Shown here piece by piece: positions 1 to 55,650 of a stretch of DNA of 55,650 bases. The DNA comes from Candidatus Nealsoniibacteriota bacterium (lineage in GTDB: Bacteria; Patescibacteriota; Minisyncoccia; Minisyncoccales; GWA2-38-27), in contig JAUWYA010000002.1 in NCBI GenBank assembly GCA_030616085.1, forward strand, positions 1 to 55,650, read 5' to 3'. The position numbers and the translations under genes are program-made. Within the stretch, counting starts at the first letter, position 1; each line of letters opens with the position of its first letter. The notes below the pieces were generated by a model, which saw nothing but the letters and a program-made list of their open reading frames with translations, made no database searches and was not told where the DNA came from.

Positions 1-19
1 TCTTGACATCTGTCCGACA

Positions 20-550
20 AGCCCCGATGTTTAGCATCGGGGAAGGATAGGACAAACGAAGCAATGGCGAGGAGGACGTGTTTAATGATATAATGTAAGT
101 AATGACTGTAAAAAGAACATCTCATTCTCTATACGATCTATGGTATCACATGGCGTGGAGTACCAAGTATCGTAAGAAGATATTCACCAACCCAAGAACT
201 ATCCAACGTGTAAAAGAAATCCTCCGAGCCATTGCGTATCACTATGATATAGACATCCAAGAAGTAGAAATATGTCCTAACCACATCCATCTCTTGGCAT
301 CGGCCCCGCCGAGGCTTGCTCCGTCCCAAATAGCACAAATCTTGAAGAGTAAATCAACAGACATACTATTCAAGGAGTTTCCTTGGCTAAAGAACGAGTA
401 TTGGGGAGGAGAGATATGGGTAACAGGATACTTTGTACGTTCTGTCGGGCAATACCTAACAAAGGAACAAATCCAGAAATACATCCAAAAACAGAGCAAG
501 CCGAGGCAGATGAGGATATAAGCAAGCCCCGATGCTCGGCATCGGGGTAA
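20..550 (+). mobile_element. IS200/IS605-like insertion sequence
   Basis: A single transposase gene lies between two near-identical subterminal hairpins, CCCCGATG-loop-CATCGGGG at 22-42 and the same stem at 527-547. This is the layout of IS200-type elements, whose single-stranded ends are recognised as hairpins by TnpA. There is no TnpB/IscB gene. Exact cleavage sites are not resolved, so the ends are approximate. The right hairpin sits directly behind the stop of the leftmost swivel-domain gene. Confidence 0.85.
102..521 (+). CDS. tnpA: IS200/IS605 family Y1 transposase TnpA
   Basis: This is a single-strand-specific HUH transposase that cuts and joins the hairpin ends of its element. The 139 aa length is normal for the family. 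The metal-binding HUH motif is visible as H61-I-H63 in NHIHLL, and the nucleophilic tyrosine is Y127 in IQKYIQKQ. No frameshift is seen, so the enzyme looks intact. A TATAAT hexamer ends 7 bases before the ATG without a convincing -35 box or Shine-Dalgarno. The minus-strand ORFs across it are shadows. Confidence 0.92.
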   Translation: MTVKRTSHSLYDLWYHMAWSTKYRKKIFTNPRTIQRVKEILRAIAYHYDIDIQEVEICPNHIHLLASAPPRLAPSQIAQILKSKSTDILFKEFPWLKNEYWGGEIWVTGYFVRSVGQYLTKEQIQKYIQKQSKPRQMRI

Positions 551-554
551 TTCC

Positions 555-1661
555 TTAGCCCTTGACAATTCCCTTCTCCGTATCCACTTCTACTAAATCA
601 CCGTCTTTCAGCACCTTTGTCGCAATTTTAGTACCAACAACTGCTGGTATTCTAAATTCTCTGCTTGTAACTGCTGCATGACAGGTAATTCCACCCTCGT
701 TTGTAATAACCGCTTTTACTTTTTTAAGGATGGAAATATATTCTGGCGTAGTCATTGGAGAAACAATAATATCGCCTTTTCTTATTTTTGATAGTTCTTT
801 CCGGCCTCTTACTATTCTTACTACTCCTTTAATAATCGAGTTGTTCTTAATAACGCTCATTCCTTTAAGGGTTTTTATTCTATTGGTATTCTTTTGCTCT
901 AATAGGCCCCATCCGCGTTGATTAAGATACTCTTTAATCGGAAGGTACCACACTTTTCCTTCGCCCACAAGAAAATATTTGCTTCTTTTTTCAAGCTCTT
1001 TTTTCAAATCATCGACTTTTATTTTACCCTTAAGAATGCCTTTTACTTCATTAATAGTAATAAAACGTGCAAGATCTTTAGATATTTTTACTTTTTTCAG
1101 CGAAGCTCTTCCAATTTCTTCAAGCAATTGGTTGCCGAGAGGGCCTAATATTTTATCTATCTTGTCCCGCGTATTTATAGCGTCGTTCCTTGCGTTTTTG
1201 AAAACTTTAGTTTGTTCAGGAAACCTTTTTAAACCTTGCGGGAAATAGATAATAATAAATACGCTAGGCGCTAATGAAAATATTCTTTTTATTAATTCAT
1301 TTAGAATTTTCTCTAATTTTATTTCTGAAAAATCTTCAAGTTTTTGAGATTTGTATTTATTAAAATATCTTTCGAAATCAGCGCTTTTTTTAACAGCTTT
1401 TCTACAAATATCTTTAATAAATCCTGGGTTTTTTGCCAGTTGTTTTTTAACAAAATAAAACATTCCATCAAAATACTCTTCTGGAATACGATATGTGGTA
1501 GTGCAATAACCATCCCAAACATAACAAATATCACTAATTCTCCATCCGAATTGCTTCCTAAATTCTTTAGTCCACATATAACAGCCTAGCTGGCAATAAA
1601 TAACTGTCCAATCTCGATATGCCGCAGGTTCAAAAGATAATTTTTTATGCGTTTTTGTCAT
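555..1661 (-). CDS. PEP-swivel domain protein, array member A
   Basis: About 285 residues of an unrecognised helical domain are followed by a C-terminal phosphohistidine swivel domain of the PEP-utilising enzyme family. The signature is GGITCHAAVTSRE and H328 is the predicted phospho-acceptor. The upstream ...MTTPEY... stretch and the closing DGDLVEVDTEKG match all other array members. The ATG at 1661 was chosen because the track ORF starts at a TTG 16 codons upstream that overlaps the divergent promoter. It is shorter than B-F (368 versus 450-490 aa). It is separated from the rest of the array by the plus-strand phosphatase gene. Substrate is unknown; an acceptor-binding role for the N-terminal region is inferred from rifampin phosphotransferase architecture. 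Confidence 0.8.
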   Translation of the reverse strand: MTKTHKKLSFEPAAYRDWTVIYCQLGCYMWTKEFRKQFGWRISDICYVWDGYCTTTYRIPEEYFDGMFYFVKKQLAKNPGFIKDICRKAVKKSADFERYFNKYKSQKLEDFSEIKLEKILNELIKRIFSLAPSVFIIIYFPQGLKRFPEQTKVFKNARNDAINTRDKIDKILGPLGNQLLEEIGRASLKKVKISKDLARFITINEVKGILKGKIKVDDLKKELEKRSKYFLVGEGKVWYLPIKEYLNQRGWGLLEQKNTNRIKTLKGMSVIKNNSIIKGVVRIVRGRKELSKIRKGDIIVSPMTTPEYISILKKVKAVITNEGGITCHAAVTSREFRIPAVVGTKIATKVLKDGDLVEVDTEKGIVKG

Positions 1662-1667
1662 AAAAGC

Positions 1668-1696
1668 TTGACAAATATATAGTTTAGGTATATAAT
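1668..1696 (+). promoter_or_regulatory. Sigma-70 promoter of the LMW phosphatase-like gene
   Basis: TTGACA at 1668-1673 and TATAAT at 1691-1696 are both perfect consensus with a 17-bp spacer. The gene has a strong Shine-Dalgarno AAAGGAG about 8 bases before its ATG. This contrasts with neighbouring minus-strand genes, which lack such signals. Confidence 0.85.
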
Positions 1697-1749
1697 GTAA
1701 GTAGAACAATAAACAATATTATATTGAAAGATTCGAAAGGAGACTTGAA

Positions 1750-2196
1750 ATGATTAAGAGAGTGCTATGTGTATGCATGGGTAATGGTGATCGTAGTCCA
1801 TTCATGGCTCCGGTTCTCCAAATGTATCTGGATAATACTATTCTGCCAGATGGTGAAGTACATTGCGAAAGTGCCGGAATACTGGAAATCGCCGATAAGA
1901 GCGGTGGTGCATCTCCTCTAATGATTAAGGCAGCGAGACGGATTGGTATTGACCTTTCGTCTCACCAAAGGCGTTGGGTCAATCGGTTGGACATCAACCA
2001 TTACGATCTCTTCGTCTGCGTAGATGATGAAGTGGCTGCCTACATGATTAACCTCGGCGCAGATATAAAGAAAGTCTGTAATGTCCAAATCAGTAATGCC
2101 TGGCCATCAACGTTTCAGAGAGATCTGGATGATACTGCCGAAAGAATCCTGGGAGCAATGTTCCGCGTAGTTACTCGGTATTTTCACTCCGAGTGA
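1750..2196 (+). CDS. Low-molecular-weight protein-tyrosine-phosphatase-like protein
   Basis: The N-terminus VLCVCMGNGDRSP carries the LMW-PTP/arsenate reductase phosphate loop C-x5-R-S (C9, R15, S16). The 148 aa length is typical. The usual C-terminal general acid motif (DP followed by an aromatic residue) is not seen; the equivalent region reads NAWPST, so catalysis may be altered. The gene has its own consensus promoter, Shine-Dalgarno and terminator and lies antisense inside the minus-strand swivel array. Base composition is visibly richer in G+C than the flanking genes, which suggests later acquisition. Its substrate could be a phosphoprotein, phosphoramidate or product of the array; that is inference. 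Confidence 0.8.
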   Translation: MIKRVLCVCMGNGDRSPFMAPVLQMYLDNTILPDGEVHCESAGILEIADKSGGASPLMIKAARRIGIDLSSHQRRWVNRLDINHYDLFVCVDDEVAAYMINLGADIKKVCNVQISNAWPSTFQRDLDDTAERILGAMFRVVTRYFHSE

Positions 2197-2214
2197 AACT
2201 ATCAGTAGTTCATA

Positions 2215-2255
2215 AGCCCAGTTACAACAGTGTTTGCAATTGGGCTATTTTTTTA
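2215..2255 (+). terminator. Intrinsic terminator after LMW phosphatase-like gene
   Basis: Stem AGCCCAGTT / AATTGGGCT is followed by a run of seven T (after one A). It closes a monocistronic plus-strand unit. Confidence 0.8.
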
Positions 2256-2318
2256 TTTCAAGATTATATATCACACCTTAACGAATCAAGGTTCTGCCAA
2301 AGGTAGGGTCTTATTTCC
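2256..2318 (-). repeat. Dispersed leader element, copy 1
   Basis: On the minus strand it reads a small hairpin, then ACCTTGATTCGTTAAGGT, then ATATATAATCTTGAA. The same order of blocks occurs at 15984-16074, 18071-18127 and 54678-54747. Here it lies just after the stop of array member B and points toward member A across the antisense phosphatase gene. It contains a possible TATAAT -10 box. Confidence 0.6.
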
Positions 2319-3669
2319 TTTTTAATATTTTAACAGTCCCCTTCTTCGCATCCATCTCCACCAAATCTTCATCTTTTAAAACTTTTGTTGCGTTTTTTGT
2401 GCCAACGATACAGGGTAAATTCAATTCTCTACTAACAATAGCTGCATGACTCAACATCCCTCCTTCATCTGTTATTATACCCGAAGCTTGTCTCAATATT
2501 GGTAGATAATTTGGGGTTGTCATCTGTGTTACTAAAATATCACCCTTTTTAAATTTGGGAAATTGTTTCTCTAAATTAAATTCACTAGAAATTATTTTTA
2601 TTAATCCTTTGGCAACTCCTTTATTTACCACTACTCCTCTTTTTAGTTCCTTTTCATCTTGCTCAACCCATCTTTTTATTCTTTGATAGTCATCACCATA
2701 ATAAAATCTACTTTTATAATTATTAGAGACTAAAGCAAACTTATTACTTCTAACTTTTAGATTTTTGAATTTCTTCTCTAAAGCTTCATTTAATTCATCT
2801 CTTAACATTAATTCTAAATCTTTTAATTTAATTTTTGACCTTCGACTAAGTTCTTTAAAGAGCTTTAATTTGCCCAACACTATAGGAGTAGTCCAATATT
2901 GACTCAAGTCCGATCTTAAAGCAGCGTAATCTGAAAGAACGTCCACAAGTTTATTTTTAATAGATTTCTTATTATTCTTTAATAAAATATTTTCTTTTCT
3001 GTCTCTTTGCAGTTCTTCTTTTTTTAATCTTTTAATCAGCGCGTTCTTATTCAAAACCTTAAATGTCTCAAAAGCTCCAAAAAACATATATTTATCTAAA
3101 TATTTTTCTATACTATTATTTGTTTTTTTTGATCTTAGTCCCTTTTCCTTATAGACTTTTACCAAATTCTTCCAGTCTTTATTTTCTTGGATAAAGATAT
3201 CGTCTTTGGCTTCTATAGACACATCTCCAAACTTTTCCTTTAATGTCTTTTCAATAATCTCTGTTCTTTGGGGTTGACTTATTTCAAAATACGCTAAAAA
3301 ATTAGAATAATAGTCAAAAACTCTATTTAAGTGGTCTATTAATTCTTTATCTTCTAGTTTTGCCAAATCAGTTTTCCATAATTTCTTATAATAAGATAAA
3401 ACTCCCTTCATATCTCTACGAGCTTTTTTTAATACCCTCTTTGCTAATTGATGATTAGAAAAAAACTTTTCTCCAATAATTCTTTCTTTCTTCCAATCTT
3501 TCTTCGATGTAAAACACTTAACAAACCCTTTGCTATAAAGATACACTAATTTATTTCTTCCATAACCACTGATTTCTTTCAATCTTTTATTCTTCTGAGC
3601 ATCCAAATCAATCCAAACTAAAGCAAGCCCTCTATCTTCCCACATTTTAAAATATTTATCTTTAAGCAT
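2311..3669 (-). CDS. PEP-swivel domain protein, array member B
   Basis: This 452-aa protein has a lysine-rich, helix-forming N-terminal region of about 345 residues with no recognised family, then the swivel domain from KGVAKG onward. The signature is GGMLSHAAIVSREL with predicted phosphohistidine H408. There is no ATP-grasp domain and no TIM-barrel PEP/pyruvate domain, so it cannot be a complete PEP synthase or PPDK. It follows member C by 9 bp and is probably the last gene of the main operon. Confidence 0.85.
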   Translation of the reverse strand: MLKDKYFKMWEDRGLALVWIDLDAQKNKRLKEISGYGRNKLVYLYSKGFVKCFTSKKDWKKERIIGEKFFSNHQLAKRVLKKARRDMKGVLSYYKKLWKTDLAKLEDKELIDHLNRVFDYYSNFLAYFEISQPQRTEIIEKTLKEKFGDVSIEAKDDIFIQENKDWKNLVKVYKEKGLRSKKTNNSIEKYLDKYMFFGAFETFKVLNKNALIKRLKKEELQRDRKENILLKNNKKSIKNKLVDVLSDYAALRSDLSQYWTTPIVLGKLKLFKELSRRSKIKLKDLELMLRDELNEALEKKFKNLKVRSNKFALVSNNYKSRFYYGDDYQRIKRWVEQDEKELKRGVVVNKGVAKGLIKIISSEFNLEKQFPKFKKGDILVTQMTTPNYLPILRQASGIITDEGGMLSHAAIVSRELNLPCIVGTKNATKVLKDEDLVEMDAKKGTVKILKRK

Positions 3670-3678
3670 AGATAATTT

Positions 3679-5088
3679 CTACCTTAATATTTTTACAAGG
3701 CCTTTATTAGCATTTACTTTTATTTTATCACCATTCTTAATAAGCGTTGTGGCGAAATGAGTTCCAACAATACAAGGTATTTTCAGCTCCCTTGAAATTA
3801 TAGCTGCGTGAGAAAGCATTCCCCCTTCATCTGTTATAATAGCGCCTGCTTTACTAGCAATGTCCATTATACTAGGCTGGGTCATTTCTGTAATAAGAAT
3901 TTCTCCTTTTTTAAATGATTTTCTCACTTCTCTAACATTTTCCATATTGCCTGCATATAAAATACGGGCTATGCCAGAAAAATTGCCAGGGTTAGCACAA
4001 GCTCCCTTAAGTTCGTTTGTTGCGCTTATTTTATAAAGTGGTCCTAGTTCTTGTTTGGCAATCTCTTCAGCTCTATCTCCTGAATAATAACTTGCTTTGC
4101 CATTTTTCCATAATCCTACAAAACATTTATCTCTTTTTCCCATTTCTTCCTTGCTTAACTTTTCCTTTTTTAATAACAAATCCCCCACTTCTTCAATAAA
4201 ATAATACTTCTGAAGATTATAAATATTTTCTTTGGTTCTTTTAGCTATTTGTTCAAAAAGAAAAATAAAATACCAATCAGTTCCTCCCCAACAAGATTTT
4301 ACTTCTGCTCTTGATAAGGCAATGCGCTGGCTAATTTCTGCTAATCTCCTTAATTTTGGCTTCTGCTTTAAGACCCTTTCTTGTTTTTCTTTAAGCTCTT
4401 GTTTTTCTTTTTTAATATCTTTTTTTATTAAGTGTTTTTTATCATAATCATATCTTTGTTTTAAAGTTTCAATAGCATCCTTTAAAGTAAAATGAACAGC
4501 TACAAGCCAAGGATATTTATAAATATGTTCTATAATTCTTTGCTCTGAAAACGGTTTTTTTATAAGTTCCTGCCAATCTATTTGCTCTAAGTTTATAGTG
4601 TCTAACTCAGGAGAAAGCATTAATAAAGATGCATTCTCATCAGAAGCATATTTTTTGATTTCTTCAACAAGATAATAAGTTCCCTCTGCCTGGCTAAATA
4701 TAAAATAACTCATCATTAAAGACCACATATCTGTCATTTTTACAAACCAGTTATATAATTGTTTATTAGATAACTTAGAATAATCTATATCTCTCAATTC
4801 TCTAAACATTTTCTGATAATCACTACAAACTTCCTCCATATCTTTTATAAGTTTTTCAAAATACTCTTTTTTTAAAAGCTTTTTTCCTCTTTTTTCGTTA
4901 TTTTCAAGGTCTTTTTTAGAATAATAAACCGAAATTTTATTATTCCTTGAAACTTCTATTACATTTTTCATTCTACTCCAATCAATCTCTGGATATTTAA
5001 TAAGAGTGTTTATATTTGTCTCAATGGTAAAATCTGCCTGATAATTGCTCCAAATAAATGCGTATTTTGATTTTTCCTGATTTTGCAT
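3679..5088 (-). CDS. PEP-swivel domain protein, array member C
   Basis: 469 aa. The N-terminal region begins KYAFIWSNYQADF and is largely charged helix. The C-terminal swivel domain has GGMLSHAAIISREL with H427 as predicted phospho-acceptor. The domain's last segment (IKNGDKIKVNANKG) is more divergent than in D-F. It lies 1 bp from member D and 9 bp from B, so co-transcription is expected. Function is not known; by architecture it would receive phosphate from a partner ATP-grasp protein. Confidence 0.85.
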   Translation of the reverse strand: MQNQEKSKYAFIWSNYQADFTIETNINTLIKYPEIDWSRMKNVIEVSRNNKISVYYSKKDLENNEKRGKKLLKKEYFEKLIKDMEEVCSDYQKMFRELRDIDYSKLSNKQLYNWFVKMTDMWSLMMSYFIFSQAEGTYYLVEEIKKYASDENASLLMLSPELDTINLEQIDWQELIKKPFSEQRIIEHIYKYPWLVAVHFTLKDAIETLKQRYDYDKKHLIKKDIKKEKQELKEKQERVLKQKPKLRRLAEISQRIALSRAEVKSCWGGTDWYFIFLFEQIAKRTKENIYNLQKYYFIEEVGDLLLKKEKLSKEEMGKRDKCFVGLWKNGKASYYSGDRAEEIAKQELGPLYKISATNELKGACANPGNFSGIARILYAGNMENVREVRKSFKKGEILITEMTQPSIMDIASKAGAIITDEGGMLSHAAIISRELKIPCIVGTHFATTLIKNGDKIKVNANKGLVKILR

Positions 5089-5089
5089 A

Positions 5090-6529
5090 TTAATTTCTTT
5101 TTATAATTCTAACAATCCCCTTCTCCGCATCAACTTCCACCAGATCTCCATCTTTTAATGCTTTAGTGGCTATTTTGGTGCCAATAATACAAGGTTTATT
5201 CATTTCACGAGAAACTATAGCAGCGTGACAAGTAACACCGCCTTCATCTGTAATAAAGCCAGCTGCTTTTTTCATTAATAAAATATAATCGGGTGTAGTC
5301 ATAGTAGCTACTAAAAACTCGTTCTTTTTTAACTTGTTTTCTTGCTTCGAAGATAAGATAATTTTTACTCTACCTATATATTTCTTTTTTAATCCATTGC
5401 AAGCCACCTGTCCTTTAATTTCCGTTTCTTCAGATTGCTCTTTTAACTCTTTTAAAATTTTATTCTTATCTTTATCTGAAATAATAGTAATTTCTCCTTT
5501 TTCTCCTTTTACAATAAAATCTTTTTTTATTCTTTTATTGCTTACTTTCTTGAGATAATCTTTATCCTTTTCTATATTAATTAACTCCTCTGTAAATAAA
5601 TACTTTAAATTCTTAAAAGAAATATTATATCTTTTTTCCAGTTCCCATAAAATATGAGAATACCAATAATAAAGCTGGAATGTATACTTTTTTCTTTCAT
5701 CTGTCCATAAAGTTATAATATGAGCTTTTTTGATTAAATCTAAATATTTTTTATTTAGTTTAAATTTTTTAATTATTTCTTTCCTTTTTAGTAGATTTTC
5801 TTTTTCTTGTTTTTCTATTTGTTTTATTTTTTTATCTGTTTTCTTAATAAACTTAATATTCTTTTTTATTTCTTTTAAAAAATAATCTTTTCTCCAATAT
5901 TTTGGTCCATCAATAGAAAAAGGAATCCAACCATAATCGTTTGCCAATTCCTGACTTAACTTTTCCAGGTTTTTTTCTTTTGCTTTTACTAATTTTGTAT
6001 ATTTTAATAACTTATATTCTAACTGACTAACTGCTGTTTTTTCTTTAGGCGTGATTAATATCAAAAAATCTTCTTTTGGAATATTTAGTAAATTGTATAT
6101 TTTTTCTTGAAATTTATCTGCTCCCAAAAACCAAGCTAAAACATTGGCACTATCATAATTTAAACATCTATCTTTTATTTTATTTCCTAAATTAATTAAT
6201 TCTTTAAATGTTAATTTTGAGAAATTAACACTTTCAACCTCCCTTAAAAATCTTTTTGTTTTCTTCTTTTCTAAGTTGACTCTATTTTCTATTTTTTTAA
6301 AATATTTATCTTTTAATAGTCTACTAGCAATATATTCTCCTTTTTTGTTCCACTCACTTTTTAAAAATATTAACTTATGACTTCCCAAATTAAAATAGAA
6401 CCACCCTTTTGAAAGAACAATATTATACAATTCCTTAGTCTTTAGTGAAGTTTGATAAATTATGTTCCAGTACACGGGCGATGGCATATGCCTTCTTTCC
6501 CTCATTATTAAATATTTTTCTTTTTTCAT
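5090..6529 (-). CDS. PEP-swivel domain protein, array member D
   Basis: 479 aa. The long lysine-rich N-terminal region differs from its neighbours. The C-terminal swivel domain has GGVTCHAAIVSREM and H435. The last 40 residues are almost identical to those of E and F although the N-terminal parts are not, which suggests gene conversion or recombination confined to the swivel domain. It is spaced 15 bp from E and 1 bp from C within the operon. Confidence 0.85.
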   Translation of the reverse strand: MKKEKYLIMRERRHMPSPVYWNIIYQTSLKTKELYNIVLSKGWFYFNLGSHKLIFLKSEWNKKGEYIASRLLKDKYFKKIENRVNLEKKKTKRFLREVESVNFSKLTFKELINLGNKIKDRCLNYDSANVLAWFLGADKFQEKIYNLLNIPKEDFLILITPKEKTAVSQLEYKLLKYTKLVKAKEKNLEKLSQELANDYGWIPFSIDGPKYWRKDYFLKEIKKNIKFIKKTDKKIKQIEKQEKENLLKRKEIIKKFKLNKKYLDLIKKAHIITLWTDERKKYTFQLYYWYSHILWELEKRYNISFKNLKYLFTEELINIEKDKDYLKKVSNKRIKKDFIVKGEKGEITIISDKDKNKILKELKEQSEETEIKGQVACNGLKKKYIGRVKIILSSKQENKLKKNEFLVATMTTPDYILLMKKAAGFITDEGGVTCHAAIVSREMNKPCIIGTKIATKALKDGDLVEVDAEKGIVRIIKRN

Positions 6530-6544
6530 GTTTAACTTAAGAAA

Positions 6545-8011
6545 CTAAGCTCTTTTTAAAATCTTCACAATCCCCTTTTCCGCGTCAACCTCAACTAAAT
6601 CCCCGTCTTTTAATACTTTCGTTGCTATTTTGGTACCGATGATACAAGGTTTATTCATTTCTCGTGAGACTATTGCTGCATGACAAAGTATTCCTCCTTC
6701 GTCTGTTACAAAAGCTGCTGCTTTCTGCATAGCTGAAATCATTTCAGGAATTGTCATGGGAGCAACAAGAATATCGCCTGTTTTTACCTTATCAACATCA
6801 TCTATGGAATTTACAATTCTAGCTATACTTCTAATAAGACCTCTATTAGCTATTACACCATAAAGCTTAGAAGCTTGTTCTATTTCTTCATATATCTTGT
6901 ACTTATTTCTATATTTATCAATTTCTTTTTTAGGAAAAACAATAATTTTGCCGTATTCTTGAAACATGCCATAACCAGATATTCTCTCTTTTATAATTTT
7001 AGAAGGCACTTTTCTGGTGCTTGAAAAATATTTAATAATTTCTAATGGCGTTAGAACAATTATTGATTTCAAGTCTAAATTCATTCTTGAAGCGATTTCT
7101 GATAATAAGGGTTTTGCATAAAAGCTCGACATCATAAAAGCATTCATTCTAAAAGTACGGAGAAAAACATAATTTCTAGCAAGATCAATAATCATTTCTT
7201 CCTCTCTTGTAAAATTCAGCTCTTTAAATATCTTCTTTATTCTTTTTTTATTTTCTTTTTCAGATTTGATTATTTCCTCTAATCTCTCTTTGCAATTTTC
7301 TTTAATAATATCTTTTAGTCTTTTTAAGACATCCTCTCGTTCATATTTATCTCTAAAATAACGACCGACATTCATCCAACCAAATTCATCAATATATTCA
7401 TCGATCATTTTATAAGCTTTTTTATCGAGTTTATTCAAGGCAAGTTTAGAGTTTTGAATATATGCTCCTATAGAAAATAGAAATCTTAATTCTTTTTCGT
7501 TTTCATTGGTTCTATTAGGAGTAGTTAGAGTTAAAAAATAATCTTGAATTATTTTTCTATTCTTTATTTTTGAATGAAATATGCTTTCTATCTTTTTTTC
7601 TAAGATAAAGCCGATGTTAAGTGGAATTTGAATTGCTGTTGAAAGATCACAATTCTTTTTTACATATTTCTTAAATAAAGAAACTAATTTTTTATCATTT
7701 AGAGAAGATAAATCTTTATTAAGTTTTTTAGAAAAAGATATTAAATCTTTTCCCATATTTTCCCATTTTAAGGAAAAATCTTTAAGAAAATTGTAGCCTT
7801 CTTTATTTATTCTTTTTTCGAGCTTGTTACTAACTCTATTAAAATCTTCTTCAGGACTATAAACATCTCCGTCTAAATAAAGATAATACCTATATCCAAT
7901 ATTTTGTCCTAATATTTTCTTACAGCTTTTTTCATCTTGCTTACAAGTTAAGAAATACAAAAAAAGGACACTAGTTTTCCTATTAACAATTTTTTTCCAT
8001 TTCATTTTCAT
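6545..8011 (-). CDS. PEP-swivel domain protein, array member E
   Basis: 488 aa, starting MKMKWKKIVNRK; the tryptophan/arginine start pattern recurs in F (QWKLVITR) and H (HWKLFANR). The swivel domain carries GGILCHAAIVSREM with H444. It overlaps member F by 4 bp, the arrangement expected for translational coupling. There is no signal peptide or membrane helix, so it is cytosolic. The acceptor molecule is unknown. Confidence 0.85.
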   Translation of the reverse strand: MKMKWKKIVNRKTSVLFLYFLTCKQDEKSCKKILGQNIGYRYYLYLDGDVYSPEEDFNRVSNKLEKRINKEGYNFLKDFSLKWENMGKDLISFSKKLNKDLSSLNDKKLVSLFKKYVKKNCDLSTAIQIPLNIGFILEKKIESIFHSKIKNRKIIQDYFLTLTTPNRTNENEKELRFLFSIGAYIQNSKLALNKLDKKAYKMIDEYIDEFGWMNVGRYFRDKYEREDVLKRLKDIIKENCKERLEEIIKSEKENKKRIKKIFKELNFTREEEMIIDLARNYVFLRTFRMNAFMMSSFYAKPLLSEIASRMNLDLKSIIVLTPLEIIKYFSSTRKVPSKIIKERISGYGMFQEYGKIIVFPKKEIDKYRNKYKIYEEIEQASKLYGVIANRGLIRSIARIVNSIDDVDKVKTGDILVAPMTIPEMISAMQKAAAFVTDEGGILCHAAIVSREMNKPCIIGTKIATKVLKDGDLVEVDAEKGIVKILKRA

Positions 8012-9465
8012 AGATTAACTGCTTTTTTTAAAATCCTTACAATCCCCTTCTCCGCATCAACTTCCACCAAATCTCCATCTTTTAATACTTTAGTTGCTAT
8101 TTTGGTACCGATGATACAGGGTTTGTTCATCTCACGTGCCACAATAGAAGCGTGAGAGGTTATTCCACCCTCATTAGTTACAAAAGCAGCTGCTTTTTCC
8201 ATAATAGGAACAAAATCAACGGATGTCATAGTCGTAACCAGTATTTCCTTTGATTTAAACTTATTAAAATCTTTAGAGCTTAGAATAATACTTACGATCC
8301 CACGAATCTTACCGCTGTTAGCGCTCAATCCTTTTATTTGTTTTACTTTCTTATCTTTCTTCTTAGATTTTCCTTGAATTAACTTAATGTGGCTGAGAAA
8401 GGAATTTAAGTCAGAATCATTCAGGAAAACTAAATCATCACTAGTTGCAATACGCATTCCTACTATTCTTCTCTTTTTAACAATTTTAGATACTGGTATC
8501 TTTCTACCTTTTAACATTGAAGTTATTTCTTCTGGTAAAAGATAAAAACAAAATTTCCAATCAGAGAAATTATAAAGATTAGCAATCTGAGCAAAAATAG
8601 AATAGAGCTTAAGAGAAACTATGCTAAAAATATTCTTTCTAAATTCATTGAGAGAAGTGCCCTCTTGAACTGCTAATGCAAGTATTCCAATATTCCTGTT
8701 ATTTATTTTTTTAAGAAGGATTTTTGCTTCATCAATTTTCTTTTTATGGTTTTTTCTAATTGCATCTTTTTCTCTTTTGCAGTCTTTTTTAAGAACTTCC
8801 TTTAGCTGCTTCTTTGCATCAACTAGCTTCCAAGGATTACCACAATAACCTACTGGAATATGACCATATTCTTCAAGCCATTTTTCTAAATAATTGTTTA
8901 TTTGATGATTCTTGATTGTTTTATTTTGTATCTTTTCTCCAATAGTTAATAAGTTAAATTGTGAATCAAAAAGAGGAGTGTGTTTTTTTGGATAAGTAAT
9001 TATAGCTAATATTTCTGGGATTTTTGTCTCAGAGAATCCTTTTTCTTTCAATTTTGCAATAAGTAGCTTTGCTCCAGAGCGTCCAATGACGGAGGTTAAA
9101 AATAAACCGGCGGTAAACCTTTGACATTCTTTAATAAGTTTCTCCCAATTTAAAACCGTAAGACTTTTTTCACATTTCTTAGTTGCAGTTAAAAATTCTT
9201 TGGCATATCTTTGATACTTTTCTTTTAATTTTTTTATTTTTGTCTTTGTGCTAACTGCCTTCATCACCGATCTTTTATACTCTTCTAGGTTTTTAGGGCG
9301 GGTGAAAAGATGTACTTCTGTGCCATTTTCCACAATAAAAAGTAGCTCTACACCCTTGTCTACGCCGAAATCCTTACTATTGTGATAATGACCCCTAGTA
9401 GACAAACATTGTGTCCAAAAAGGTAGATTCCTTGTAATAACAAGCTTCCATTGATCTTTTTTCAT
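8008..9465 (-). CDS. PEP-swivel domain protein, array member F
   Basis: 485 aa; N-terminal start QWKLVITRNLPFW. The swivel domain has GGITSHASIVAREM and H438. The normally conserved MTTP step before the domain core reads MTSVDF here, losing the proline found in most paralogues. It overlaps the ATP-grasp gene by 4 bp upstream and member E by 4 bp downstream. That makes it the best candidate for a dedicated partner of the ATP-grasp subunit. Confidence 0.85.
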   Translation of the reverse strand: MKKDQWKLVITRNLPFWTQCLSTRGHYHNSKDFGVDKGVELLFIVENGTEVHLFTRPKNLEEYKRSVMKAVSTKTKIKKLKEKYQRYAKEFLTATKKCEKSLTVLNWEKLIKECQRFTAGLFLTSVIGRSGAKLLIAKLKEKGFSETKIPEILAIITYPKKHTPLFDSQFNLLTIGEKIQNKTIKNHQINNYLEKWLEEYGHIPVGYCGNPWKLVDAKKQLKEVLKKDCKREKDAIRKNHKKKIDEAKILLKKINNRNIGILALAVQEGTSLNEFRKNIFSIVSLKLYSIFAQIANLYNFSDWKFCFYLLPEEITSMLKGRKIPVSKIVKKRRIVGMRIATSDDLVFLNDSDLNSFLSHIKLIQGKSKKKDKKVKQIKGLSANSGKIRGIVSIILSSKDFNKFKSKEILVTTMTSVDFVPIMEKAAAFVTNEGGITSHASIVAREMNKPCIIGTKIATKVLKDGDLVEVDAEKGIVRILKKAVNL

Positions 9466-10451
9466 AAAGTAGTAATAGGTCTTGATTGAGTAATATATAT
9501 TTTATTATTCTCTATTGCGAATTCTATGTCTTGTGGGAATTTATAATGGTCCTCTATTTTCTGGCAAAGCTTTGCTAATTTTATGATTTGCTCGCCAGAA
9601 AGTTTTTGTTTAGATTGTTTTGATTTAGGAACTTTAGCTTCTTTAATACCATTACCTTGTCTAATAATCATCATTTTCTGATCACTAATATTAGTATCCA
9701 TAATTATCCAATCCTTTTTAGATATCACATAGGTATCAGGGGTTATCTTTCCGCCAACAATGTCTTCTCCTAGGCCCCAGCCGGCCTCAATGACCATCTG
9801 ATTCCTGTCTTCGGTTACAGGATGTACAGTAAAACAGATACCAGAAACACCTGATTGAACCATTTTCTGAACTACTACCGCCACTCCTACTGGATAACAA
9901 TCAGCTAATTGCTTACAAGTTCTAGCTCTGATTTTCTTTTGCGTATCAGCAGTAATAATTTCCTTTTCAAAAGCATAGAATAAAGCCCTGGGAGTAAATA
10001 AAGAAGACCAGCATTTTTTAATGTTTTCTATTAAATTAGATTCAGCAGTGTTTAAATATGTCTCTAACTCCCCTGCCCAGGAAGCAATTGCAGAATCTTC
10101 AGCAGTTGCAGAAGATCTTACAGCAACATATTTAGTATTTAATCTCTTAAATTCTTTCAGAAACTCTTCTTCTAAATCCTGAGGCATTAAAGCATCATGG
10201 ATTAGGTCCCTAATCACATTTGAAGCCTTATCAATAGAATTAATATCTTTATAATTCATTTGTTTTATTTGAGAAGCGATTTCAACAGCTAAATCAGTTT
10301 CTCTCAAAAACTTATCAAATGCCTCGACTAAAATAATAAAACCTGGTGGCACCGACAGTTTAGCCCGGGTCATCTCACCTAATGAAGCTCCTTTGCCTCC
10401 AGCAATACAAACATCTTTTTTAGATATAGTTTTAAATGTTTTTATAAACAT
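9462..10451 (-). CDS. Stand-alone PPDK/PEP-synthase-type ATP-grasp domain protein
   Basis: 329 aa, equal to only the N-terminal nucleotide-binding domain of PEP synthase, PPDK and rifampin phosphotransferase. Visible family motifs are GGKGASLGEM (18-27), AVRSSATAEDS with R112, SWAGELETYLN, GWGLGEDIVGGKITPDTY, and a C-terminal IEFAIENNKIYITQSRPIT. It lacks a swivel domain and an acceptor domain. These are instead supplied in trans by the eight neighbours, which have swivel domains and no ATP-grasp. In family enzymes this domain moves a phosphate from ATP to the swivel histidine. It is the only ATP-grasp copy in the window, so it is probably shared. It overlaps member F by 4 bp. Confidence 0.9.
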   Translation of the reverse strand: MFIKTFKTISKKDVCIAGGKGASLGEMTRAKLSVPPGFIILVEAFDKFLRETDLAVEIASQIKQMNYKDINSIDKASNVIRDLIHDALMPQDLEEEFLKEFKRLNTKYVAVRSSATAEDSAIASWAGELETYLNTAESNLIENIKKCWSSLFTPRALFYAFEKEIITADTQKKIRARTCKQLADCYPVGVAVVVQKMVQSGVSGICFTVHPVTEDRNQMVIEAGWGLGEDIVGGKITPDTYVISKKDWIIMDTNISDQKMMIIRQGNGIKEAKVPKSKQSKQKLSGEQIIKLAKLCQKIEDHYKFPQDIEFAIENNKIYITQSRPITTL

Positions 10452-10452
10452 A

Positions 10453-10533
10453 TTACTTTTCCCTTTTTAATATTTTTATTATACCATTATTAGCGTCTAT
10501 TTTCACTAAATCTCTACCCAATTTAGCTTGACT
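10453..10533 (-). pseudogene. C-terminal remnant of a ninth swivel-domain gene
   Basis: The minus strand reads ...AKLGRDLVKIDANNGIIKI... then a stop, matching the DGDLVEVDAEKGIVKI end of intact array members. Only the last 25 or so codons remain, lying directly upstream of the ATP-grasp gene. The upstream part is replaced by the promoter of the plus-strand phosphatase gene. This shows that the phosphatase unit interrupts a former array member or that a member was deleted there. Confidence 0.75.
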
Positions 10534-10556
10534 TTTTAGAATAGCTATGATATAAT
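10528..10556 (+). promoter_or_regulatory. Sigma-70 promoter of the histidine phosphatase gene
   Basis: TTGACT at 10528-10533, 17-bp spacer, TATAAT at 10551-10556 preceded by TGA (extended -10). Shine-Dalgarno AAAGGAG at 10607-10613 precedes the ATG at 10620. Confidence 0.8.
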
Positions 10557-10619
10557 GAACCTATGAACATTTACAATTAGTTAAACATATTTGAAAGAAA
10601 AATCAGAAAGGAGAACGCA

Positions 10620-11372
10620 ATGACTGTTTTACATTTTTTCCGTCACGCAAATGCAGAAGGAAGCGATGATCTTGAAACCATTCTCGCAACTTTTGACTAT
10701 CAAACGGATCTAGAAAGGGGTCTTACAGAAAAAGGTATGAGGCAGGCTCAATTACGACAAGACTATCTGGGAGATTTATTATTTGATTTGTGTATCGTAA
10801 GTCCGGCAAAACGATGTCGACAAACAGCTCAGAGATTAATTGGTTATGGTATGAAAATTCCAATAATTGAACTTCCTACGCTATATCCCAGCCCGGAAGC
10901 ACCAAATGGTAAATTGATGTGGAAAACCTTTAGAAGACTTCTTTATGAACCTCTTTCTGCATATCTTAAGTCAGAAGCAGCCGAAATTATTCTTCAAAAT
11001 GGAGTTGAAAATGGGAATGCAATCAAAAGAATTATTGCAGAACATTCTCCGGCTCCACGAAATGTCTTGATTGTTGATCACGCAGTTACACTTCAAGCAG
11101 CTGGCAGTCAATTCACTTCTGATATCGAGATCTTTAACTTTAAAGTCGGCGAGGCAGAAGGTTTCAAAATTGAAATGAACACTGGAGAAATTACTCTCCT
11201 AGGACCCATACATTATAATAGTGTGGGTCTTTTCTTTTACTATTTTATGATCTTTATTAATCTTTTTTTAGAATCTATTTCTACCCTATTTCCTGTTTTA
11301 AGAACTTTTGTAGCAATTTTTGTCCCAACAATACAAGGTATTTTTAATTCTCTTGCTAACATTGAAGCGTGA
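10620..11372 (+). CDS. Histidine phosphatase (phosphoglycerate mutase fold) protein
   Basis: The N-terminal FFRHANA gives the catalytic R8-H9 (an RHA variant of RHG), SPAKRCRQTA supplies R65, and VDHAV supplies the second histidine H154. Family members form a phosphohistidine intermediate and hydrolyse small phosphate esters or protein phosphohistidine (SixA-like). The gene has its own promoter, Shine-Dalgarno and hairpin terminator, and lies antisense inside the swivel array. The conserved fold seems to end near residue 195. The remaining 55 residues read through the terminator and into the antisense 3' end of array member G, so the original stop may have been lost. A role in reversing array phosphorylation is inference. 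Confidence 0.85.
   Translation: MTVLHFFRHANAEGSDDLETILATFDYQTDLERGLTEKGMRQAQLRQDYLGDLLFDLCIVSPAKRCRQTAQRLIGYGMKIPIIELPTLYPSPEAPNGKLMWKTFRRLLYEPLSAYLKSEAAEIILQNGVENGNAIKRIIAEHSPAPRNVLIVDHAVTLQAAGSQFTSDIEIFNFKVGEAEGFKIEMNTGEITLLGPIHYNSVGLFFYYFMIFINLFLESISTLFPVLRTFVAIFVPTIQGIFNSLANIEA
11203..11238 (+). terminator. Intrinsic terminator within the histidine phosphatase ORF tail
   Basis: Stem GACCCATAC / GTGTGGGTC followed by TTTTCTTTT. It lies before the annotated stop codon, supporting the view that the ORF tail is an extension past the original gene end. Confidence 0.7.
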
Positions 11373-12286
11373 CAAAGCAGTCCCCCCTCATCAGTTATAA
11401 TAGCCCCTGCTTGTTTAATAAATTTATTAAACTGGGGTCTGGTCTGGGGCGTGACTAAAACCATTCCTTTTTTAATATTCTTTAAATTCTTAAAATCTTT
11501 AACTAAATAAACTTTTCCTTTAAATTTCCCTTTTTGAGCAACTATACCCTTTATCTCTTTTATTCCTTTCAAGCATTCCTTGTTTCTTTTTTCTATGAAA
11601 TCTTCTAATTTTTTGGAATCTTTCCAGCTGAGAATAGTTCTTTTGCCTTTTATAAATAAAATACCTAATCCATTTTTTCTTTCTTTCTCTGAAAAAAACT
11701 TATAACTATCCCCTATTTCATCATAGAGAAATTTATCTATTTTTAACTTCTTAAAATATTTCTCTGCATCCGGAATAACCATCTCATTATATTTATATGC
11801 TTTATCTAATATCTTTATAATCTTTTTAGTCTTTTCTTTATTTTTTTTCAAAGATAATTTTGAAATATAATCTCCTGTCCAATAAACTGTCTGGTGATAA
11901 GCAAAAAATATTCTGTAATTATCTACAAACTCTTTTTTATTCTTAAGAAAATCGTCTAATTTCTTATTCTTTTTCAAAAACCCATAAAACCAATCTGTAT
12001 ATTCTATTAACTTTTTAGCTAGATTTCTTGTGTGCCCTATTTTTCTCCTTAAGGACCTTTCCCCTAGTACTTTCGCAAAATTATCCTGTTCTGTTTGGGA
12101 ACGATAAAATCTTGTTAGATTATTTCCTATAAACCAAAATGTAGAACTAAATTCTATGCTAAACTCTTTCTTAAAACAAAAATCATATGTTTCTGCAAAA
12201 ATAGAATTAGTTAAAAGTGAAATGTCTCTTATAGCGTGTTTGCTATAATTTTTAGGAATAGATTTTATTATTTTATTTATGTTCAT
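11240..12286 (-). CDS. PEP-swivel domain protein, array member G (short form)
   Basis: 348 aa, the shortest member; its N-terminal region lacks the W-x-R start seen in E, F and H. The swivel domain reads GGLLCHASMLAREL with H306. The step before the core is QTRPQF instead of MTTPxY. It overlaps H by 14 bp, so the two are probably coupled. Its 3' end overlaps the plus-strand phosphatase ORF tail by about 130 bp. Confidence 0.83.
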   Translation of the reverse strand: MNINKIIKSIPKNYSKHAIRDISLLTNSIFAETYDFCFKKEFSIEFSSTFWFIGNNLTRFYRSQTEQDNFAKVLGERSLRRKIGHTRNLAKKLIEYTDWFYGFLKKNKKLDDFLKNKKEFVDNYRIFFAYHQTVYWTGDYISKLSLKKNKEKTKKIIKILDKAYKYNEMVIPDAEKYFKKLKIDKFLYDEIGDSYKFFSEKERKNGLGILFIKGKRTILSWKDSKKLEDFIEKRNKECLKGIKEIKGIVAQKGKFKGKVYLVKDFKNLKNIKKGMVLVTPQTRPQFNKFIKQAGAIITDEGGLLCHASMLARELKIPCIVGTKIATKVLKTGNRVEIDSKKRLIKIIK

Positions 12287-13730
12287 TTTCTTTTATAATC
12301 TTAACAGTTCCTTTATTAGCATCTACTTCCACAAAGTCCCCATCTTTTAGTGCTCTTGTGGCGATTTTAGTGCCAATAATACAGGGTATTCCTAATTCTC
12401 GGGAAACTATGGCTGCATGGCAGGTAATCCCTCCTTCATTAGTAATTATAGCTGCTACTTTTTTTAAAATCACCATAAAATCAGGTGAAGTCATACTAGT
12501 AACTAATATATCCTTATTTTTAATTTTCGCGAAATCCTTCTTTTTTAAAACTATTTTTACTTTTCCTTTTAATTGACCTGGATAAGCTACTTTACCTCTA
12601 ATTTCTTTGGTAATAAATTTTCTTTCTTTGATCTTAGCTTTGTAGATTATTCTTTCTTTGTCTTTTATAGAATAATAAACAAATGCTTTCTTTCTTGTCT
12701 CAATTTCTTTCTTTAATTTGGAAGATACGTCCCAGGCTCTAATCGCCTCTTCTACTTCACAGGCTTTTAAATAACTAAAATCTTTAAAGGTTAAATCAAA
12801 TTGTTTGGCTAAAAAAGTGAAAAATTTTCTAAAACGGTAACCTACTAAACTATAAGTGTCAGTACGGTAGGTTCTGATAAAAACAATAGCTTTAGCAATT
12901 TTTATTATCAATTTTTCCTGTTTAGAAAAATTAAGTTGTTTGATTAAAGAATTAAATTTTTTCTTTGCTAATTTATCTCTTTGCCCAAGTTCTTCTAGCA
13001 GAGATTCAGCCTTGAATAGCTTTTTTCTAATTTCTTTTATTAGATCCTGACGAGTGAGAGGTTTTCCTATCCATAAATGAGTGCTTGTCCAAGCATATAG
13101 AGATAGGTGTTTTTCTATTTTAAGTTGAACTTTTGGATCTCGGAGGGAAAGTTTATTTTTTTTAATCCACTGAAGTAGCTTTAAGAAGTCCTCTTGTTCT
13201 TCTTCTATAAAAATTTTCTGCTGTGGTTTAATTATCAAACCCAAAACATCGTTCTCATTAAGTGAAACTTTATATCTCTTTATTTTTGGCCTGATAATCT
13301 TCTCTATTAAATATTTTTCTAAATACTTATCTATTGTTTGAGGAACTACTAGCCAAAAAGCAAAATCCTGGCTTCTTTTTTTAAACTCTCGCCAAATTTT
13401 TAAAATTTCCTTTTGAGATAAAATCTCTAATTTTTGCTTCTCTATCTTGTTTGCAAATTTTATAAACGATTCCCCTTCTTGAAAACACTTTTTGAGTAAT
13501 CTTTCCGCCTTGATAGGATTTTTTATAATAAAACTAAGCAATCTTGAACCAGAAATCTTAAAATCCCTCTCTACAAAATAAACATCACCCGAAGAATCAA
13601 CTTTTTTATAATCCTGGCCAACATTTAAGCCTCGTTTTTTTCTAATATAAGAAAAACAATAACCTGGAAATATTATAGAAAAAAATAAAATAGGTACACG
13701 TCCTCGATTAGCAAATAATTTCCAATGCAT
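12273..13730 (-). CDS. PEP-swivel domain protein, array member H
   Basis: 485 aa; start HWKLFANRGRVPILF resembles members E and F. The middle region is charged helix. The swivel domain has GGITCHAAIVSREL with H438 and the tail DGDFVEVDANKGTVKI. It is the first intact gene at the upstream end of the array. A frameshifted paralogue remnant lies just upstream. Confidence 0.85.
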   Translation of the reverse strand: MHWKLFANRGRVPILFFSIIFPGYCFSYIRKKRGLNVGQDYKKVDSSGDVYFVERDFKISGSRLLSFIIKNPIKAERLLKKCFQEGESFIKFANKIEKQKLEILSQKEILKIWREFKKRSQDFAFWLVVPQTIDKYLEKYLIEKIIRPKIKRYKVSLNENDVLGLIIKPQQKIFIEEEQEDFLKLLQWIKKNKLSLRDPKVQLKIEKHLSLYAWTSTHLWIGKPLTRQDLIKEIRKKLFKAESLLEELGQRDKLAKKKFNSLIKQLNFSKQEKLIIKIAKAIVFIRTYRTDTYSLVGYRFRKFFTFLAKQFDLTFKDFSYLKACEVEEAIRAWDVSSKLKKEIETRKKAFVYYSIKDKERIIYKAKIKERKFITKEIRGKVAYPGQLKGKVKIVLKKKDFAKIKNKDILVTSMTSPDFMVILKKVAAIITNEGGITCHAAIVSRELGIPCIIGTKIATRALKDGDFVEVDANKGTVKIIKENEHK

Positions 13731-13734
13731 GAAT

Positions 13735-13920
13735 TTATTTTTTAATTATCTTAATTATTCCTGTGTTTAAATCTAATTGAACATAATCTCCGTTTTTGAG
13801 GACGTCTGTCGCAACTTTGGTTCCAACAATGCAAGGAATTTTTAAGTTCTCTGGAAATAATTGTTGCGTGACATCTGATACCACCCTTATTAGTAATTAT
13901 AGCAGATGCTTTATGGAAAG
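13735..13920 (-). pseudogene. Frameshifted C-terminal remnant of a tenth swivel-domain gene
   Basis: One frame reads HKASAIITNKGGIRCHATII and continues to SRELKN. After a one-base slip in an A-run the next frame reads LKIPCIVGTKVATDVLKNGD and on to a stop. The catalytic region is kept but the invariant NEGG is NKGG. The 5' part is missing at 13920, where a hairpin begins. It is a dead array member. Confidence 0.8.
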
Positions 13921-13948
13921 GCACGAGCCTATCAGCTCGTGCCCTTTT
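13919..13948. terminator. Perfect hairpin at the truncation point of the array remnant
   Basis: GGCACGAGC-loop-GCTCGTGCC with a T-rich tail on the plus strand. It lies just past the stop of uppS on the minus strand and could end that transcript, although the minus-side T-run is short. Confidence 0.5.
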
Positions 13949-13969
13949 TATTTCTCTGATTCTAAAGAG

Positions 13970-14665
13970 TTATCTTCCGAATCTTCGATCGCGATGAGAA
14001 TAATCTAAAAGTGCTTTGTCTAAGTCCTTTTTTGTAAATTCAGGCCAGAATTTTTCAGTAAAGTAAAATTCAGAATAAGCTGACTGCCATGTTAAAAAGT
14101 TGGAAAGACGCTTTGCACCGCCTGTTCTAATAATTAAGTCAGGATAAGGCAAACCAGCTGTCCAAAGATTCTTATTAATCAATTCTTCAGTAATTTTATT
14201 CGCAGGAGTTTTCTTTTTAATAATATTTTTAACTGCTTGAATAATTTCAGGCCTTCCACCGTAAGAAATAGCTAAGTTAAGAATCCTTTTTTTATTATTT
14301 TTAGTTAGTTTTTCAGCCTCTTTTATTCTTTCTTGCAGAGCTTGAGGCAGTTTTTCTCTCTGACCAATTATTTGCAACTTTATATTTTTCTTATGAAGTT
14401 CTTGAAGATTCTTTTTATTCAAAGACTCTGTAAGAAGCTTCATCAAAAAACTTATTTCTTTTTTAGATCTTTTCCAATTTTCAGTAGAAAAAGTATATAA
14501 GGTTAAAATCTTTATTTCTTTTTCTGCGCAGTAGTCCCCTATCTTCTGGACATTATTTAATCCCTTGCGATGACCTTGAAAAAAAAGCAGGCTTTTTTTC
14601 TTGGCCCATCGTCGATTTCCATCAATGATTATTCCTAAATGAAATGGAACTTTAATGATTGACAT
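13970..14665 (-). CDS. uppS: Isoprenyl transferase (undecaprenyl diphosphate synthase)
   Basis: Condenses isopentenyl diphosphate units onto farnesyl diphosphate to make the lipid carrier for peptidoglycan and other glycan synthesis. The N-terminus HLGIIIDGNRRWAKK holds the catalytic aspartate. FSTENWKRS and the C-terminal DLIIRTGG and HRDRRFG motifs are all present. The ATG at 14665 gives 231 aa, the family length; the track ORF begins at a TTG further upstream. Confidence 0.93.
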   Translation of the reverse strand: MSIIKVPFHLGIIIDGNRRWAKKKSLLFFQGHRKGLNNVQKIGDYCAEKEIKILTLYTFSTENWKRSKKEISFLMKLLTESLNKKNLQELHKKNIKLQIIGQREKLPQALQERIKEAEKLTKNNKKRILNLAISYGGRPEIIQAVKNIIKKKTPANKITEELINKNLWTAGLPYPDLIIRTGGAKRLSNFLTWQSAYSEFYFTEKFWPEFTKKDLDKALLDYSHRDRRFGR

Positions 14666-14818
14666 GATATATTTAAGTATTATATAATGAAAATAGATCT
14701 TTTGCAATTAAAGGAAGAGGATTGTCTACTAGAAGGTCTCTCGTTTTCTTCCTCCCAAAAATCAGGTGAAACGCTAAAACCACCAGATAAGCTTAATCAA
14801 TTCTTTAAAACGAAACTT

Positions 14819-15823
14819 CTACCTCTTTCCTTTTTTTACTAAAAAATCAGATTCCATTCTGATTTTTTTTAATAAAAACCAGGGCATTTTAAAGCCTAAA
14901 AAATAAACTGATTTAACCGCTACCTTGGAAAGAATAATTTTTGGGATAAAGAACCTTCTCATTGCTTTTTTGTATTTCAGAAAGTCAGGAAAAGCTTTTA
15001 AAAGAATTCCGGCTGCTGTTAATCCCCAAATCACTCCCCCACCAGACCAAGATTTTGTTAAGCCAATGGCATCTCCGCATAAAGTTATTAAAGGATCTGA
15101 TGGTATTATAAAGCCCTGAGGAACTATTTTTGATTCAATTCTCTTAAGAATAATTTTGTTTTTATTCAGAAATTCATCAAGAAGTATTTTAGCCTCTCTT
15201 GGATTGGCAAGTATTCCATATTCTGTTTCTTTGCCTCTCGGAATCTTCCAGATAAACCCCGTTAGAGATTTATTTTTTTTGTCTTTTTTCTTTTGTCCTG
15301 TAATCTCTAACGGGGTAAAGCCATTTTTGCAGGGCCAAGTTTCTACATAATTTTCAGAACAAGGATTGTCTAAGAATCCTAAGATACCTAATCTATATTT
15401 AGGCTCTGAAAGCCTCAAGCTTTTTCTTACAAAAGAGTTAGCTCCATCGCAGCCGATTACTCTATCATATTCTTTAGGAACTGAAGAAATATTGCTGTTC
15501 AAGATAATCTTAGCTCCCGCCCTATGAGCTAAGCCAGCTACTAATCTGTCTAACTCAGAGTGGCTCATTACAAAAAAATCCCTAGAAAACTTTACCTTTA
15601 CTGTTTTCTTAGGAAAATGCAGAAGAACGTGATCTATTCTATTTTGTATTAATTTACTGCTTTCAGGTATAAATTCTAAAATTCTTTGAGAAAAAAGCCC
15701 TGAACAAGCATTATTGCTGATTTCTTTTTTTCTTTCAAAAACAGTTATATCATGTTTTTTCTCAGAGAGCTTCCATGCTAAATATAGTCCGGAAATGCCC
15801 CCGCCGATAATCGCTACCCGCAT
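14819..15823 (-). CDS. FAD-dependent oxidoreductase, geranylgeranyl-reductase-like
   Basis: The N-terminal GGGISGLYLAWKLSEKKHDI dinucleotide-binding motif is followed by FERKKE, and a second FAD motif LITLCGDAIGL lies near residue 265. This matches the GGR/halogenase flavoprotein group acting on isoprenoid or lipid double bonds, but the substrate cannot be read. About 21 residues near 185 (TPLEITG...KSLTG) are encoded by a 61-bp palindromic element inserted in frame. The gene next door makes an isoprenoid diphosphate, consistent with a lipid role. Confidence 0.8.
   Translation of the reverse strand: MRVAIIGGGISGLYLAWKLSEKKHDITVFERKKEISNNACSGLFSQRILEFIPESSKLIQNRIDHVLLHFPKKTVKVKFSRDFFVMSHSELDRLVAGLAHRAGAKIILNSNISSVPKEYDRVIGCDGANSFVRKSLRLSEPKYRLGILGFLDNPCSENYVETWPCKNGFTPLEITGQKKKDKKNKSLTGFIWKIPRGKETEYGILANPREAKILLDEFLNKNKIILKRIESKIVPQGFIIPSDPLITLCGDAIGLTKSWSGGGVIWGLTAAGILLKAFPDFLKYKKAMRRFFIPKIILSKVAVKSVYFLGFKMPWFLLKKIRMESDFLVKKGKR
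15256..15316. repeat. 61-bp palindromic element inside the flavoprotein gene
   Basis: Arms ACCCCGTTAGAGATT and AATCTCTAACGGGGT are perfect 15-bp inverted repeats at the two ends. The element is flanked by the dinucleotide AA on both sides; 61 + 2 bp gives 21 codons, keeping the frame. Confidence 0.9.
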
Positions 15824-15852
15824 AAAATTATTTAGAAATTAGTAATTAGTAA

Positions 15853-15972
15853 TTAGAAATTCTTAGCTATATATCCTAAAGCAAAAGATAATAAAGAAAT
15901 TAAGAAAACTGTTATAAATAGAATTATATCACGTTTATAACGTTTGACCAATGTTTGTATTTTTGATAACAT
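15853..15972 (-). pseudogene. 39-aa membrane peptide, truncated N-terminus of a secreted protein
   Basis: Reads MLSKIQTLVKRYKRDIILFI followed by a hydrophobic helix ending LSFALGYIAKNF and a stop. It resembles the N-terminal anchor commonly placed before nuclease/Excalibur-type exported proteins in this group, cut short after the helix. No Shine-Dalgarno is seen. It could be a real tiny membrane protein, but truncation is the simpler reading. Confidence 0.4.
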
Positions 15973-15983
15973 AAATAAGAACC

Positions 15984-16074
15984 ATAAGATGCTTTACATC
16001 TTAGAACCTTGATTCAGTTCACAGCGAGTTCACTGCGAGCTGCTAAGGTATAAAAAATATAATCTTGAATTAAA
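15984..16074 (+). promoter_or_regulatory. rpmA leader carrying dispersed leader element, copy 2
   Basis: ATAAGAACC, a hairpin, ACCTTGATTC..., GCTAAGGTAT, then TATAAT at 16058-16063 and CTTGAATTAAA before the ATG. The internal part holds an extra repeat of a GAGTTCACTGCGAG-like unit. The TATAAT lies 11 bases from the start codon, so the mRNA would have almost no leader. Confidence 0.6.
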
Positions 16075-16347
16075 ATGGCTAAAACAAAAGCAAAAGGAGC
16101 AACAAAATTAGGAAGGGATTCCCGTCCAAAATATCTTGGTGTCAAGCTTTTTGAGGGGCAAGAAACTAAACCCGGAATGATAATTGTTCGTCAACGCGGA
16201 ACAAAGTTCTTACCTGGGGAAAATGTAAGACAAGGAAAAGACAATACTCTTTACGCAGTGAAAAAAGGCGTGGTTAAGTTTAAAACAAAACGTATAAAAC
16301 GTTTTGACGGTTCTCAACGAACAGCTAAGATCGTAAACGTAAAGTAA
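16075..16347 (+). CDS. rpmA: Large ribosomal subunit protein bL27
   Basis: 90 aa, full family length. The core [24 protein letters not shown] and the preceding GRDSRPK are classic bL27. Its flexible N-terminus reaches the peptidyl transferase centre. rplU, its usual partner, is not adjacent. It is convergent with pyrG. Confidence 0.97.
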
Positions 16348-16396
16348 AATAAGCTGAGCTAAGCTTTTAGAATTCCATAAGCTTAACTTATTTTAT
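16346..16396. terminator. Bidirectional terminator between rpmA and pyrG
   Basis: Imperfect inverted repeat AAATAAG...TAAGC / GCTTA...CTTATTT with A/T runs on both sides, placed between convergent stop codons. Confidence 0.55.
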
Positions 16397-18070
16397 ACTG
16401 GTTTTAATAAACTCTCTAAACAATGGATGAGGCCTTAGGGGCCTTGATTTAAATTCTGGATGGAATTGAACAGCTACAAAGAAAGGATGATTCTTATTTT
16501 CAATTATCTCTACTAAATCTTTTTCAGGATTAATTCCAGCCATTACTAATCCATTTTTTTCTAAAATCTCTCTATAATCGTTATTTAACTCATAACGGTG
16601 CCGATGTCGCTCAGATATCATTGAATCTTTGTACACCTTAGCACTAATTGTGTTTGGTTTTATCTTGCATTTGTAAGCGCCTAATCTCATTGTTCCTCCG
16701 TATTTTCTTTCTTTCAAAAGAACTTTTTGTTCCGGCATAACATCAATTACAGCTTCTTTATTTTTTGACCCCGTTAGAGGTTTTGAAATTTCGTGTTTTT
16801 TGTTTGTCTTTTTAACCTCTAACGGGGTTGAAAACTCAGTTGAACTTGCATTTTTCAGCTTACAAACATTTCTGGCAAACTCAATTACTGCTAACTGCAT
16901 TCCCAGGCAAAGTCCTAAAAAAGGGACTTTGTTTTTTCTGCAGAATTCAATTGCTTTTATTTTTCCCTCTATTCCTCTGGTTCCAAAACCTCCAGGAATA
17001 ATTATACCATCATATTTTCTTAATTCTTTTACTGAAGCAGGATTTTTCTCATATTTCTCTGCTGATAACCAAGAAATCTTAGGTTTTCTTTTTAAAGAAT
17101 AAGCAGCATGTTTTACCGCTTCAATTACTGAAATGTAAGAATCTGTTAAAGTAAATCCTCCTGTTTTAAAGTATTTCCCAACAATACCAATTTTAACCGT
17201 TTTTTTAGAGCTCTTTATTTTATTTACAAACATCTTCCAATCTTTCATATCTTTCTTTTTTTTTGGTTTTAAGCTCAACTTTTTTAAAAGCTTACTGCCT
17301 AAATTTTCTTTTTCAAAATTAAGAGGAACCTCATAAATTGTTTCAATATCTGGAGCAGAAATAACATCTTCAGGCGCAACATTGCAGAAAACTGATATTT
17401 TCTTTTTCCTGACTTCATCCAAAGGAACTGCTGAGCGAGCCAGAATTATATTCGGCTGAATACCTGCTGAATTCAAAGTTCTAACAGCATATTGAGTTGG
17501 TTTTGTCTTCATTTCTCCAATTTTCTTTGGAATTGGCAGATAACTGACTAAAATAAAAAGCACATCTTTTGGATGGCTTAATTTCATCATTCTGGCTGCT
17601 TCCAGAAATAGCAGATTTTGATATTCCCCTACTGTTCCTCCTATTTCTACTAATATAAACTCAGACTTTGTTTTTCTTCCTGCCCGTTTAATTCTAGAAA
17701 TTACTTCATTTGGAATATCAGGAACCACTTCTACGCATTTACCATCATATTCTAAGTTTCTTTCCCTATTTATCACTGCCTGATAAACCCTGCCAGTAGT
17801 TAAATAGTTATCTGTATAAATATCTTCGTCTAGAAACCTTTCATAATTTCCCACATCCTGATCGCATTCAATCCCGTCATCAGTTACAAAAACCTCTCCG
17901 TGTTCAATAGGATTCATAGTTCCGGCATCAACATTAATATAGGGATCAATTTTAATTGCAGTAACCTTAAATCCTTTGCTTTTTAAAATTCTGCCAATTG
18001 AAGATACTGCTATCCCTTTTCCAATGCCAGACATTACACCGCCTGCGACAAAAATGTACTTCGCCACCAT
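16388..18070 (-). CDS. pyrG: CTP synthase
   Basis: Makes CTP from UTP, ATP and glutamine. The N-terminal synthetase domain starts YIFVAGGVMSGIGKGI, and the C-terminal glutaminase has the catalytic cysteine in GLCLGMQ. The ATG at 18070 is chosen because synthase homology starts there; the track start lies 15 codons upstream inside the leader element. The 560-aa length exceeds the usual 535-545 because a 61-bp palindromic element adds 21 residues (TPLEVKK...KPLTG) to the glutaminase domain just after ASSTEF. That position is a surface loop ahead of IDVMPEQ, so activity can be retained. Confidence 0.96.
   Translation of the reverse strand: MVAKYIFVAGGVMSGIGKGIAVSSIGRILKSKGFKVTAIKIDPYINVDAGTMNPIEHGEVFVTDDGIECDQDVGNYERFLDEDIYTDNYLTTGRVYQAVINRERNLEYDGKCVEVVPDIPNEVISRIKRAGRKTKSEFILVEIGGTVGEYQNLLFLEAARMMKLSHPKDVLFILVSYLPIPKKIGEMKTKPTQYAVRTLNSAGIQPNIILARSAVPLDEVRKKKISVFCNVAPEDVISAPDIETIYEVPLNFEKENLGSKLLKKLSLKPKKKKDMKDWKMFVNKIKSSKKTVKIGIVGKYFKTGGFTLTDSYISVIEAVKHAAYSLKRKPKISWLSAEKYEKNPASVKELRKYDGIIIPGGFGTRGIEGKIKAIEFCRKNKVPFLGLCLGMQLAVIEFARNVCKLKNASSTEFSTPLEVKKTNKKHEISKPLTGSKNKEAVIDVMPEQKVLLKERKYGGTMRLGAYKCKIKPNTISAKVYKDSMISERHRHRYELNNDYREILEKNGLVMAGINPEKDLVEIIENKNHPFFVAVQFHPEFKSRPLRPHPLFREFIKTSIK
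16768..16828. repeat. 61-bp palindromic element inside pyrG
   Basis: Arms ACCCCGTTAGAGGTT / AACCTCTAACGGGGT, perfect over 15 bp. Flanked on both sides by TG, a likely 2-bp target duplication. It is translated in frame within an essential enzyme. Confidence 0.92.
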
Positions 18071-18127
18071 TTTAAGATTATATATTAATACTTTAGCGAA
18101 ACAAGGTTCTGCCAAAGGCAGGTTCTT
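18071..18127 (-). promoter_or_regulatory. pyrG promoter inside dispersed leader element, copy 3
   Basis: On the minus strand: AAGAACCTGCCTTTGGCAG, then AACCTTGTTTCGCTAAAG and ATATATAATCTTAAA directly before ATG. TTGTTT and TATAAT are 16 bp apart, and only six bases separate TATAAT from the start codon, so the transcript is predicted to be leaderless. The element begins within the last codons of rplI. Confidence 0.65.
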
Positions 18128-18572
18128 ATTTCTCTTCTGTAATAATTACTTTTATTTCAGATTCTAAATTGTGCTCAAATTTAATCTTTATTGAAAATTC
18201 ACCAAGTTCTCCAATAGGCTCTGCTAAATCAATCTGCTCTTTTTTAAGTGCAAATCCCATTTCTTTTAATTTTTCAGAGATTTTCTGTGTATTTATTTTT
18301 TCAAACAATTGTTGTTCTTCTCCAACTTTAACTAGAATCATTACTTCTAGTCCATCCATGCTTGAAGCTATTTTTTGAATCTCTTTTAATTCTTCTTCAG
18401 CTTTTTGCTTTTCAACTTCTTTTTGCTTTTCCACCCATTCCAAAACCTGCTTCGTTGCAAGCTTAGCAAGTCCTTTTGGAATTAAAAAATTCCTGGCATA
18501 ACCATCTTTAACATCTTTGATTTCGTATTTCTTTCCTACATTTTCTACATCTTGAAGAAGAATAATACGCAT
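18126..18572 (-). CDS. rplI: Large ribosomal subunit protein bL9
   Basis: 148 aa, full length. The N-terminal domain reads [20 protein letters not shown] and [14 protein letters not shown], followed by the long central helix rich in K and E and a small C-terminal domain. It lies upstream of pyrG on the same strand with no gap beyond the leader element. Confidence 0.96.
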
Positions 18573-18718
18573 AATTAAAATATAATTTCTAAATCCTAAT
18601 TACTAATGTCAAATAAAATATCAAATTATTAAATGTCTAATTTCTAATTTTTTGACATTTGTCATTTGTTATTTGGAATTTTGTTAGAAATTAGATATTA
18701 GAAATTTGTTATTTTATT

Positions 18719-19891
18719 CTACTCTATTTCTTTTATTATTTCAATAGCTTTATTAAGTTGTGGATCGCGGTCCTGCTCATAATCTTCTTCTGTCATCTCT
18801 ACTTTAATGTCTGGCTCTAAACCTTTATCAGTAATTAGTTCACCGTTAGGTGTCAGCCAATTAGCTATTGTGATTTTTAAGCTTGAACCATCTGTTAAAC
18901 TTTCTAACTTCTGGACTGATCCTTTTCCAAAAGAAGTTTCCCCAATCATTTTTATGCCGCGATTATCTCTAAGAGCTGAGGCTAAAATTTCTGAAGCAGA
19001 AGCTGAACCCTGATTGATTAAAATGACTAATGGATAATCTGAAAACTTGGAATTGCCCTTAGCTTTGTAAATCTCTTGTTCTCTTTTCCCGCCAAAGTCT
19101 TCAATAACCACTACTTGCCCTTTTTCTAAAAACCAGCCGGCAATATCTTGAGCCCTTTCTAAATATCCTCCAGGATTACCCCTCAAGTCTAAAATTATCT
19201 TTTCAGCAGGACTTTTTAAAATCTCGGCTGCTATTTCTTTGAAATCTTGATCAATTTTTTCAGAAAAATGATAAAGTTTGATATATGCAATGTTTTCTTC
19301 TTTCAGCTCCAATTTCAAAGAAGGAACCTCAATGACCGCTCTTTTAATAATAAAATCTTCAGAACTATCCCATTCATCCCGCATAATAGTTAATGTTACT
19401 TCTGTTCCTTTTGGTCCGCGAATAAGAGTTACCGCTTCCTCAATAGTTATATCCATGGTTGAAACGTCATCTATCTTTATTATTTTATCGCCTGGCCTAA
19501 GACCAGCTCTTTGAGCAGGCGTTGCTTCTAAAGGAGCAATAACTTGAAGCTGTCCTTCCCTTATTCCAATTTCCATTCCAACTCCTTCAAAACTGCCTCC
19601 TACATCTTCTAAGAATCTCTTAGTATCTCCTGGATTAAAAAATATAGTATATGGGTCTCCTATTGATTCTACCATACCGGAAATGGCTCCGTAAACTAGC
19701 TTTTGAATATCAATATCTCCGGGATTAACATATTCTTGCTGAATTTTATGCCAGGCCTCCCAGAAAAGAGAAAAATCAAGATCTTCTGGAGCACAAAATT
19801 TACAAACAACCGTACTCTTCCCAATCAAAAACCCAACACCGAAAATAACAAAAACAAAAGTTATTAATAGAATTTTCTTAAATAATGACAT
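18719..19891 (-). CDS. C-terminal processing peptidase, S41 family, with PDZ domain
   Basis: 390 aa. An N-terminal membrane helix (residues 5-24) anchors it outside the cell. A PDZ domain spans roughly residues 100-180 (GVGMEIG..., GLRPGDKI), and the S41 catalytic domain follows. The serine is in GSASASEI and the lysine in GKGSVQ. It trims exported proteins at their C-termini. The ATG is preceded on the minus strand by TTCGAAATTCTTCTACGGGG, one arm of the inverted repeat at 19893-20037. Confidence 0.93.
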   Translation of the reverse strand: MSLFKKILLITFVFVIFGVGFLIGKSTVVCKFCAPEDLDFSLFWEAWHKIQQEYVNPGDIDIQKLVYGAISGMVESIGDPYTIFFNPGDTKRFLEDVGGSFEGVGMEIGIREGQLQVIAPLEATPAQRAGLRPGDKIIKIDDVSTMDITIEEAVTLIRGPKGTEVTLTIMRDEWDSSEDFIIKRAVIEVPSLKLELKEENIAYIKLYHFSEKIDQDFKEIAAEILKSPAEKIILDLRGNPGGYLERAQDIAGWFLEKGQVVVIEDFGGKREQEIYKAKGNSKFSDYPLVILINQGSASASEILASALRDNRGIKMIGETSFGKGSVQKLESLTDGSSLKITIANWLTPNGELITDKGLEPDIKVEMTEEDYEQDRDPQLNKAIEIIKEIE

Positions 19892-19892
19892 T

Positions 19893-20037
19893 CCCCGTAG
19901 AAGAATTTCGAATGAATATTATCAATATAATATATTTACAAAACTCTTTAAATTATAAGTAATTTATTTTTACTGCCCTGTAGTTTAATTTTTAGGTATT
20001 TTCAAAGAAAATACCTTTTCGAAATTTCTCTACGGGG
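19893..20037. repeat. Inverted repeat with CCCCGTAGA arms upstream of the S41 gene
   Basis: CCCCGTAGAAGAATTTCGAA at 19893-19912 is matched by TTCGAAATTTCTCTACGGGG at 20018-20037 (18 of 20 paired). A nested perfect hairpin AGGTATTTTC-aaa-GAAAATACCT sits at 19994-20016. The arm core TCTCTACGGGG is close to the arm of the 61-bp palindromic family (TCTCTAACGGGG), suggesting a related repeat. Confidence 0.7.
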
Positions 20038-20076
20038 CATTATATCTTTATAGCAAAATATAAAACCATGGTCAAC

Positions 20077-20099
20077 AAAAAAAAGGAGCTGTGCTCCCT
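20077..20099 (-). terminator. Terminator after the small membrane protein operon
   Basis: On the minus strand GGAGC-loop-GCTCC is followed by eight T. It ends transcripts from the 20.2-22.1 kb gene group. Confidence 0.75.
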
Positions 20100-20167
20100 G
20101 ATAGTTTTACTTCTCCATCAATTTTTTGATTTTTAAGATAGGTCAGGCCTATCCCAATTTATTTACG

Positions 20168-20365
20168 CTATTTCCTTTTCATTCTTGCAATACTGTAACC
20201 GATTTGTTGCCCAAGAAATAATCCAATCATAAATTGAGTGTAATTTACTTCGCTTCCAATTACTTTTTCAATTACATAAACAAGGACGGTCATAGATAGC
20301 AAAAGAATTGAAACAAAATTCTTGCCTGTAACAGTATATATTGTCTTGCGATACCATTTCGACAT
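20168..20365 (-). CDS. Small two-helix membrane protein
   Basis: 65 aa with two hydrophobic segments (about 17-35 and 43-58) and basic ends (MSKWYRK..., ARMKRK). It is not a recognised family. It is the last gene of a same-strand group beginning with a DNA methyltransferase and is followed by a terminator. A link to the methyltransferase is only positional. Confidence 0.6.
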   Translation of the reverse strand: MSKWYRKTIYTVTGKNFVSILLLSMTVLVYVIEKVIGSEVNYTQFMIGLFLGQQIGYSIARMKRK

Positions 20366-20369
20366 AATT

Positions 20370-20516
20370 TTAATTATTTAACTTTTTATATAACATTCTA
20401 GGATAGCCCATTTCTTTTTGAATCTCATATTCAATGTTTAAACTATTCAAAAAGTCAGAGCAAGCTTTTCTTGTTTTGTCTACGCCTCCAAAATCTTTCT
20501 TTGCCTCAACTTCCAT
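20370..20516 (-). CDS. 48-aa hypothetical protein
   Basis: Too short for the ORF track. Reads MEVEAKKDFGGVDKTRKACS and ends MGYPRMLYKKLNN. The amphipathic, codon-like pattern and head-to-tail spacing with neighbours support a gene or the C-terminal piece of one. The start ATG is the only one in frame. Function is not recognised. Confidence 0.4.
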   Translation of the reverse strand: MEVEAKKDFGGVDKTRKACSDFLNSLNIEYEIQKEMGYPRMLYKKLNN

Positions 20517-20525
20517 AAATTCTAA

Positions 20526-20654
20526 TCAATTTTTGGATTTTAATCTCTTTATTCGAACACGATGAGTAAAACCATCTTTTTTACTTTTGCGCTCTTTGTA
20601 AATTAGTGGCCCAATTCTTTTTGATTTTATTAAAGGTTTTTTAACTTTAGCCAT
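20526..20654 (-). CDS. 42-aa strongly basic protein
   Basis: Reads MAKVKKPLIKSKRIGPLIYK and ends IKRLKSKN; more than a third of residues are K or R. This composition fits a nucleic-acid-binding peptide. It lies 10 bp after the 187-aa gene on the same strand. Not recognised. Confidence 0.4.
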   Translation of the reverse strand: MAKVKKPLIKSKRIGPLIYKERKSKKDGFTHRVRIKRLKSKN

Positions 20655-20664
20655 ATTTATCTTT

Positions 20665-21228
20665 TCATATTATTTTATTCAATTTTTCTTTATAACTTTC
20701 CATGAGCATATTTCTGCCAGAATAATTCCAGTAACGAATATCCTGTTCAATAAAAAACCATTTTGAAGCTTTAAAGATTAAATCCATTGGGAAACCTGGT
20801 AAGTTATTATATATACTATAATCAATTGTTTTATCATCTGGCTCATGGCAATTATAAATCTTCTCCAGGTCTCCCAAGATTTTCTTGCTTAAGACACTAT
20901 TTTTATTAATCTTGAGTTTTATGTCATTTATAAAATCTTCGTGTTTTGGATTATCCTTACCATTTGAGAATTTATAATTTTCTACGTGAATCAAAAAATC
21001 AAACCCTAATTTATTAAAAGCTGGTCTTGTGATATAGACCCGGTCGCCAGAATTTAACGTTTCAACTATATATTTATATTTTGTAGATAATTCGCCTATA
21101 CCCTTACCAGCCTTCTCTTTAGTAAATTCTTTGATAGCTATTTTTCTTAAATTATTTCTATTCAGCTCAATATTTTGAGTAATATTATCCAATTTAACAT
21201 TTATTTTTATCTCTGGATAAACAGTCAT
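20665..21228 (-). CDS. Unrecognised partner of the DNA methyltransferase, candidate restriction endonuclease
   Basis: 187 aa, not recognised. It overlaps the methyltransferase gene by 4 bp (ATGA), so it is translationally coupled, the usual place for a type II endonuclease. Acidic and basic residues in IEQDIRYWNYSGRNML, and an earlier YITRPAFNKLGFDFLIHVE, could form a PD-(D/E)XK-like site, but no canonical motif is certain. Alternatives are a specificity or control protein. Confidence 0.5.
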   Translation of the reverse strand: MTVYPEIKINVKLDNITQNIELNRNNLRKIAIKEFTKEKAGKGIGELSTKYKYIVETLNSGDRVYITRPAFNKLGFDFLIHVENYKFSNGKDNPKHEDFINDIKLKINKNSVLSKKILGDLEKIYNCHEPDDKTIDYSIYNNLPGFPMDLIFKASKWFFIEQDIRYWNYSGRNMLMESYKEKLNKII

Positions 21229-22082
21229 GAAATTTTATTTTTTAAGTTTCTATCTAATTCTTCAAACCTTTTTATTGATAAATCCAAATATTTTTTCTCT
21301 GTATCAATGCCAATGAATTTTCTTCCGAAAAGATAAGCGGCAAGTCCTGTTGTAGAACTTCCGGTAAATGGATCGAGTATTAAATTGTTTCTGTTGGTGC
21401 TTGCCAAAACAATTCTTTTTAATAATTCTTCTGGTTTTTGTGTTGGGTGTTTGCTGAATTTCTTTTCAATTCTTTGAGGCGTACTTATTGCCCAAACACT
21501 ACGCATTTGTTTTCCTTTTTCATGTAAAATTTCATTAAAATCTACGCTTCCGCATTTTTTACACTTAAAAGATTTTTTATAATTATTGCCCCAATCAACC
21601 ATTGTTTTGTAGTTGAAGGTGTGCTTTGCTTTTTTATCTTTTCTGGCCCAAATCAATGTTTCGTGGCTTGCTGTAAGAAAACGGCAGCTTAAATTTGGAG
21701 AAGCGTTTGGCTTGAACCACGCAACATCATTTAAAATATGAAATCCTGCTGTTTGCAAAGCAAGTCCGCATTGATAAATAGAGTGATAAGTTCCGCTTAC
21801 CCAAATACTTCCATTGGGCTTCAATACCTTTCTGCAAGCATTAATCCAATTACGATGAAACTCAAAATTTTCTTTCAGCCCATTACCTAAATCCCAATCC
21901 CCTTTTTTCACGCTGACCATTCTTCCATTATGACAAGTAAAAGTTCCATTTGAGAGAAAATAAGGAGGATCAGCAAAAATCATATCAAAATGATTTTTTG
22001 GAAATTGTTTTAGAACTTCCAAGCAGTCCCCTTTATATAATTCAAACCTATCTTTTTTATAATAAGGTTTTAGTGTTGTCAT
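21225..22082 (-). CDS. DNA adenine methyltransferase, DpnA (M2.DpnII)-like
   Basis: 285 aa, beta-type motif order: FADPPYFLSNG (motif IV) near residue 36, then HPTQKPEELL and DPFTGSSTTGLA (motif I, FxGxG region) in the C-terminal half. The text around the catalytic motif and CHNGRMVSVKKGDWD closely matches the DpnA group, which methylates adenine in GATC; HinfI-type (GANTC) enzymes are more distant. An insertion, FKCKKCGSVDF, adds a CxxC half of a zinc ribbon not typical of the group. Site specificity is inferred from family resemblance. Confidence 0.88.
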   Translation of the reverse strand: MTTLKPYYKKDRFELYKGDCLEVLKQFPKNHFDMIFADPPYFLSNGTFTCHNGRMVSVKKGDWDLGNGLKENFEFHRNWINACRKVLKPNGSIWVSGTYHSIYQCGLALQTAGFHILNDVAWFKPNASPNLSCRFLTASHETLIWARKDKKAKHTFNYKTMVDWGNNYKKSFKCKKCGSVDFNEILHEKGKQMRSVWAISTPQRIEKKFSKHPTQKPEELLKRIVLASTNRNNLILDPFTGSSTTGLAAYLFGRKFIGIDTEKKYLDLSIKRFEELDRNLKNKIS

Positions 22083-22111
22083 TATTCTATTTTAACTCTT
22101 CTTTAACCTAA

Positions 22112-22321
22112 AATCAAATCACTCCTCAAGAAGCGACCTTTGAGTTGCGTAGAGGTCCGACCTCTCCCGAGAGGTACGGACCTCCCGACGAATATAATTG
22201 TGAGGATTTTGAAACGTGGGAACAAGCCCAAGAAGCTTATGAATCCTCTGGAGGAGTTGAAAATGATATCCACCGCCTTGATCGCGACAACGACGGCATC
22301 TCTTGCGAAGCATTGCGATAA
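22112..22321 (+). pseudogene. Excalibur-domain C-terminal remnant
   Basis: In frame from 22112 to a TAA at 22319 the strand encodes YNCEDFETWEQAQEAYESSG and then HRLDRDNDGISCEALR, a complete Excalibur calcium-binding motif (DxDxDGxxCE). There is no start codon and a stop lies just upstream, so only the C-terminal domain of a secreted protein remains. Confidence 0.75.
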
Positions 22322-22326
22322 AAAAA

Positions 22327-22352
22327 ACTACGAGAACTGCTCTCGTAGTTGC
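22327..22352 (+). terminator. Hairpin after the Excalibur remnant
   Basis: ACTACGAGA-loop-TCTCGTAGT perfect 9-bp stem. The T-run is weak on the plus strand, but a run of A upstream would act as a T-run on the minus strand. A very similar hairpin occurs at 44436-44458. Confidence 0.5.
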
Positions 22353-22377
22353 CTTTCAATAATAAATATGCTGTACT

Positions 22378-23871
22378 TTATTTTCTCAACGCCCTTCTTA
22401 TTGCTTCAAGAAAGATATTAGTGTTTTCTTTTCTAATTGAACGAAGCTTTATTTTTCTGGCAAAAGAAACAAATCTTTCTTTGCTTGGAATTGTTTCTTC
22501 AATAATTGACTTTTTTTCAACTGGTTTTTCCTCTTCAGGAGGCATATATTCTTCTGGCGGCTTACCTTCCTGAAATTCACCTTTGTATGGTTCTTCCTCA
22601 AATTTCATTTCTCCTTCAGGAGGTCCATGATACTCCTGCTCCTGCTGTTGTTGCTGCTGTTGTTCCTGTTCCTGCTGCTGCTGCTGTTGTTGTTGCATTC
22701 CTTTTATCATTTCTTCTGCTTCTTCTTGAGTCATAAAGCCCTGTTCTACGCCGAATTTAATACATTCTTCAGCATGATCTGGACCTTTACAATAATTCTC
22801 ACATTCTTCTTTACCCATACAGCCGCCGGGTCCGCCCTGCATCATCATTTCTTTTTCTTCTGGAGAAATCATTCCCATTTTTTCTCCAAATTCCACACAC
22901 TCTTCCATATTATCTGGGTTTTGGCAAAAAGTATCACATTCTTCCTTGCCCTGACATCCACCAGGACCGCTAGTAAGACCCATTTCAGCCATTTTCTTGG
23001 CATTTTCTGCTTCTTCTTCAGTCATAAAACCAGCTTTTACAGCAAAGTCAATGCATTCTTGCATATGAGACAGATCATTGCAATAAGCATCGCATTCTAC
23101 TTGTCCTTTACAGCCGCCTGGACCTCCAAATAAACCAGCTTCAAGCATTTTTTCAGCTTTTTCTATTTCTTTTTTTGGCATAAGGCCATATTTCTTAGCA
23201 AATGCTATACATTCTCTCATATGGGATGCTTCATCGCAATAAGCATCACAGGCCTCTTTTCCGCAGCATCCACCTGGCGAATCTCCACCAGTTTTTCTTA
23301 TCATAATTGCTTCTTCTGCAGAAATAAGGCCAGCTGCCTCAGCAAAACTAACGCATTCTTCCATATGCGCTGGTCCACAGCAATAAATATCACATTGTGT
23401 CTTGCCGCGACAATTCGGATGCTTTGCTCCTTTTTTAATTCCTGATAACACTTTTTTCGCTTCTTCAAGCTCTTCTGGAGAAAGAACGCCTGCTGCTTCA
23501 GCAAAAGCAACACACATTTCCATATGTTCTGGTTCAGAGCAATAAATATCACATTCTGCTTTGGTATTGCAAGGAGGCGGCGTTATTCCTTTTTTAATAG
23601 CAGCGAGCACCTTTTTAGTTTCTTCAAGTTCTTCTGCAGGTATTAAATTATGTTTTTCAGCAAAAATAATACATTCCTCAAGATGAGAAATGTCATCGCA
23701 ATAAATCTTACATTCTTCTCTATTTGCGCAATTCCCAAGCTCAAGAACTGGATAATTAATTTCATCTTGAGCTAAAACCAAGACTGCGAAAAGACCAAAT
23801 AAAGATAAAGATATTATAATAAAATATTTCTTCACCCCGTTAGCCCCATTAAGATTTTTTTTATTTTTCAT
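22378..23871 (-). CDS. Secreted Cys-rich seven-repeat protein with poly-Q linker
   Basis: 497 aa. The N-terminal helix (about 15-33) ending VLAQDE acts as signal or anchor. Seven tandem repeats of about 45 residues follow, each with four cysteines in a C-x4-5-C-x3-C-x7-10-C pattern (for example ECDAYCNDLSHMQECIDFA) and a helical FA/EEAE tail. A linker rich in glutamine (CAA/CAG and GAG codons) and then an acidic proline-rich stretch precede a basic C-terminal helix. Function is unknown; paired cysteines suggest disulfide-stabilised surface helices. The first residues, NGANGV, are encoded by an arm of a palindromic element that spans the start codon. Confidence 0.75.
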   Translation of the reverse strand: MKNKKNLNGANGVKKYFIIISLSLFGLFAVLVLAQDEINYPVLELGNCANREECKIYCDDISHLEECIIFAEKHNLIPAEELEETKKVLAAIKKGITPPPCNTKAECDIYCSEPEHMEMCVAFAEAAGVLSPEELEEAKKVLSGIKKGAKHPNCRGKTQCDIYCCGPAHMEECVSFAEAAGLISAEEAIMIRKTGGDSPGGCCGKEACDAYCDEASHMRECIAFAKKYGLMPKKEIEKAEKMLEAGLFGGPGGCKGQVECDAYCNDLSHMQECIDFAVKAGFMTEEEAENAKKMAEMGLTSGPGGCQGKEECDTFCQNPDNMEECVEFGEKMGMISPEEKEMMMQGGPGGCMGKEECENYCKGPDHAEECIKFGVEQGFMTQEEAEEMIKGMQQQQQQQQEQEQQQQQQQEQEYHGPPEGEMKFEEEPYKGEFQEGKPPEEYMPPEEEKPVEKKSIIEETIPSKERFVSFARKIKLRSIRKENTNIFLEAIRRALRK

Positions 23872-23991
23872 GATAATTTTTAGATTATTGTTATTTCTAA
23901 CCCCGTTAGAAATTTTCTTACTATTTTAAATTATAAATTATAAAATATTTATGCCTTCTTAAAATATAATTTCTAACGGGGCTAACGGGGT
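23834..23991. repeat. Compound palindromic element spanning the start of the Cys-rich gene
   Basis: Outer arms ACCCCGTTAGCCCC (23834-23847) and GGGGCTAACGGGGT (23978-23991) are perfect over 14 bp. Inner arms ACCCCGTTAGAAATT (23900-23914) and AATTTCTAACGGGG (23968-23981) are nested. TC flanks both outer ends. It looks like one element inserted into another of the same family. Confidence 0.8.
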
Positions 23992-24010
23992 TCATATTTT
24001 TATTTGCGTT

Positions 24011-24271
24011 TTACTCAAATGGATTTTGGTATGCCTCATCAAAAGGATTAACAATCTCATCAAACGGATTGGTTGAAGGCATGTTTTCCATTGGACTTGA
24101 CACTATATCTCCTGCTTCTACTTGAGCAGCTGCCCTTCCTATTTCTACTCCTTCCTCATAACCAACTTTATGTCCGTAATAATAAGCTCCGCCTGCTGCA
24201 GCGACAATTACAATCACAAAAATCAGAATTATTAATAATTGTTTGTTATTTACCCCGTTAGAAATTGTCAT
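24011..24271 (-). CDS. Small single-helix membrane protein with NPF repeats
   Basis: 86 aa. A strongly hydrophobic helix (about 11-30) is followed by a GxxxG-like segment (YYYGHKVGYEEGVEIG) and an acidic tail with three NPF[DE] repeats. The first residues ISNGV come from a palindromic element arm, so the element supplied or reshaped the translation start. Not a named family. Confidence 0.65.
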   Translation of the reverse strand: MTISNGVNNKQLLIILIFVIVIVAAAGGAYYYGHKVGYEEGVEIGRAAAQVEAGDIVSSPMENMPSTNPFDEIVNPFDEAYQNPFE

Positions 24272-24322
24272 AAATTTATTTAGCCCCGTTAGGGATTATT
24301 TTAATAAAATTTCTAACGGGGT
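24253..24322. repeat. 70-bp palindromic element at the start of the NPF protein gene
   Basis: Arms ACCCCGTTAGAAATT (24253-24267) and AATTTCTAACGGGGT (24308-24322), flanked by TT on both sides. A further half-site GCCCCGTTAGGGATT lies inside. Confidence 0.85.
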
Positions 24323-24425
24323 TTATATTATCTATAATATTTTATTATACCATTATAAAAAAAGCTTTCTCTGTGGAAAACTTTTTTCCCGTACAATATC
24401 CTAAATTAGAAAATAAAGAAATTTA

Positions 24426-26432
24426 TTATTTGAACGAATTCACTATATCAATGAATGTATCTTTGCCCACATAAGGAATTTCGTCAATCTGTTGTAGGCT
24501 GGTGAACTTACCAAGTTCCTTTCTTCTTTTGATAATCCTGTTAGCTGTTGTTCGTATCAAAGATATTCCTTTTTTCTGGGTTTTCCCGTATCCACCTTTA
24601 TAATACCCTATGCCAAGAGTATCTTCCACTTTTTTACATAATGTCTTAGAATCTCCGACCTTGTTTACAAATCTCAAAACCTTTTGTGCAAGACGGAAGG
24701 AAACATTCTTAGATGTGAATGACTTGTTTAGACAATCAAGAGCCCAGTCAAAGCCATCTATCCTTGCATCTTCAATACTGTTATAAGGCACGATATTCTC
24801 AGGGTTTAAGTTTTTAACTGCTGGACAGGAGCTTTTATGGACGAGGTGACTGGACTTTACAGCGATGTATTGGACCTGCTTGATGTTAAGAGAATGAATT
24901 AGCAGAGTAACGCTCCCTATTATTTTCCCACTGATCTTCTGTGAAATCCTGAGAGGGTATACTTTATCGTTTTGAGCGTTCCCTGACAGTTTAACCTCTA
25001 CTGTAGATTGATAACCGTTCCCTGGAGGAATTTCAAGATTTTTTATTATGCCAACGCCTTTTTTCTTGATGTAAAACCAGTAATTGGTACGGGATGTTCT
25101 GCTTGTGCGTTCGTACATGTTTTTAAGAGTTGTCTTGCCTTTTTTGAACATATTCCTTCGAATCTTGATGCCAATAGAGCTTCCAGCCGGCAGGGCTTTT
25201 GCATCAAGTTCTATGTCGCATATTGTCTTGCTGGGAAATCCTTGGATTCTGAAGTTAGTCAAAGATAAACCATCAGGTACAGAATTTACCATTCTTATGT
25301 TTAGGTTGGCTATGTTGTTATGGTCTCTGACAAATTTCCAGTAATCTCCACCGGTATGAATACCGCTGGTATCTGGATGTGGGTCTCCACTGCCAGCAAT
25401 AGATGCTATGACACAAAAATGATGTATGTTTCCTGGGTCAGGAACATCTTTCCACACAATTACATCCTTTTTACTGGAAACTTTATAACCGTGCGCAGGA
25501 ACATTTTTGAGGATTGTTTCCCCAATGAACTCCCATGATGATGGTACACAAGATGTGGTTAGCGGCGCAAAGTATACTTTTGCATGTACATCTGATGATG
25601 TATTTGACTTATTGCTTACTCTTAAGTAAATGTGGTTATCATTTCCTATTTCCACTTCATTTTTTCCGTAATTCTTTGACATATCACCAAACTTTTTCTC
25701 CGGGTTTGGCACAGGATCCAAAGTAATGATAATGTCCGGACTCAAAGCTAAACTTCCTTGTGAAGGTTCTTTTCCCTTGTCTTTAAGATTATCACGGATG
25801 TAAACATCTACAGAAGGGCATCTATTATGCGTAATGATGCTCATGCCGCTTTGCTTTTTATAAAGACGTAATCGATCATGGTTATATTTGAAAATCCAAT
25901 GCAAACTGAAACGATCTTTGTAAGCCTGTTTAAGAATAGCTTCACATTGTTCAATAGTCTTACCGGCAACCATAGCGTCTATATATGACCAGATACATTC
26001 TTTAAGTGGCATGTATTCTCCCAGTATTACATAAACCGGTTCGGTATAACCTAACCATGAATAGCAGCATTTTTTAACAGCAGTCTGACCTACGCAACTA
26101 TTACCACTGGTTGAACACGCGAAAGTGTAAACATGGAGTTCTTTGGTCAAATCTTCAGCATTGGTTTTAGTGATAACAGGTGTCACTGCGTTATTCTTTT
26201 CACCATAAAACGCCCCACAACTTCCGTGGTCAAAACATATAGCAACCTTTTTGGTTCTCTTGTTGCCATAATTCAACCAGTAATTTACATTTGCAGGGGT
26301 AGCTTGAGCATCGTTTAGGTCAGTTACGGTATACCCTTTGCTTTTCAGATGAGATTTTAAACCTTTACCGATCCAATTAGTCGCTACCGTCGCTGGGTCA
26401 CATTTATTCCTAATGATTAGAATATCTACCAT
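24426..26432 (-). CDS. Caspase-like (clan CD) peptidase with Ada-like and HhH domains
   Basis: 668 aa. The N-terminal domain (about 1-180) shows a clan CD cysteine peptidase pattern: CFDHGSCGAF with H69-G70 and, after a strand, VYTFACSTSG with C106, then SWLGYTEPVYVI. Middle regions look like beta-sandwich modules. Around 535-590 SSHLVHKSSCPAVKN...SIEDAR resembles the Ada-type zinc-binding fold. The C-terminus FTSLQQIDEIPYVGKDTF is a helix-hairpin-helix. There is no signal peptide, so it is probably cytosolic. Base composition is richer in G+C than neighbours, pointing to transfer. The gene for an 82-aa protein abuts it upstream. A defence or signalled-proteolysis role is inference. Confidence 0.65.
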   Translation of the reverse strand: MVDILIIRNKCDPATVATNWIGKGLKSHLKSKGYTVTDLNDAQATPANVNYWLNYGNKRTKKVAICFDHGSCGAFYGEKNNAVTPVITKTNAEDLTKELHVYTFACSTSGNSCVGQTAVKKCCYSWLGYTEPVYVILGEYMPLKECIWSYIDAMVAGKTIEQCEAILKQAYKDRFSLHWIFKYNHDRLRLYKKQSGMSIITHNRCPSVDVYIRDNLKDKGKEPSQGSLALSPDIIITLDPVPNPEKKFGDMSKNYGKNEVEIGNDNHIYLRVSNKSNTSSDVHAKVYFAPLTTSCVPSSWEFIGETILKNVPAHGYKVSSKKDVIVWKDVPDPGNIHHFCVIASIAGSGDPHPDTSGIHTGGDYWKFVRDHNNIANLNIRMVNSVPDGLSLTNFRIQGFPSKTICDIELDAKALPAGSSIGIKIRRNMFKKGKTTLKNMYERTSRTSRTNYWFYIKKKGVGIIKNLEIPPGNGYQSTVEVKLSGNAQNDKVYPLRISQKISGKIIGSVTLLIHSLNIKQVQYIAVKSSHLVHKSSCPAVKNLNPENIVPYNSIEDARIDGFDWALDCLNKSFTSKNVSFRLAQKVLRFVNKVGDSKTLCKKVEDTLGIGYYKGGYGKTQKKGISLIRTTANRIIKRRKELGKFTSLQQIDEIPYVGKDTFIDIVNSFK

Positions 26433-26681
26433 TTAAATCTCCTCTAACCATTTTTTAATATTACTTTTTACTTCAAGAAATTCTTTATCAACAGTTGCAA
26501 TACCTGTTTTCTCTTCTTTCTTAAGCTCCTTGAGAACTTCCCGAGCTGTAAATGTTTTTCCAGTAGTTATGTTCATGGCTGGTAAATCAGCCTCTTTAGG
26601 ATGTTCATTTACCCACTTTTCAAGCTTCTCTATGGGTCTTTTTTTCTGGGACCCTAACTTTTTTTGTTTATTAGATTTCAT
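26433..26681 (-). CDS. Small partner protein upstream of the caspase-like gene
   Basis: 82 aa from the ATG at 26681 (the track ORF begins at a GTG further up). It starts with a basic stretch MKSNKQKKLGSQKKR and continues with TARE...LKELKKEEKTG and a charged C-terminal helix. It abuts the caspase-like gene with no gap, so the two are almost certainly one transcript. Not recognised. It could be a regulator, inhibitor or substrate of the peptidase. Confidence 0.5.
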   Translation of the reverse strand: MKSNKQKKLGSQKKRPIEKLEKWVNEHPKEADLPAMNITTGKTFTAREVLKELKKEEKTGIATVDKEFLEVKSNIKKWLEEI

Positions 26682-27021
26682 CCTTGATATGAAAGTCTTT
26701 TTTGAATTGAATACGACAAGTTTTAAACGCACTTATCTAAAACTTGCTTAAAAATCGACCTTTTGACAAAATAATTGTGTAATCATAAATACTCTATGGA
26801 CACACGATTTCGAACAACGAGAATTGAATGCGGCCTAATGTATAATCTTGAACGCCAACTCAAGATTCGTGGTTTCAGGTTTCAGCCAGAAAATCATTAA
26901 AGCCTATTTACATTATAACAGAAAATTCTTAAATTATACACGAAGTTATCCACAGGTAAGTTTTTGCCAATATCCTATCTGTTTTGCGTTAAACTCGGTT
27001 TAACGCAATCTTTTAAAATTA
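26682..27021. other. Intergenic stretch with hairpins
   Basis: No gene is seen. It holds a possible plus-strand promoter (TTGACA 26763-26768, TAAATA 26786-26791), a perfect hairpin AATCTTGA-loop-TCAAGATT at 26844-26867, and TTGCGTTAAAC-loop-GTTTAACGCAA at 26984-27008. The last may end the minus-strand gene group that stops at 27022, though its T-run is weak. Confidence 0.45.
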
Positions 27022-27450
27022 TCACCCGATTTTGCTTAAATCTCCATTTAATTCAACGCCCATCATTGCTTTTATTTCATCAGTATATGGAACGTCTTCT
27101 GGAATAGGATTCAATAAAAATACTTTTTTATTGTTGACATGAGCAAAACCGATTTCCATTAAAGTGTTTCCTCCTATATAATTTTTAATTCCATTCTTGT
27201 CAAAGTTGCAAACAAGAATAGCATCGCTATCATTAATTAACTTATGCCAAGCTTTAATATAATCGTATTTCTTTTTTATTTCTGCGGTCTCTACCCCGTT
27301 AGCCATATCAATTAATTCTTCTGCTGTTCCATCAGCAACTTTATACATATCTTCTTGCATCAAAGGAATATGGCCTTGTTTTTTCAATTCTTTGCAAATT
27401 TCAACTAATTCCTTTGCAAATTTTATGCTTGCGCAAACTGTTATTTTCAT
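27022..27450 (-). CDS. Nucleoside 2-deoxyribosyltransferase-like Rossmann protein
   Basis: 142 aa. An N-terminal beta strand MKITVCASIKF and a C-terminal GGNTLMEIGFAHVNNKKVFL resemble the NDT-like fold, in which a nucleotide or sugar-phosphate sits near the N-E pair. Enzyme activity is not proven by this. A half-site of the palindromic family (ACCCCGTTAG at 27293-27302, read as ANGV) lies in it without a partner arm. It is 1 bp from a Nudix gene and clustered with another NDT-like gene, suggesting nucleotide clean-up. Confidence 0.65.
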   Translation of the reverse strand: MKITVCASIKFAKELVEICKELKKQGHIPLMQEDMYKVADGTAEELIDMANGVETAEIKKKYDYIKAWHKLINDSDAILVCNFDKNGIKNYIGGNTLMEIGFAHVNNKKVFLLNPIPEDVPYTDEIKAMMGVELNGDLSKIG

Positions 27451-27451
27451 A

Positions 27452-27883
27452 TTAAATTATGTTTAATTTCTTAAACCAGTGTTCCCAAACTCGTTCTAAT
27501 TTTAACTCTTTGATTTCGTTTACAGCATACCATCCAATAGACTTTGTTTCAATATAATTCTGTTTAATTTCTCCTGACACATTACATTCAAACAAATACC
27601 AATAATGGACATCTATTCCCATACTGCATTGATTCCAATCTATCTCTTCTTCAAAAAGAACCTTATAACTATCTATCTTCAAGCCGCTTTCTTCTTCAAC
27701 CTCACGTTTCAATGCTTGTATTTTATCTTCATCTTCATCAATATGTCCAGCAAGACCAGCAAAACCTAATGGTGGTTTTACTCGGTCAATCAGAAGATAC
27801 TTACCATCTTTTTTAATCAATGCTCCTATTGAATAGTGCATTAACTTACCATCTTTACTTTTGGCTTGCTTTAAGTTGCCCAT
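27452..27883 (-). CDS. Nudix hydrolase
   Basis: 143 aa. The Nudix box is present as GHIDEDEDKIQALKREVEEE followed by SGL, matching G-x5-E-x7-REVxEExGL. Such enzymes cleave nucleoside diphosphates linked to another moiety. The substrate cannot be assigned. It sits between two NDT-like genes in one operon. Confidence 0.9.
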   Translation of the reverse strand: MGNLKQAKSKDGKLMHYSIGALIKKDGKYLLIDRVKPPLGFAGLAGHIDEDEDKIQALKREVEEESGLKIDSYKVLFEEEIDWNQCSMGIDVHYWYLFECNVSGEIKQNYIETKSIGWYAVNEIKELKLERVWEHWFKKLNII

Positions 27884-27896
27884 ATTGCATAAACAA

Positions 27897-28310
27897 TTAA
27901 ATGGTTTTCAGAAACTCATCTATAGTTTTATATCTCTCATTAAATATCAAATAAAGAGTTTCTGGTTTTTCAGGTTCGCCAATCAGAATAAGTGGTTTCC
28001 CTAAACCGTATGCAACGCCAGCCTCCATATGAACTGAATTGCCAGCTGGTAAAAGCATTATTACTTTCTCGGCATTTTTTAGACCCCTTAAATCCTTATC
28101 AAATATCTCCTTGTATCTACTATTATTGAAAAAATCCTTTACACTTTCAAACGCCTTCATCTGTTCTTCTGGATGTGCATCTGGATTATTTGGGTCAACA
28201 GGTGTATCGCAAAAATTGTAGCAGGTCTTTCCCTTTTCTTGTAATTTTTTTACAAGTAAATCACAATTATCTTTATTTCTAAATTTTGAGATAATAGTAT
28301 AATCAGTCAT
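27897..28310 (-). CDS. NDT-like/TIR-fold-like nucleotide-processing protein
   Basis: 137 aa. The C-terminal half reads VIMLLPAGNSVHMEAGVAYG then GKPLILIGEPEKPE, a Rossmann-type pattern with the conserved glutamate found in nucleoside 2-deoxyribosyltransferase relatives. The middle DTPVDPNNPDAHPEEQ is probably a loop. First gene of a three-gene group with the Nudix and the second NDT-like protein. Confidence 0.65.
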   Translation of the reverse strand: MTDYTIISKFRNKDNCDLLVKKLQEKGKTCYNFCDTPVDPNNPDAHPEEQMKAFESVKDFFNNSRYKEIFDKDLRGLKNAEKVIMLLPAGNSVHMEAGVAYGLGKPLILIGEPEKPETLYLIFNERYKTIDEFLKTI

Positions 28311-28348
28311 ATTTTTAATTATAATTTTATTTACTTTAGCATAAAATC

Positions 28349-28381
28349 ATAATTTTTACGAGAGTTAAAATAAAAAAGCCC
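28349..28381. repeat. 33-bp exact repeat, copy 1, joined to a terminator
   Basis: ATAATTTTTACGAGAGTTAA through AAAAAAGCCC is identical to 37637-37669. At both sites it forms the downstream part of a minus-strand terminator. Confidence 0.8.
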
Positions 28382-28397
28382 AGCGATAGGCTTTTCG
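28366..28397 (-). terminator. Terminator of the LIV-type transporter operon
   Basis: On the minus strand AAAAGCC-loop-GGCTTTTTT runs into TTTTTTATTTT. It is placed after livF, the last gene of the operon. The 110 bp between it and livF hold no gene. Confidence 0.7.
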
Positions 28398-28526
28398 TTT
28401 TAATTCACTGCTAAGCTCCGGGGAATAGACGATGTTTGAACCTATTTTATGGATATAAAAGAGTATTTCGAAATACCAGAATTGGTTGCTCCTTAATCCA
28501 CCCCACCCCGCTACTCACTATTTATA

Positions 28527-29234
28527 TTATCTTCCACCAAAATAAATGTTTTTGATTCTGTCATCTTGTAAGATTTCCTTTCCTCCCTCTAAGGCTATTT
28601 TTCCGTCTTCTAATATATATGTTCTGTGAGCAATGTTTACTGCTTGTTTAGCATTTTGTTCAACAATAATTATTGAAATTCCTTGTTTATTGATTTCCAT
28701 AATCTTTTCAAAAACTTGTTTCATTATTTTTGGAGCCAAACCCAGAGAAGGTTCATCAAGCAAGAGTAATTCCGGATCTTGAATCAAAGCTCTTCCAATG
28801 GCTAACATTTGTTGCTCGCCTCCAGACAAATTTATAGCAAGTTCATTTTCTCTCTCTTTCAGAAATGGGAACTTGTTGTATACATCTTGAATGTTTCTTT
28901 TAACTACTTCTTTATCTCTCATTATGAAGGCTCCCATTTCAAGATTTTCTTTAACACTTAGATTAGAAAAAACTTGTCTTCCTTGAGGAACATAAGAAAC
29001 ACCTTGATAAATTAATTGATGGGTTGGAAGTTTTGTAATATCTTTATCTTTAAAAATTATCTTTCCAGAATAAATCTTGCATAAATTAAAAACTGACTTA
29101 AGCAAAGTTGACTTCCCTGCCCCATTTGGTCCAATCAAAGCCACAATCTCTGCTGGTCTCACCTCTAAATCAACTTTGTGCAAAATCTCCATCCCATTAT
29201 ATCCTGCTTTTAGATTATTTATTCTAAGTATCAT
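28527..29234 (-). CDS. livF: Branched-chain amino acid ABC transporter ATPase LivF
   Basis: 235 aa. Walker A GPNGAGKST, signature LSGGEQQ, and Walker B LLLLDEP are all present. The sequence type (VPQGRQVFSNLSVKENL) is that of LivF. It pairs with LivG to power the LivH/LivM pore. Last gene of the operon. Confidence 0.93.
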   Translation of the reverse strand: MILRINNLKAGYNGMEILHKVDLEVRPAEIVALIGPNGAGKSTLLKSVFNLCKIYSGKIIFKDKDITKLPTHQLIYQGVSYVPQGRQVFSNLSVKENLEMGAFIMRDKEVVKRNIQDVYNKFPFLKERENELAINLSGGEQQMLAIGRALIQDPELLLLDEPSLGLAPKIMKQVFEKIMEINKQGISIIIVEQNAKQAVNIAHRTYILEDGKIALEGGKEILQDDRIKNIYFGGR

Positions 29235-29309
29235 TGTTATTTATTCTACCAAAAATATCTTAATTCCTCAACCAAAAAGCCCGCCTTTCAGCGGACCTTT
29301 AATACTTGC

Positions 29310-30419
29310 TTACTTATTTAATTTTTCTATTGCCCCATTATCCAATTCATAAATAGCGGTGGGTATGATTGTCTTATTGTCCTCCGTCATAGTTATAACA
29401 CCGGAAACACCTTCGTATTGCTCAAATGTTTCAAAGGCATTTAACAAACTTTCCTGTGTTGAATTATCTCTTAAAAAAGAAATTAAAATATTCATTGCAT
29501 CATAGCTTTGACCGGCTGGAATATTGCTTTTTTCTCCATATATTTCTTCATATTTTATTCTAAATGATTCTCTGTATAAATCAGAGCTAATAAATTGTAA
29601 GCCGGATGTAAATGATTTACTTTCATTAGATAGATATTCGTCTACTTCTATTGAATAAAGTTTTCCTTGATATCCAAGTTCACTAAGTGTTCTGGTTAAA
29701 TTCAAAAATTGATAATATGTGCCCAAAAATATAGCGTCTGGATTGTCTTTTATTGCTTTCAATGTAACTGTTTTAACATCTGTTTCATCTATTTTGAGTA
29801 AATCTTTGAAATGTATAGTTCCGCCCAGAGATTCAAATTTATTAGCAAAAGATGTTGAAACTTCTTTTTCCCAACTATCTTGAGTGCCTAATACTGAAAT
29901 AGTATCTATTCCTTGATTATATACATATTCGGCCATCTGTTCAGCTTCCACAGTCGGGTCTAACCAAATCAAAAGAGGATTACGAGGATTAGGACGGTTA
30001 CCAATTGGTGCATATGAAGGTGTGATGATAGGAAACTTATCTCTATCAGCTAAAGGAGCAATCGCGCTTACTTCTGTTTGGAAAAGTGGTCCAATAATAG
30101 CTTTTACTTTATCAATTTTTGTAAGTTTCTCATACGCCGACACCGCATTAGACGCACTTCCTTGGGTATCTTCGTATATCATCTCAATTCTTCTACCATT
30201 GATACCGCTGATACCGCCATTTTCGTTCGCTTCATTAACTGCTAATTCAATTCCTCTTTGCGAAGCCTGACCCCATGCAGCACCCTCACCTGATAATATA
30301 AGCATTGCTCCAATCTTAATAACTTCTTCTTTTGATTCTCTGGTTGCTATATACCAAATTCCTCCGATGACTATTACCACAATGATAACACCTATTATAA
30401 TTTTTGTTGTTTTGGTCAT
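29310..30419 (-). CDS. LIV-type substrate-binding protein 1
   Basis: 369 aa, type 1 periplasmic-binding fold (IKIGAMLILSGEGAAWGQ start). Instead of a lipobox it has an uncleaved N-terminal helix (IIIGVIIVVIVIGGIWY), so it should be tethered to the membrane of this probably monoderm cell. The ligand cannot be read; LIV-family proteins also bind urea, amides and aromatic acids. Its leader is nearly identical to those of the two paralogues. Confidence 0.88.
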   Translation of the reverse strand: MTKTTKIIIGVIIVVIVIGGIWYIATRESKEEVIKIGAMLILSGEGAAWGQASQRGIELAVNEANENGGISGINGRRIEMIYEDTQGSASNAVSAYEKLTKIDKVKAIIGPLFQTEVSAIAPLADRDKFPIITPSYAPIGNRPNPRNPLLIWLDPTVEAEQMAEYVYNQGIDTISVLGTQDSWEKEVSTSFANKFESLGGTIHFKDLLKIDETDVKTVTLKAIKDNPDAIFLGTYYQFLNLTRTLSELGYQGKLYSIEVDEYLSNESKSFTSGLQFISSDLYRESFRIKYEEIYGEKSNIPAGQSYDAMNILISFLRDNSTQESLLNAFETFEQYEGVSGVITMTEDNKTIIPTAIYELDNGAIEKLNK

Positions 30420-30474
30420 GGTTTTTATTTAATTATTTATTCTTGATATCGCACAAATTCACCCTTTTCGATAA

Positions 30475-31596
30475 TTACTCTACTAACACACCATCACCAT
30501 CCTGAACTATAAATACTTTTTCTATCCTTTCTGATAAACCGTTTGCTTCAATTTTTATTTTACCACCAGCTCCTATCATATCAACAGAGTATAATGCGTC
30601 TTTAATGTTTTCGGATGTAATATCTTCTATTGATTCAGCAGCACTCTTAATTGCTAATATAACATCATAGCCAAAAGCAACCATGGGTAGGGCTGGTGCT
30701 TCTTCTCCATATTTCTCTCGATATTTTCCAGCAAGAGCTTGCGATATCTCATTATCTTCTACATAAATACTTGTGAAGTATACTCCTTCGGCTGCTTCAC
30801 CTGCTGCTATGATTATATCTGGTATCAAAGCATCACCAGATAGAATCTGCGCTTCAAGTCCTAATTCTTTTGCTTGTTTCAAAAATATATCTGTATTCAC
30901 TGGAACAAGAGGAAGATAAACAGCATCAGCATCTTTAGATTTTATTTTACTGATAATAGTCCTGAAATCGTTTTCACCAACAGCCACTTTCTCTTCTAAT
31001 AAAATTTCTCCTCCTAATCCTTGAAATTCTTGTTTAAAAGCCGGAGCAATTACTTCTGACCATTCATCCTGATGTAAAACAATAGCAACTCTCCTAAGAT
31101 TTAGTTCATTATAAGCATAGTTGGCCATCTTTATTCCTGATAATTCAGTAGAAAATCCTGTACTAAAAATATAATCTCCTTTTTCTAATTCATTAGTGCT
31201 GTCCCAAGCAACTATTAACGGAATTTTATTCTGTTCAAAAATTGGCATTACAGCTTTAGCTCCATGAACAAATGAAACAATGCCAATATCTATTTTATCT
31301 ACACTAATCAGTTTATTAGCAGCTGTAACAGTAAATTTATTATCATATTGATCGTCTTCAAAAATTACCTTAATCTCTCTACCATTAATTCCTCCTGCTT
31401 TATTTATCTCCTCTACAGCTATCTCAATTCCCTGTTGAATACTTATCCCAGCTATAGCGCTTTCTCCTGTCAAAGGCAAAATAGCTCCAATCTTAATAAC
31501 TTCTTCTTTTGATTCTCTGGTTGCTATATACCAAATTCCTCCGATGATTATCACAACGATAATAACACCTATTATAATTTTATTTGTTTTCGTCAT
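30475..31596 (-). CDS. LIV-type substrate-binding protein 2
   Basis: 373 aa, same anchor helix and fold as protein 1 (IKIGAILPLTGESAIAGISI). The mature parts differ clearly while the first 35 residues are almost the same, which points to duplication followed by ligand divergence. It lies between binding protein 1 and livG. Confidence 0.88.
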   Translation of the reverse strand: MTKTNKIIIGVIIVVIIIGGIWYIATRESKEEVIKIGAILPLTGESAIAGISIQQGIEIAVEEINKAGGINGREIKVIFEDDQYDNKFTVTAANKLISVDKIDIGIVSFVHGAKAVMPIFEQNKIPLIVAWDSTNELEKGDYIFSTGFSTELSGIKMANYAYNELNLRRVAIVLHQDEWSEVIAPAFKQEFQGLGGEILLEEKVAVGENDFRTIISKIKSKDADAVYLPLVPVNTDIFLKQAKELGLEAQILSGDALIPDIIIAAGEAAEGVYFTSIYVEDNEISQALAGKYREKYGEEAPALPMVAFGYDVILAIKSAAESIEDITSENIKDALYSVDMIGAGGKIKIEANGLSERIEKVFIVQDGDGVLVE

Positions 31597-31678
31597 ATTT
31601 CTTATTTAATTAATTTATTATTAACCTTTTTATATATATTCTACTAATATGAGAAAAAAAGCAAGAGGGTTTGTAAAA

Positions 31679-32416
31679 CTATTCTCCCAGATAAGCTTCT
31701 AAAACTTCGGGATTATTTTTTATTTCATCTGGTTTGCCTTGAGCGATAACTTTACCTTTTTCCATTACAACAACTTCATCAGCAATTCCAAGAGTAAAAC
31801 CCATATCATGCTCAATAAGTAAAATAGTTTCTCCTTGTTGCTTTAATTTTAATAAAACTTTTGCTATTTCTTCTCTTAATTTTGGGGTAACGCCTGCTAC
31901 TGGCTCATCTAACATTAAAAACTTATGTGGATTTAAAATAGTTCTTAATAATTCAATTAATCTTTTCTGGCCATAACTTAAATCTCTTGTAAGAATATTC
32001 TCAAACTTTTCCAACCCAATTAATTTTAGCGTTTCTTTAATCTTTCCTTCTTTTTTTCTTGTAATCTTATTTAAGCCAAATAGATTCTTCCAGAATTTAG
32101 TATCTTCATTATCTAAAGCTAATAATAAGTTTTCTTTAACAGTTAGATTACTAAAAAGTTTTGTCTGCTGAAACAAACGAGAAATTCCTAAATTAGAAAT
32201 CTTTACTGGTCGTAAGCCAGTGATATCTTTATTATCAAAAACAATCTTACCTGATTCTGGTTTCATAATCCCAGAAACCAAATTAAAAACTGTTGACTTC
32301 CCTGCTCCATTCGGCCCAATCAAAGCTGTTATTGTTTTCTGTCCAACCTCAAAATCACAGCCATCAAGAGCTTTCACTCCTCCAAAATGTTTTTTTAAGT
32401 TTTTTATCCTTAACAT
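31679..32416 (-). CDS. livG: Branched-chain amino acid ABC transporter ATPase LivG
   Basis: 245 aa with Walker A GPNGAGKST, signature LSYGQKR and Walker B FLMLDEP, and the LivG-type LIEHDMGF switch region. The gene is 1 bp from livM. Confidence 0.93.
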   Translation of the reverse strand: MLRIKNLKKHFGGVKALDGCDFEVGQKTITALIGPNGAGKSTVFNLVSGIMKPESGKIVFDNKDITGLRPVKISNLGISRLFQQTKLFSNLTVKENLLLALDNEDTKFWKNLFGLNKITRKKEGKIKETLKLIGLEKFENILTRDLSYGQKRLIELLRTILNPHKFLMLDEPVAGVTPKLREEIAKVLLKLKQQGETILLIEHDMGFTLGIADEVVVMEKGKVIAQGKPDEIKNNPEVLEAYLGE

Positions 32417-32417
32417 A

Positions 32418-33290
32418 TTATTCCAGCTTCACCTTTCCAGAGAAACCTTTTGGTTTATAGATTAGAATTAAAAGTAAAAGTAAAGCATAAATAATCTGTC
32501 TTGCAGGGCCTACAATTGAAGAAGGAAAACCAATAAATCTTAATGGCTCTGGCAATAAAACTAAAATTATTGAAGCAATAACTGTTCCTTTTAAAGAAGC
32601 TAAGCCACCAATAATTACAATTGTTAATACTGGAATTAACTGTAATAGGGTAAAGGAAGAGGGATCAATAAAGGTAATGTAATGAGCATAAAGAGAACCT
32701 GCAATTCCGGCAAAAAAGGCAGAAATACCTAAAGCATAGGTTTTTATCTTAAAAGTATTCTTTCCTAAGACCTTTGTTGCTAATTCATCATCCCTTACAG
32801 CTTCCAATACTTTTCCAAAAGGTGAAGCAATAATTCTTTTAATAATAAGATAAGAGATTAAACCGATAACAAAAGTTAAAATTAAAAAGCTAAAATTATT
32901 AGAAAAAACAAAACCTGCTAAAGAAGGCCTAGGAATTCCAGGCAAGCCTAAAGGACCTCTAGTTAAACCTGTCCAGTTTAAAGCAACAGCGTAAATAACA
33001 AAAGAAAATCCTAAAGTAGCTAAGGCAAGATAATCCCCTTTTAATTTATTAGTAGGAATACTAAGCAAAAATCCAAAAAGCATTGCCATTATTCCTGCTG
33101 ATAAAAAAGCAAACCAAAAAGGAAAACCTGCTAAAGCTAATAAAGCAGAGGTATAAGCGCCAACACAATAAAAAGCAATATGTCCCAAATTTAAAAGCCC
33201 AGTAAATCCTACTGCTAATTGTAAAGAAATCGCTAAAATCACATAAATCCCAACCAATATCAAAAGATGAATAAAATAAGCTGAAAACAT
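32418..33290 (-). CDS. livM: Branched-chain amino acid ABC transporter permease LivM
   Basis: 290 aa, about eight to ten membrane segments. Family features include GFTGLLNLGHIAFYCVGAYT near the N-terminus and the conserved EAVRDDELATKVLG coupling loop. Forms the pore with LivH. Confidence 0.92.
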   Translation of the reverse strand: MFSAYFIHLLILVGIYVILAISLQLAVGFTGLLNLGHIAFYCVGAYTSALLALAGFPFWFAFLSAGIMAMLFGFLLSIPTNKLKGDYLALATLGFSFVIYAVALNWTGLTRGPLGLPGIPRPSLAGFVFSNNFSFLILTFVIGLISYLIIKRIIASPFGKVLEAVRDDELATKVLGKNTFKIKTYALGISAFFAGIAGSLYAHYITFIDPSSFTLLQLIPVLTIVIIGGLASLKGTVIASIILVLLPEPLRFIGFPSSIVGPARQIIYALLLLLILIYKPKGFSGKVKLE

Positions 33291-33297
33291 AAATTAT

Positions 33298-34434
33298 TTA
33301 TTCTTGATACCGCACAAATTCTCCATTTTTAACTTCCAAAATTATTATTTCTTTAGTTGTTCCTCCTTCTTGTGTAACTAAAGTTAAACCTGTAACGCCT
33401 GGATAATTATTAACTGTGTAAATTTTATCTTTCACACAAACCGTATTAGAAGGATCGACATTACATTTTTCCAAACTTTCTCTAAAGATACCTATTATAT
33501 CAAATGCCAACCCAGTTCTATAATGAGGTTCTTTATTATATTTTGCTTCGAATTTCTCAAAGAATTGAAACGCTGTTTCTCTACTAAAAGTAGAAAATGG
33601 AAATATTAAACCTTCAGCAGCCTCTCCGGCATTTGCTAATAGCTCTTTTTCTCGAGCGCCCCAATAACTAAAAATTCTTTCCTCTATACCTGATTCTTTA
33701 GCTTGAACCAATATCCTTGTTATATGAGATGAATAGCCAACAACATAGATAAAATCTGGATTAGAATTTTTAATTTTTGTTAGTTGTGATCTATAATCTG
33801 TTGCAGAACTATCAAATAACTCAATCGTTGTAACAATCCTATCTTGCTCTCTCCATTTTCTTTCAAGAACATCTTTGTATTGTATTCCAAACTCTACATT
33901 TTGAGCAATTATAGCTAATTTTTGAAACTCAAAATTAGAGATTATAAAATCAACCAAAAATCCTAGCTCTTGTTCTCCATTGAAATTATTAACAAAAGTA
34001 TATTCTCCTGCGTCTAAAATAGAAGGAGAAACAGCTATTGTAAACATAGGTGTTTTAGCTTCTTCTGCTAAAGGCGCTAAGGCTAAAGTAACATGGCTTA
34101 GAGTAGTAATAAATAGATTAACACTTCCAACATCTCTTAATTTGTTGAATCCACTAATTGCTAATTTGGGGTCTCCTTGAGAATCCTCGTAAACAACCTC
34201 TATCAACTTATTATCTAGACCGCCTTGATTATTAATTTCTTCTATTGCTAAATCAATCCCCTCCCTCATATTCTGTCCAATATATGCTTGTTTTCCTGTT
34301 AGCGGCAGAATTGCACCGATTTTAATTATCTCTTTTTTCTCCCCAGATGGCTTCCTACTTAATCCATACCAAATTCCTCCGATAATGATAACGGCGATGA
34401 TTACGCCAATAATGATTTTTGATGTTTTGGTCAT
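33298..34434 (-). CDS. LIV-type substrate-binding protein 3
   Basis: 378 aa with the same N-terminal anchor (MTKTSKIIIGVIIAVIIIGG) and binding fold (IKIGAILPLTGKQAYIGQ). Placed between the two permease genes livH and livM. With the other two it gives three receptors for one pore. Confidence 0.88.
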   Translation of the reverse strand: MTKTSKIIIGVIIAVIIIGGIWYGLSRKPSGEKKEIIKIGAILPLTGKQAYIGQNMREGIDLAIEEINNQGGLDNKLIEVVYEDSQGDPKLAISGFNKLRDVGSVNLFITTLSHVTLALAPLAEEAKTPMFTIAVSPSILDAGEYTFVNNFNGEQELGFLVDFIISNFEFQKLAIIAQNVEFGIQYKDVLERKWREQDRIVTTIELFDSSATDYRSQLTKIKNSNPDFIYVVGYSSHITRILVQAKESGIEERIFSYWGAREKELLANAGEAAEGLIFPFSTFSRETAFQFFEKFEAKYNKEPHYRTGLAFDIIGIFRESLEKCNVDPSNTVCVKDKIYTVNNYPGVTGLTLVTQEGGTTKEIIILEVKNGEFVRYQE

Positions 34435-34448
34435 AGTTTTTTGTCTTT

Positions 34449-35312
34449 CTATTTTTTCCTAATCCCAAGAATTCCTTGAGGACGGAATAATAGGAAGATG
34501 AATAATATTACAAAAGCAATAGCGTCTTTGTATCCTGATGGCAAGAACCAAATGCCAAAGTTTTCAGAAAAACCCAGAAGAAATGCCCCAAGTATAGCTC
34601 CTGGAATATTTCCGATACCTCCAATAATTGCCGCTGTAAAACCCTTAATTATTAAATGAGTTCCCATCATTGGCTCAAGATTTTGCTCCAAGGCAATCAG
34701 AATTCCTCCTATCCCAGCAATTGCTGAACCAATAATAAAAGCCCACATATATATTCTTTCTGAAGAAATTCCAACAATTTCAGCTACATCTTTATTATCA
34801 GAAACAGCTCTCATTGCTTTTCCAATCTTTGTTCTTTTCATTAAAAAGAAAAGTAAAGCAAATAAAATAAAAGAACTAATAACAATAAAAATCTGTAAAG
34901 GAGTAATAATTGCTCCTAAGATTTCAAGTCCTTTAGCTATTTTAATAAAACCAATTGTTTTAACATCTGCTCCAAAGAAAAGTAAAATCAACGATTCAAT
35001 TAAAATTAAAAGAGCAAAACTAGCAATAAGTAAAATAACATTACTGGCTTTTCTTTTTCTAAGTTGTTTATAAATAAGATTCATTACTGAACCAAAAATG
35101 GAAATAAGAATAATTGTTAGAATTACTGCTAACCAGAAATTCATTCCCAATAAAGAAAAAAGAGCGTATAGAATATACGCTGCAACAGCAATAACAGCTC
35201 CGTGAGCAAAATGGACAAACTTACAGATTGAATAAATTAAAGAAAAACCAGAAGCAACTAAAGCATATATTGCCCCAGCAATTAATCCATTAATTAAAAG
35301 CTGTAAAAACAT
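34449..35312 (-). CDS. livH: Branched-chain amino acid ABC transporter permease LivH
   Basis: 287 aa with multiple membrane segments. The start LLINGLIAGAIYALVASGFS and the loop MRAVSDNKDVAEIVG are characteristic. First long gene of the operon livH-SBP3-livM-livG-SBP2-SBP1-livF. Confidence 0.93.
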   Translation of the reverse strand: MFLQLLINGLIAGAIYALVASGFSLIYSICKFVHFAHGAVIAVAAYILYALFSLLGMNFWLAVILTIILISIFGSVMNLIYKQLRKRKASNVILLIASFALLILIESLILLFFGADVKTIGFIKIAKGLEILGAIITPLQIFIVISSFILFALLFFLMKRTKIGKAMRAVSDNKDVAEIVGISSERIYMWAFIIGSAIAGIGGILIALEQNLEPMMGTHLIIKGFTAAIIGGIGNIPGAILGAFLLGFSENFGIWFLPSGYKDAIAFVILFIFLLFRPQGILGIRKK

Positions 35313-35313
35313 A

Positions 35314-35403
35314 TTATTTCATCTTAATAAAAAATTGTCCTTCTGGCAATTTCTTTGGTGAGTCCATTTTTCTTTTTGCCCGTGATATTTTAATTTTATA
35401 CAT
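35314..35403 (-). CDS. Possible 29-aa leader peptide upstream of livH
   Basis: Reads MYKIKISRAKRKMDSPKKLP and ends GQFFIKMK; its stop codon lies one base before the livH ATG. The basic composition and tight spacing suggest a small gene or leader ORF. No independent support. Confidence 0.3.
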   Translation of the reverse strand: MYKIKISRAKRKMDSPKKLPEGQFFIKMK

Positions 35404-35734
35404 ATTTTTGCCTGCCGTTAGCCCTGCCTGCGTTTTTGAACTTCGGCAAGGTAAGCGAGCCGAAAAATTTTTGTAAATCGTTGCGTAAAACGCAACGATT
35501 TTTTTATTTTATCCATTTTATCAAAAAACAGCTTTTTTGGCAATTTACTAAAGTATAAAAAAAGCCCATCAGATTTTCCGATGGGCTTTATCTTTAAAAT
35601 TGTCCAGCGATAGGCTTTTTTGTTTAATTAAAAACCGTCCGAATCTAATCGGAGCGGTTTTGAAATCTGATTTATAACCCAGAAATTATTCCTTGCTTAC
35701 TCTCTTTTTATTAATTTTACGGAATTGTTTTTAC
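35404..35734. other. Intergenic region with repeat terminators
   Basis: No gene is seen. It contains the GAGCCGAAAAATTTTTGTA unit joined to the hairpin CGTTGCG-loop-CGCAACG and a T-run (35456-35510), a short CAGCGATAGGCTTTT block shared with 28381-28395, and the hairpin AAAACCGTCCGA / TCGGAGCGGTTTT (35631-35661). Confidence 0.6.
35557..35590 (-). terminator. Terminator of the sigma factor operon
   Basis: On the minus strand GCCCATCG-loop-TGATGGGC is followed by seven T. It lies 145 bp past the stop of the 300-aa membrane protein. Confidence 0.75.
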
Positions 35735-36637
35735 TTATCTGATGTTTGCTTCAATTTCTACTTCCCCAACAGTCGTTCCATCAACTTTTACACCGTCTGA
35801 ATCTAATTTTACACCGTTTGAATCTAATTCGAAAGTTCCATCTTCATATCTTGCCTTTTCCTGTCCTCTAAGATACTCTTTGTATTCCTCAGCAGTCATC
35901 CAAGTATTAGTTGTCGGGCTTGGTATCCCTCTTTTATATTGTTTATCTTCTCGCTCTCCAAGATATTTTTTAAACTCATCAACAGTCATCCCGCTAGAGT
36001 CTGCCTCTGTTTTATATTCTTGAATTAGATCTTCTTTATATTCTTCAGGAGTCCTATAATTAGCTTCGGCCCTTTCTTCAAATACGCCTGCTGCATTAGC
36101 TTCTTTTTGCTCAATCAAATGCTTCTTAAATTCTTCAGTAGTCATTGCTTTAATTTCTGCCTTTGCTTCATCAATTCTTTTCTCGAGTTCTTCTATATTT
36201 GGTATCTCATACTCAAGTATTTCTCCCACTTTTGTTACTATTTTTCCAATAGTTTCTTTATCTAAATCTACAGTTATAGTAACGTCTTCGTTGAAGAAAA
36301 CATAAGCTATATCGTCTTTTATCTCTACTTCCTGGACTTCAAGGTTGTATTCTTCGATTATAGCTCTTACTTGCTTGTCATTTGCCATAATTTCCATAGC
36401 ATCAGCTATTTGTAATTCTGGCCGGATGAAAGCAAAAAAGCTTACAAAGCCCACCGCCAAAATTAAAGCTAAAGCAGCTCCTGCTGGAGCTAATCTTTTT
36501 GTCCAAAACATAATTGGTTTTTCCTTAAAATATCCAGAGCTAAACAGAACCATTTTTAACCTTTGTTTGTGGCTCTGAATTTCAATGTCTGGTGTTTTTA
36601 TATTTTCTAATTTCTTGATTAAGTCTTCTTGTTTCAT
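35735..36637 (-). CDS. Membrane protein in anti-sigma position
   Basis: 300 aa. A cytosolic N-terminal part of about 45 residues precedes one membrane helix (about 49-71, LAPAGAALALILAVGFVSFF). A long, charged, helical outer part follows with repeated TxEEYKEYL/TxEEFKKHL units, and a tail with three D-S/G-D/N-G-V-K steps. It follows the ECF sigma gene and has its own copy of the ECF-type promoter. Topology and context fit an anti-sigma factor or sigma-regulated envelope sensor. No zinc anti-sigma motif is seen. Confidence 0.65.
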   Translation of the reverse strand: MKQEDLIKKLENIKTPDIEIQSHKQRLKMVLFSSGYFKEKPIMFWTKRLAPAGAALALILAVGFVSFFAFIRPELQIADAMEIMANDKQVRAIIEEYNLEVQEVEIKDDIAYVFFNEDVTITVDLDKETIGKIVTKVGEILEYEIPNIEELEKRIDEAKAEIKAMTTEEFKKHLIEQKEANAAGVFEERAEANYRTPEEYKEDLIQEYKTEADSSGMTVDEFKKYLGEREDKQYKRGIPSPTTNTWMTAEEYKEYLRGQEKARYEDGTFELDSNGVKLDSDGVKVDGTTVGEVEIEANIR

Positions 36638-36710
36638 AGCTCTAAATATTTAGGTTATTAATACAACTTAATTTTTTTGACCTTTATGAGCATCTTTTGA
36701 CACTCTATAA

Positions 36711-36740
36711 GTATAACGCATTAGGTCGAAAAAGGTTGCA
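36711..36740 (-). promoter_or_regulatory. ECF-type promoter before the anti-sigma-like gene
   Basis: Minus strand TGCAACCTTTTT, 16 bp from TGCAAC to CGTTATAC. It overlaps the 3' end of the sigma gene. The same boxes and spacing recur before the sigma gene. Confidence 0.7.
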
Positions 36741-37292
36741 TTATTCCATTAGTTCCTTTAATTTCTCCAATCCCCGATGAAGCAGGGATTTTATTGTTCC
36801 TTCTTTTTTGCCTAAAATTTCAGCAATTTCTTTGAGTTTCTTTTTCTCAAAAAATCTCAATGTGATTACTTCTTGATATTTAATCGGCAGTTTAAGGATT
36901 TTCTTTTGAAGCATTAAAAAATCTTGATGCTTTTTTAATTCCTGTTCGGCTTCAAGAATTTCAATAGAAGGATTTGTCATAACAATCGGCTCTGGAATTT
37001 TTTCTAAAGAAACCGGTTTATATTTGTTTGCTCTAAAGTAGTTAGCGATTTCGTTTGAAGTAATTCTGTAAAGCCAGGCAGAAAAGGGAACGTTTTGCCA
37101 GTGGAATTGCCAAAGTTTTTTTAGGGCTTTGAAAAATGTTTCAGAGGTTATATCTTGAGCAATTTCTAAATCAGCTACCCTTTTTAAAGTATAACCAAAA
37201 ATCCTTGAGTAGTATTCATCATAGAGTACGCCAAAGACTTCTGGATTCTTCTTGGCTTCTTTAATTAGTTTTTTTTCTTCCCTTAAATCCAT
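36741..37292 (-). CDS. ECF-type RNA polymerase sigma factor
   Basis: 183 aa. Region 2 includes FGVLYDEYYSRIFGYTLKRV and DITSETFFKAL; region 4 includes LPIKYQEVITLRFFEKKKLK and IAEILGKKEGTIKSLLHRGL. Only sigma regions 2 and 4 are present. It is probably autoregulated, because the same unusual promoter lies before it and before the next gene. Confidence 0.92.
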   Translation of the reverse strand: MDLREEKKLIKEAKKNPEVFGVLYDEYYSRIFGYTLKRVADLEIAQDITSETFFKALKKLWQFHWQNVPFSAWLYRITSNEIANYFRANKYKPVSLEKIPEPIVMTNPSIEILEAEQELKKHQDFLMLQKKILKLPIKYQEVITLRFFEKKKLKEIAEILGKKEGTIKSLLHRGLEKLKELME

Positions 37293-37328
37293 ATCTAAAA
37301 TAAAAGGATTTCCCGCCTCTATTTTAGT

Positions 37329-37356
37329 ATAACGCAGAAAATCCTAAAAAGTTGCA
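37329..37356 (-). promoter_or_regulatory. ECF-type promoter before the sigma gene
   Basis: Minus strand TGCAACTTTTTAGG, 16-bp spacer between TGCAAC and CGTTATAC. Box sequences and spacing are the same as at 36711-36740, which supports recognition by this sigma factor. Confidence 0.7.
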
Positions 37357-37401
37357 TTAAACATCTATATTAAGACATATACCCATTATTTAAATATGTC
37401 A

Positions 37402-37469
37402 ACCCCGTTTAGAGATAATACGCCTTTGGCGTATGACGGTTACTTATGATAATCTATCTCTAACGGGGT
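37402..37469. repeat. 68-bp intergenic palindromic element
   Basis: Arms ACCCCGTTTAGAGATA and TATCTCTAACGGGGT (one inserted T) enclose an inner hairpin ATACGCC-ttt-GGCGTAT. CA flanks both ends. It is the only copy clear of any coding region. The rest of the 37357-37636 gap shows no gene. Confidence 0.85.
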
Positions 37470-37636
37470 CAAGCTTTTCGCTGCAGTTATGACGAGCCGA
37501 AAAACGACGAAAATCGGATTTGGTGGACTTCGTGAGATTCAGTTGGAACCAAATTATACAGGAATTAGTAGTTTGGCAAAGGTTAAAACTCGCTACCATC
37601 TAGAATTCTTAATATATTTTACTATAACAAAAAACC

Positions 37637-37669
37637 ATAATTTTTACGAGAGTTAAAATAAAAAAGCCC
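37637..37669. repeat. 33-bp exact repeat, copy 2
   Basis: Identical to 28349-28381 and again attached to a minus-strand terminator hairpin. Confidence 0.8.
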
Positions 37670-37690
37670 CGCGACATTGTCGCAGGGCAT
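37653..37690 (-). terminator. Terminator of the tiny-protein operon
   Basis: On the minus strand GCCCTGCGAC-loop-GTCGCGGGGC is followed by TTTTTTATTTT, 13 bp past the last gene. Confidence 0.85.
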
Positions 37691-37702
37691 TACGGATTGT
37701 TT

Positions 37703-37918
37703 CTATTTTGGCCATTTGAAATACTTTCTGTGTTGCGAGGGTATGAATTCTAACAAAAAGCCGTGAGTTGCTTTCAATCCTTGACTTGCGATTTCAGAAC
37801 CAACAGTATCTTTTATATCTTGTTGAAGCTCTTCGCTCAAATCAGAGATAGTCATTGCCCTTTTTTTTATCTGGTCATTGATACGACTTAATAGAACATC
37901 TTGTTGAATTTCCGCCAT
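37703..37918 (-). CDS. 71-aa hypothetical soluble protein
   Basis: Starts MAEIQQDVLLSRINDQIKKR with a helical N-terminal half and ends HRKYFKWPK. A clear Shine-Dalgarno AAAGGAG precedes the ATG. Third gene of an operon with two small membrane proteins. Not recognised. Confidence 0.65.
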   Translation of the reverse strand: MAEIQQDVLLSRINDQIKKRAMTISDLSEELQQDIKDTVGSEIASQGLKATHGFLLEFIPSQHRKYFKWPK

Positions 37919-37944
37919 CTTATATCTCCTTTCTCGAGATTAGA

Positions 37945-38217
37945 TTATTTATGTTCTTTAATCAAAAATAAACACTTAAGAAACTTTTTGAATTTCTTAA
38001 TTCCTTCTTTCGTAAATCCTAAGGTGAAATGAACTGTAAGACCAAATAGTATTCCTGTAATCCATAATATCTCCCCGATTATCTTGTGGCTTATGCTCGG
38101 ATCTTGAAGATAGGAAAGACCAGTTAACGCAACAGTAAGGCCTAATGTCGTTGCTCCTATCCATTTCGTTACGAACCAAGAAATAGATAGACAAAACCAT
38201 ATATCTTTAATTTTCAT
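37945..38217 (-). CDS. 90-aa membrane protein
   Basis: The ATG at 38217 is selected because AAGGAGG lies 7 bases upstream; the track start is 18 codons earlier. Two hydrophobic stretches (about 6-35 and 49-68) are followed by a basic tail KKFKKFLK. Its start overlaps the end of the upstream 51-aa gene, so translation is probably coupled. Not recognised. Confidence 0.65.
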   Translation of the reverse strand: MKIKDIWFCLSISWFVTKWIGATTLGLTVALTGLSYLQDPSISHKIIGEILWITGILFGLTVHFTLGFTKEGIKKFKKFLKCLFLIKEHK

Positions 38218-38362
38218 TTTCAGCCTCCTTTCTATTTTTAGCCATCTTTTTCGCATAACGATTTTCAGCAATTCGTATTATTAGTGCTGCCCCACCAAAA
38301 ATTAGAACATAACATATAACGACAGAAACTAACATTACTAATATAGTTAATAAGGTTTTCAT
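38207..38362 (-). CDS. 51-aa single-helix membrane protein
   Basis: Below the track cut-off. Starts MKTLLTILVMLVSVVICYVL, a strong membrane helix, then a basic/acidic tail ending KEAENEN. Shine-Dalgarno AAAGGAG precedes its ATG and a consensus promoter lies upstream. It overlaps the next gene by 11 bp. First gene of a three-gene operon. Confidence 0.65.
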   Translation of the reverse strand: MKTLLTILVMLVSVVICYVLIFGGAALIIRIAENRYAKKMAKNRKEAENEN

Positions 38363-38419
38363 TTCTATTCTCCTTTTATCGAATATTAAGTTTTCAAATA
38401 ACTGTTTTAAACTATGTCG

Positions 38420-38448
38420 ATATTACCATAGGTATTTATAAATGTCAA
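38420..38448 (-). promoter_or_regulatory. Sigma-70 promoter of the tiny-protein operon
   Basis: Minus strand TTGACA (38448-38443), 17-bp spacer, TGG-TAATAT (38425-38420), an extended -10 form. Confidence 0.8.
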
Positions 38449-38511
38449 ATAAAAATCGGCTCGAACCATGAGATTGCGAACCGAAAACTTACGATTTCTT
38501 TCAAAAAACCC

Positions 38512-38595
38512 TGGAATTACCTTTATTTTTTTTCCGCCGAGGCGCGGGGCGCCGAGGCGGTATTATACGACGATGACACAAATTCAAGAATGTGG
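38512..38595 (+). repeat. 84-bp direct repeat, copy 1
   Basis: An exact 48-bp block TGGAATTACC...GCCGAGGCG, a 21-bp variable part and an exact AATTCAAGAATGTGG. The same layout and spacing recur at 42422-42505. The GC-rich part folds as two CGCC-GA-GGCG units, striking in this AT-rich context. Confidence 0.9.
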
Positions 38596-38911
38596 TCAAT
38601 TTTGAATAAAGTTAGAACTTTTTATCAACAAAATCCAAATGATGATTTTTAAACGGCTCTGAAAAAGCGCCAGCCCCTTTTTCAGAGCCGGGTCCAGCAA
38701 AGCTGGACAACAGGCGGGCAAAAATTCATTTCCCCCAGATTTACCCCGTAGGAAGCCCGCAGGCTTTCCTTTGGGGCGCCCTTTTCTTTTTGCCCGTTGT
38801 TAGCCGAGCCGAAAAATTTTTGTATCGTTGCGCTTTGCCAACGATTTTTTTTATTCGCTTTTTTAATACTCTGTCCCCTTGGAAAAATGTTGAATATTTA
38901 CTCATCCTTAA
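38596..38911. other. Structured intergenic region
   Basis: No gene is seen. It holds a perfect 14-bp hairpin CGGCTCTGAAAAAG / CTTTTTCAGAGCCG (38654-38690), a CCAGC-AAA-GCTGG hairpin, a nested CCCCGTAGGAAGCC...GGCTTTCC...GGGG palindrome (about 38743-38776), and a GAGCCGAAAAATTTTTGTA repeat joined to CGTTGCG...CAACG plus T-run (38806-38853). Confidence 0.6.
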
Positions 38912-40021
38912 TTAATCTTTAAAATTATGCCTAAGAGATTTTTTAATTGCTTCATCTTCTTTTAAAGTTTCTCTTAATAAATTATATTTTCTCACAGCAG
39001 GACAAGCCAGTGATGCTTGTTTATCTTTTCCTAAATTAAAACTTCTACAAGGTTTACAATCATCTTTATATTTACACGAAGTACATGGAACATATTCTTG
39101 ACTTTTCATATTCCTTATTTCTATCAATTTTGGATCGGTTTTCCATATCTTTTCCAAATTAAAATCTTTATTCCTAATATTCCCAATAATTCTATCTAAT
39201 GGACAACTACATGTTCCTATGCTTCCGTCATGGAAAATTCCTAGTCTGTTAATACCACACAAGGCAGGATAAGTTTGTTCCTCTTTCCATTCTGATGAAA
39301 GATAATGAAAAAAACTGTGATTTGGTCTTATTTTTGAACTATATTTCTTTTTTAAATCTAAAAAGATATCAATTGCCCTATAGTGTTCTTCTGGAGTTAA
39401 ATCATATAGTTTGTCTTGTTCTTTTATCCCAGAAGGAATATATTTATGAAACATTGCTTCATCTACGTCTAATTCTTCTATAGCGAATTTAATAGTTTTA
39501 GCAAAATATGACAAACTTCTTTTAGTTATAGGAGTAAATGATTTTATAATAATTCCTTCTTTTTTAAAATTATGAAATGCTCTAATTATAGATTCCCAAT
39601 CTTTTTCTCCTCTTGGATCTTTTCTTTCCATAGAATGAGTTTCATAATCATATCCACCCAAACTTATTCTTACTATATTTAATCTAGCTTTTTTTAATTG
39701 AATTATGGTCTCCTTGTTTGCCAAATAGCCATTTGTAAATAAACTTGACTGAGTTCCTTTCTTGCTTGAATAAGAAATTATCTCTAAAACAGCCTTCTTC
39801 TGCAATAATGCTTCTCCTCCACTAATTTGAATCCTCTTTAAACCTAATGGTATTGCTTGATCTATAACATTCTTGATTTCTTTAACCGTCAAAATGTTTT
39901 TGATAGAAAAAGCACGTTCTTTTCCTAAACATTTTATATTTTTTTCATAAAAACAATAAAGACAATGAGAAGGACAAATTTCTGTTATTGCAAAAACAAT
40001 GTCTGTTAGTTTTTCTTTCAT
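38912..40021 (-). CDS. Radical SAM protein with SPASM-type C-terminus
   Basis: 369 aa. CPSHCLYC (15-22) binds the [4Fe-4S] cluster with S-adenosylmethionine; ISGGEALLQ is the following GGE motif. The C-terminal part has several cysteines (CGINRLG, TCSCP, CTSCKYKDDCKPC, ACPA) in a SPASM-like auxiliary cluster layout. Such enzymes often modify peptides or act as anaerobic maturases. No precursor-peptide gene is evident in the adjacent 230 bp, so the substrate is unknown. It lies inside the repeat-flanked segment. Confidence 0.85.
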   Translation of the reverse strand: MKEKLTDIVFAITEICPSHCLYCFYEKNIKCLGKERAFSIKNILTVKEIKNVIDQAIPLGLKRIQISGGEALLQKKAVLEIISYSSKKGTQSSLFTNGYLANKETIIQLKKARLNIVRISLGGYDYETHSMERKDPRGEKDWESIIRAFHNFKKEGIIIKSFTPITKRSLSYFAKTIKFAIEELDVDEAMFHKYIPSGIKEQDKLYDLTPEEHYRAIDIFLDLKKKYSSKIRPNHSFFHYLSSEWKEEQTYPALCGINRLGIFHDGSIGTCSCPLDRIIGNIRNKDFNLEKIWKTDPKLIEIRNMKSQEYVPCTSCKYKDDCKPCRSFNLGKDKQASLACPAVRKYNLLRETLKEDEAIKKSLRHNFKD

Positions 40022-40251
40022 AAATAATTTCGATTATGCTAGTTATTGAATAAAATCTGAACTTATTTTAAAAATATATAATAATACTTTTTTTGCCTGT
40101 TGTTGGCCGAGCCAAAAAAATTTTGGGTCACTTTTTCAATCCTTAAAATTGCAGTGTATAACATCGGGCTTAAACGAAGTTACAACCGTAGGGAGCAACT
40201 TGAGAAAATGCCGAGCTGAGACATTTTCCGCAAAGTAAATTTTGGCACGCG

Positions 40252-40896
40252 CTACCCTTTCTTAGAAGAGAATATGTGAAACATTTTTCCACTTATTGAT
40301 TCATTTATTTTAAAACCTGCTTTATCAAGAATACTTCTTATTTCATCTTTGCTGAATTGTTCAGAAATAGCATTGTCTTTATTAAATCTAACAAGCCCTT
40401 TTTTTCTATCGAGAATTGTATAACCACCATCATAGTGCCGATATGTTTCTTCTCTTGAAGACAATGCGTTTTCATTAAATACGCTGAAAATAAATTTTCC
40501 GTCATCTTTAAGAATTCTTTTAATCTCAGACAAAACTCTGAATTTAGACTCTCCAAAATTACAAAATGTCAATCCTATAAAAACAACATCAAAAGTTTTA
40601 TTTTTAAAATGTGTTTTCTCTGCATCTTCAAGATATACTTCTACATTTTTAATATTATCTAAGAGTTCTTTTGAGAGTTCTATCGCTTCTGGATCATTAT
40701 CAATTCCTACAAATTTTTTAACGTATGGGGCTAATTCTTTAATTATTCTGCCAGAGCCCGAACCGATATCTAGTGTAATTGATTCTTTTGAGATATTGTT
40801 TTTCAGAAAATTTTTTTCAGCAATAAAGTATTCTTGATAGTCTTTTGGAGGATTTTTTACAGTTTGTTCCCATATATCAATAGTTCTACTCTTCAT
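40252..40896 (-). CDS. Class I SAM-dependent methyltransferase
   Basis: 214 aa, methyltransferase_11 type. Motif I TLDIGSGSGRIIKEL, motif II GIDNDPEAIE and DVVFIGLTF are clear. Small molecule versus macromolecule target cannot be told. The 230 bp between it and the radical SAM gene contain a GAGCCAAAAAAATTTT repeat variant and no gene. Confidence 0.85.
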   Translation of the reverse strand: MKSRTIDIWEQTVKNPPKDYQEYFIAEKNFLKNNISKESITLDIGSGSGRIIKELAPYVKKFVGIDNDPEAIELSKELLDNIKNVEVYLEDAEKTHFKNKTFDVVFIGLTFCNFGESKFRVLSEIKRILKDDGKFIFSVFNENALSSREETYRHYDGGYTILDRKKGLVRFNKDNAISEQFSKDEIRSILDKAGFKINESISGKMFHIFSSKKG

Positions 40897-41003
40897 AGTT
40901 TTAAGATAAATGACGTATTCAATAGAGTTTACTCTTCAAGCATGCCAAAATTTATTTCACTTAACAAGTTTTAAGCACACTTATTTAAAACCTGCTAATA
41001 GTC

Positions 41004-41052
41004 GAGCCGAAAAATTTTTGTATCGTTACGCAAAGCGCAACGATTTTTTTTG
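41004..41052 (+). repeat. GAGCCGAAAAATTTTTGTA repeat joined to a terminator hairpin
   Basis: GAGCCGAAAAATTTTTGTA, then CGTTACGC-aaa-GCGCAACG and eight T. The same composite occurs at 35456-35510 and 38806-38853, with a partial copy at 40109. No plus-strand gene precedes it, so it may insulate the following small RNA promoter. Confidence 0.7.
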
Positions 41053-41079
41053 TTTTACGATTTTTTTAGTTTTTAACAC

Positions 41080-41107
41080 TTGACAAAGGGTATCAGTTTG
41101 CTATACT
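41080..41107 (+). promoter_or_regulatory. Promoter of small RNA 1
   Basis: TTGACA (41080-41085), 16-bp spacer ending TTTGC, TATACT (41102-41107). The TTTGC-TAYANT extended -10 form is shared with the promoters at 48067 and 50269. Confidence 0.75.
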
Positions 41108-41113
41108 GACAAT

Positions 41114-41188
41114 GTCTTTCGGTTCTGCCATAGAACCGTTAGGGTTATACATCCTAGGGCCATCCTCTTAGCTGAGGGTGGTTTTGTT
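41114..41188 (+). ncRNA. Small RNA 1, antisense-facing neighbour of an NYN nuclease gene
   Basis: About 75 nt from the predicted start to an intrinsic terminator. Hairpin CGGTTC-tgccata-GAACCG is followed by CCATCCTC-loop-GAGGGTGG and TTTTGTTTT. There is no plus-strand gene downstream; the RNA ends at the stop codon of the convergent NYN gene. A 19-codon ORF from the ATG at 41112 cannot be excluded. A similar unit sits at 50269-50360 beside another NYN gene. Confidence 0.6.
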
Positions 41189-41773
41189 TTACTCTTTTGC
41201 GCGATGTTTTAAATCTTTACCCCAAAGTTCATTTATTTTTTTTAAATCAAAATAGCCATTCCCGCCTGTTTTTAATTCGTGAGAAATATTGTCTTTTGAT
41301 GAAAAAATATAAACCTTTTTGCCGTGATTTTTCAAATAATTTACCAATGCTAAAAAGTCAGCATCACCACTAAATAAAATAGCTACATCGTATTTGTTTA
41401 TATTATGTAGAGCATCAATCGTTATCTCTACATCCATATTCCCTTTTTCTATAACAGATTCTCCACTCTCGCTAATAATAGAGATTCTCTTTAACTCCTT
41501 TTTTCTTACGGTAAAACCAAGACCTTTCTTAAGATATGTATAAAATTTATGCTTTCCATCTAAGTTGTAATCTCTTGTTCCTTCTTTTGGGTAAGCGTCA
41601 TAGTAAAAAATTTCAACTTTGCTGGTATTAAAATTATTCTTAAAATAATCTTTGAGTTTTTTATATTCAATAAACTTCTTAATTGATTTTACGGCATTCC
41701 AAACATTTGAAGCATCAATAAAAACATAAATTACATTCTCATTTTCTATTTCTTTGTTTTTTTGATTAAACAT
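41189..41773 (-). CDS. NYN domain ribonuclease-like protein
   Basis: 194 aa, LabA/DUF88 group of PIN-like nucleases. Acidic catalytic positions are visible in VFIDASNVWNA, KGNMDVEITIDAL and ILFSGDADFLALV. Members cut RNA. It converges on small RNA 1, whose terminator ends at its stop codon. Confidence 0.9.
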   Translation of the reverse strand: MFNQKNKEIENENVIYVFIDASNVWNAVKSIKKFIEYKKLKDYFKNNFNTSKVEIFYYDAYPKEGTRDYNLDGKHKFYTYLKKGLGFTVRKKELKRISIISESGESVIEKGNMDVEITIDALHNINKYDVAILFSGDADFLALVNYLKNHGKKVYIFSSKDNISHELKTGGNGYFDLKKINELWGKDLKHRAKE

Positions 41774-41893
41774 ATTATTCCCAAAGATAAGATCAATTTT
41801 TTGATTTTTTAAAACGCCTAATTCCCTGTTTAGAAGTGAAGCGTTCTCTATTTCTAACTGAAGGTTGGGAATTAAATATTAGATTAAAAATTA

Positions 41894-42379
41894 CTAGTAT
41901 TGAACTTTGTCAGTTTTTTCTTCCCACTCCTTAAAAACCTGAAGCGCTTCTTCTCTCATCATTTGTTTAATAGGCAGTCTTCTTCTATCTAATGGTCTCT
42001 CTAGCTCTTGATATATAAAATGGTCGTCAAACCCAACTCGGGCAGCATCTTCTTCCGTATTTGCATAATACACCTTATCAAGTCTCGCCCAATAAATTGC
42101 ACCTAGACACATTGGACACGGCTCACAAGATGTGTATAATTCGCAACCTGTAAGCTGGAACGTTTTTAGCTTTTGACAAGCCTTTCGTATTGCAACAACT
42201 TCAGCGTGAGCAGTCGGATCGTTTGTAGATGTTACCTTATTAAATCCTTTGGCAATAATAACACCGTTTTTTACCACAACTGCACCAAATGGGCCGCCTT
42301 TATTCGCACGCATCATCTCCAGAGAAAGTTTTATGGCCTCAGCCATAAATTTATTCCTTTGATCCTTCTTTTTTTTCAT
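41894..42379 (-). CDS. Guanine deaminase-like nucleoside deaminase
   Basis: 161 aa from the ATG at 42379; the longer track ORF runs upstream through the terminator and the 84-bp repeat. Zinc-site motifs HAEVVAIRKAC and CEPCPMCLGAIYWA are complete. The end GFDDHFIYQEL matches the GuaD group more than TadA. It converts guanine to xanthine or acts on a related base. Confidence 0.88.
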   Translation of the reverse strand: MKKKKDQRNKFMAEAIKLSLEMMRANKGGPFGAVVVKNGVIIAKGFNKVTSTNDPTAHAEVVAIRKACQKLKTFQLTGCELYTSCEPCPMCLGAIYWARLDKVYYANTEEDAARVGFDDHFIYQELERPLDRRRLPIKQMMREEALQVFKEWEEKTDKVQY

Positions 42380-42398
42380 ATATCTTACTATAACAAAA

Positions 42399-42424
42399 AA
42401 TCGCCGTTTTGGCGATTTTTTTGG
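42399..42424. terminator. Bidirectional hairpin terminator
   Basis: AAAAAATCGCC-gtttt-GGCGATTTTTTT between the deaminase and tRNA-Ala; nearly the same hairpin (ATCGCC-loop-GGCGAT) is used at 50219-50250. Confidence 0.7.
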
Positions 42425-42505
42425 AATTACCTTTATTTTTTTTCCGCCGAGGCGCGGGGCGCCGAGGCGAATGGGCATAAAAACGACGAAAATTCAAGAA
42501 TGTGG
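42422..42505 (+). repeat. 84-bp direct repeat, copy 2, abutting tRNA-Ala
   Basis: Same 48-bp block, 21-bp variable part and AATTCAAGAATGTGG as at 38512-38595. The last bases are the 3' end of the tRNA-Ala gene on the other strand. Confidence 0.9.
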
Positions 42506-42573
42506 ACCCAGTGGGAGTCGAACCCACGATTCGTCCGTGCCACGGACGTGTTTTACCACTATACTATGGGCCC
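42503..42573 (-). tRNA. tRNA-Ala (anticodon GGC)
   Basis: Acceptor stem GGGCCCA/TGGGTCC carries the G3-U70 pair that identifies alanine tRNA. The anticodon arm CGTCC-GTGGCAC-GGACG gives GGC. The T-arm has GGTTCGACTCC. CCA is not encoded. The plus-strand ORF across it (42173-42595) is spurious. Confidence 0.93.
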
Positions 42574-42604
42574 AAAAATAGAAGAGCAGTTTTAATACGA
42601 ATCA

Positions 42605-43345
42605 CTACTCTTCTTCATCAGCTAATTTTAAAAGGCTTAATGCTACTTCTTGAGTTATTTCTTCTTTGTTATTTCCTTTAATGTGAATAGGTTTTCCAAT
42701 TTTTACTGTTACACAATTCGAAAAGTTTGGCAAACAATGATATAGTTTATCTCGTTTGTTTGGCAAAACTTTTTCTGCTCCATCAATCCAAACAAATACA
42801 ACCAGAGGATTAGTTTTTAAAATAAGCCAACCAACCCCTTCTTTTAATTTTCTTATTTTTTTACCTTTTTCACTGTAGAAAAATTTCTCTCCCTTGAAAG
42901 TTCTTCCTGCTTCTGCAAAAAGAGCAACTATACCACCTAGATTAAGAATTTCTTTGATTCGCCTAAGAGCTTTAAAAGCTTTGCGAACGTTTTCTCTATC
43001 AATAGGAATTAATCTTATTTTTGCCCAAACCCAATACCAACGATCAAAATAGTTTTTTTTATCTGGGATATTCCATGGACTAAAATCAAATGGATGTAAA
43101 ATATAGTCCCTGAAAAACAAAACAGGTACTAAAACTACTTCTAACAAAGAAGGATGGTTTGAAACAATCAATACTTTTTTCTGTTTTTTAGGAAAACGTT
43201 CCCAATGTTGAACTTTAATCCCCCATCCAGCATAAACCCAATTCAAAAATCTTAAAAAATACAAAAGTAATCCTAATAAAAGTCCTATTGTGTATATCGT
43301 TAGCACAATAAGAATTTTATCTCGTTTGCTATCTATTCCTTTCAT
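42605..43345 (-). CDS. 1-acyl-glycerol-3-phosphate acyltransferase-like protein
   Basis: 246 aa of the PlsC/LPLAT family. An N-terminal membrane helix (about 10-32) is followed by SNHPSLLEVVL, an H-x4-E version of the usual H-x4-D catalytic motif, and LFAEAGRTFKG, matching the second FPEGTRS block. Likely acylates a phospholipid precursor at the membrane. The D-to-E change is unusual but conservative. Confidence 0.8.
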   Translation of the reverse strand: MKGIDSKRDKILIVLTIYTIGLLLGLLLYFLRFLNWVYAGWGIKVQHWERFPKKQKKVLIVSNHPSLLEVVLVPVLFFRDYILHPFDFSPWNIPDKKNYFDRWYWVWAKIRLIPIDRENVRKAFKALRRIKEILNLGGIVALFAEAGRTFKGEKFFYSEKGKKIRKLKEGVGWLILKTNPLVVFVWIDGAEKVLPNKRDKLYHCLPNFSNCVTVKIGKPIHIKGNNKEEITQEVALSLLKLADEEE

Positions 43346-43395
43346 TTTTTATCCTTTCAAAATGTAAATGAGCTAAATACTGTTTATATATTACC

Positions 43396-44130
43396 CTATA
43401 TTTTAAACTTGTCAAACGGTTTAGGAATTATAACTTTAACTTTTTTGCTTGAAATATTTTTCTTGTTTAATTCTTTTCTTAAATCTCTATGAATATGCGT
43501 TAATGCTAAACATTTAACATTACTCCTTTCAGCCATTTTGATTAAATCAATCATACAAGCATGGCCTTCTCTTTTTTCATCATATAAATAAGCTTCATGT
43601 ATTACTAAGTCAGAATTTTTATATAATTCCTCTGTCTTTTCATTAAATCCTCCGTCACCGCTATAACACAGTGATTTCTTGTTATCATCTATTTTTATTG
43701 CGAAATTACTTATAGAATGCGCTGTTGGCGCAAACAATAATTTTAAATCGTTAAATTGAATAGTTTGTTCTTCTTCAACTTTCATGAAATTTATTTCAAA
43801 TCCAAGTTTAGAATAAAGATTTTTATAACCGTAATTAACAATATCTTTAATAGTTTTAGTATTCTGGCAAATAATAGTTAAAGCTTTTTTCCTTCCTTCT
43901 TCTTTCATCCTGTATAGTAAGGCAGGAATACCAAAATAATGGTCAGCATGTGTATGACTAATATAAACTGCATCTAAGAATGACTGATCATTATTAAATT
44001 TCCATAATTGGGTAGGAGTCGTACAGCCGCAATCTAATAACAAATTTGTTTTATCAGAAATTACCAAAACCGAGTTATTCGGCATGTTTTCATCAAACGC
44101 CTCCCCTGTTCCTAAAAATATAACTTTCAT
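43396..44130 (-). CDS. MBL-fold metallohydrolase, RNase Z-like
   Basis: 244 aa from the ATG at 44130 (MKVIFLGTGEAFDEN); the track start is a TTG. SHTHADHYFGIP is the zinc-binding HxHxDH motif, with further ligands in APTAHSISN, YSGDGGFN and a final ALTHIHRDL. It resembles tRNase Z and related phosphodiesterases, but the long flexible arm of tRNase Z is not obvious. Confidence 0.85.
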   Translation of the reverse strand: MKVIFLGTGEAFDENMPNNSVLVISDKTNLLLDCGCTTPTQLWKFNNDQSFLDAVYISHTHADHYFGIPALLYRMKEEGRKKALTIICQNTKTIKDIVNYGYKNLYSKLGFEINFMKVEEEQTIQFNDLKLLFAPTAHSISNFAIKIDDNKKSLCYSGDGGFNEKTEELYKNSDLVIHEAYLYDEKREGHACMIDLIKMAERSNVKCLALTHIHRDLRKELNKKNISSKKVKVIIPKPFDKFKI

Positions 44131-44176
44131 ATATTTTATTATACCTAAAAATCGCCTGTTTAACAATTGTTTATGT

Positions 44177-44401
44177 TTAAAAAAACCGCATTCGTTTTAA
44201 AATGCGGCGTATTAGTTCTTTAATTCTATGGCCGACTATGGTTATCAACGAAGTATTGTTTAAACAGAAAGACAAACCATTTTGGTATGCTGTTTTTAAT
44301 TCTTTCACATACTCTCCATAAGCACAGGTTTCTGGATTTTTGCTACAACGACAAGTCTTATGAATAGTACTGTCAACACATTGATAATATCTACATAACA
44401 T
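44177..44401 (-). CDS. 74-aa hypothetical protein with Cys-rich start
   Basis: Five cysteines lie in the first 26 residues (MLCRYYQCVDSTIHKTCRCS), followed by NNTSLITIVG and a basic helix IRRILKRMRFF. AAAGGAG precedes the ATG. It lies after tRNA-Lys on the same strand. The cysteine cluster could bind a metal. Not recognised. Confidence 0.6.
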   Translation of the reverse strand: MLCRYYQCVDSTIHKTCRCSKNPETCAYGEYVKELKTAYQNGLSFCLNNTSLITIVGHRIKELIRRILKRMRFF

Positions 44402-44435
44402 TTTATCTCCTTTTTAAAGAACCTTTTTTAAGGTA

Positions 44436-44458
44436 CTACGAGAACAGTTCTCATAGTA
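44436..44458. terminator. Hairpin between tRNA-Lys and the 74-aa gene
   Basis: ACTACGAGAA-loop-TTCTCATAGT, almost the same as the hairpin at 22327-22349. No long T-run. Confidence 0.45.
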
Positions 44459-44467
44459 ATTTCATTG

Positions 44468-44538
44468 TACCCCCAGAAGGAATCGAACCCTCGTCAACTG
44501 GTTAAAAGCCAGGTGCTTTGCCACTAAGCTATGGGGGC
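44468..44538 (-). tRNA. tRNA-Lys (anticodon TTT)
   Basis: Acceptor GCCCCCA/TGGGGGT with a G1-U72 wobble, D-arm GCTT/AAGC, anticodon loop CTTTTAA, and T-arm GAGGG-TTCGATT-CCTTC. CCA is not encoded. The gene starts one base after the dnaJ stop codon, so it may be processed from the dnaK operon transcript. Confidence 0.9.
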
Positions 44539-44539
44539 T

Positions 44540-45592
44540 CTACAGCCCTTCTTCTTGCAGTTTATTTAATAACACTTTTTGCTCTTTTGTCAAGTGCTTT
44601 GGGGTTTTAACAATCAGCTCAATATACAAGTTTCCTCTGCCAAATCCAGAAAAGCGAGGAATGCCTTTGCCAGAAATCCTTAAAACTTTTCCTGACTCTA
44701 AACCTGAAGGAACTTTTAGCAATATCTTGCCTTCTAAGGTAGGTATATCAATTTTATCTCCTAAAACTGCTTGAGAAAAAGAAATTGGCTGGGAAATAAG
44801 CAAATCATCTCCTTGCCTGTGAAAAACTGGATGTTTTTTCACTAATATTCTAACGTATAGATTTCCTGGTTCTCCGCCTCTTTTTCCAGATTCTCCTTTT
44901 TCAGCAACTTTTATTACTTGATTTGAATCAACCCCAGCCGGGATAAAAATCTTAATATCTTCATTTCCCTTAACCCTTCCTTCTCCTTTGCAAACATTGC
45001 AGGGTTTTTCCGGCTTTTGGCCTTCGCCTTTGCATTCAGGACAAATAGTCCAATGAGTAACAGATCCTAAGAAAGTTCTTTTTATTTGTTGAACTTCACC
45101 TGTGCCTCTGCAGGAAAAACACTCATTTAAAGATGTGCCTTGTTCAGCTCCTGTGCCTTGACAGCGAGAACAGATAATTTGTTTCTGTAAGCTAATTTCC
45201 TTAGTTATGCTTTTTAAAGTTTGTTCCAAGGAAATTTCAATATCAATTTTAATGTCTCTGCCTTTCTTAAGGTTTGTTTTTCTTCCTCTTCTTCCAAAAC
45301 CAAACATATTCTCAAACATCTCGCTCAAATCTCCCAAATCAAACTCTATGTTAGGTTCTGATGGAGAATTCCCCCAGTTCCAATTCATATCTCCTGTACT
45401 GCCAAACGTGTCATACTGAGTTCTTTTCTCTTTATTGGAAAGAACCTGGTATGCTTCGTTTATCTCTTTAAACTTATTCTCGTCACCGCCTTTATGAGGA
45501 TGATGCTTATGAGCTAATTTATGAAAAGCTCTTTTAACATCCTCTTGAGAAGCATCTTTGCTAATGCCTAAAATTTTGTAGTAATCCTTCAT
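44540..45592 (-). CDS. dnaJ: Chaperone DnaJ with altered HPD motif
   Basis: 350 aa: J domain (1-68), G/F-rich linker, four CxxCxGxG zinc repeats (CSRCQGTG, CFSCRGTG, CPECKGEG, CNVCKGEG) and the C-terminal substrate domains. The J-domain tripeptide reads HPH in HKHHPHKGGDENKF; the codon is CAT where the family has GAT/GAC. The aspartate of HPD is normally required to stimulate DnaK ATPase, so this is a striking change. Confidence 0.95.
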   Translation of the reverse strand: MKDYYKILGISKDASQEDVKRAFHKLAHKHHPHKGGDENKFKEINEAYQVLSNKEKRTQYDTFGSTGDMNWNWGNSPSEPNIEFDLGDLSEMFENMFGFGRRGRKTNLKKGRDIKIDIEISLEQTLKSITKEISLQKQIICSRCQGTGAEQGTSLNECFSCRGTGEVQQIKRTFLGSVTHWTICPECKGEGQKPEKPCNVCKGEGRVKGNEDIKIFIPAGVDSNQVIKVAEKGESGKRGGEPGNLYVRILVKKHPVFHRQGDDLLISQPISFSQAVLGDKIDIPTLEGKILLKVPSGLESGKVLRISGKGIPRFSGFGRGNLYIELIVKTPKHLTKEQKVLLNKLQEEGL

Positions 45593-45678
45593 AAAGAATT
45601 CTTAATTATCAATTTATAATATATTATTGTTTGAAAATTAAGAAATTATAACGTTCAATAAAAATTAGAAATTAGAAA

Positions 45679-47562
45679 TTAGTTTTTATCCCTGTATTCT
45701 CCTTCCTCAGCATCTTTAGCATCTTTGTTTTCTTCTTTCGGCTTTTGCTCTGAAGCTTTCTTATACAGCTCAGCTCCAGCTTTCTGTATTATCTGAGAAA
45801 GGTCATTGGTTTTACTCTTTATTTCTTCTATATTATCCTTATCCTTTACTTTTTTCAACTCATCTATTTTTTCCTGAACCTGCTTTTTCAAGTTTTCATC
45901 TATTTTATCTCCAGCATCTTTGCTTGTCTTTTCCCAGGAATATATTAAATTATCAGCTAAATTCTTTGCTTCAATTAATTCCTTTTTCTTTTTATCTTCC
46001 TGTTCGTGAGCTTGAGCTTCCTGCTTCATCTTTTCAATCTCATCTTTTGACATTCCAATTGAACCCTCAATTCTAATTGACTGGCTCTTTCCTGTTGCTT
46101 TGTCTTTAGCTGAAACATTTAAAATGCCGTTGCTGTCAACATCAAAAGACACTTCAATTTGAGGAACTCCTCTTGGAGCTGAAGGAATGCCGTCTAAGAT
46201 AAATCTTCCCAAGGTTTTATTGTCAGAAGCCATTGGTCTTTCTCCCTGCAAAACATGCACCTCTACTGATGTTTGAGCTTCTGCTGCTGTTGAAAAGATC
46301 TGAGTTTTATTCACTGGATAGATCGTGTTCTTAGGAATTAAAACAGTGTTTACGCTTCCTAGTGTTTCAATTCCAAAAGAAAGAGGGGTTGCGTCTAACA
46401 ATAATACTTCTTTTGCATCTCCTCCTATAATGCCTGCTTGAATAGCAGCTCCCATTGCAACCACTTCGTCAGGATTAATTGATCTATTAGCTTCTTTGTT
46501 AAATAAATTCTTAACTGCTTCCTGAATAGCTGGCGTTCTTGTTTGGCCTCCAACCAATACAATTTCTTCAATGTCTTTTGGTTCAAGCTTAGCTCCTTTT
46601 AATGTTTCTTCTACTAATTTAATTGATTTCTCAATATATTCTTTAACTAAATCCTGAAACCGCGCTCTAGACAGCTTCAAGAACAAATGCTTTGGCCCGG
46701 AAGAATCAGATGTAACAAATGGAATATTAATCTCTGTTTCTAAAGTAGTTGATAATTCAATCTTTGCTTTTTCAGCTGCTTCTTTAACTCTTTGCAAGGC
46801 TAATTGATCTTTTGACAAATCAATTCCCTGATCTTTTTTAAACTGTTCAATTATCCATTCCATTACTTTCTGGTCAAAATCATCACCTCCCAAATGAGTA
46901 TCTCCGCCCACTCCTATTACTTGAACTGTGTCAGGATCTTTTATAATATCTAATATTGAAACATCAAATGTTCCTCCTCCAAAGTCATAAACTAATATCT
47001 GCTGGCCTTTAGTTTTAGTTAAACCATAGCTTAATGCAGCAGCTGTTGGCTCATTAAGAACCATTTTAACATCTAATCCAGCTATTTCTCCTGCTATTTT
47101 TGTAGCTTTTCTCTGAGAATCATCAAAATATGCAGGACAAGTAATCACAGCTTGTGTAATTTTCTCTCCTATTTTCTCTTCAGCATCCTGTTTTAACTTT
47201 TGAAGAATCATTGCTGAAATCTCTGCTGGTTTATGCCACTTATCCCCCATTTTCACTTCTACGCTTCCATCGCTTGCTTCTTTAATCTCATAAGGCAGAA
47301 GCTTTTTATCATTCTGAATTTCTTTATCAGAAAATCTCCTTCCAAGCAATCTCTTTATGGAAGAAATAGTATTCTGAGGATTTGTAATCTGCTGGCGCTT
47401 GGCAGTAACTCCAACTAATCTCTCGTTGTTTTTGGTTAAAGCGACAACAGAAGGAGTTGTTCTTGTTCCCTCTTTGTTTTCTATAATCTTCGGCTCACCG
47501 TTTTCTATTATAGCGGTGGCTGAAAAAGTTGTTCCTAAGTCAATACCTAATATTTTTGCCAT
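45679..47562 (-). CDS. dnaK: Chaperone DnaK (Hsp70)
   Basis: 627 aa. ATPase phosphate loops AKILGIDLGTTFS and VYDFGGGTFDVSIL, the EEIVLVGGQTRTP motif, and the substrate-binding domain with the lid follow in normal order. Full length. Placed between grpE (3 bp upstream) and dnaJ. Confidence 0.97.
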   Translation of the reverse strand: MAKILGIDLGTTFSATAIIENGEPKIIENKEGTRTTPSVVALTKNNERLVGVTAKRQQITNPQNTISSIKRLLGRRFSDKEIQNDKKLLPYEIKEASDGSVEVKMGDKWHKPAEISAMILQKLKQDAEEKIGEKITQAVITCPAYFDDSQRKATKIAGEIAGLDVKMVLNEPTAAALSYGLTKTKGQQILVYDFGGGTFDVSILDIIKDPDTVQVIGVGGDTHLGGDDFDQKVMEWIIEQFKKDQGIDLSKDQLALQRVKEAAEKAKIELSTTLETEINIPFVTSDSSGPKHLFLKLSRARFQDLVKEYIEKSIKLVEETLKGAKLEPKDIEEIVLVGGQTRTPAIQEAVKNLFNKEANRSINPDEVVAMGAAIQAGIIGGDAKEVLLLDATPLSFGIETLGSVNTVLIPKNTIYPVNKTQIFSTAAEAQTSVEVHVLQGERPMASDNKTLGRFILDGIPSAPRGVPQIEVSFDVDSNGILNVSAKDKATGKSQSIRIEGSIGMSKDEIEKMKQEAQAHEQEDKKKKELIEAKNLADNLIYSWEKTSKDAGDKIDENLKKQVQEKIDELKKVKDKDNIEEIKSKTNDLSQIIQKAGAELYKKASEQKPKEENKDAKDAEEGEYRDKN

Positions 47563-47565
47563 AGT

Positions 47566-48027
47566 TTACTTAGCTATCTTTACCTTGGCAGATCTTATGA
47601 CCTTGCCATTTAAGATATAGCCTTTTTTAATTTCTTTAATAATAACACCAGATTTAGAATTGCTTTCAGTCATTTCCACTGCTTCATGAAAATTAGGATC
47701 AAACTCTTTTTTTAAGCAATCTATTTGTTCTACTCCTTGATTCTTTAAAAACTCTAATATCTGGTTTTTAGTATTTAATATTCCCTTAACCCATTCATTC
47801 TTTTCTAAATCTTTTGGAAGCTTCTCTTCTGCAATATATATATTATCTAATATATTAAGAATTTCCAAAATAAGGGCTTGGTTGGCAAACTTAATAACTT
47901 TATCTATTCTTTCTCCCTCTTCTCTCTTATAATTCAAGAAAGAAGCTCTTTCTCTTTTCCAGTTTTCTAAATATTCTTGTTCTTTGCTTTCTTCTTTATA
48001 TCGTCTTTTAGTTTTTTTATCCTTCAT
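47566..48027 (-). CDS. grpE: Nucleotide exchange factor GrpE
   Basis: The N-terminal coiled coil (EYLENWKRERASFLNYKREE) and C-terminal HEAVEMTESNSKSGVI and ILNGKVIRSAKVKIAK are diagnostic. The ATG at 48027 is chosen because it coincides with the transcript start expected from the promoter at 48035-48063; the track ORF begins at a TTG inside that promoter. No CIRCE operator is seen. Confidence 0.93.
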   Translation of the reverse strand: MKDKKTKRRYKEESKEQEYLENWKRERASFLNYKREEGERIDKVIKFANQALILEILNILDNIYIAEEKLPKDLEKNEWVKGILNTKNQILEFLKNQGVEQIDCLKKEFDPNFHEAVEMTESNSKSGVIIKEIKKGYILNGKVIRSAKVKIAK

Positions 48028-48034
48028 ACATTTC

Positions 48035-48063
48035 ATTATAAACAGCCCCTTGTCAAAAGTCAA
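48035..48063 (-). promoter_or_regulatory. Promoter of the grpE-dnaK-dnaJ operon
   Basis: Minus strand TTGACT (48063-48058), 17-bp spacer, TATAAT (48040-48035). The expected start is about 7 bases on, at the GrpE ATG, predicting a leaderless mRNA. A divergent promoter sits a few bases away. Confidence 0.75.
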
Positions 48064-48066
48064 GCC

Positions 48067-48095
48067 TTGACATATCTATAATAGTTTGCTACAAT
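48067..48095 (+). promoter_or_regulatory. Promoter of the 415-aa membrane protein gene
   Basis: TTGACA (48067-48072), 17-bp spacer ending TTTGC, TACAAT (48090-48095). Shine-Dalgarno AGGAG precedes the ATG at 48150. Confidence 0.8.
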
Positions 48096-48149
48096 AGAAA
48101 ATCGTAAATAGAACCTTTAAAACTAAATATAATTTTAGGAGAGTAAAAA

Positions 48150-49397
48150 ATGACAAAAGAAAAAGAACAGAAAAGTGTTGCAAAAGAAACAAAAAAATCA
48201 GAAGATTTAATCTGTCTTTTCACAGAAAAGACGCAGTCAGCGGACTCGGTTATACGCATCAGGTGGTGTATTGACAAAGATGTTTTTGAAGACCTAAAGA
48301 TGAGAAAAGTTGAAAACGCCCATTTATTGTTAGTTGTGGTTAAATACGGCGAGAATCCTTGGCACAGAAAAGAAGTTCTGCGCAAACTTGTTCCTTTGGA
48401 GCAAGAGATGGAATTTATTCAATTCAAAGGGCCTGGCCTGCACAAGATAATGACTACTATTGTCTGGGATATCGATGGAAACGCTGATCGACTCAAAAAA
48501 ACATTTCTTACAAGTTATCACCGTAATTGCTATGACACGAATGTTTTAACCTACGAAAGAGATAAATTAGCAAAACCTAACGATATATCTTTGCGTACAG
48601 ATGGGATAGACGGAGGCGGTGTTCTTGAAGTAGATGTAGCAGAAGGTTTTTTTGCAAAAGATCCACCAAAATGGCTTAGCGAATGGGTAAATTTATTCTT
48701 TACGTGGAAACCCACTGATCAATGCGACTTTAGAAAACGTTGCATATTAGCGTTTTCAATACAGCCCATCCTTGTGCTAATCTGGTTAATCGGAAAAGAA
48801 CTAACCACAATTGGCATCGGTCTTTTCCTTCTTCTTTGCGGAATAAGAGGAGTAGATTTTTCTCCGGTTCGTCACCCCTTTAGGTCTGAAATGAACGAGA
48901 TCTGGAACAAACTAGAAGGATCCATCTTTTTCAACAAGAAGTATCCTTTCTTAGCTGCATTTACACCCATATTTGTCTTAACTATTTTTATTACTTTGTT
49001 ACTGGTAACTAATTATGTACCGGATTTGGACGTAAACATAGAAAAGACAATGATTCTTAGTGCTGTAGCTGTTACTTTTCTTTGTCTGATTATTACAATC
49101 TTCTGGAGTATCTACTGGGGTTTAATTATCTCTTGTGAAAAAATCACTGCTTGTGTTTATAAACTAAAAGCAAAACCCTGTAAGCCAAAATGGGAAATAG
49201 AGGAAAAGCGAAAAAGAGCTAGAGATTTCCAGAAAGAGCTTGCGTTAGAAAAAGAATACGAAAATCTTTCTTCTGTTGTGTGTACTGGCAGACAATTAGA
49301 ACCGTCTCTCGCCGCTCTTCCAGAGAAAAAAAGAACCATATATTTAAGGTTCTTGGACTTAAAAGCAAAAGTGTGCAAACCTTTTGCCGAGCATTAA
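48150..49397 (+). CDS. Orphan four-helix membrane protein
   Basis: 415 aa, not recognised. The soluble N-terminal half (1-190) starts with a charged stretch and holds IVWDIDGNADRLKK. Four membrane helices follow (about 205-222, 225-237, 268-288 and 300-328). A charged cytosolic C-terminal helix (KWEIEEKRKRARDFQKELAL) ends the protein. It has its own strong promoter, Shine-Dalgarno and terminator, in the same monocistronic style as the two phosphatase genes in the array. Base composition is richer in G+C than dnaK, suggesting acquisition. Confidence 0.7.
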   Translation: MTKEKEQKSVAKETKKSEDLICLFTEKTQSADSVIRIRWCIDKDVFEDLKMRKVENAHLLLVVVKYGENPWHRKEVLRKLVPLEQEMEFIQFKGPGLHKIMTTIVWDIDGNADRLKKTFLTSYHRNCYDTNVLTYERDKLAKPNDISLRTDGIDGGGVLEVDVAEGFFAKDPPKWLSEWVNLFFTWKPTDQCDFRKRCILAFSIQPILVLIWLIGKELTTIGIGLFLLLCGIRGVDFSPVRHPFRSEMNEIWNKLEGSIFFNKKYPFLAAFTPIFVLTIFITLLLVTNYVPDLDVNIEKTMILSAVAVTFLCLIITIFWSIYWGLIISCEKITACVYKLKAKPCKPKWEIEEKRKRARDFQKELALEKEYENLSSVVCTGRQLEPSLAALPEKKRTIYLRFLDLKAKVCKPFAEH

Positions 49398-49414
49398 AAT
49401 TTGCTTTAAAAACC

Positions 49415-49443
49415 AAAGAGCAAGCAAAAGCTTGCTCTTTTTT
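49415..49443 (+). terminator. Intrinsic terminator of the orphan membrane protein gene
   Basis: AAAGAGCAAGC-aaaa-GCTTGCTCTTT followed by TTT; a perfect 11-bp stem. Confidence 0.88.
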
Positions 49444-49491
49444 ATGAATATTAAAATAAAAACTTAAAATTAGATTTGACCCCTATTTCTT

Positions 49492-50181
49492 TTAAAGAAA
49501 AAGTTTCGGGAAGTCAGTGCCGATTTCATCAACGCCCATATTAATCAACCTCTCTCCTTCTTTTTTATTCTTAACATCAAAAACATAAACTTTCATTCCC
49601 AATTTATGAGCCCGGTTAACTATTTTCTTGTTAACAACGGGATAATTAGGACAAACATAATTTATTCCTATCAACCACCCTATAATCCACAAGACTATCT
49701 TTTTACTTATAATATATTCTTCAAATAATAATCCAAGATTAATTCTTCTGTTTAATATAGACATCTCTTGAAGGAACCGAGTTTTAAAAGAAGTTATTGT
49801 AACATTATCTAAAATACCGTTCTTAACAATTAAATCATAAACCCGCCGGGCCGTTCCTTTAGCTTTAAGTTCTATTTGAAGACCAATTTTACCCTTACAT
49901 AAATCAATAACTTCTTGAAGAGTTGGTATTTTCTGTCTTTCTTCGCAATTAAATTTCTTAATTTGCTTTAAAGTTAATTCAGCAATTTTGCCTCTTCCAT
50001 CTGTGGTTCTATCAACATCATCATCGTGAATAACAATCACCTTTTTATCTTTAGTTAATCTAACATCAAGCTCAATTTTATCACATCCTATTTCAATAGC
50101 TTTTTTAAAAGCTAGTAATGTATTTTCCGGAGCATAACCAGAAGCTCCCCTATGGGCCACAATTTTAACTCTCTTCTTCAT
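49492..50181 (-). CDS. Glycerophosphodiester phosphodiesterase
   Basis: 229 aa. AHRGASGYAPENTLLAF, then KIELDVRLTKDKKVIVIHDD with DRTTDGRG, are the metal and catalytic motifs of the GDPD TIM barrel. It cleaves glycerophosphodiesters from phospholipid turnover. No signal peptide, so cytosolic (UgpQ-like). Confidence 0.93.
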   Translation of the reverse strand: MKKRVKIVAHRGASGYAPENTLLAFKKAIEIGCDKIELDVRLTKDKKVIVIHDDDVDRTTDGRGKIAELTLKQIKKFNCEERQKIPTLQEVIDLCKGKIGLQIELKAKGTARRVYDLIVKNGILDNVTITSFKTRFLQEMSILNRRINLGLLFEEYIISKKIVLWIIGWLIGINYVCPNYPVVNKKIVNRAHKLGMKVYVFDVKNKKEGERLINMGVDEIGTDFPKLFL

Positions 50182-50218
50182 ATTTCCATTCTACCCCTTC
50201 ATTTAACTCAGGGCAAGC

Positions 50219-50250
50219 AAAAAATCGCCCAAAAGGCGATCTTTTTTTTG
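50219..50250. terminator. Hairpin terminator before small RNA 2
   Basis: AAATCGCCcaaaaGGCGATCTTTTTTTT. It isolates small RNA 2 from upstream transcription, just as the repeat hairpin at 41022-41052 does for small RNA 1. Confidence 0.7.
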
Positions 50251-50268
50251 ATTTTTTACTTTTTCCAC

Positions 50269-50297
50269 TTGACACTATAAATAGATTTTGCTATATT
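50269..50297 (+). promoter_or_regulatory. Promoter of small RNA 2
   Basis: TTGACA (50269-50274), 17-bp spacer ending TTTGC, TATATT (50292-50297). Same extended -10 form as at 41080 and 48067. Confidence 0.7.
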
Positions 50298-50303
50298 TAA
50301 ATA

Positions 50304-50360
50304 ATCATTACGAAAAAGACCCTTATGCGGTTCTGTCCGCATTGGGGGCTTTTTCATTTT
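50304..50360 (+). ncRNA. Small RNA 2, overlapping the 3' end of an NYN nuclease gene
   Basis: About 55 nt. A nested hairpin ATGCGG-ttctgt-CCGCAT sits inside AAAAAG-ACCC / GGGGG-CTTTTT and is followed by CATTTT. Apart from the promoter there is room only for this structure. Unlike small RNA 1 it overlaps the last codons of the convergent NYN gene. A plain bidirectional terminator is the alternative. Confidence 0.5.
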
Positions 50361-50853
50361 GAGCTTTTAAAATTAACTTTTGATCATCTATATAAGATAT
50401 CTTCGCCCCTGTTCTTTTCAAAAGTATTGAACATTTCTTTGGAGTATTTGGAGATAATATAATACTCAATTTATGCCTTTCTATTAAAAATTTGACTAAA
50501 CCGGCATAATCTCCATCGCTTGTAATAATAACTGCTTTTTAAAATTTATTCTCATAGGTATCACAAACTGCTTGTAATACAAAATCAGCATCGCAATTAC
50601 CTTTTGGCTTTCCTGTTCCGTCATATATAATTTCTTTAAAAATAAGAGTAAATCCTGACTTTTGCAGATATGTGTAAAGATTTTTGTATTTTGAAATCAA
50701 ACCAATAAAAATATAAGCTTTTTTTACGTCATATTTTTCAGATAACCAAATTCTAAATCTTTTATAATCCAAAGACCATCTAAGTTCTTTAATCGCCTTA
50801 TCTAAATTTGCTCCGTCTATATAAGCGAAATTATTACTTTCTTTTTTCTTCAC
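50323..50853 (-). pseudogene. NYN domain nuclease gene interrupted by an in-frame stop
   Basis: From a GTG at 50853 the frame reads FAYIDGANLDKAIKEL, GNCDADFVLQAV and TYENKF, then TAA at 50539-50541, then in the same frame KAVIITSDGDYAGLVKFL and on to a stop at 50323. All catalytic acidic positions of the LabA-type NYN fold are present across the two parts. One codon change therefore separates it from an intact 176-residue nuclease. The C-terminal codons overlap small RNA 2. Confidence 0.8.
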
Positions 50854-50981
50854 AAATTTTATTTCTCAATTAATTTTTTATTCTCTATATATTCAATTTA
50901 CTCCTTTTTTAGCTTAAAATCAAGCTAAAAATAATGACTGAAGCCTCAAAGCCAAGCTTCCTAATGGAAGCTCGGCTTTTT

Positions 50982-51020
50982 GACGACAGCGACGGCATCC
51001 CCTGCGAAGCATTGAGATAA
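50982..51020 (+). pseudogene. Excalibur motif remnant
   Basis: Only DDSDGIPCEALR and a stop remain, the same C-terminal motif as at 22112-22321. It follows directly on a hairpin AAGCCAAGCTTCC / GGAAGCTCGGCTT. The rest of 50854-51112 shows no gene; a GGCGGTAT / ATACCGCC hairpin lies near 51090. Confidence 0.55.
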
Positions 51021-51112
51021 AAAAAGCATAAAAAAAGAGGTGCTGACCATTAAAAATCAACGCCTTTTTATATCTGGCAGTATCGTCTGGCGGTATCGGA
51101 TACCGCCAAGCC

Positions 51113-52522
51113 TTATTTCTTAAAAACAATAAATTTATAACCCAGGAAGTTCCAAACCATGGAAAACATAGTAGCAATCAACGCTCCAACAGTTGCCCAA
51201 ACCTTGGGAGAAATTCCAGCTTGAGGACCAATTACATTTACTGTTAAAGAAGCAATCCCCACATTTATTCCCAAACCAATTCCGCTCACTATTAAAAACT
51301 GCAAAAACTCTGTTGCAGTTTTTTCAGTCTCTCCTTTTTTAAAGGTCCAAAACTTATTCCAGAGAAAACTGTTAATTATGGCTATTAAGAAAGAAACTCC
51401 TTTGAAGACCGGGTAAAAAAGACCAGCAGTGATTCCAGTTAAAAGAATCTGTAAATTGAGCACTCCCCAATCAATCAAAGTGTTGGAAATCCCTACAGTT
51501 ACAAACTTTCCAGCCTGAAAGATAACTGGAACCTTTTTTCCTATAAGACTGGTGATATAAAGGCAGATTGCAGCTGCAATTGGAACAACAATTGCTAAAA
51601 GCAAACCTAAATGAATCTTCCAACCCAAAATATCAATCATTGTCTGGTAAATAACAGTGTCAAATTCTAAGGTTTTTAAAATTGTAAAAGCCAGCCAGGC
51701 AACCATTTCGCCAACAATTAAAGCAGAAATCAAATCAGTTTTTCTCCAAACAACTGACTCTGTTTTCTCTTCTTTTTTCTCATACTTTCCCAAAATCATA
51801 TTCTGTCTAATCTTCAATGTCTCAAAAAGCATTTTAACCATGCTTTTAAACTTTACTTTGCTTTGTGCATCATTTACCCAGGTTATTGGAATTTCTTTAA
51901 TTTTATAGCCCAGCTTCTTTGCTATAACTAAAACCTCTGGATCAAATCCAAAGTGGCGAATAGTGATTCTGGAAAAGATATCTTGAGCTGCTTTTTCTTT
52001 AAAACCTTTGAAACCGCATTGAGTATCTTGAATTTCCCAAAGGCCAATGATTATTTTTCTAACTAATTTAAAACCTCCTCCTAAAAGTACTTTTCTTATC
52101 CAGGGCTGAGGCACAGCTAAGACTGCTCCCTTTATATCCCTTGAACCAATAACAATATCATATCCTGCTTCAAACTGTGGCCACATTTTCTCAACTTGAT
52201 CAATTGAAGTTGAATTATCAGCATCAGTAAAAACCCTATATTCTCCCTTAGCTTCAAATATCCCCTCTTTTACTCCAAAACCCTTGCCCAGCCGTTGCTT
52301 GAACTCAAGGACTTTTAAGTTATTAATCTCTGGAATCAAATCCCTTGTTACTTCAACTGTCTTGTCGCTTGAACCATCGCTTACTACAATAATTTCAGAA
52401 GTATATGTTTGCCTTTTCAAATAGTTATTGATTTCTCGCAAAGTTTTTGGCAGTCTTTTTTCTTCATTATAAGCAGGAATGATTACTGAGAGGTGAACCC
52501 TTTTTTGATTTTGATTATTCAT
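51113..52522 (-). CDS. GT2 glycosyltransferase fused to a GtrA-like membrane domain
   Basis: 469 aa. Residues 1-235 are a dolichyl-phosphate-sugar-synthase type GT2 domain: VIIPAYNEEKRLPKTL, VSDGSSDKT, FTDADNSTS and the DTQCGFKGF block. It would load a sugar onto a polyprenyl phosphate. Residues about 265-469 are membrane segments ending in a GtrA-like flippase domain (GKFVTVGISNTLIDWG, NSFLWNKFWTF). The adjacent divergent GT39-like gene would use the lipid-linked sugar. Confidence 0.9.
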   Translation of the reverse strand: MNNQNQKRVHLSVIIPAYNEEKRLPKTLREINNYLKRQTYTSEIIVVSDGSSDKTVEVTRDLIPEINNLKVLEFKQRLGKGFGVKEGIFEAKGEYRVFTDADNSTSIDQVEKMWPQFEAGYDIVIGSRDIKGAVLAVPQPWIRKVLLGGGFKLVRKIIIGLWEIQDTQCGFKGFKEKAAQDIFSRITIRHFGFDPEVLVIAKKLGYKIKEIPITWVNDAQSKVKFKSMVKMLFETLKIRQNMILGKYEKKEEKTESVVWRKTDLISALIVGEMVAWLAFTILKTLEFDTVIYQTMIDILGWKIHLGLLLAIVVPIAAAICLYITSLIGKKVPVIFQAGKFVTVGISNTLIDWGVLNLQILLTGITAGLFYPVFKGVSFLIAIINSFLWNKFWTFKKGETEKTATEFLQFLIVSGIGLGINVGIASLTVNVIGPQAGISPKVWATVGALIATMFSMVWNFLGYKFIVFKK

Positions 52523-52662
52523 TGTTTTATTATTGCAGCTTACGCTGCATAATTACGGCATTCGGTTGAAAAAGAAAAATAAATTTTTCTTTTTCTCCCT
52601 TGCTTGTAATTATAACATAAAAGATGTTAAAATGTTAATAAAGATAAAGAATAAAAAGTGAA

Positions 52663-52751
52663 GAAAACAAATTTTTAAATCATGGGGATTGGGCGCGGCG
52701 AGTCCGCCAAAGGCGGGCGAGAAGGGGGCTTGATTTAAAAATTTTGTTTTC
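52663..52751. repeat. Inverted repeat around a GC-rich hairpin
   Basis: GAAAACAAATTTTTAAATCA (52663-52682) and its complement with one extra base (52731-52751) enclose a GC-rich core with CCGCC-aaa-GGCGG. It ends 15 bp before the start codon of the GT39-like gene. The AA dinucleotide lies on both outer sides. Confidence 0.75.
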
Positions 52752-52766
52752 AAAGCTTATTACTTT

Positions 52767-54677
52767 ATGTCTAATCGTCTCACAAATTTAATCGCTGGCC
52801 TTCTACTTATTATAGTATTCCTGGTCTGTTTTTTCAGTATGAAAGGCGATTCAGCCACAATGGATGAAATGTCTCATATCCCGGCTGGCTATTCTTATCT
52901 AACGCAGAAAGACTTTCGTATTAACCCGGAGCATCCTCCATTGGTAAAAGACCTGGCTGCTCTTCCACTTCTATTTTTAGATCTAAACTTCCCGGAAGAC
53001 CATAGCTCCTGGGCTGAGGGAACTAATGAACAATGGACGTATGGTTCTCAATTCCTATACTATTCAGGAAATAATCCTGATCAGATTATATTTTGGGCCA
53101 GAATCCCAATGATTCTGCTTTTATTATTCTTAGGCTGGTTCATATTCCGCTGGACAAAAGAATTAGCAGGAAACAAAATTGCTCTTTTAGTATTAACTCT
53201 ATTTTCTTTCTCCCCTACTTTCTTAGCCCATGGAAGATTGGTAACTACTGATGTTGCTGCAGCTTTGGGAGTGGTTATGGCTTCATATTTCTGGATAAAA
53301 TTCCTAAGAAGCCCGACAAAAAAGAATATAATCTTTGCAGGCCTGATATTTGGAGTATCAATGCTTTTAAAGTTTTCTTTAGTTCTGGTTATCCCTCTCT
53401 TTGGCATAATCACTGTAATTTATGCTTGGTTGAACCCCGTTAGAGGTTATAAAGGCAAAATGGGAGCACAAAGCGAAAAAACCTCTAACGGGGTGAAATT
53501 CCAAGAAAAAGACTTTAAACAACGTTTCTTAGAAGTTTTAAAATACATTGGCATGGCTCTAATTGCAGGAATAATTGGAATGATTCTTATCTGGCCAGTT
53601 TATCAATTCCATCTTTTAAATTATCCAGCTGAACGCCAAGTGCGGGATTCTGAGATTACTTTAGCTTCAGGCGGTATAAATATTACAGAAGGTATTTGCA
53701 TCTGGATGGCTGATAAACCTGGACTAAGACCTTATGGCCATTACTTTCTAGGGCTTCTAATGGCTAGCCAAAGGGTATCTGGAGGCAATACTGTATATTT
53801 TCTTAATGAAATTTCAAATAGAGGCTGGTGGTATTATTTCCCTGTTGTTTACCTTTTAAAAGTTCCTTTAGCTTTTCATATTTTATCTTTAATTGCTCTT
53901 TTGTATGTATTCTGGCTAATTATAATTAAAAGGCCTTTTTGGCAGAATATCTTTCACCGAATAAAAGAATGGATAAAGAATCATTTTACAGAATTTTCAA
54001 TGCTGGTGTTTTTGGCAATTTATTGGATCACTTCTATAACCGGAGCTCTTAATATTGGTGTAAGGCATATTTTACCTGTTTTTCCTTTCATATATATATT
54101 AGTTGGTTTGGCAATAGCAGCATGGATAAACCCCGTTAGAGATTACAAGAGCGATGAAGAAAGGCAAATCAAACAAATCTCTAACGGGGTAAAAAGAATA
54201 TCCAGCGCGCTTTGGAAAAAAATAGCAGTTTCTCTAGTTTTAGTGCTTTTGGCCTTTTACATAATCTCTTCTCTCTTAGTTTGGCCCCACTATCTAACCT
54301 ATTATAATGAAATTGCCAAAGGTCCTAAGAATGGATACAAATATGCAGTGGATTCAAATTATGACTGGGGCCAGGATTTGAAAAGATTAAAAGAATGGGT
54401 AGATGAAAATGAGATTGAGAAAATTTATCTTAGTTATTTTGGCGGAGGCAATCCTGAATATTATCTAAAGGAAAAATATGCTCCTTGGTGGGGTGATCGT
54501 GATAAAAAAGAACTTCCAGAAGGAAGTTACTTGGCAGTCTCTTTAACATTGCTTCAAGGAGGCAAAGGAACTGCTGTAGCCGGCTTTGACCAATCAACCG
54601 GCTATTATCGCTGGCTTGACGATTATGAACCAATAGCTCGAATCGGCAACTCAATATTCATTTATTATATTGACTAA
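52767..54677 (+). CDS. GT39-like membrane glycosyltransferase carrying two palindromic insertions
   Basis: 636 aa, GT-C fold. The first outer loop has TMDEMSHIPAGYSYL with the D-E pair expected of ArnT/PMT-type enzymes and INPEHPPLVKDLAALPLLFL. About ten membrane helices follow, with a C-terminal soluble part (DSNYDWGQDLKRL). It would transfer a sugar from a polyprenyl phosphate, fitting the GT2-GtrA gene next door. Two segments, NPVRGYKG...KTSNGV and NPVRDYKS...QISNGV, are encoded by separate 61-bp elements in loops between helices. Confidence 0.88.
   Translation: MSNRLTNLIAGLLLIIVFLVCFFSMKGDSATMDEMSHIPAGYSYLTQKDFRINPEHPPLVKDLAALPLLFLDLNFPEDHSSWAEGTNEQWTYGSQFLYYSGNNPDQIIFWARIPMILLLLFLGWFIFRWTKELAGNKIALLVLTLFSFSPTFLAHGRLVTTDVAAALGVVMASYFWIKFLRSPTKKNIIFAGLIFGVSMLLKFSLVLVIPLFGIITVIYAWLNPVRGYKGKMGAQSEKTSNGVKFQEKDFKQRFLEVLKYIGMALIAGIIGMILIWPVYQFHLLNYPAERQVRDSEITLASGGINITEGICIWMADKPGLRPYGHYFLGLLMASQRVSGGNTVYFLNEISNRGWWYYFPVVYLLKVPLAFHILSLIALLYVFWLIIIKRPFWQNIFHRIKEWIKNHFTEFSMLVFLAIYWITSITGALNIGVRHILPVFPFIYILVGLAIAAWINPVRDYKSDEERQIKQISNGVKRISSALWKKIAVSLVLVLLAFYIISSLLVWPHYLTYYNEIAKGPKNGYKYAVDSNYDWGQDLKRLKEWVDENEIEKIYLSYFGGGNPEYYLKEKYAPWWGDRDKKELPEGSYLAVSLTLLQGGKGTAVAGFDQSTGYYRWLDDYEPIARIGNSIFIYYID
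53434..53494. repeat. 61-bp palindromic element, first copy in the GT39-like gene
   Basis: Arms ACCCCGTTAGAGGTT / AACCTCTAACGGGGT, flanked by GA on both sides; read in frame as NPVRG...SNGV. Confidence 0.92.
54130..54190. repeat. 61-bp palindromic element, second copy in the GT39-like gene
   Basis: Arms ACCCCGTTAGAGATT / AATCTCTAACGGGGT, flanked by AA on both sides; read in frame as NPVRD...SNGV. Its centre differs from the first copy, so the two are independent insertions. Confidence 0.92.
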
Positions 54678-54747
54678 TAAGAACCTGCTTGCTTCGCTCG
54701 CAAAACCTTGATTCGCTAAGGTATGAATATATATATATATTCTTGAA
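54678..54747 (+). repeat. Dispersed leader element, copy 4
   Basis: AATAAGAACCTGC, a hairpin TTGCTTCGCTCGCAA, ACCTTGATTCGCTAAGGT, then an (AT) tract and TTCTTGAATTAAG. It fills the space between two convergent genes, so it has no downstream gene to serve as leader for. Confidence 0.65.
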
Positions 54748-55500
54748 TTAAGTTTCAGGAAAAATGTAGATTTTTTCAAATCTTAAATCAATATATTCAA
54801 GATTCTCTCTATTTTCAAGAGAGATTTTTTCTTTTAGCAAAATACCAAACTCTTCTAACTGCCAGTCTAAGTCTCTTTTAGGATTAAAATAGATATTCCA
54901 ATTTTCCATAGTTTCAACATCTATTCTTTTTTCAGATTTTATCAGAATTTCCTTAATAGGAATCTTTAAATCATTTCTTAATACAGAATTGATTTTTAAG
55001 ACCTGGTCTAATTGTTCTTTTTGAATAAGGTCTTTCTCGCTTTTAATAATTAACATTTCCAATGGTTTTTCAGGAATCTCTTCAAAAATCACTGCTTCTT
55101 TGTCAATAAAGAAATACCCTCCATATTTAGAAATAACAGCAACTGGTTTTCTTTCTTCAATCTGAACTAATAAAGAATCAGGGATATCTCTTTTTATACT
55201 TACGCTTGCAATTTGGACATATCTTTTTAAAAGTATTATGTTTATCTTTTTTAAGTCGGCGAGAAAGATATTTTTAGCATTATCTGAAACAATAGTTTTA
55301 ATCTCTTCAGCAGACGTTTTTTCAGTCCCTGAAATCACTATATTCTTTATTTGAAAAACAGAAGAAAAGATAAAAAAATAGGTCAAACCCGATAAGATAA
55401 TAAAAAATAAAAGACCTAGCCAAAAAAACTTATTCTTAAAGATATTAAAAACAGATCTTTTCTTTCTAGTCCTAAATGATTTTTTGTATCTATGCTTCAT
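54748..55500 (-). CDS. ftsQ: Cell division protein FtsQ/DivIB
   Basis: 250 aa. A basic cytosolic tail (KSFRTRKKRS), one membrane helix (about 27-48), then the POTRA domain starting FQIKNIVISGTEKTSAEEI and the beta domain with VQIEERKPVAVI. It links septal synthases to the division ring. No ftsA or ftsZ is in the window. Confidence 0.9.
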   Translation of the reverse strand: MKHRYKKSFRTRKKRSVFNIFKNKFFWLGLLFFIILSGLTYFFIFSSVFQIKNIVISGTEKTSAEEIKTIVSDNAKNIFLADLKKINIILLKRYVQIASVSIKRDIPDSLLVQIEERKPVAVISKYGGYFFIDKEAVIFEEIPEKPLEMLIIKSEKDLIQKEQLDQVLKINSVLRNDLKIPIKEILIKSEKRIDVETMENWNIYFNPKRDLDWQLEEFGILLKEKISLENRENLEYIDLRFEKIYIFPET

Positions 55501-55515
55501 GAATCTTCAAGTGTT

Positions 55516-55650
55516 TTAGATACATACATTTTGCACTCCAGATCTAAGGACTTGATTAGGAGTTTTGCCATTTAATCCGCAGTGTTTGGTATCATTGTAA
55601 GTCATATTCCATAGTCTTAATTTGTATCTTAATTCTTCGAATGAATTAAA
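55516..55650 (-). CDS. Integrase-type transposase, C-terminal end (cut by window edge)
   Basis: The minus strand reads RYKLRLWNMTYNDTKHCGLN then GKTPNQVLRSG and a stop. The Y-N-x-x-K/R-x-H-x-x-L-x-G-K-T-P pattern is the end of IS481/IS3-type rve integrase domains. The start lies outside the window, so completeness cannot be judged. Confidence 0.75.
   Translation of the reverse strand, partial: FNSFEELRYKLRLWNMTYNDTKHCGLNGKTPNQVLRSGVQNVCI

What the first reader, a model, noticed from the sequence alone, without database searches (positions are those of the whole stretch)
41080..41773. Small RNA facing an NYN ribonuclease gene, locus 1
A consensus promoter (TTGACA, TATACT), about 75 nt with two hairpins and a strong terminator sit on the plus strand with no gene to express. 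The transcript ends exactly at the stop codon of a convergent NYN-type RNase gene. The same arrangement occurs at 50.3 kb. A recurrent RNA plus RNase pair could be an RNA-regulated nuclease or a toxin with RNA partner.
Basis: partly seen in the sequence, partly recalled or inferred. Interest (0 to 1): 0.7.

Follow-up and report, generated by a model that had tools for sequence, protein, structure and literature searches.

The report
Mobile RNA-plus-nuclease pair in Patescibacteria
A tiny structured RNA made from its own strong promoter sits tail-to-tail with a gene for an RNA-cutting enzyme, the two travel together as a unit between distantly related ultra-small bacteria, and they look like an undescribed toxin-and-RNA-antidote pair.

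Summary
At 41,080 a near-consensus extended promoter drives a ~78-nt RNA of two hairpins, the second a terminator, ending on the stop codon of a convergent NYN ribonuclease gene. In this 740-kb Patescibacteria genome, four of seven NYN genes have such a unit; no other gene does by the same strict criteria (P about 2e-9).

It is conserved far beyond this genome. Of 80 loci fetched only by similarity to this NYN protein, all 80 carry the same RNA, convergent at the gene's 3' end. RNA-first searches of 246 genomes gave the converse: 17/17 (family A), 11/11 (C), 60/75 (B). Covariation is strong; G-U wobbles outnumber A-C mismatches 263:11, so the fold is selected on the RNA strand. Conservation starts sharply 5 nt after the -10 box. 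DNA similarity spans only promoter-RNA-NYN, and the unit jumps between families, once into a cultured Bacteroidota beside a serine recombinase.

Best reading: a mobile two-part module in which a constitutive RNA restrains a cognate NYN RNase (toxin-antitoxin-like). Pairing, structure and mobility are shown; toxicity and inhibition are inferred. No Rfam family matches, and type I and III TA definitions are not met. The NYN at 50.3 kb carries an in-frame stop.

The parts
41080..41107 (+). Promoter of the small RNA: TTGACA, 16-nt spacer with TG one base before the -10, TATACT
   Evidence: 11/12 consensus with TG. In 60 of 66 relatives scored, the -10 ends exactly 5 nt before the conserved TGTC start of the RNA.
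41113..41190 (+). Family A small RNA (~78 nt, predicted from TSS to terminator)
   Evidence: Fold z = -4.2; covariance model R1 hits window 41108-41191; 80/80 homologous NYN loci carry it.
41116..41142 (+). Hairpin 1 of the family A RNA (CTTTCGGTTCT / AGAACCGTTAG)
   Evidence: 11 pairs, 9 with changes on both sides among 79 distinct sequences.
41143..41154 (+). Conserved linker GGTTATACATCC of the family A RNA
   Evidence: GGGT..tACATCc is nearly invariant in 81 sequences.
41155..41190 (+). Hairpin 2 / intrinsic terminator of the RNA
   Evidence: 13 pairs, then TTTTGTTTT; 96% of cells paired across relatives.
41189..41773 (-). Convergent NYN ribonuclease gene, 194 aa, intact, catalytic Asp residues D20, D114, D137, D139 conserved
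   Evidence: Pfam NYN E = 4.8e-22; invariant columns in A8 and A9; best solved relative 2QIP VPA0982 by fold and by profile.
50269..50297 (+). Promoter of the second small RNA: TTGACA, 17-nt spacer with TG, TATATT
   Evidence: 11/12 consensus with TG.
50301..50361 (+). Family B small RNA (one long hairpin with the conserved apical GGTTYYGTCC loop, doubling as terminator)
   Evidence: R2 hit, 72.7 bits, E = 9e-14; fold z = -5.5; 15 of 17 pairs with compensatory changes.
50320..50853 (-). Second NYN gene, interrupted by an in-frame TAA at 50539-50541; its 3' end overlaps the RNA
   Evidence: Pfam NYN E = 6e-12 read through; stop seen.

Best explanation
This is one copy of a small mobile two-gene module: a stand-alone structured RNA with its own strong, probably constitutive promoter, and a convergent NYN-family ribonuclease. 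Shown by sequence: the pair is conserved, the RNA fold is under selection on its own strand, the transcript start is fixed by a conserved promoter, RNA families match NYN subfamilies, and the pair moves horizontally as a unit. Inferred: the abundant RNA binds its cognate NYN protein and keeps the nuclease in check, so the pair works like a toxin-antitoxin (addiction or abortive-defence) module in which loss or turnover of the RNA frees an RNase. The NYN gene has no comparably strong promoter inside the conserved unit, so the RNA should be in excess.
For: (1) 80/80 NYN-A loci fetched by protein alone have the RNA convergent at the 3' end. (2) RNA-first search: convergent NYN in A 17/17 strong hits, C 11/11, B 60/75; outside the order 16/20 RNAs. 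(3) Asymmetry fits an antidote: RNA without intact NYN occurs (B orphans, some with NYN remnants; window locus 2 itself), but no intact A- or B-type NYN was found without the RNA. (4) 94.7% (A) and 91.5% (B) of cells pair, 16/26 and 15/17 pairs covary, 0/500 shuffles as good. (5) G-U 263 vs A-C 11 (A), 89 vs 8 (B): the RNA strand, not the mRNA strand or DNA, is folded. (6) RNA promoter score median ~1 mismatch versus ~4 upstream of NYN and in random windows; conservation rises abruptly at the predicted TSS. (7) Blast similarity spans just promoter to NYN start; NYN is 85% identical to a genome of another family whose DnaK is 72% identical, while the same-genus genome (DnaK 86%) lacks it. (8) In Niastella vici it lies beside a serine recombinase. 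(9) Catalytic Asp residues invariant across A, B, C, matching residues highlighted in a CRISPR-associated NYN where D13A abolished cleavage (PMC11346440). (10) In L130 the NYN is flipped yet still adjacent, so the pairing does not depend on convergence.
Against: No expression, toxicity, binding or cleavage data. NYN nucleases also serve in RNA processing (crRNA trimming, PMC11346440). Conservation of a linked pair is partly common descent of a linked unit (RNA-protein distance correlation r = 0.64). No virus or phage carrier was found, and only one locus has a recombinase within the 1.5-2 kb searched.
Confidence: 0.55

Rival explanations
1. The RNA is a cofactor, scaffold or guide that activates or directs the NYN nuclease (an RNA-dependent defence nuclease), rather than an inhibitor.
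For: Same anatomy: matched RNA and nuclease families, conserved loop and linker sequence, mobility, island with recombinase and a caspase-like gene in Niastella; PADLOC lists LabA-like NYN and HEC-09 as defence candidates with weak similarity.
Against: No variable guide segment: the RNA is short, fully structured and conserved in its unpaired parts. Orphan RNAs keep promoter and structure after NYN decay, which a mere cofactor would not explain.
Confidence: 0.22
2. The RNA is a cis-antisense regulator, acting by transcription collision or by pairing with the NYN mRNA 3' end, as in convergent type I toxin-antitoxin loci.
For: Convergent, overlapping the NYN stop codon or last codons by up to ~50 nt; strong promoter facing the gene.
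Against: Antisense pairing needs no conserved sequence or covarying fold, yet both are strong. Wobbles are tolerated mainly on the RNA strand. L130 has the RNA in tandem, not antisense. No cognate-specific pairing with the NYN start region: -25.9 vs -25.1 kcal/mol non-cognate.
Confidence: 0.12
3. The hairpin is just a bidirectional terminator with an accidental or housekeeping antisense promoter.
For: Hairpin 2 is an intrinsic terminator; the B hairpin has A- and T-tracts on both sides.
Against: Hairpin 1, linker and loops are conserved beyond terminator needs. No other gene in the genome has such a unit by the strict criteria. The ubiquitous core NYN beside a PNPase gene has none.
Confidence: 0.05
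4. The element is a DNA-level mark, e.g. a recombination site that folds in single-stranded DNA, as integron attC sites do, with transcription incidental.
For: Unit boundaries are sharp and the module moves.
Against: The promoter and its fixed 5-nt distance to the RNA start are conserved; pairing preference is for RNA wobble rules.
Confidence: 0.04

Closest known systems
Type III toxin-antitoxin systems (ToxIN, CptIN, TenpIN)
   Same: A small structured RNA would inhibit a partner endoribonuclease directly; RNA and nuclease families are matched and mobile.
   Different: ToxN-type toxins have another fold; their antitoxin RNA is a tandem repeat array upstream in the toxin's own transcript. Here the RNA is single-copy, has its own promoter and is convergent, and the enzyme is an NYN/PIN-like nuclease.
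Type I toxin-antitoxin systems with convergent antisense RNA (Fst/RNAII of pAD1, bsrG/SR4, yonT/SR6)
   Same: Strong small-RNA promoter, convergent transcription, overlap at the 3' end of the protein gene.
   Different: Type I toxins are small hydrophobic peptides controlled by antisense pairing. Here the protein is a ~194-aa nuclease and the RNA fold and loops are conserved across lineages.
CRISPR-associated NYN ribonuclease of the Bacteroides fragilis type III system (PMC11346440)
   Same: Same NYN nuclease fold with the three catalytic Asp positions; works on small structured RNA.
   Different: It lies in a CRISPR locus and trims crRNA with no sequence preference. No Cas gene was seen at the window locus, and the RNA here has no spacer.
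LabA-like/DUF88 NYN proteins (TIGR00288; VPA0982, PDB 2QIP)
   Same: Closest protein family and closest solved structure.
   Different: No RNA partner found described for them in the papers searched; TIGR00288 score is far under its cut-off (27.7 vs 178).

Membership tests
NYN domain (Pfam PF01936) | Profile match above gathering score, conserved catalytic Asp residues | tested here: met
   79.5 bits vs cut-off 24.2; D20, N23, D114, D137, D139 invariant in 33 sequences of three subfamilies.
Type III toxin-antitoxin | Toxin of the ToxN/CptN/TenpN fold | tested here: not met
   Pfam match is NYN; Foldseek best 2QIP (NYN) and MARF1 NYN.
Type III toxin-antitoxin | Antitoxin RNA is a tandem repeat array upstream in the toxin operon | tested here: not met
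   No repeat array over the RNA; single RNA convergent downstream in nearly all loci.
Type III toxin-antitoxin | RNA binds and inhibits the nuclease protein | not testable with these tools
   Needs binding and cleavage assays.
Type I toxin-antitoxin | Small hydrophobic peptide toxin | tested here: not met
   Partner is a 194-aa NYN nuclease.
Type I toxin-antitoxin | Antisense RNA acts by base pairing with toxin mRNA | tested here: inconclusive
   3'-end overlap exists, but there is no cognate pairing at the start region, selection is on the RNA's own fold, and one locus is tandem.
Any Rfam family | Match at gathering score | tested here: not met
   No match at either RNA; only chance-level hits at E = 0.15 or worse.
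CRISPR-associated NYN | Encoded with cas genes and array | tested here: not met
   None of the ORFs listed from 37 kb to the window end, read by eye, is a cas gene; the neighbouring proteins scanned are a methyltransferase, a deaminase and a GDPD.

The most novel reading that the evidence does not exclude
A previously undescribed, phylum-wide class of mobile RNA-nuclease immunity or addiction modules, in which each NYN subfamily is permanently paired with its own small RNA family, forming an RNA-leashed or RNA-programmed ribonuclease outside the known toxin-antitoxin types and CRISPR.
Probability: 0.5. Interest if true: 0.9.

Novelty: new variant of a known kind. Interest (0 to 1): 0.8.

Why it matters
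Patescibacteria have tiny genomes and few recognised defence or addiction systems. Here is a compact two-part RNA-protein module present in a substantial share of them (family B RNA in 76 of 246 genomes of this order and 69 of 380 sampled phylum-wide), with at least three RNA families outside Rfam. It gives a function-ready hypothesis to accessory NYN nucleases, supplies covariance models to find more, and offers a testable copy in a cultured bacterium (Niastella vici).

Tried and rejected
Peptide instead of RNA in family B (MKKxLxRFxP-like frames): the ATG is often ACG, AGG or AGA, so rejected. Pairing of the RNA with the NYN start region: no cognate advantage. A TGT-ACA closing pair in family A: not kept across relatives. 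A tertiary pair suggested by mutual information (columns 47/73) was judged lineage structure and not pursued. Viral, phage and plasmid carriers: none in viral contigs or phages; only distant (~30%) NYN genes on rhizobial plasmids, not checked for an RNA. Literature searches found no description of an NYN gene paired with a small RNA in Patescibacteria; the library lacks most subscription journals. Four weak R1 hits without a promoter were treated as false positives.

Full report
WHAT IS THERE. On the plus strand of the window, TTGACA at 41080 and TATACT ending at 41107 form a near-consensus extended -10 promoter. About 78 nt follow, folding into two hairpins, the second an intrinsic terminator (z = -4.2). 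The transcript ends on the stop codon of a convergent gene of 194 codons whose product is an NYN-domain ribonuclease (PF01936, E = 4.8e-22). At 50.3 kb the layout recurs with another RNA and an NYN frame interrupted by TAA at 50539-50541. All points of the first observation hold.

IS IT MORE THAN CHANCE? The 740-kb genome was read in stretches and scanned. Sixteen promoter-plus-terminator units lack a gene; eight have an extended -10 and four of those eight face NYN genes at the 3' end. The genome has seven NYN genes. Besides the two in the window, the NYN genes in contigs C26 and C23 have the layout. All strict units falling on NYN genes has P about 2e-9. The remaining four extended units are three tRNA leaders and one unit beside a tRNA end.

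PROTEIN-FIRST TEST. Relatives of two NYN proteins were sought in 100 genomes. Nearly all accessory NYN genes had the convergent promoter-hairpin unit. Ten loci of the ubiquitous core NYN (own copy C28, directly upstream of a polynucleotide phosphorylase gene, my reading of its sequence) had none. Then 80 loci were fetched from named genomes by similarity to the family A protein alone, and the RNA model found the RNA in 80 of 80, on the opposite strand at the NYN 3' end. They span Nealson-, Portnoy-, Falkow-, Moran-, Nomura-, Azam-, Kaiser- and Saccharibacteria and others; a few carry non-Patescibacteria labels, mostly MAGs that may be misbinned.

RNA-FIRST TEST. Three RNA families were aligned (A; B; C) and made into covariance models R1-R3. 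In 246 genomes of the order, R1 gave 17 strong hits, R2 about 78 and R3 11. A convergent NYN gene follows in 17/17, 60/75 and 11/11 of those checked. Outside the order, 16 of 20 family B RNAs checked have it. R1 stays specific phylum-wide: 12 of 362 genomes with any match. Some of the B RNAs without NYN sit on NYN remnants or contig ends; several are true orphans that keep promoter and fold. In one locus (L130) the NYN is flipped, lying upstream in tandem. No intact A- or B-type NYN lacked the RNA; one apparent exception (G088) had a variant.

SELECTION ON THE RNA. Family A: 94.7% of cells pair, 16 of 26 pairs have double changes, 0/500 shuffles as high, slid structures far lower. Family B: 91.5%, 15 of 17 pairs. 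These alignments were fitted to the models, which leans counts toward the structure, but they are almost gapless. G-U pairs greatly exceed A-C (A 263:11; B 89:8; C 8:0). A structure needed on the mRNA strand or in DNA would not show this; part of it comes from fixed U-tracts of the terminator. In family A the -10 box ends exactly 5 nt before the conserved TGTC in 60 of 66 cases, and conservation jumps from under 1 bit to 2 bits there, as expected for a transcription start. The RNA promoters score far better than the region upstream of NYN.

MOBILITY. Blast of the window against relatives aligns only from about the RNA promoter to about the NYN start. The NYN protein is 85% identical to that of a Nealsonbacteria genome of another family whose DnaK is 72% identical, while a genome of the same genus (DnaK 86%) lacks it. 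In the isolate Niastella vici DJ57 (Bacteroidota; 404-kb contig) the module sits beside a serine recombinase, a coupling-protein-like ATPase and a caspase-like gene (gene names other than NYN are my reading of the sequences).

THE PROTEIN. Catalytic positions are invariant across the three subfamilies. A predicted structure (mean pLDDT 74.7, moderate) matches VPA0982 (2QIP) and MARF1 NYN, the same neighbours reported for the CRISPR-associated NYN shown to be a Mn2+-dependent RNase (PMC11346440).

HOW IT PROBABLY WORKS. Shown: conserved pair, RNA-level fold, fixed start, matched families, co-transfer. Inferred: the RNA is abundant and restrains the NYN nuclease. The loss pattern (RNA survives without NYN, NYN not found without RNA, NYN broken at 50.3 kb) is what an antidote would leave. 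An activating or guiding RNA is the main alternative; simple antisense control, a mere terminator and a DNA site fit worse, for the reasons listed under rivals.

WHAT IT IS NOT. It matches no Rfam family. It fails the toxin-fold and repeat-array criteria of type III TA and the peptide criterion of type I TA, so it is filed as working like an RNA-antitoxin system, not as a member. Novelty is set at new variant of a known kind because RNA-restrained nucleases are a known principle; if the RNA proves to activate or guide, it would be a new kind.

Noticed in passing
Own genome contigs C4:5343 (+), C16:8388 (+), C1:27047 (-) = L017, L028, L009: Three tRNA genes (tRNA-Leu TAG twice, tRNA-Pro TGG) are preceded by a strong promoter and an ~85-nt leader with a terminator; a 10-nt leader segment is complementary to the anticodon arm of the tRNA behind it, and the complementarity is kept although the sequences differ. 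Possible tRNA attenuator or decoy.
   Followed up: partly
window 15256-15324, 16764-16832, 23834-24338, 53424-53498, 54120-54195: Palindromic ACCCCGTTAGA...TCTAACGGGGT elements between genes, two of them in frame inside the ORF 52767-54677 (NPVRxY...SNGVK), reminiscent of protein-coding palindromic repeats.
   Followed up: no
window 35452-35519, 38801-38852, 40999-41064: Repeated terminator-like element GAGCCGAAAAATTTTTGTATCGTT-GCG...CAACGATTTTTTT, one copy just upstream of the small-RNA promoter.
   Followed up: no
L251 1816-1898 and 2589-2671; L243 1443-1503 and 2341-2401; L247 1501-1560 and 1605-1667; G046:C10 20920-21084: Some loci carry two or more copies of the RNA, in part tandem and without a second NYN gene.
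   Followed up: partly
L065, L066, L071, L073, L074, L079, L114, L116, L118 and own contig C23:12729: Further NYN genes have convergent promoter-hairpin RNAs that fit none of the three models; more RNA families probably exist.
   Followed up: no
window upstream of the NYN at 50.85-51.0 kb and own contig C23 upstream of its NYN: The two divergent NYN genes share a similar ~75-nt leader (GCTTGATTTTAAGCTAAAAAAGGAGTAAATT...) and a hairpin before it.
   Followed up: no
window 546-12560: Seven dispersed 60-75% identical copies of a ~271-nt segment, a paralogous gene family or repeat.
   Followed up: no
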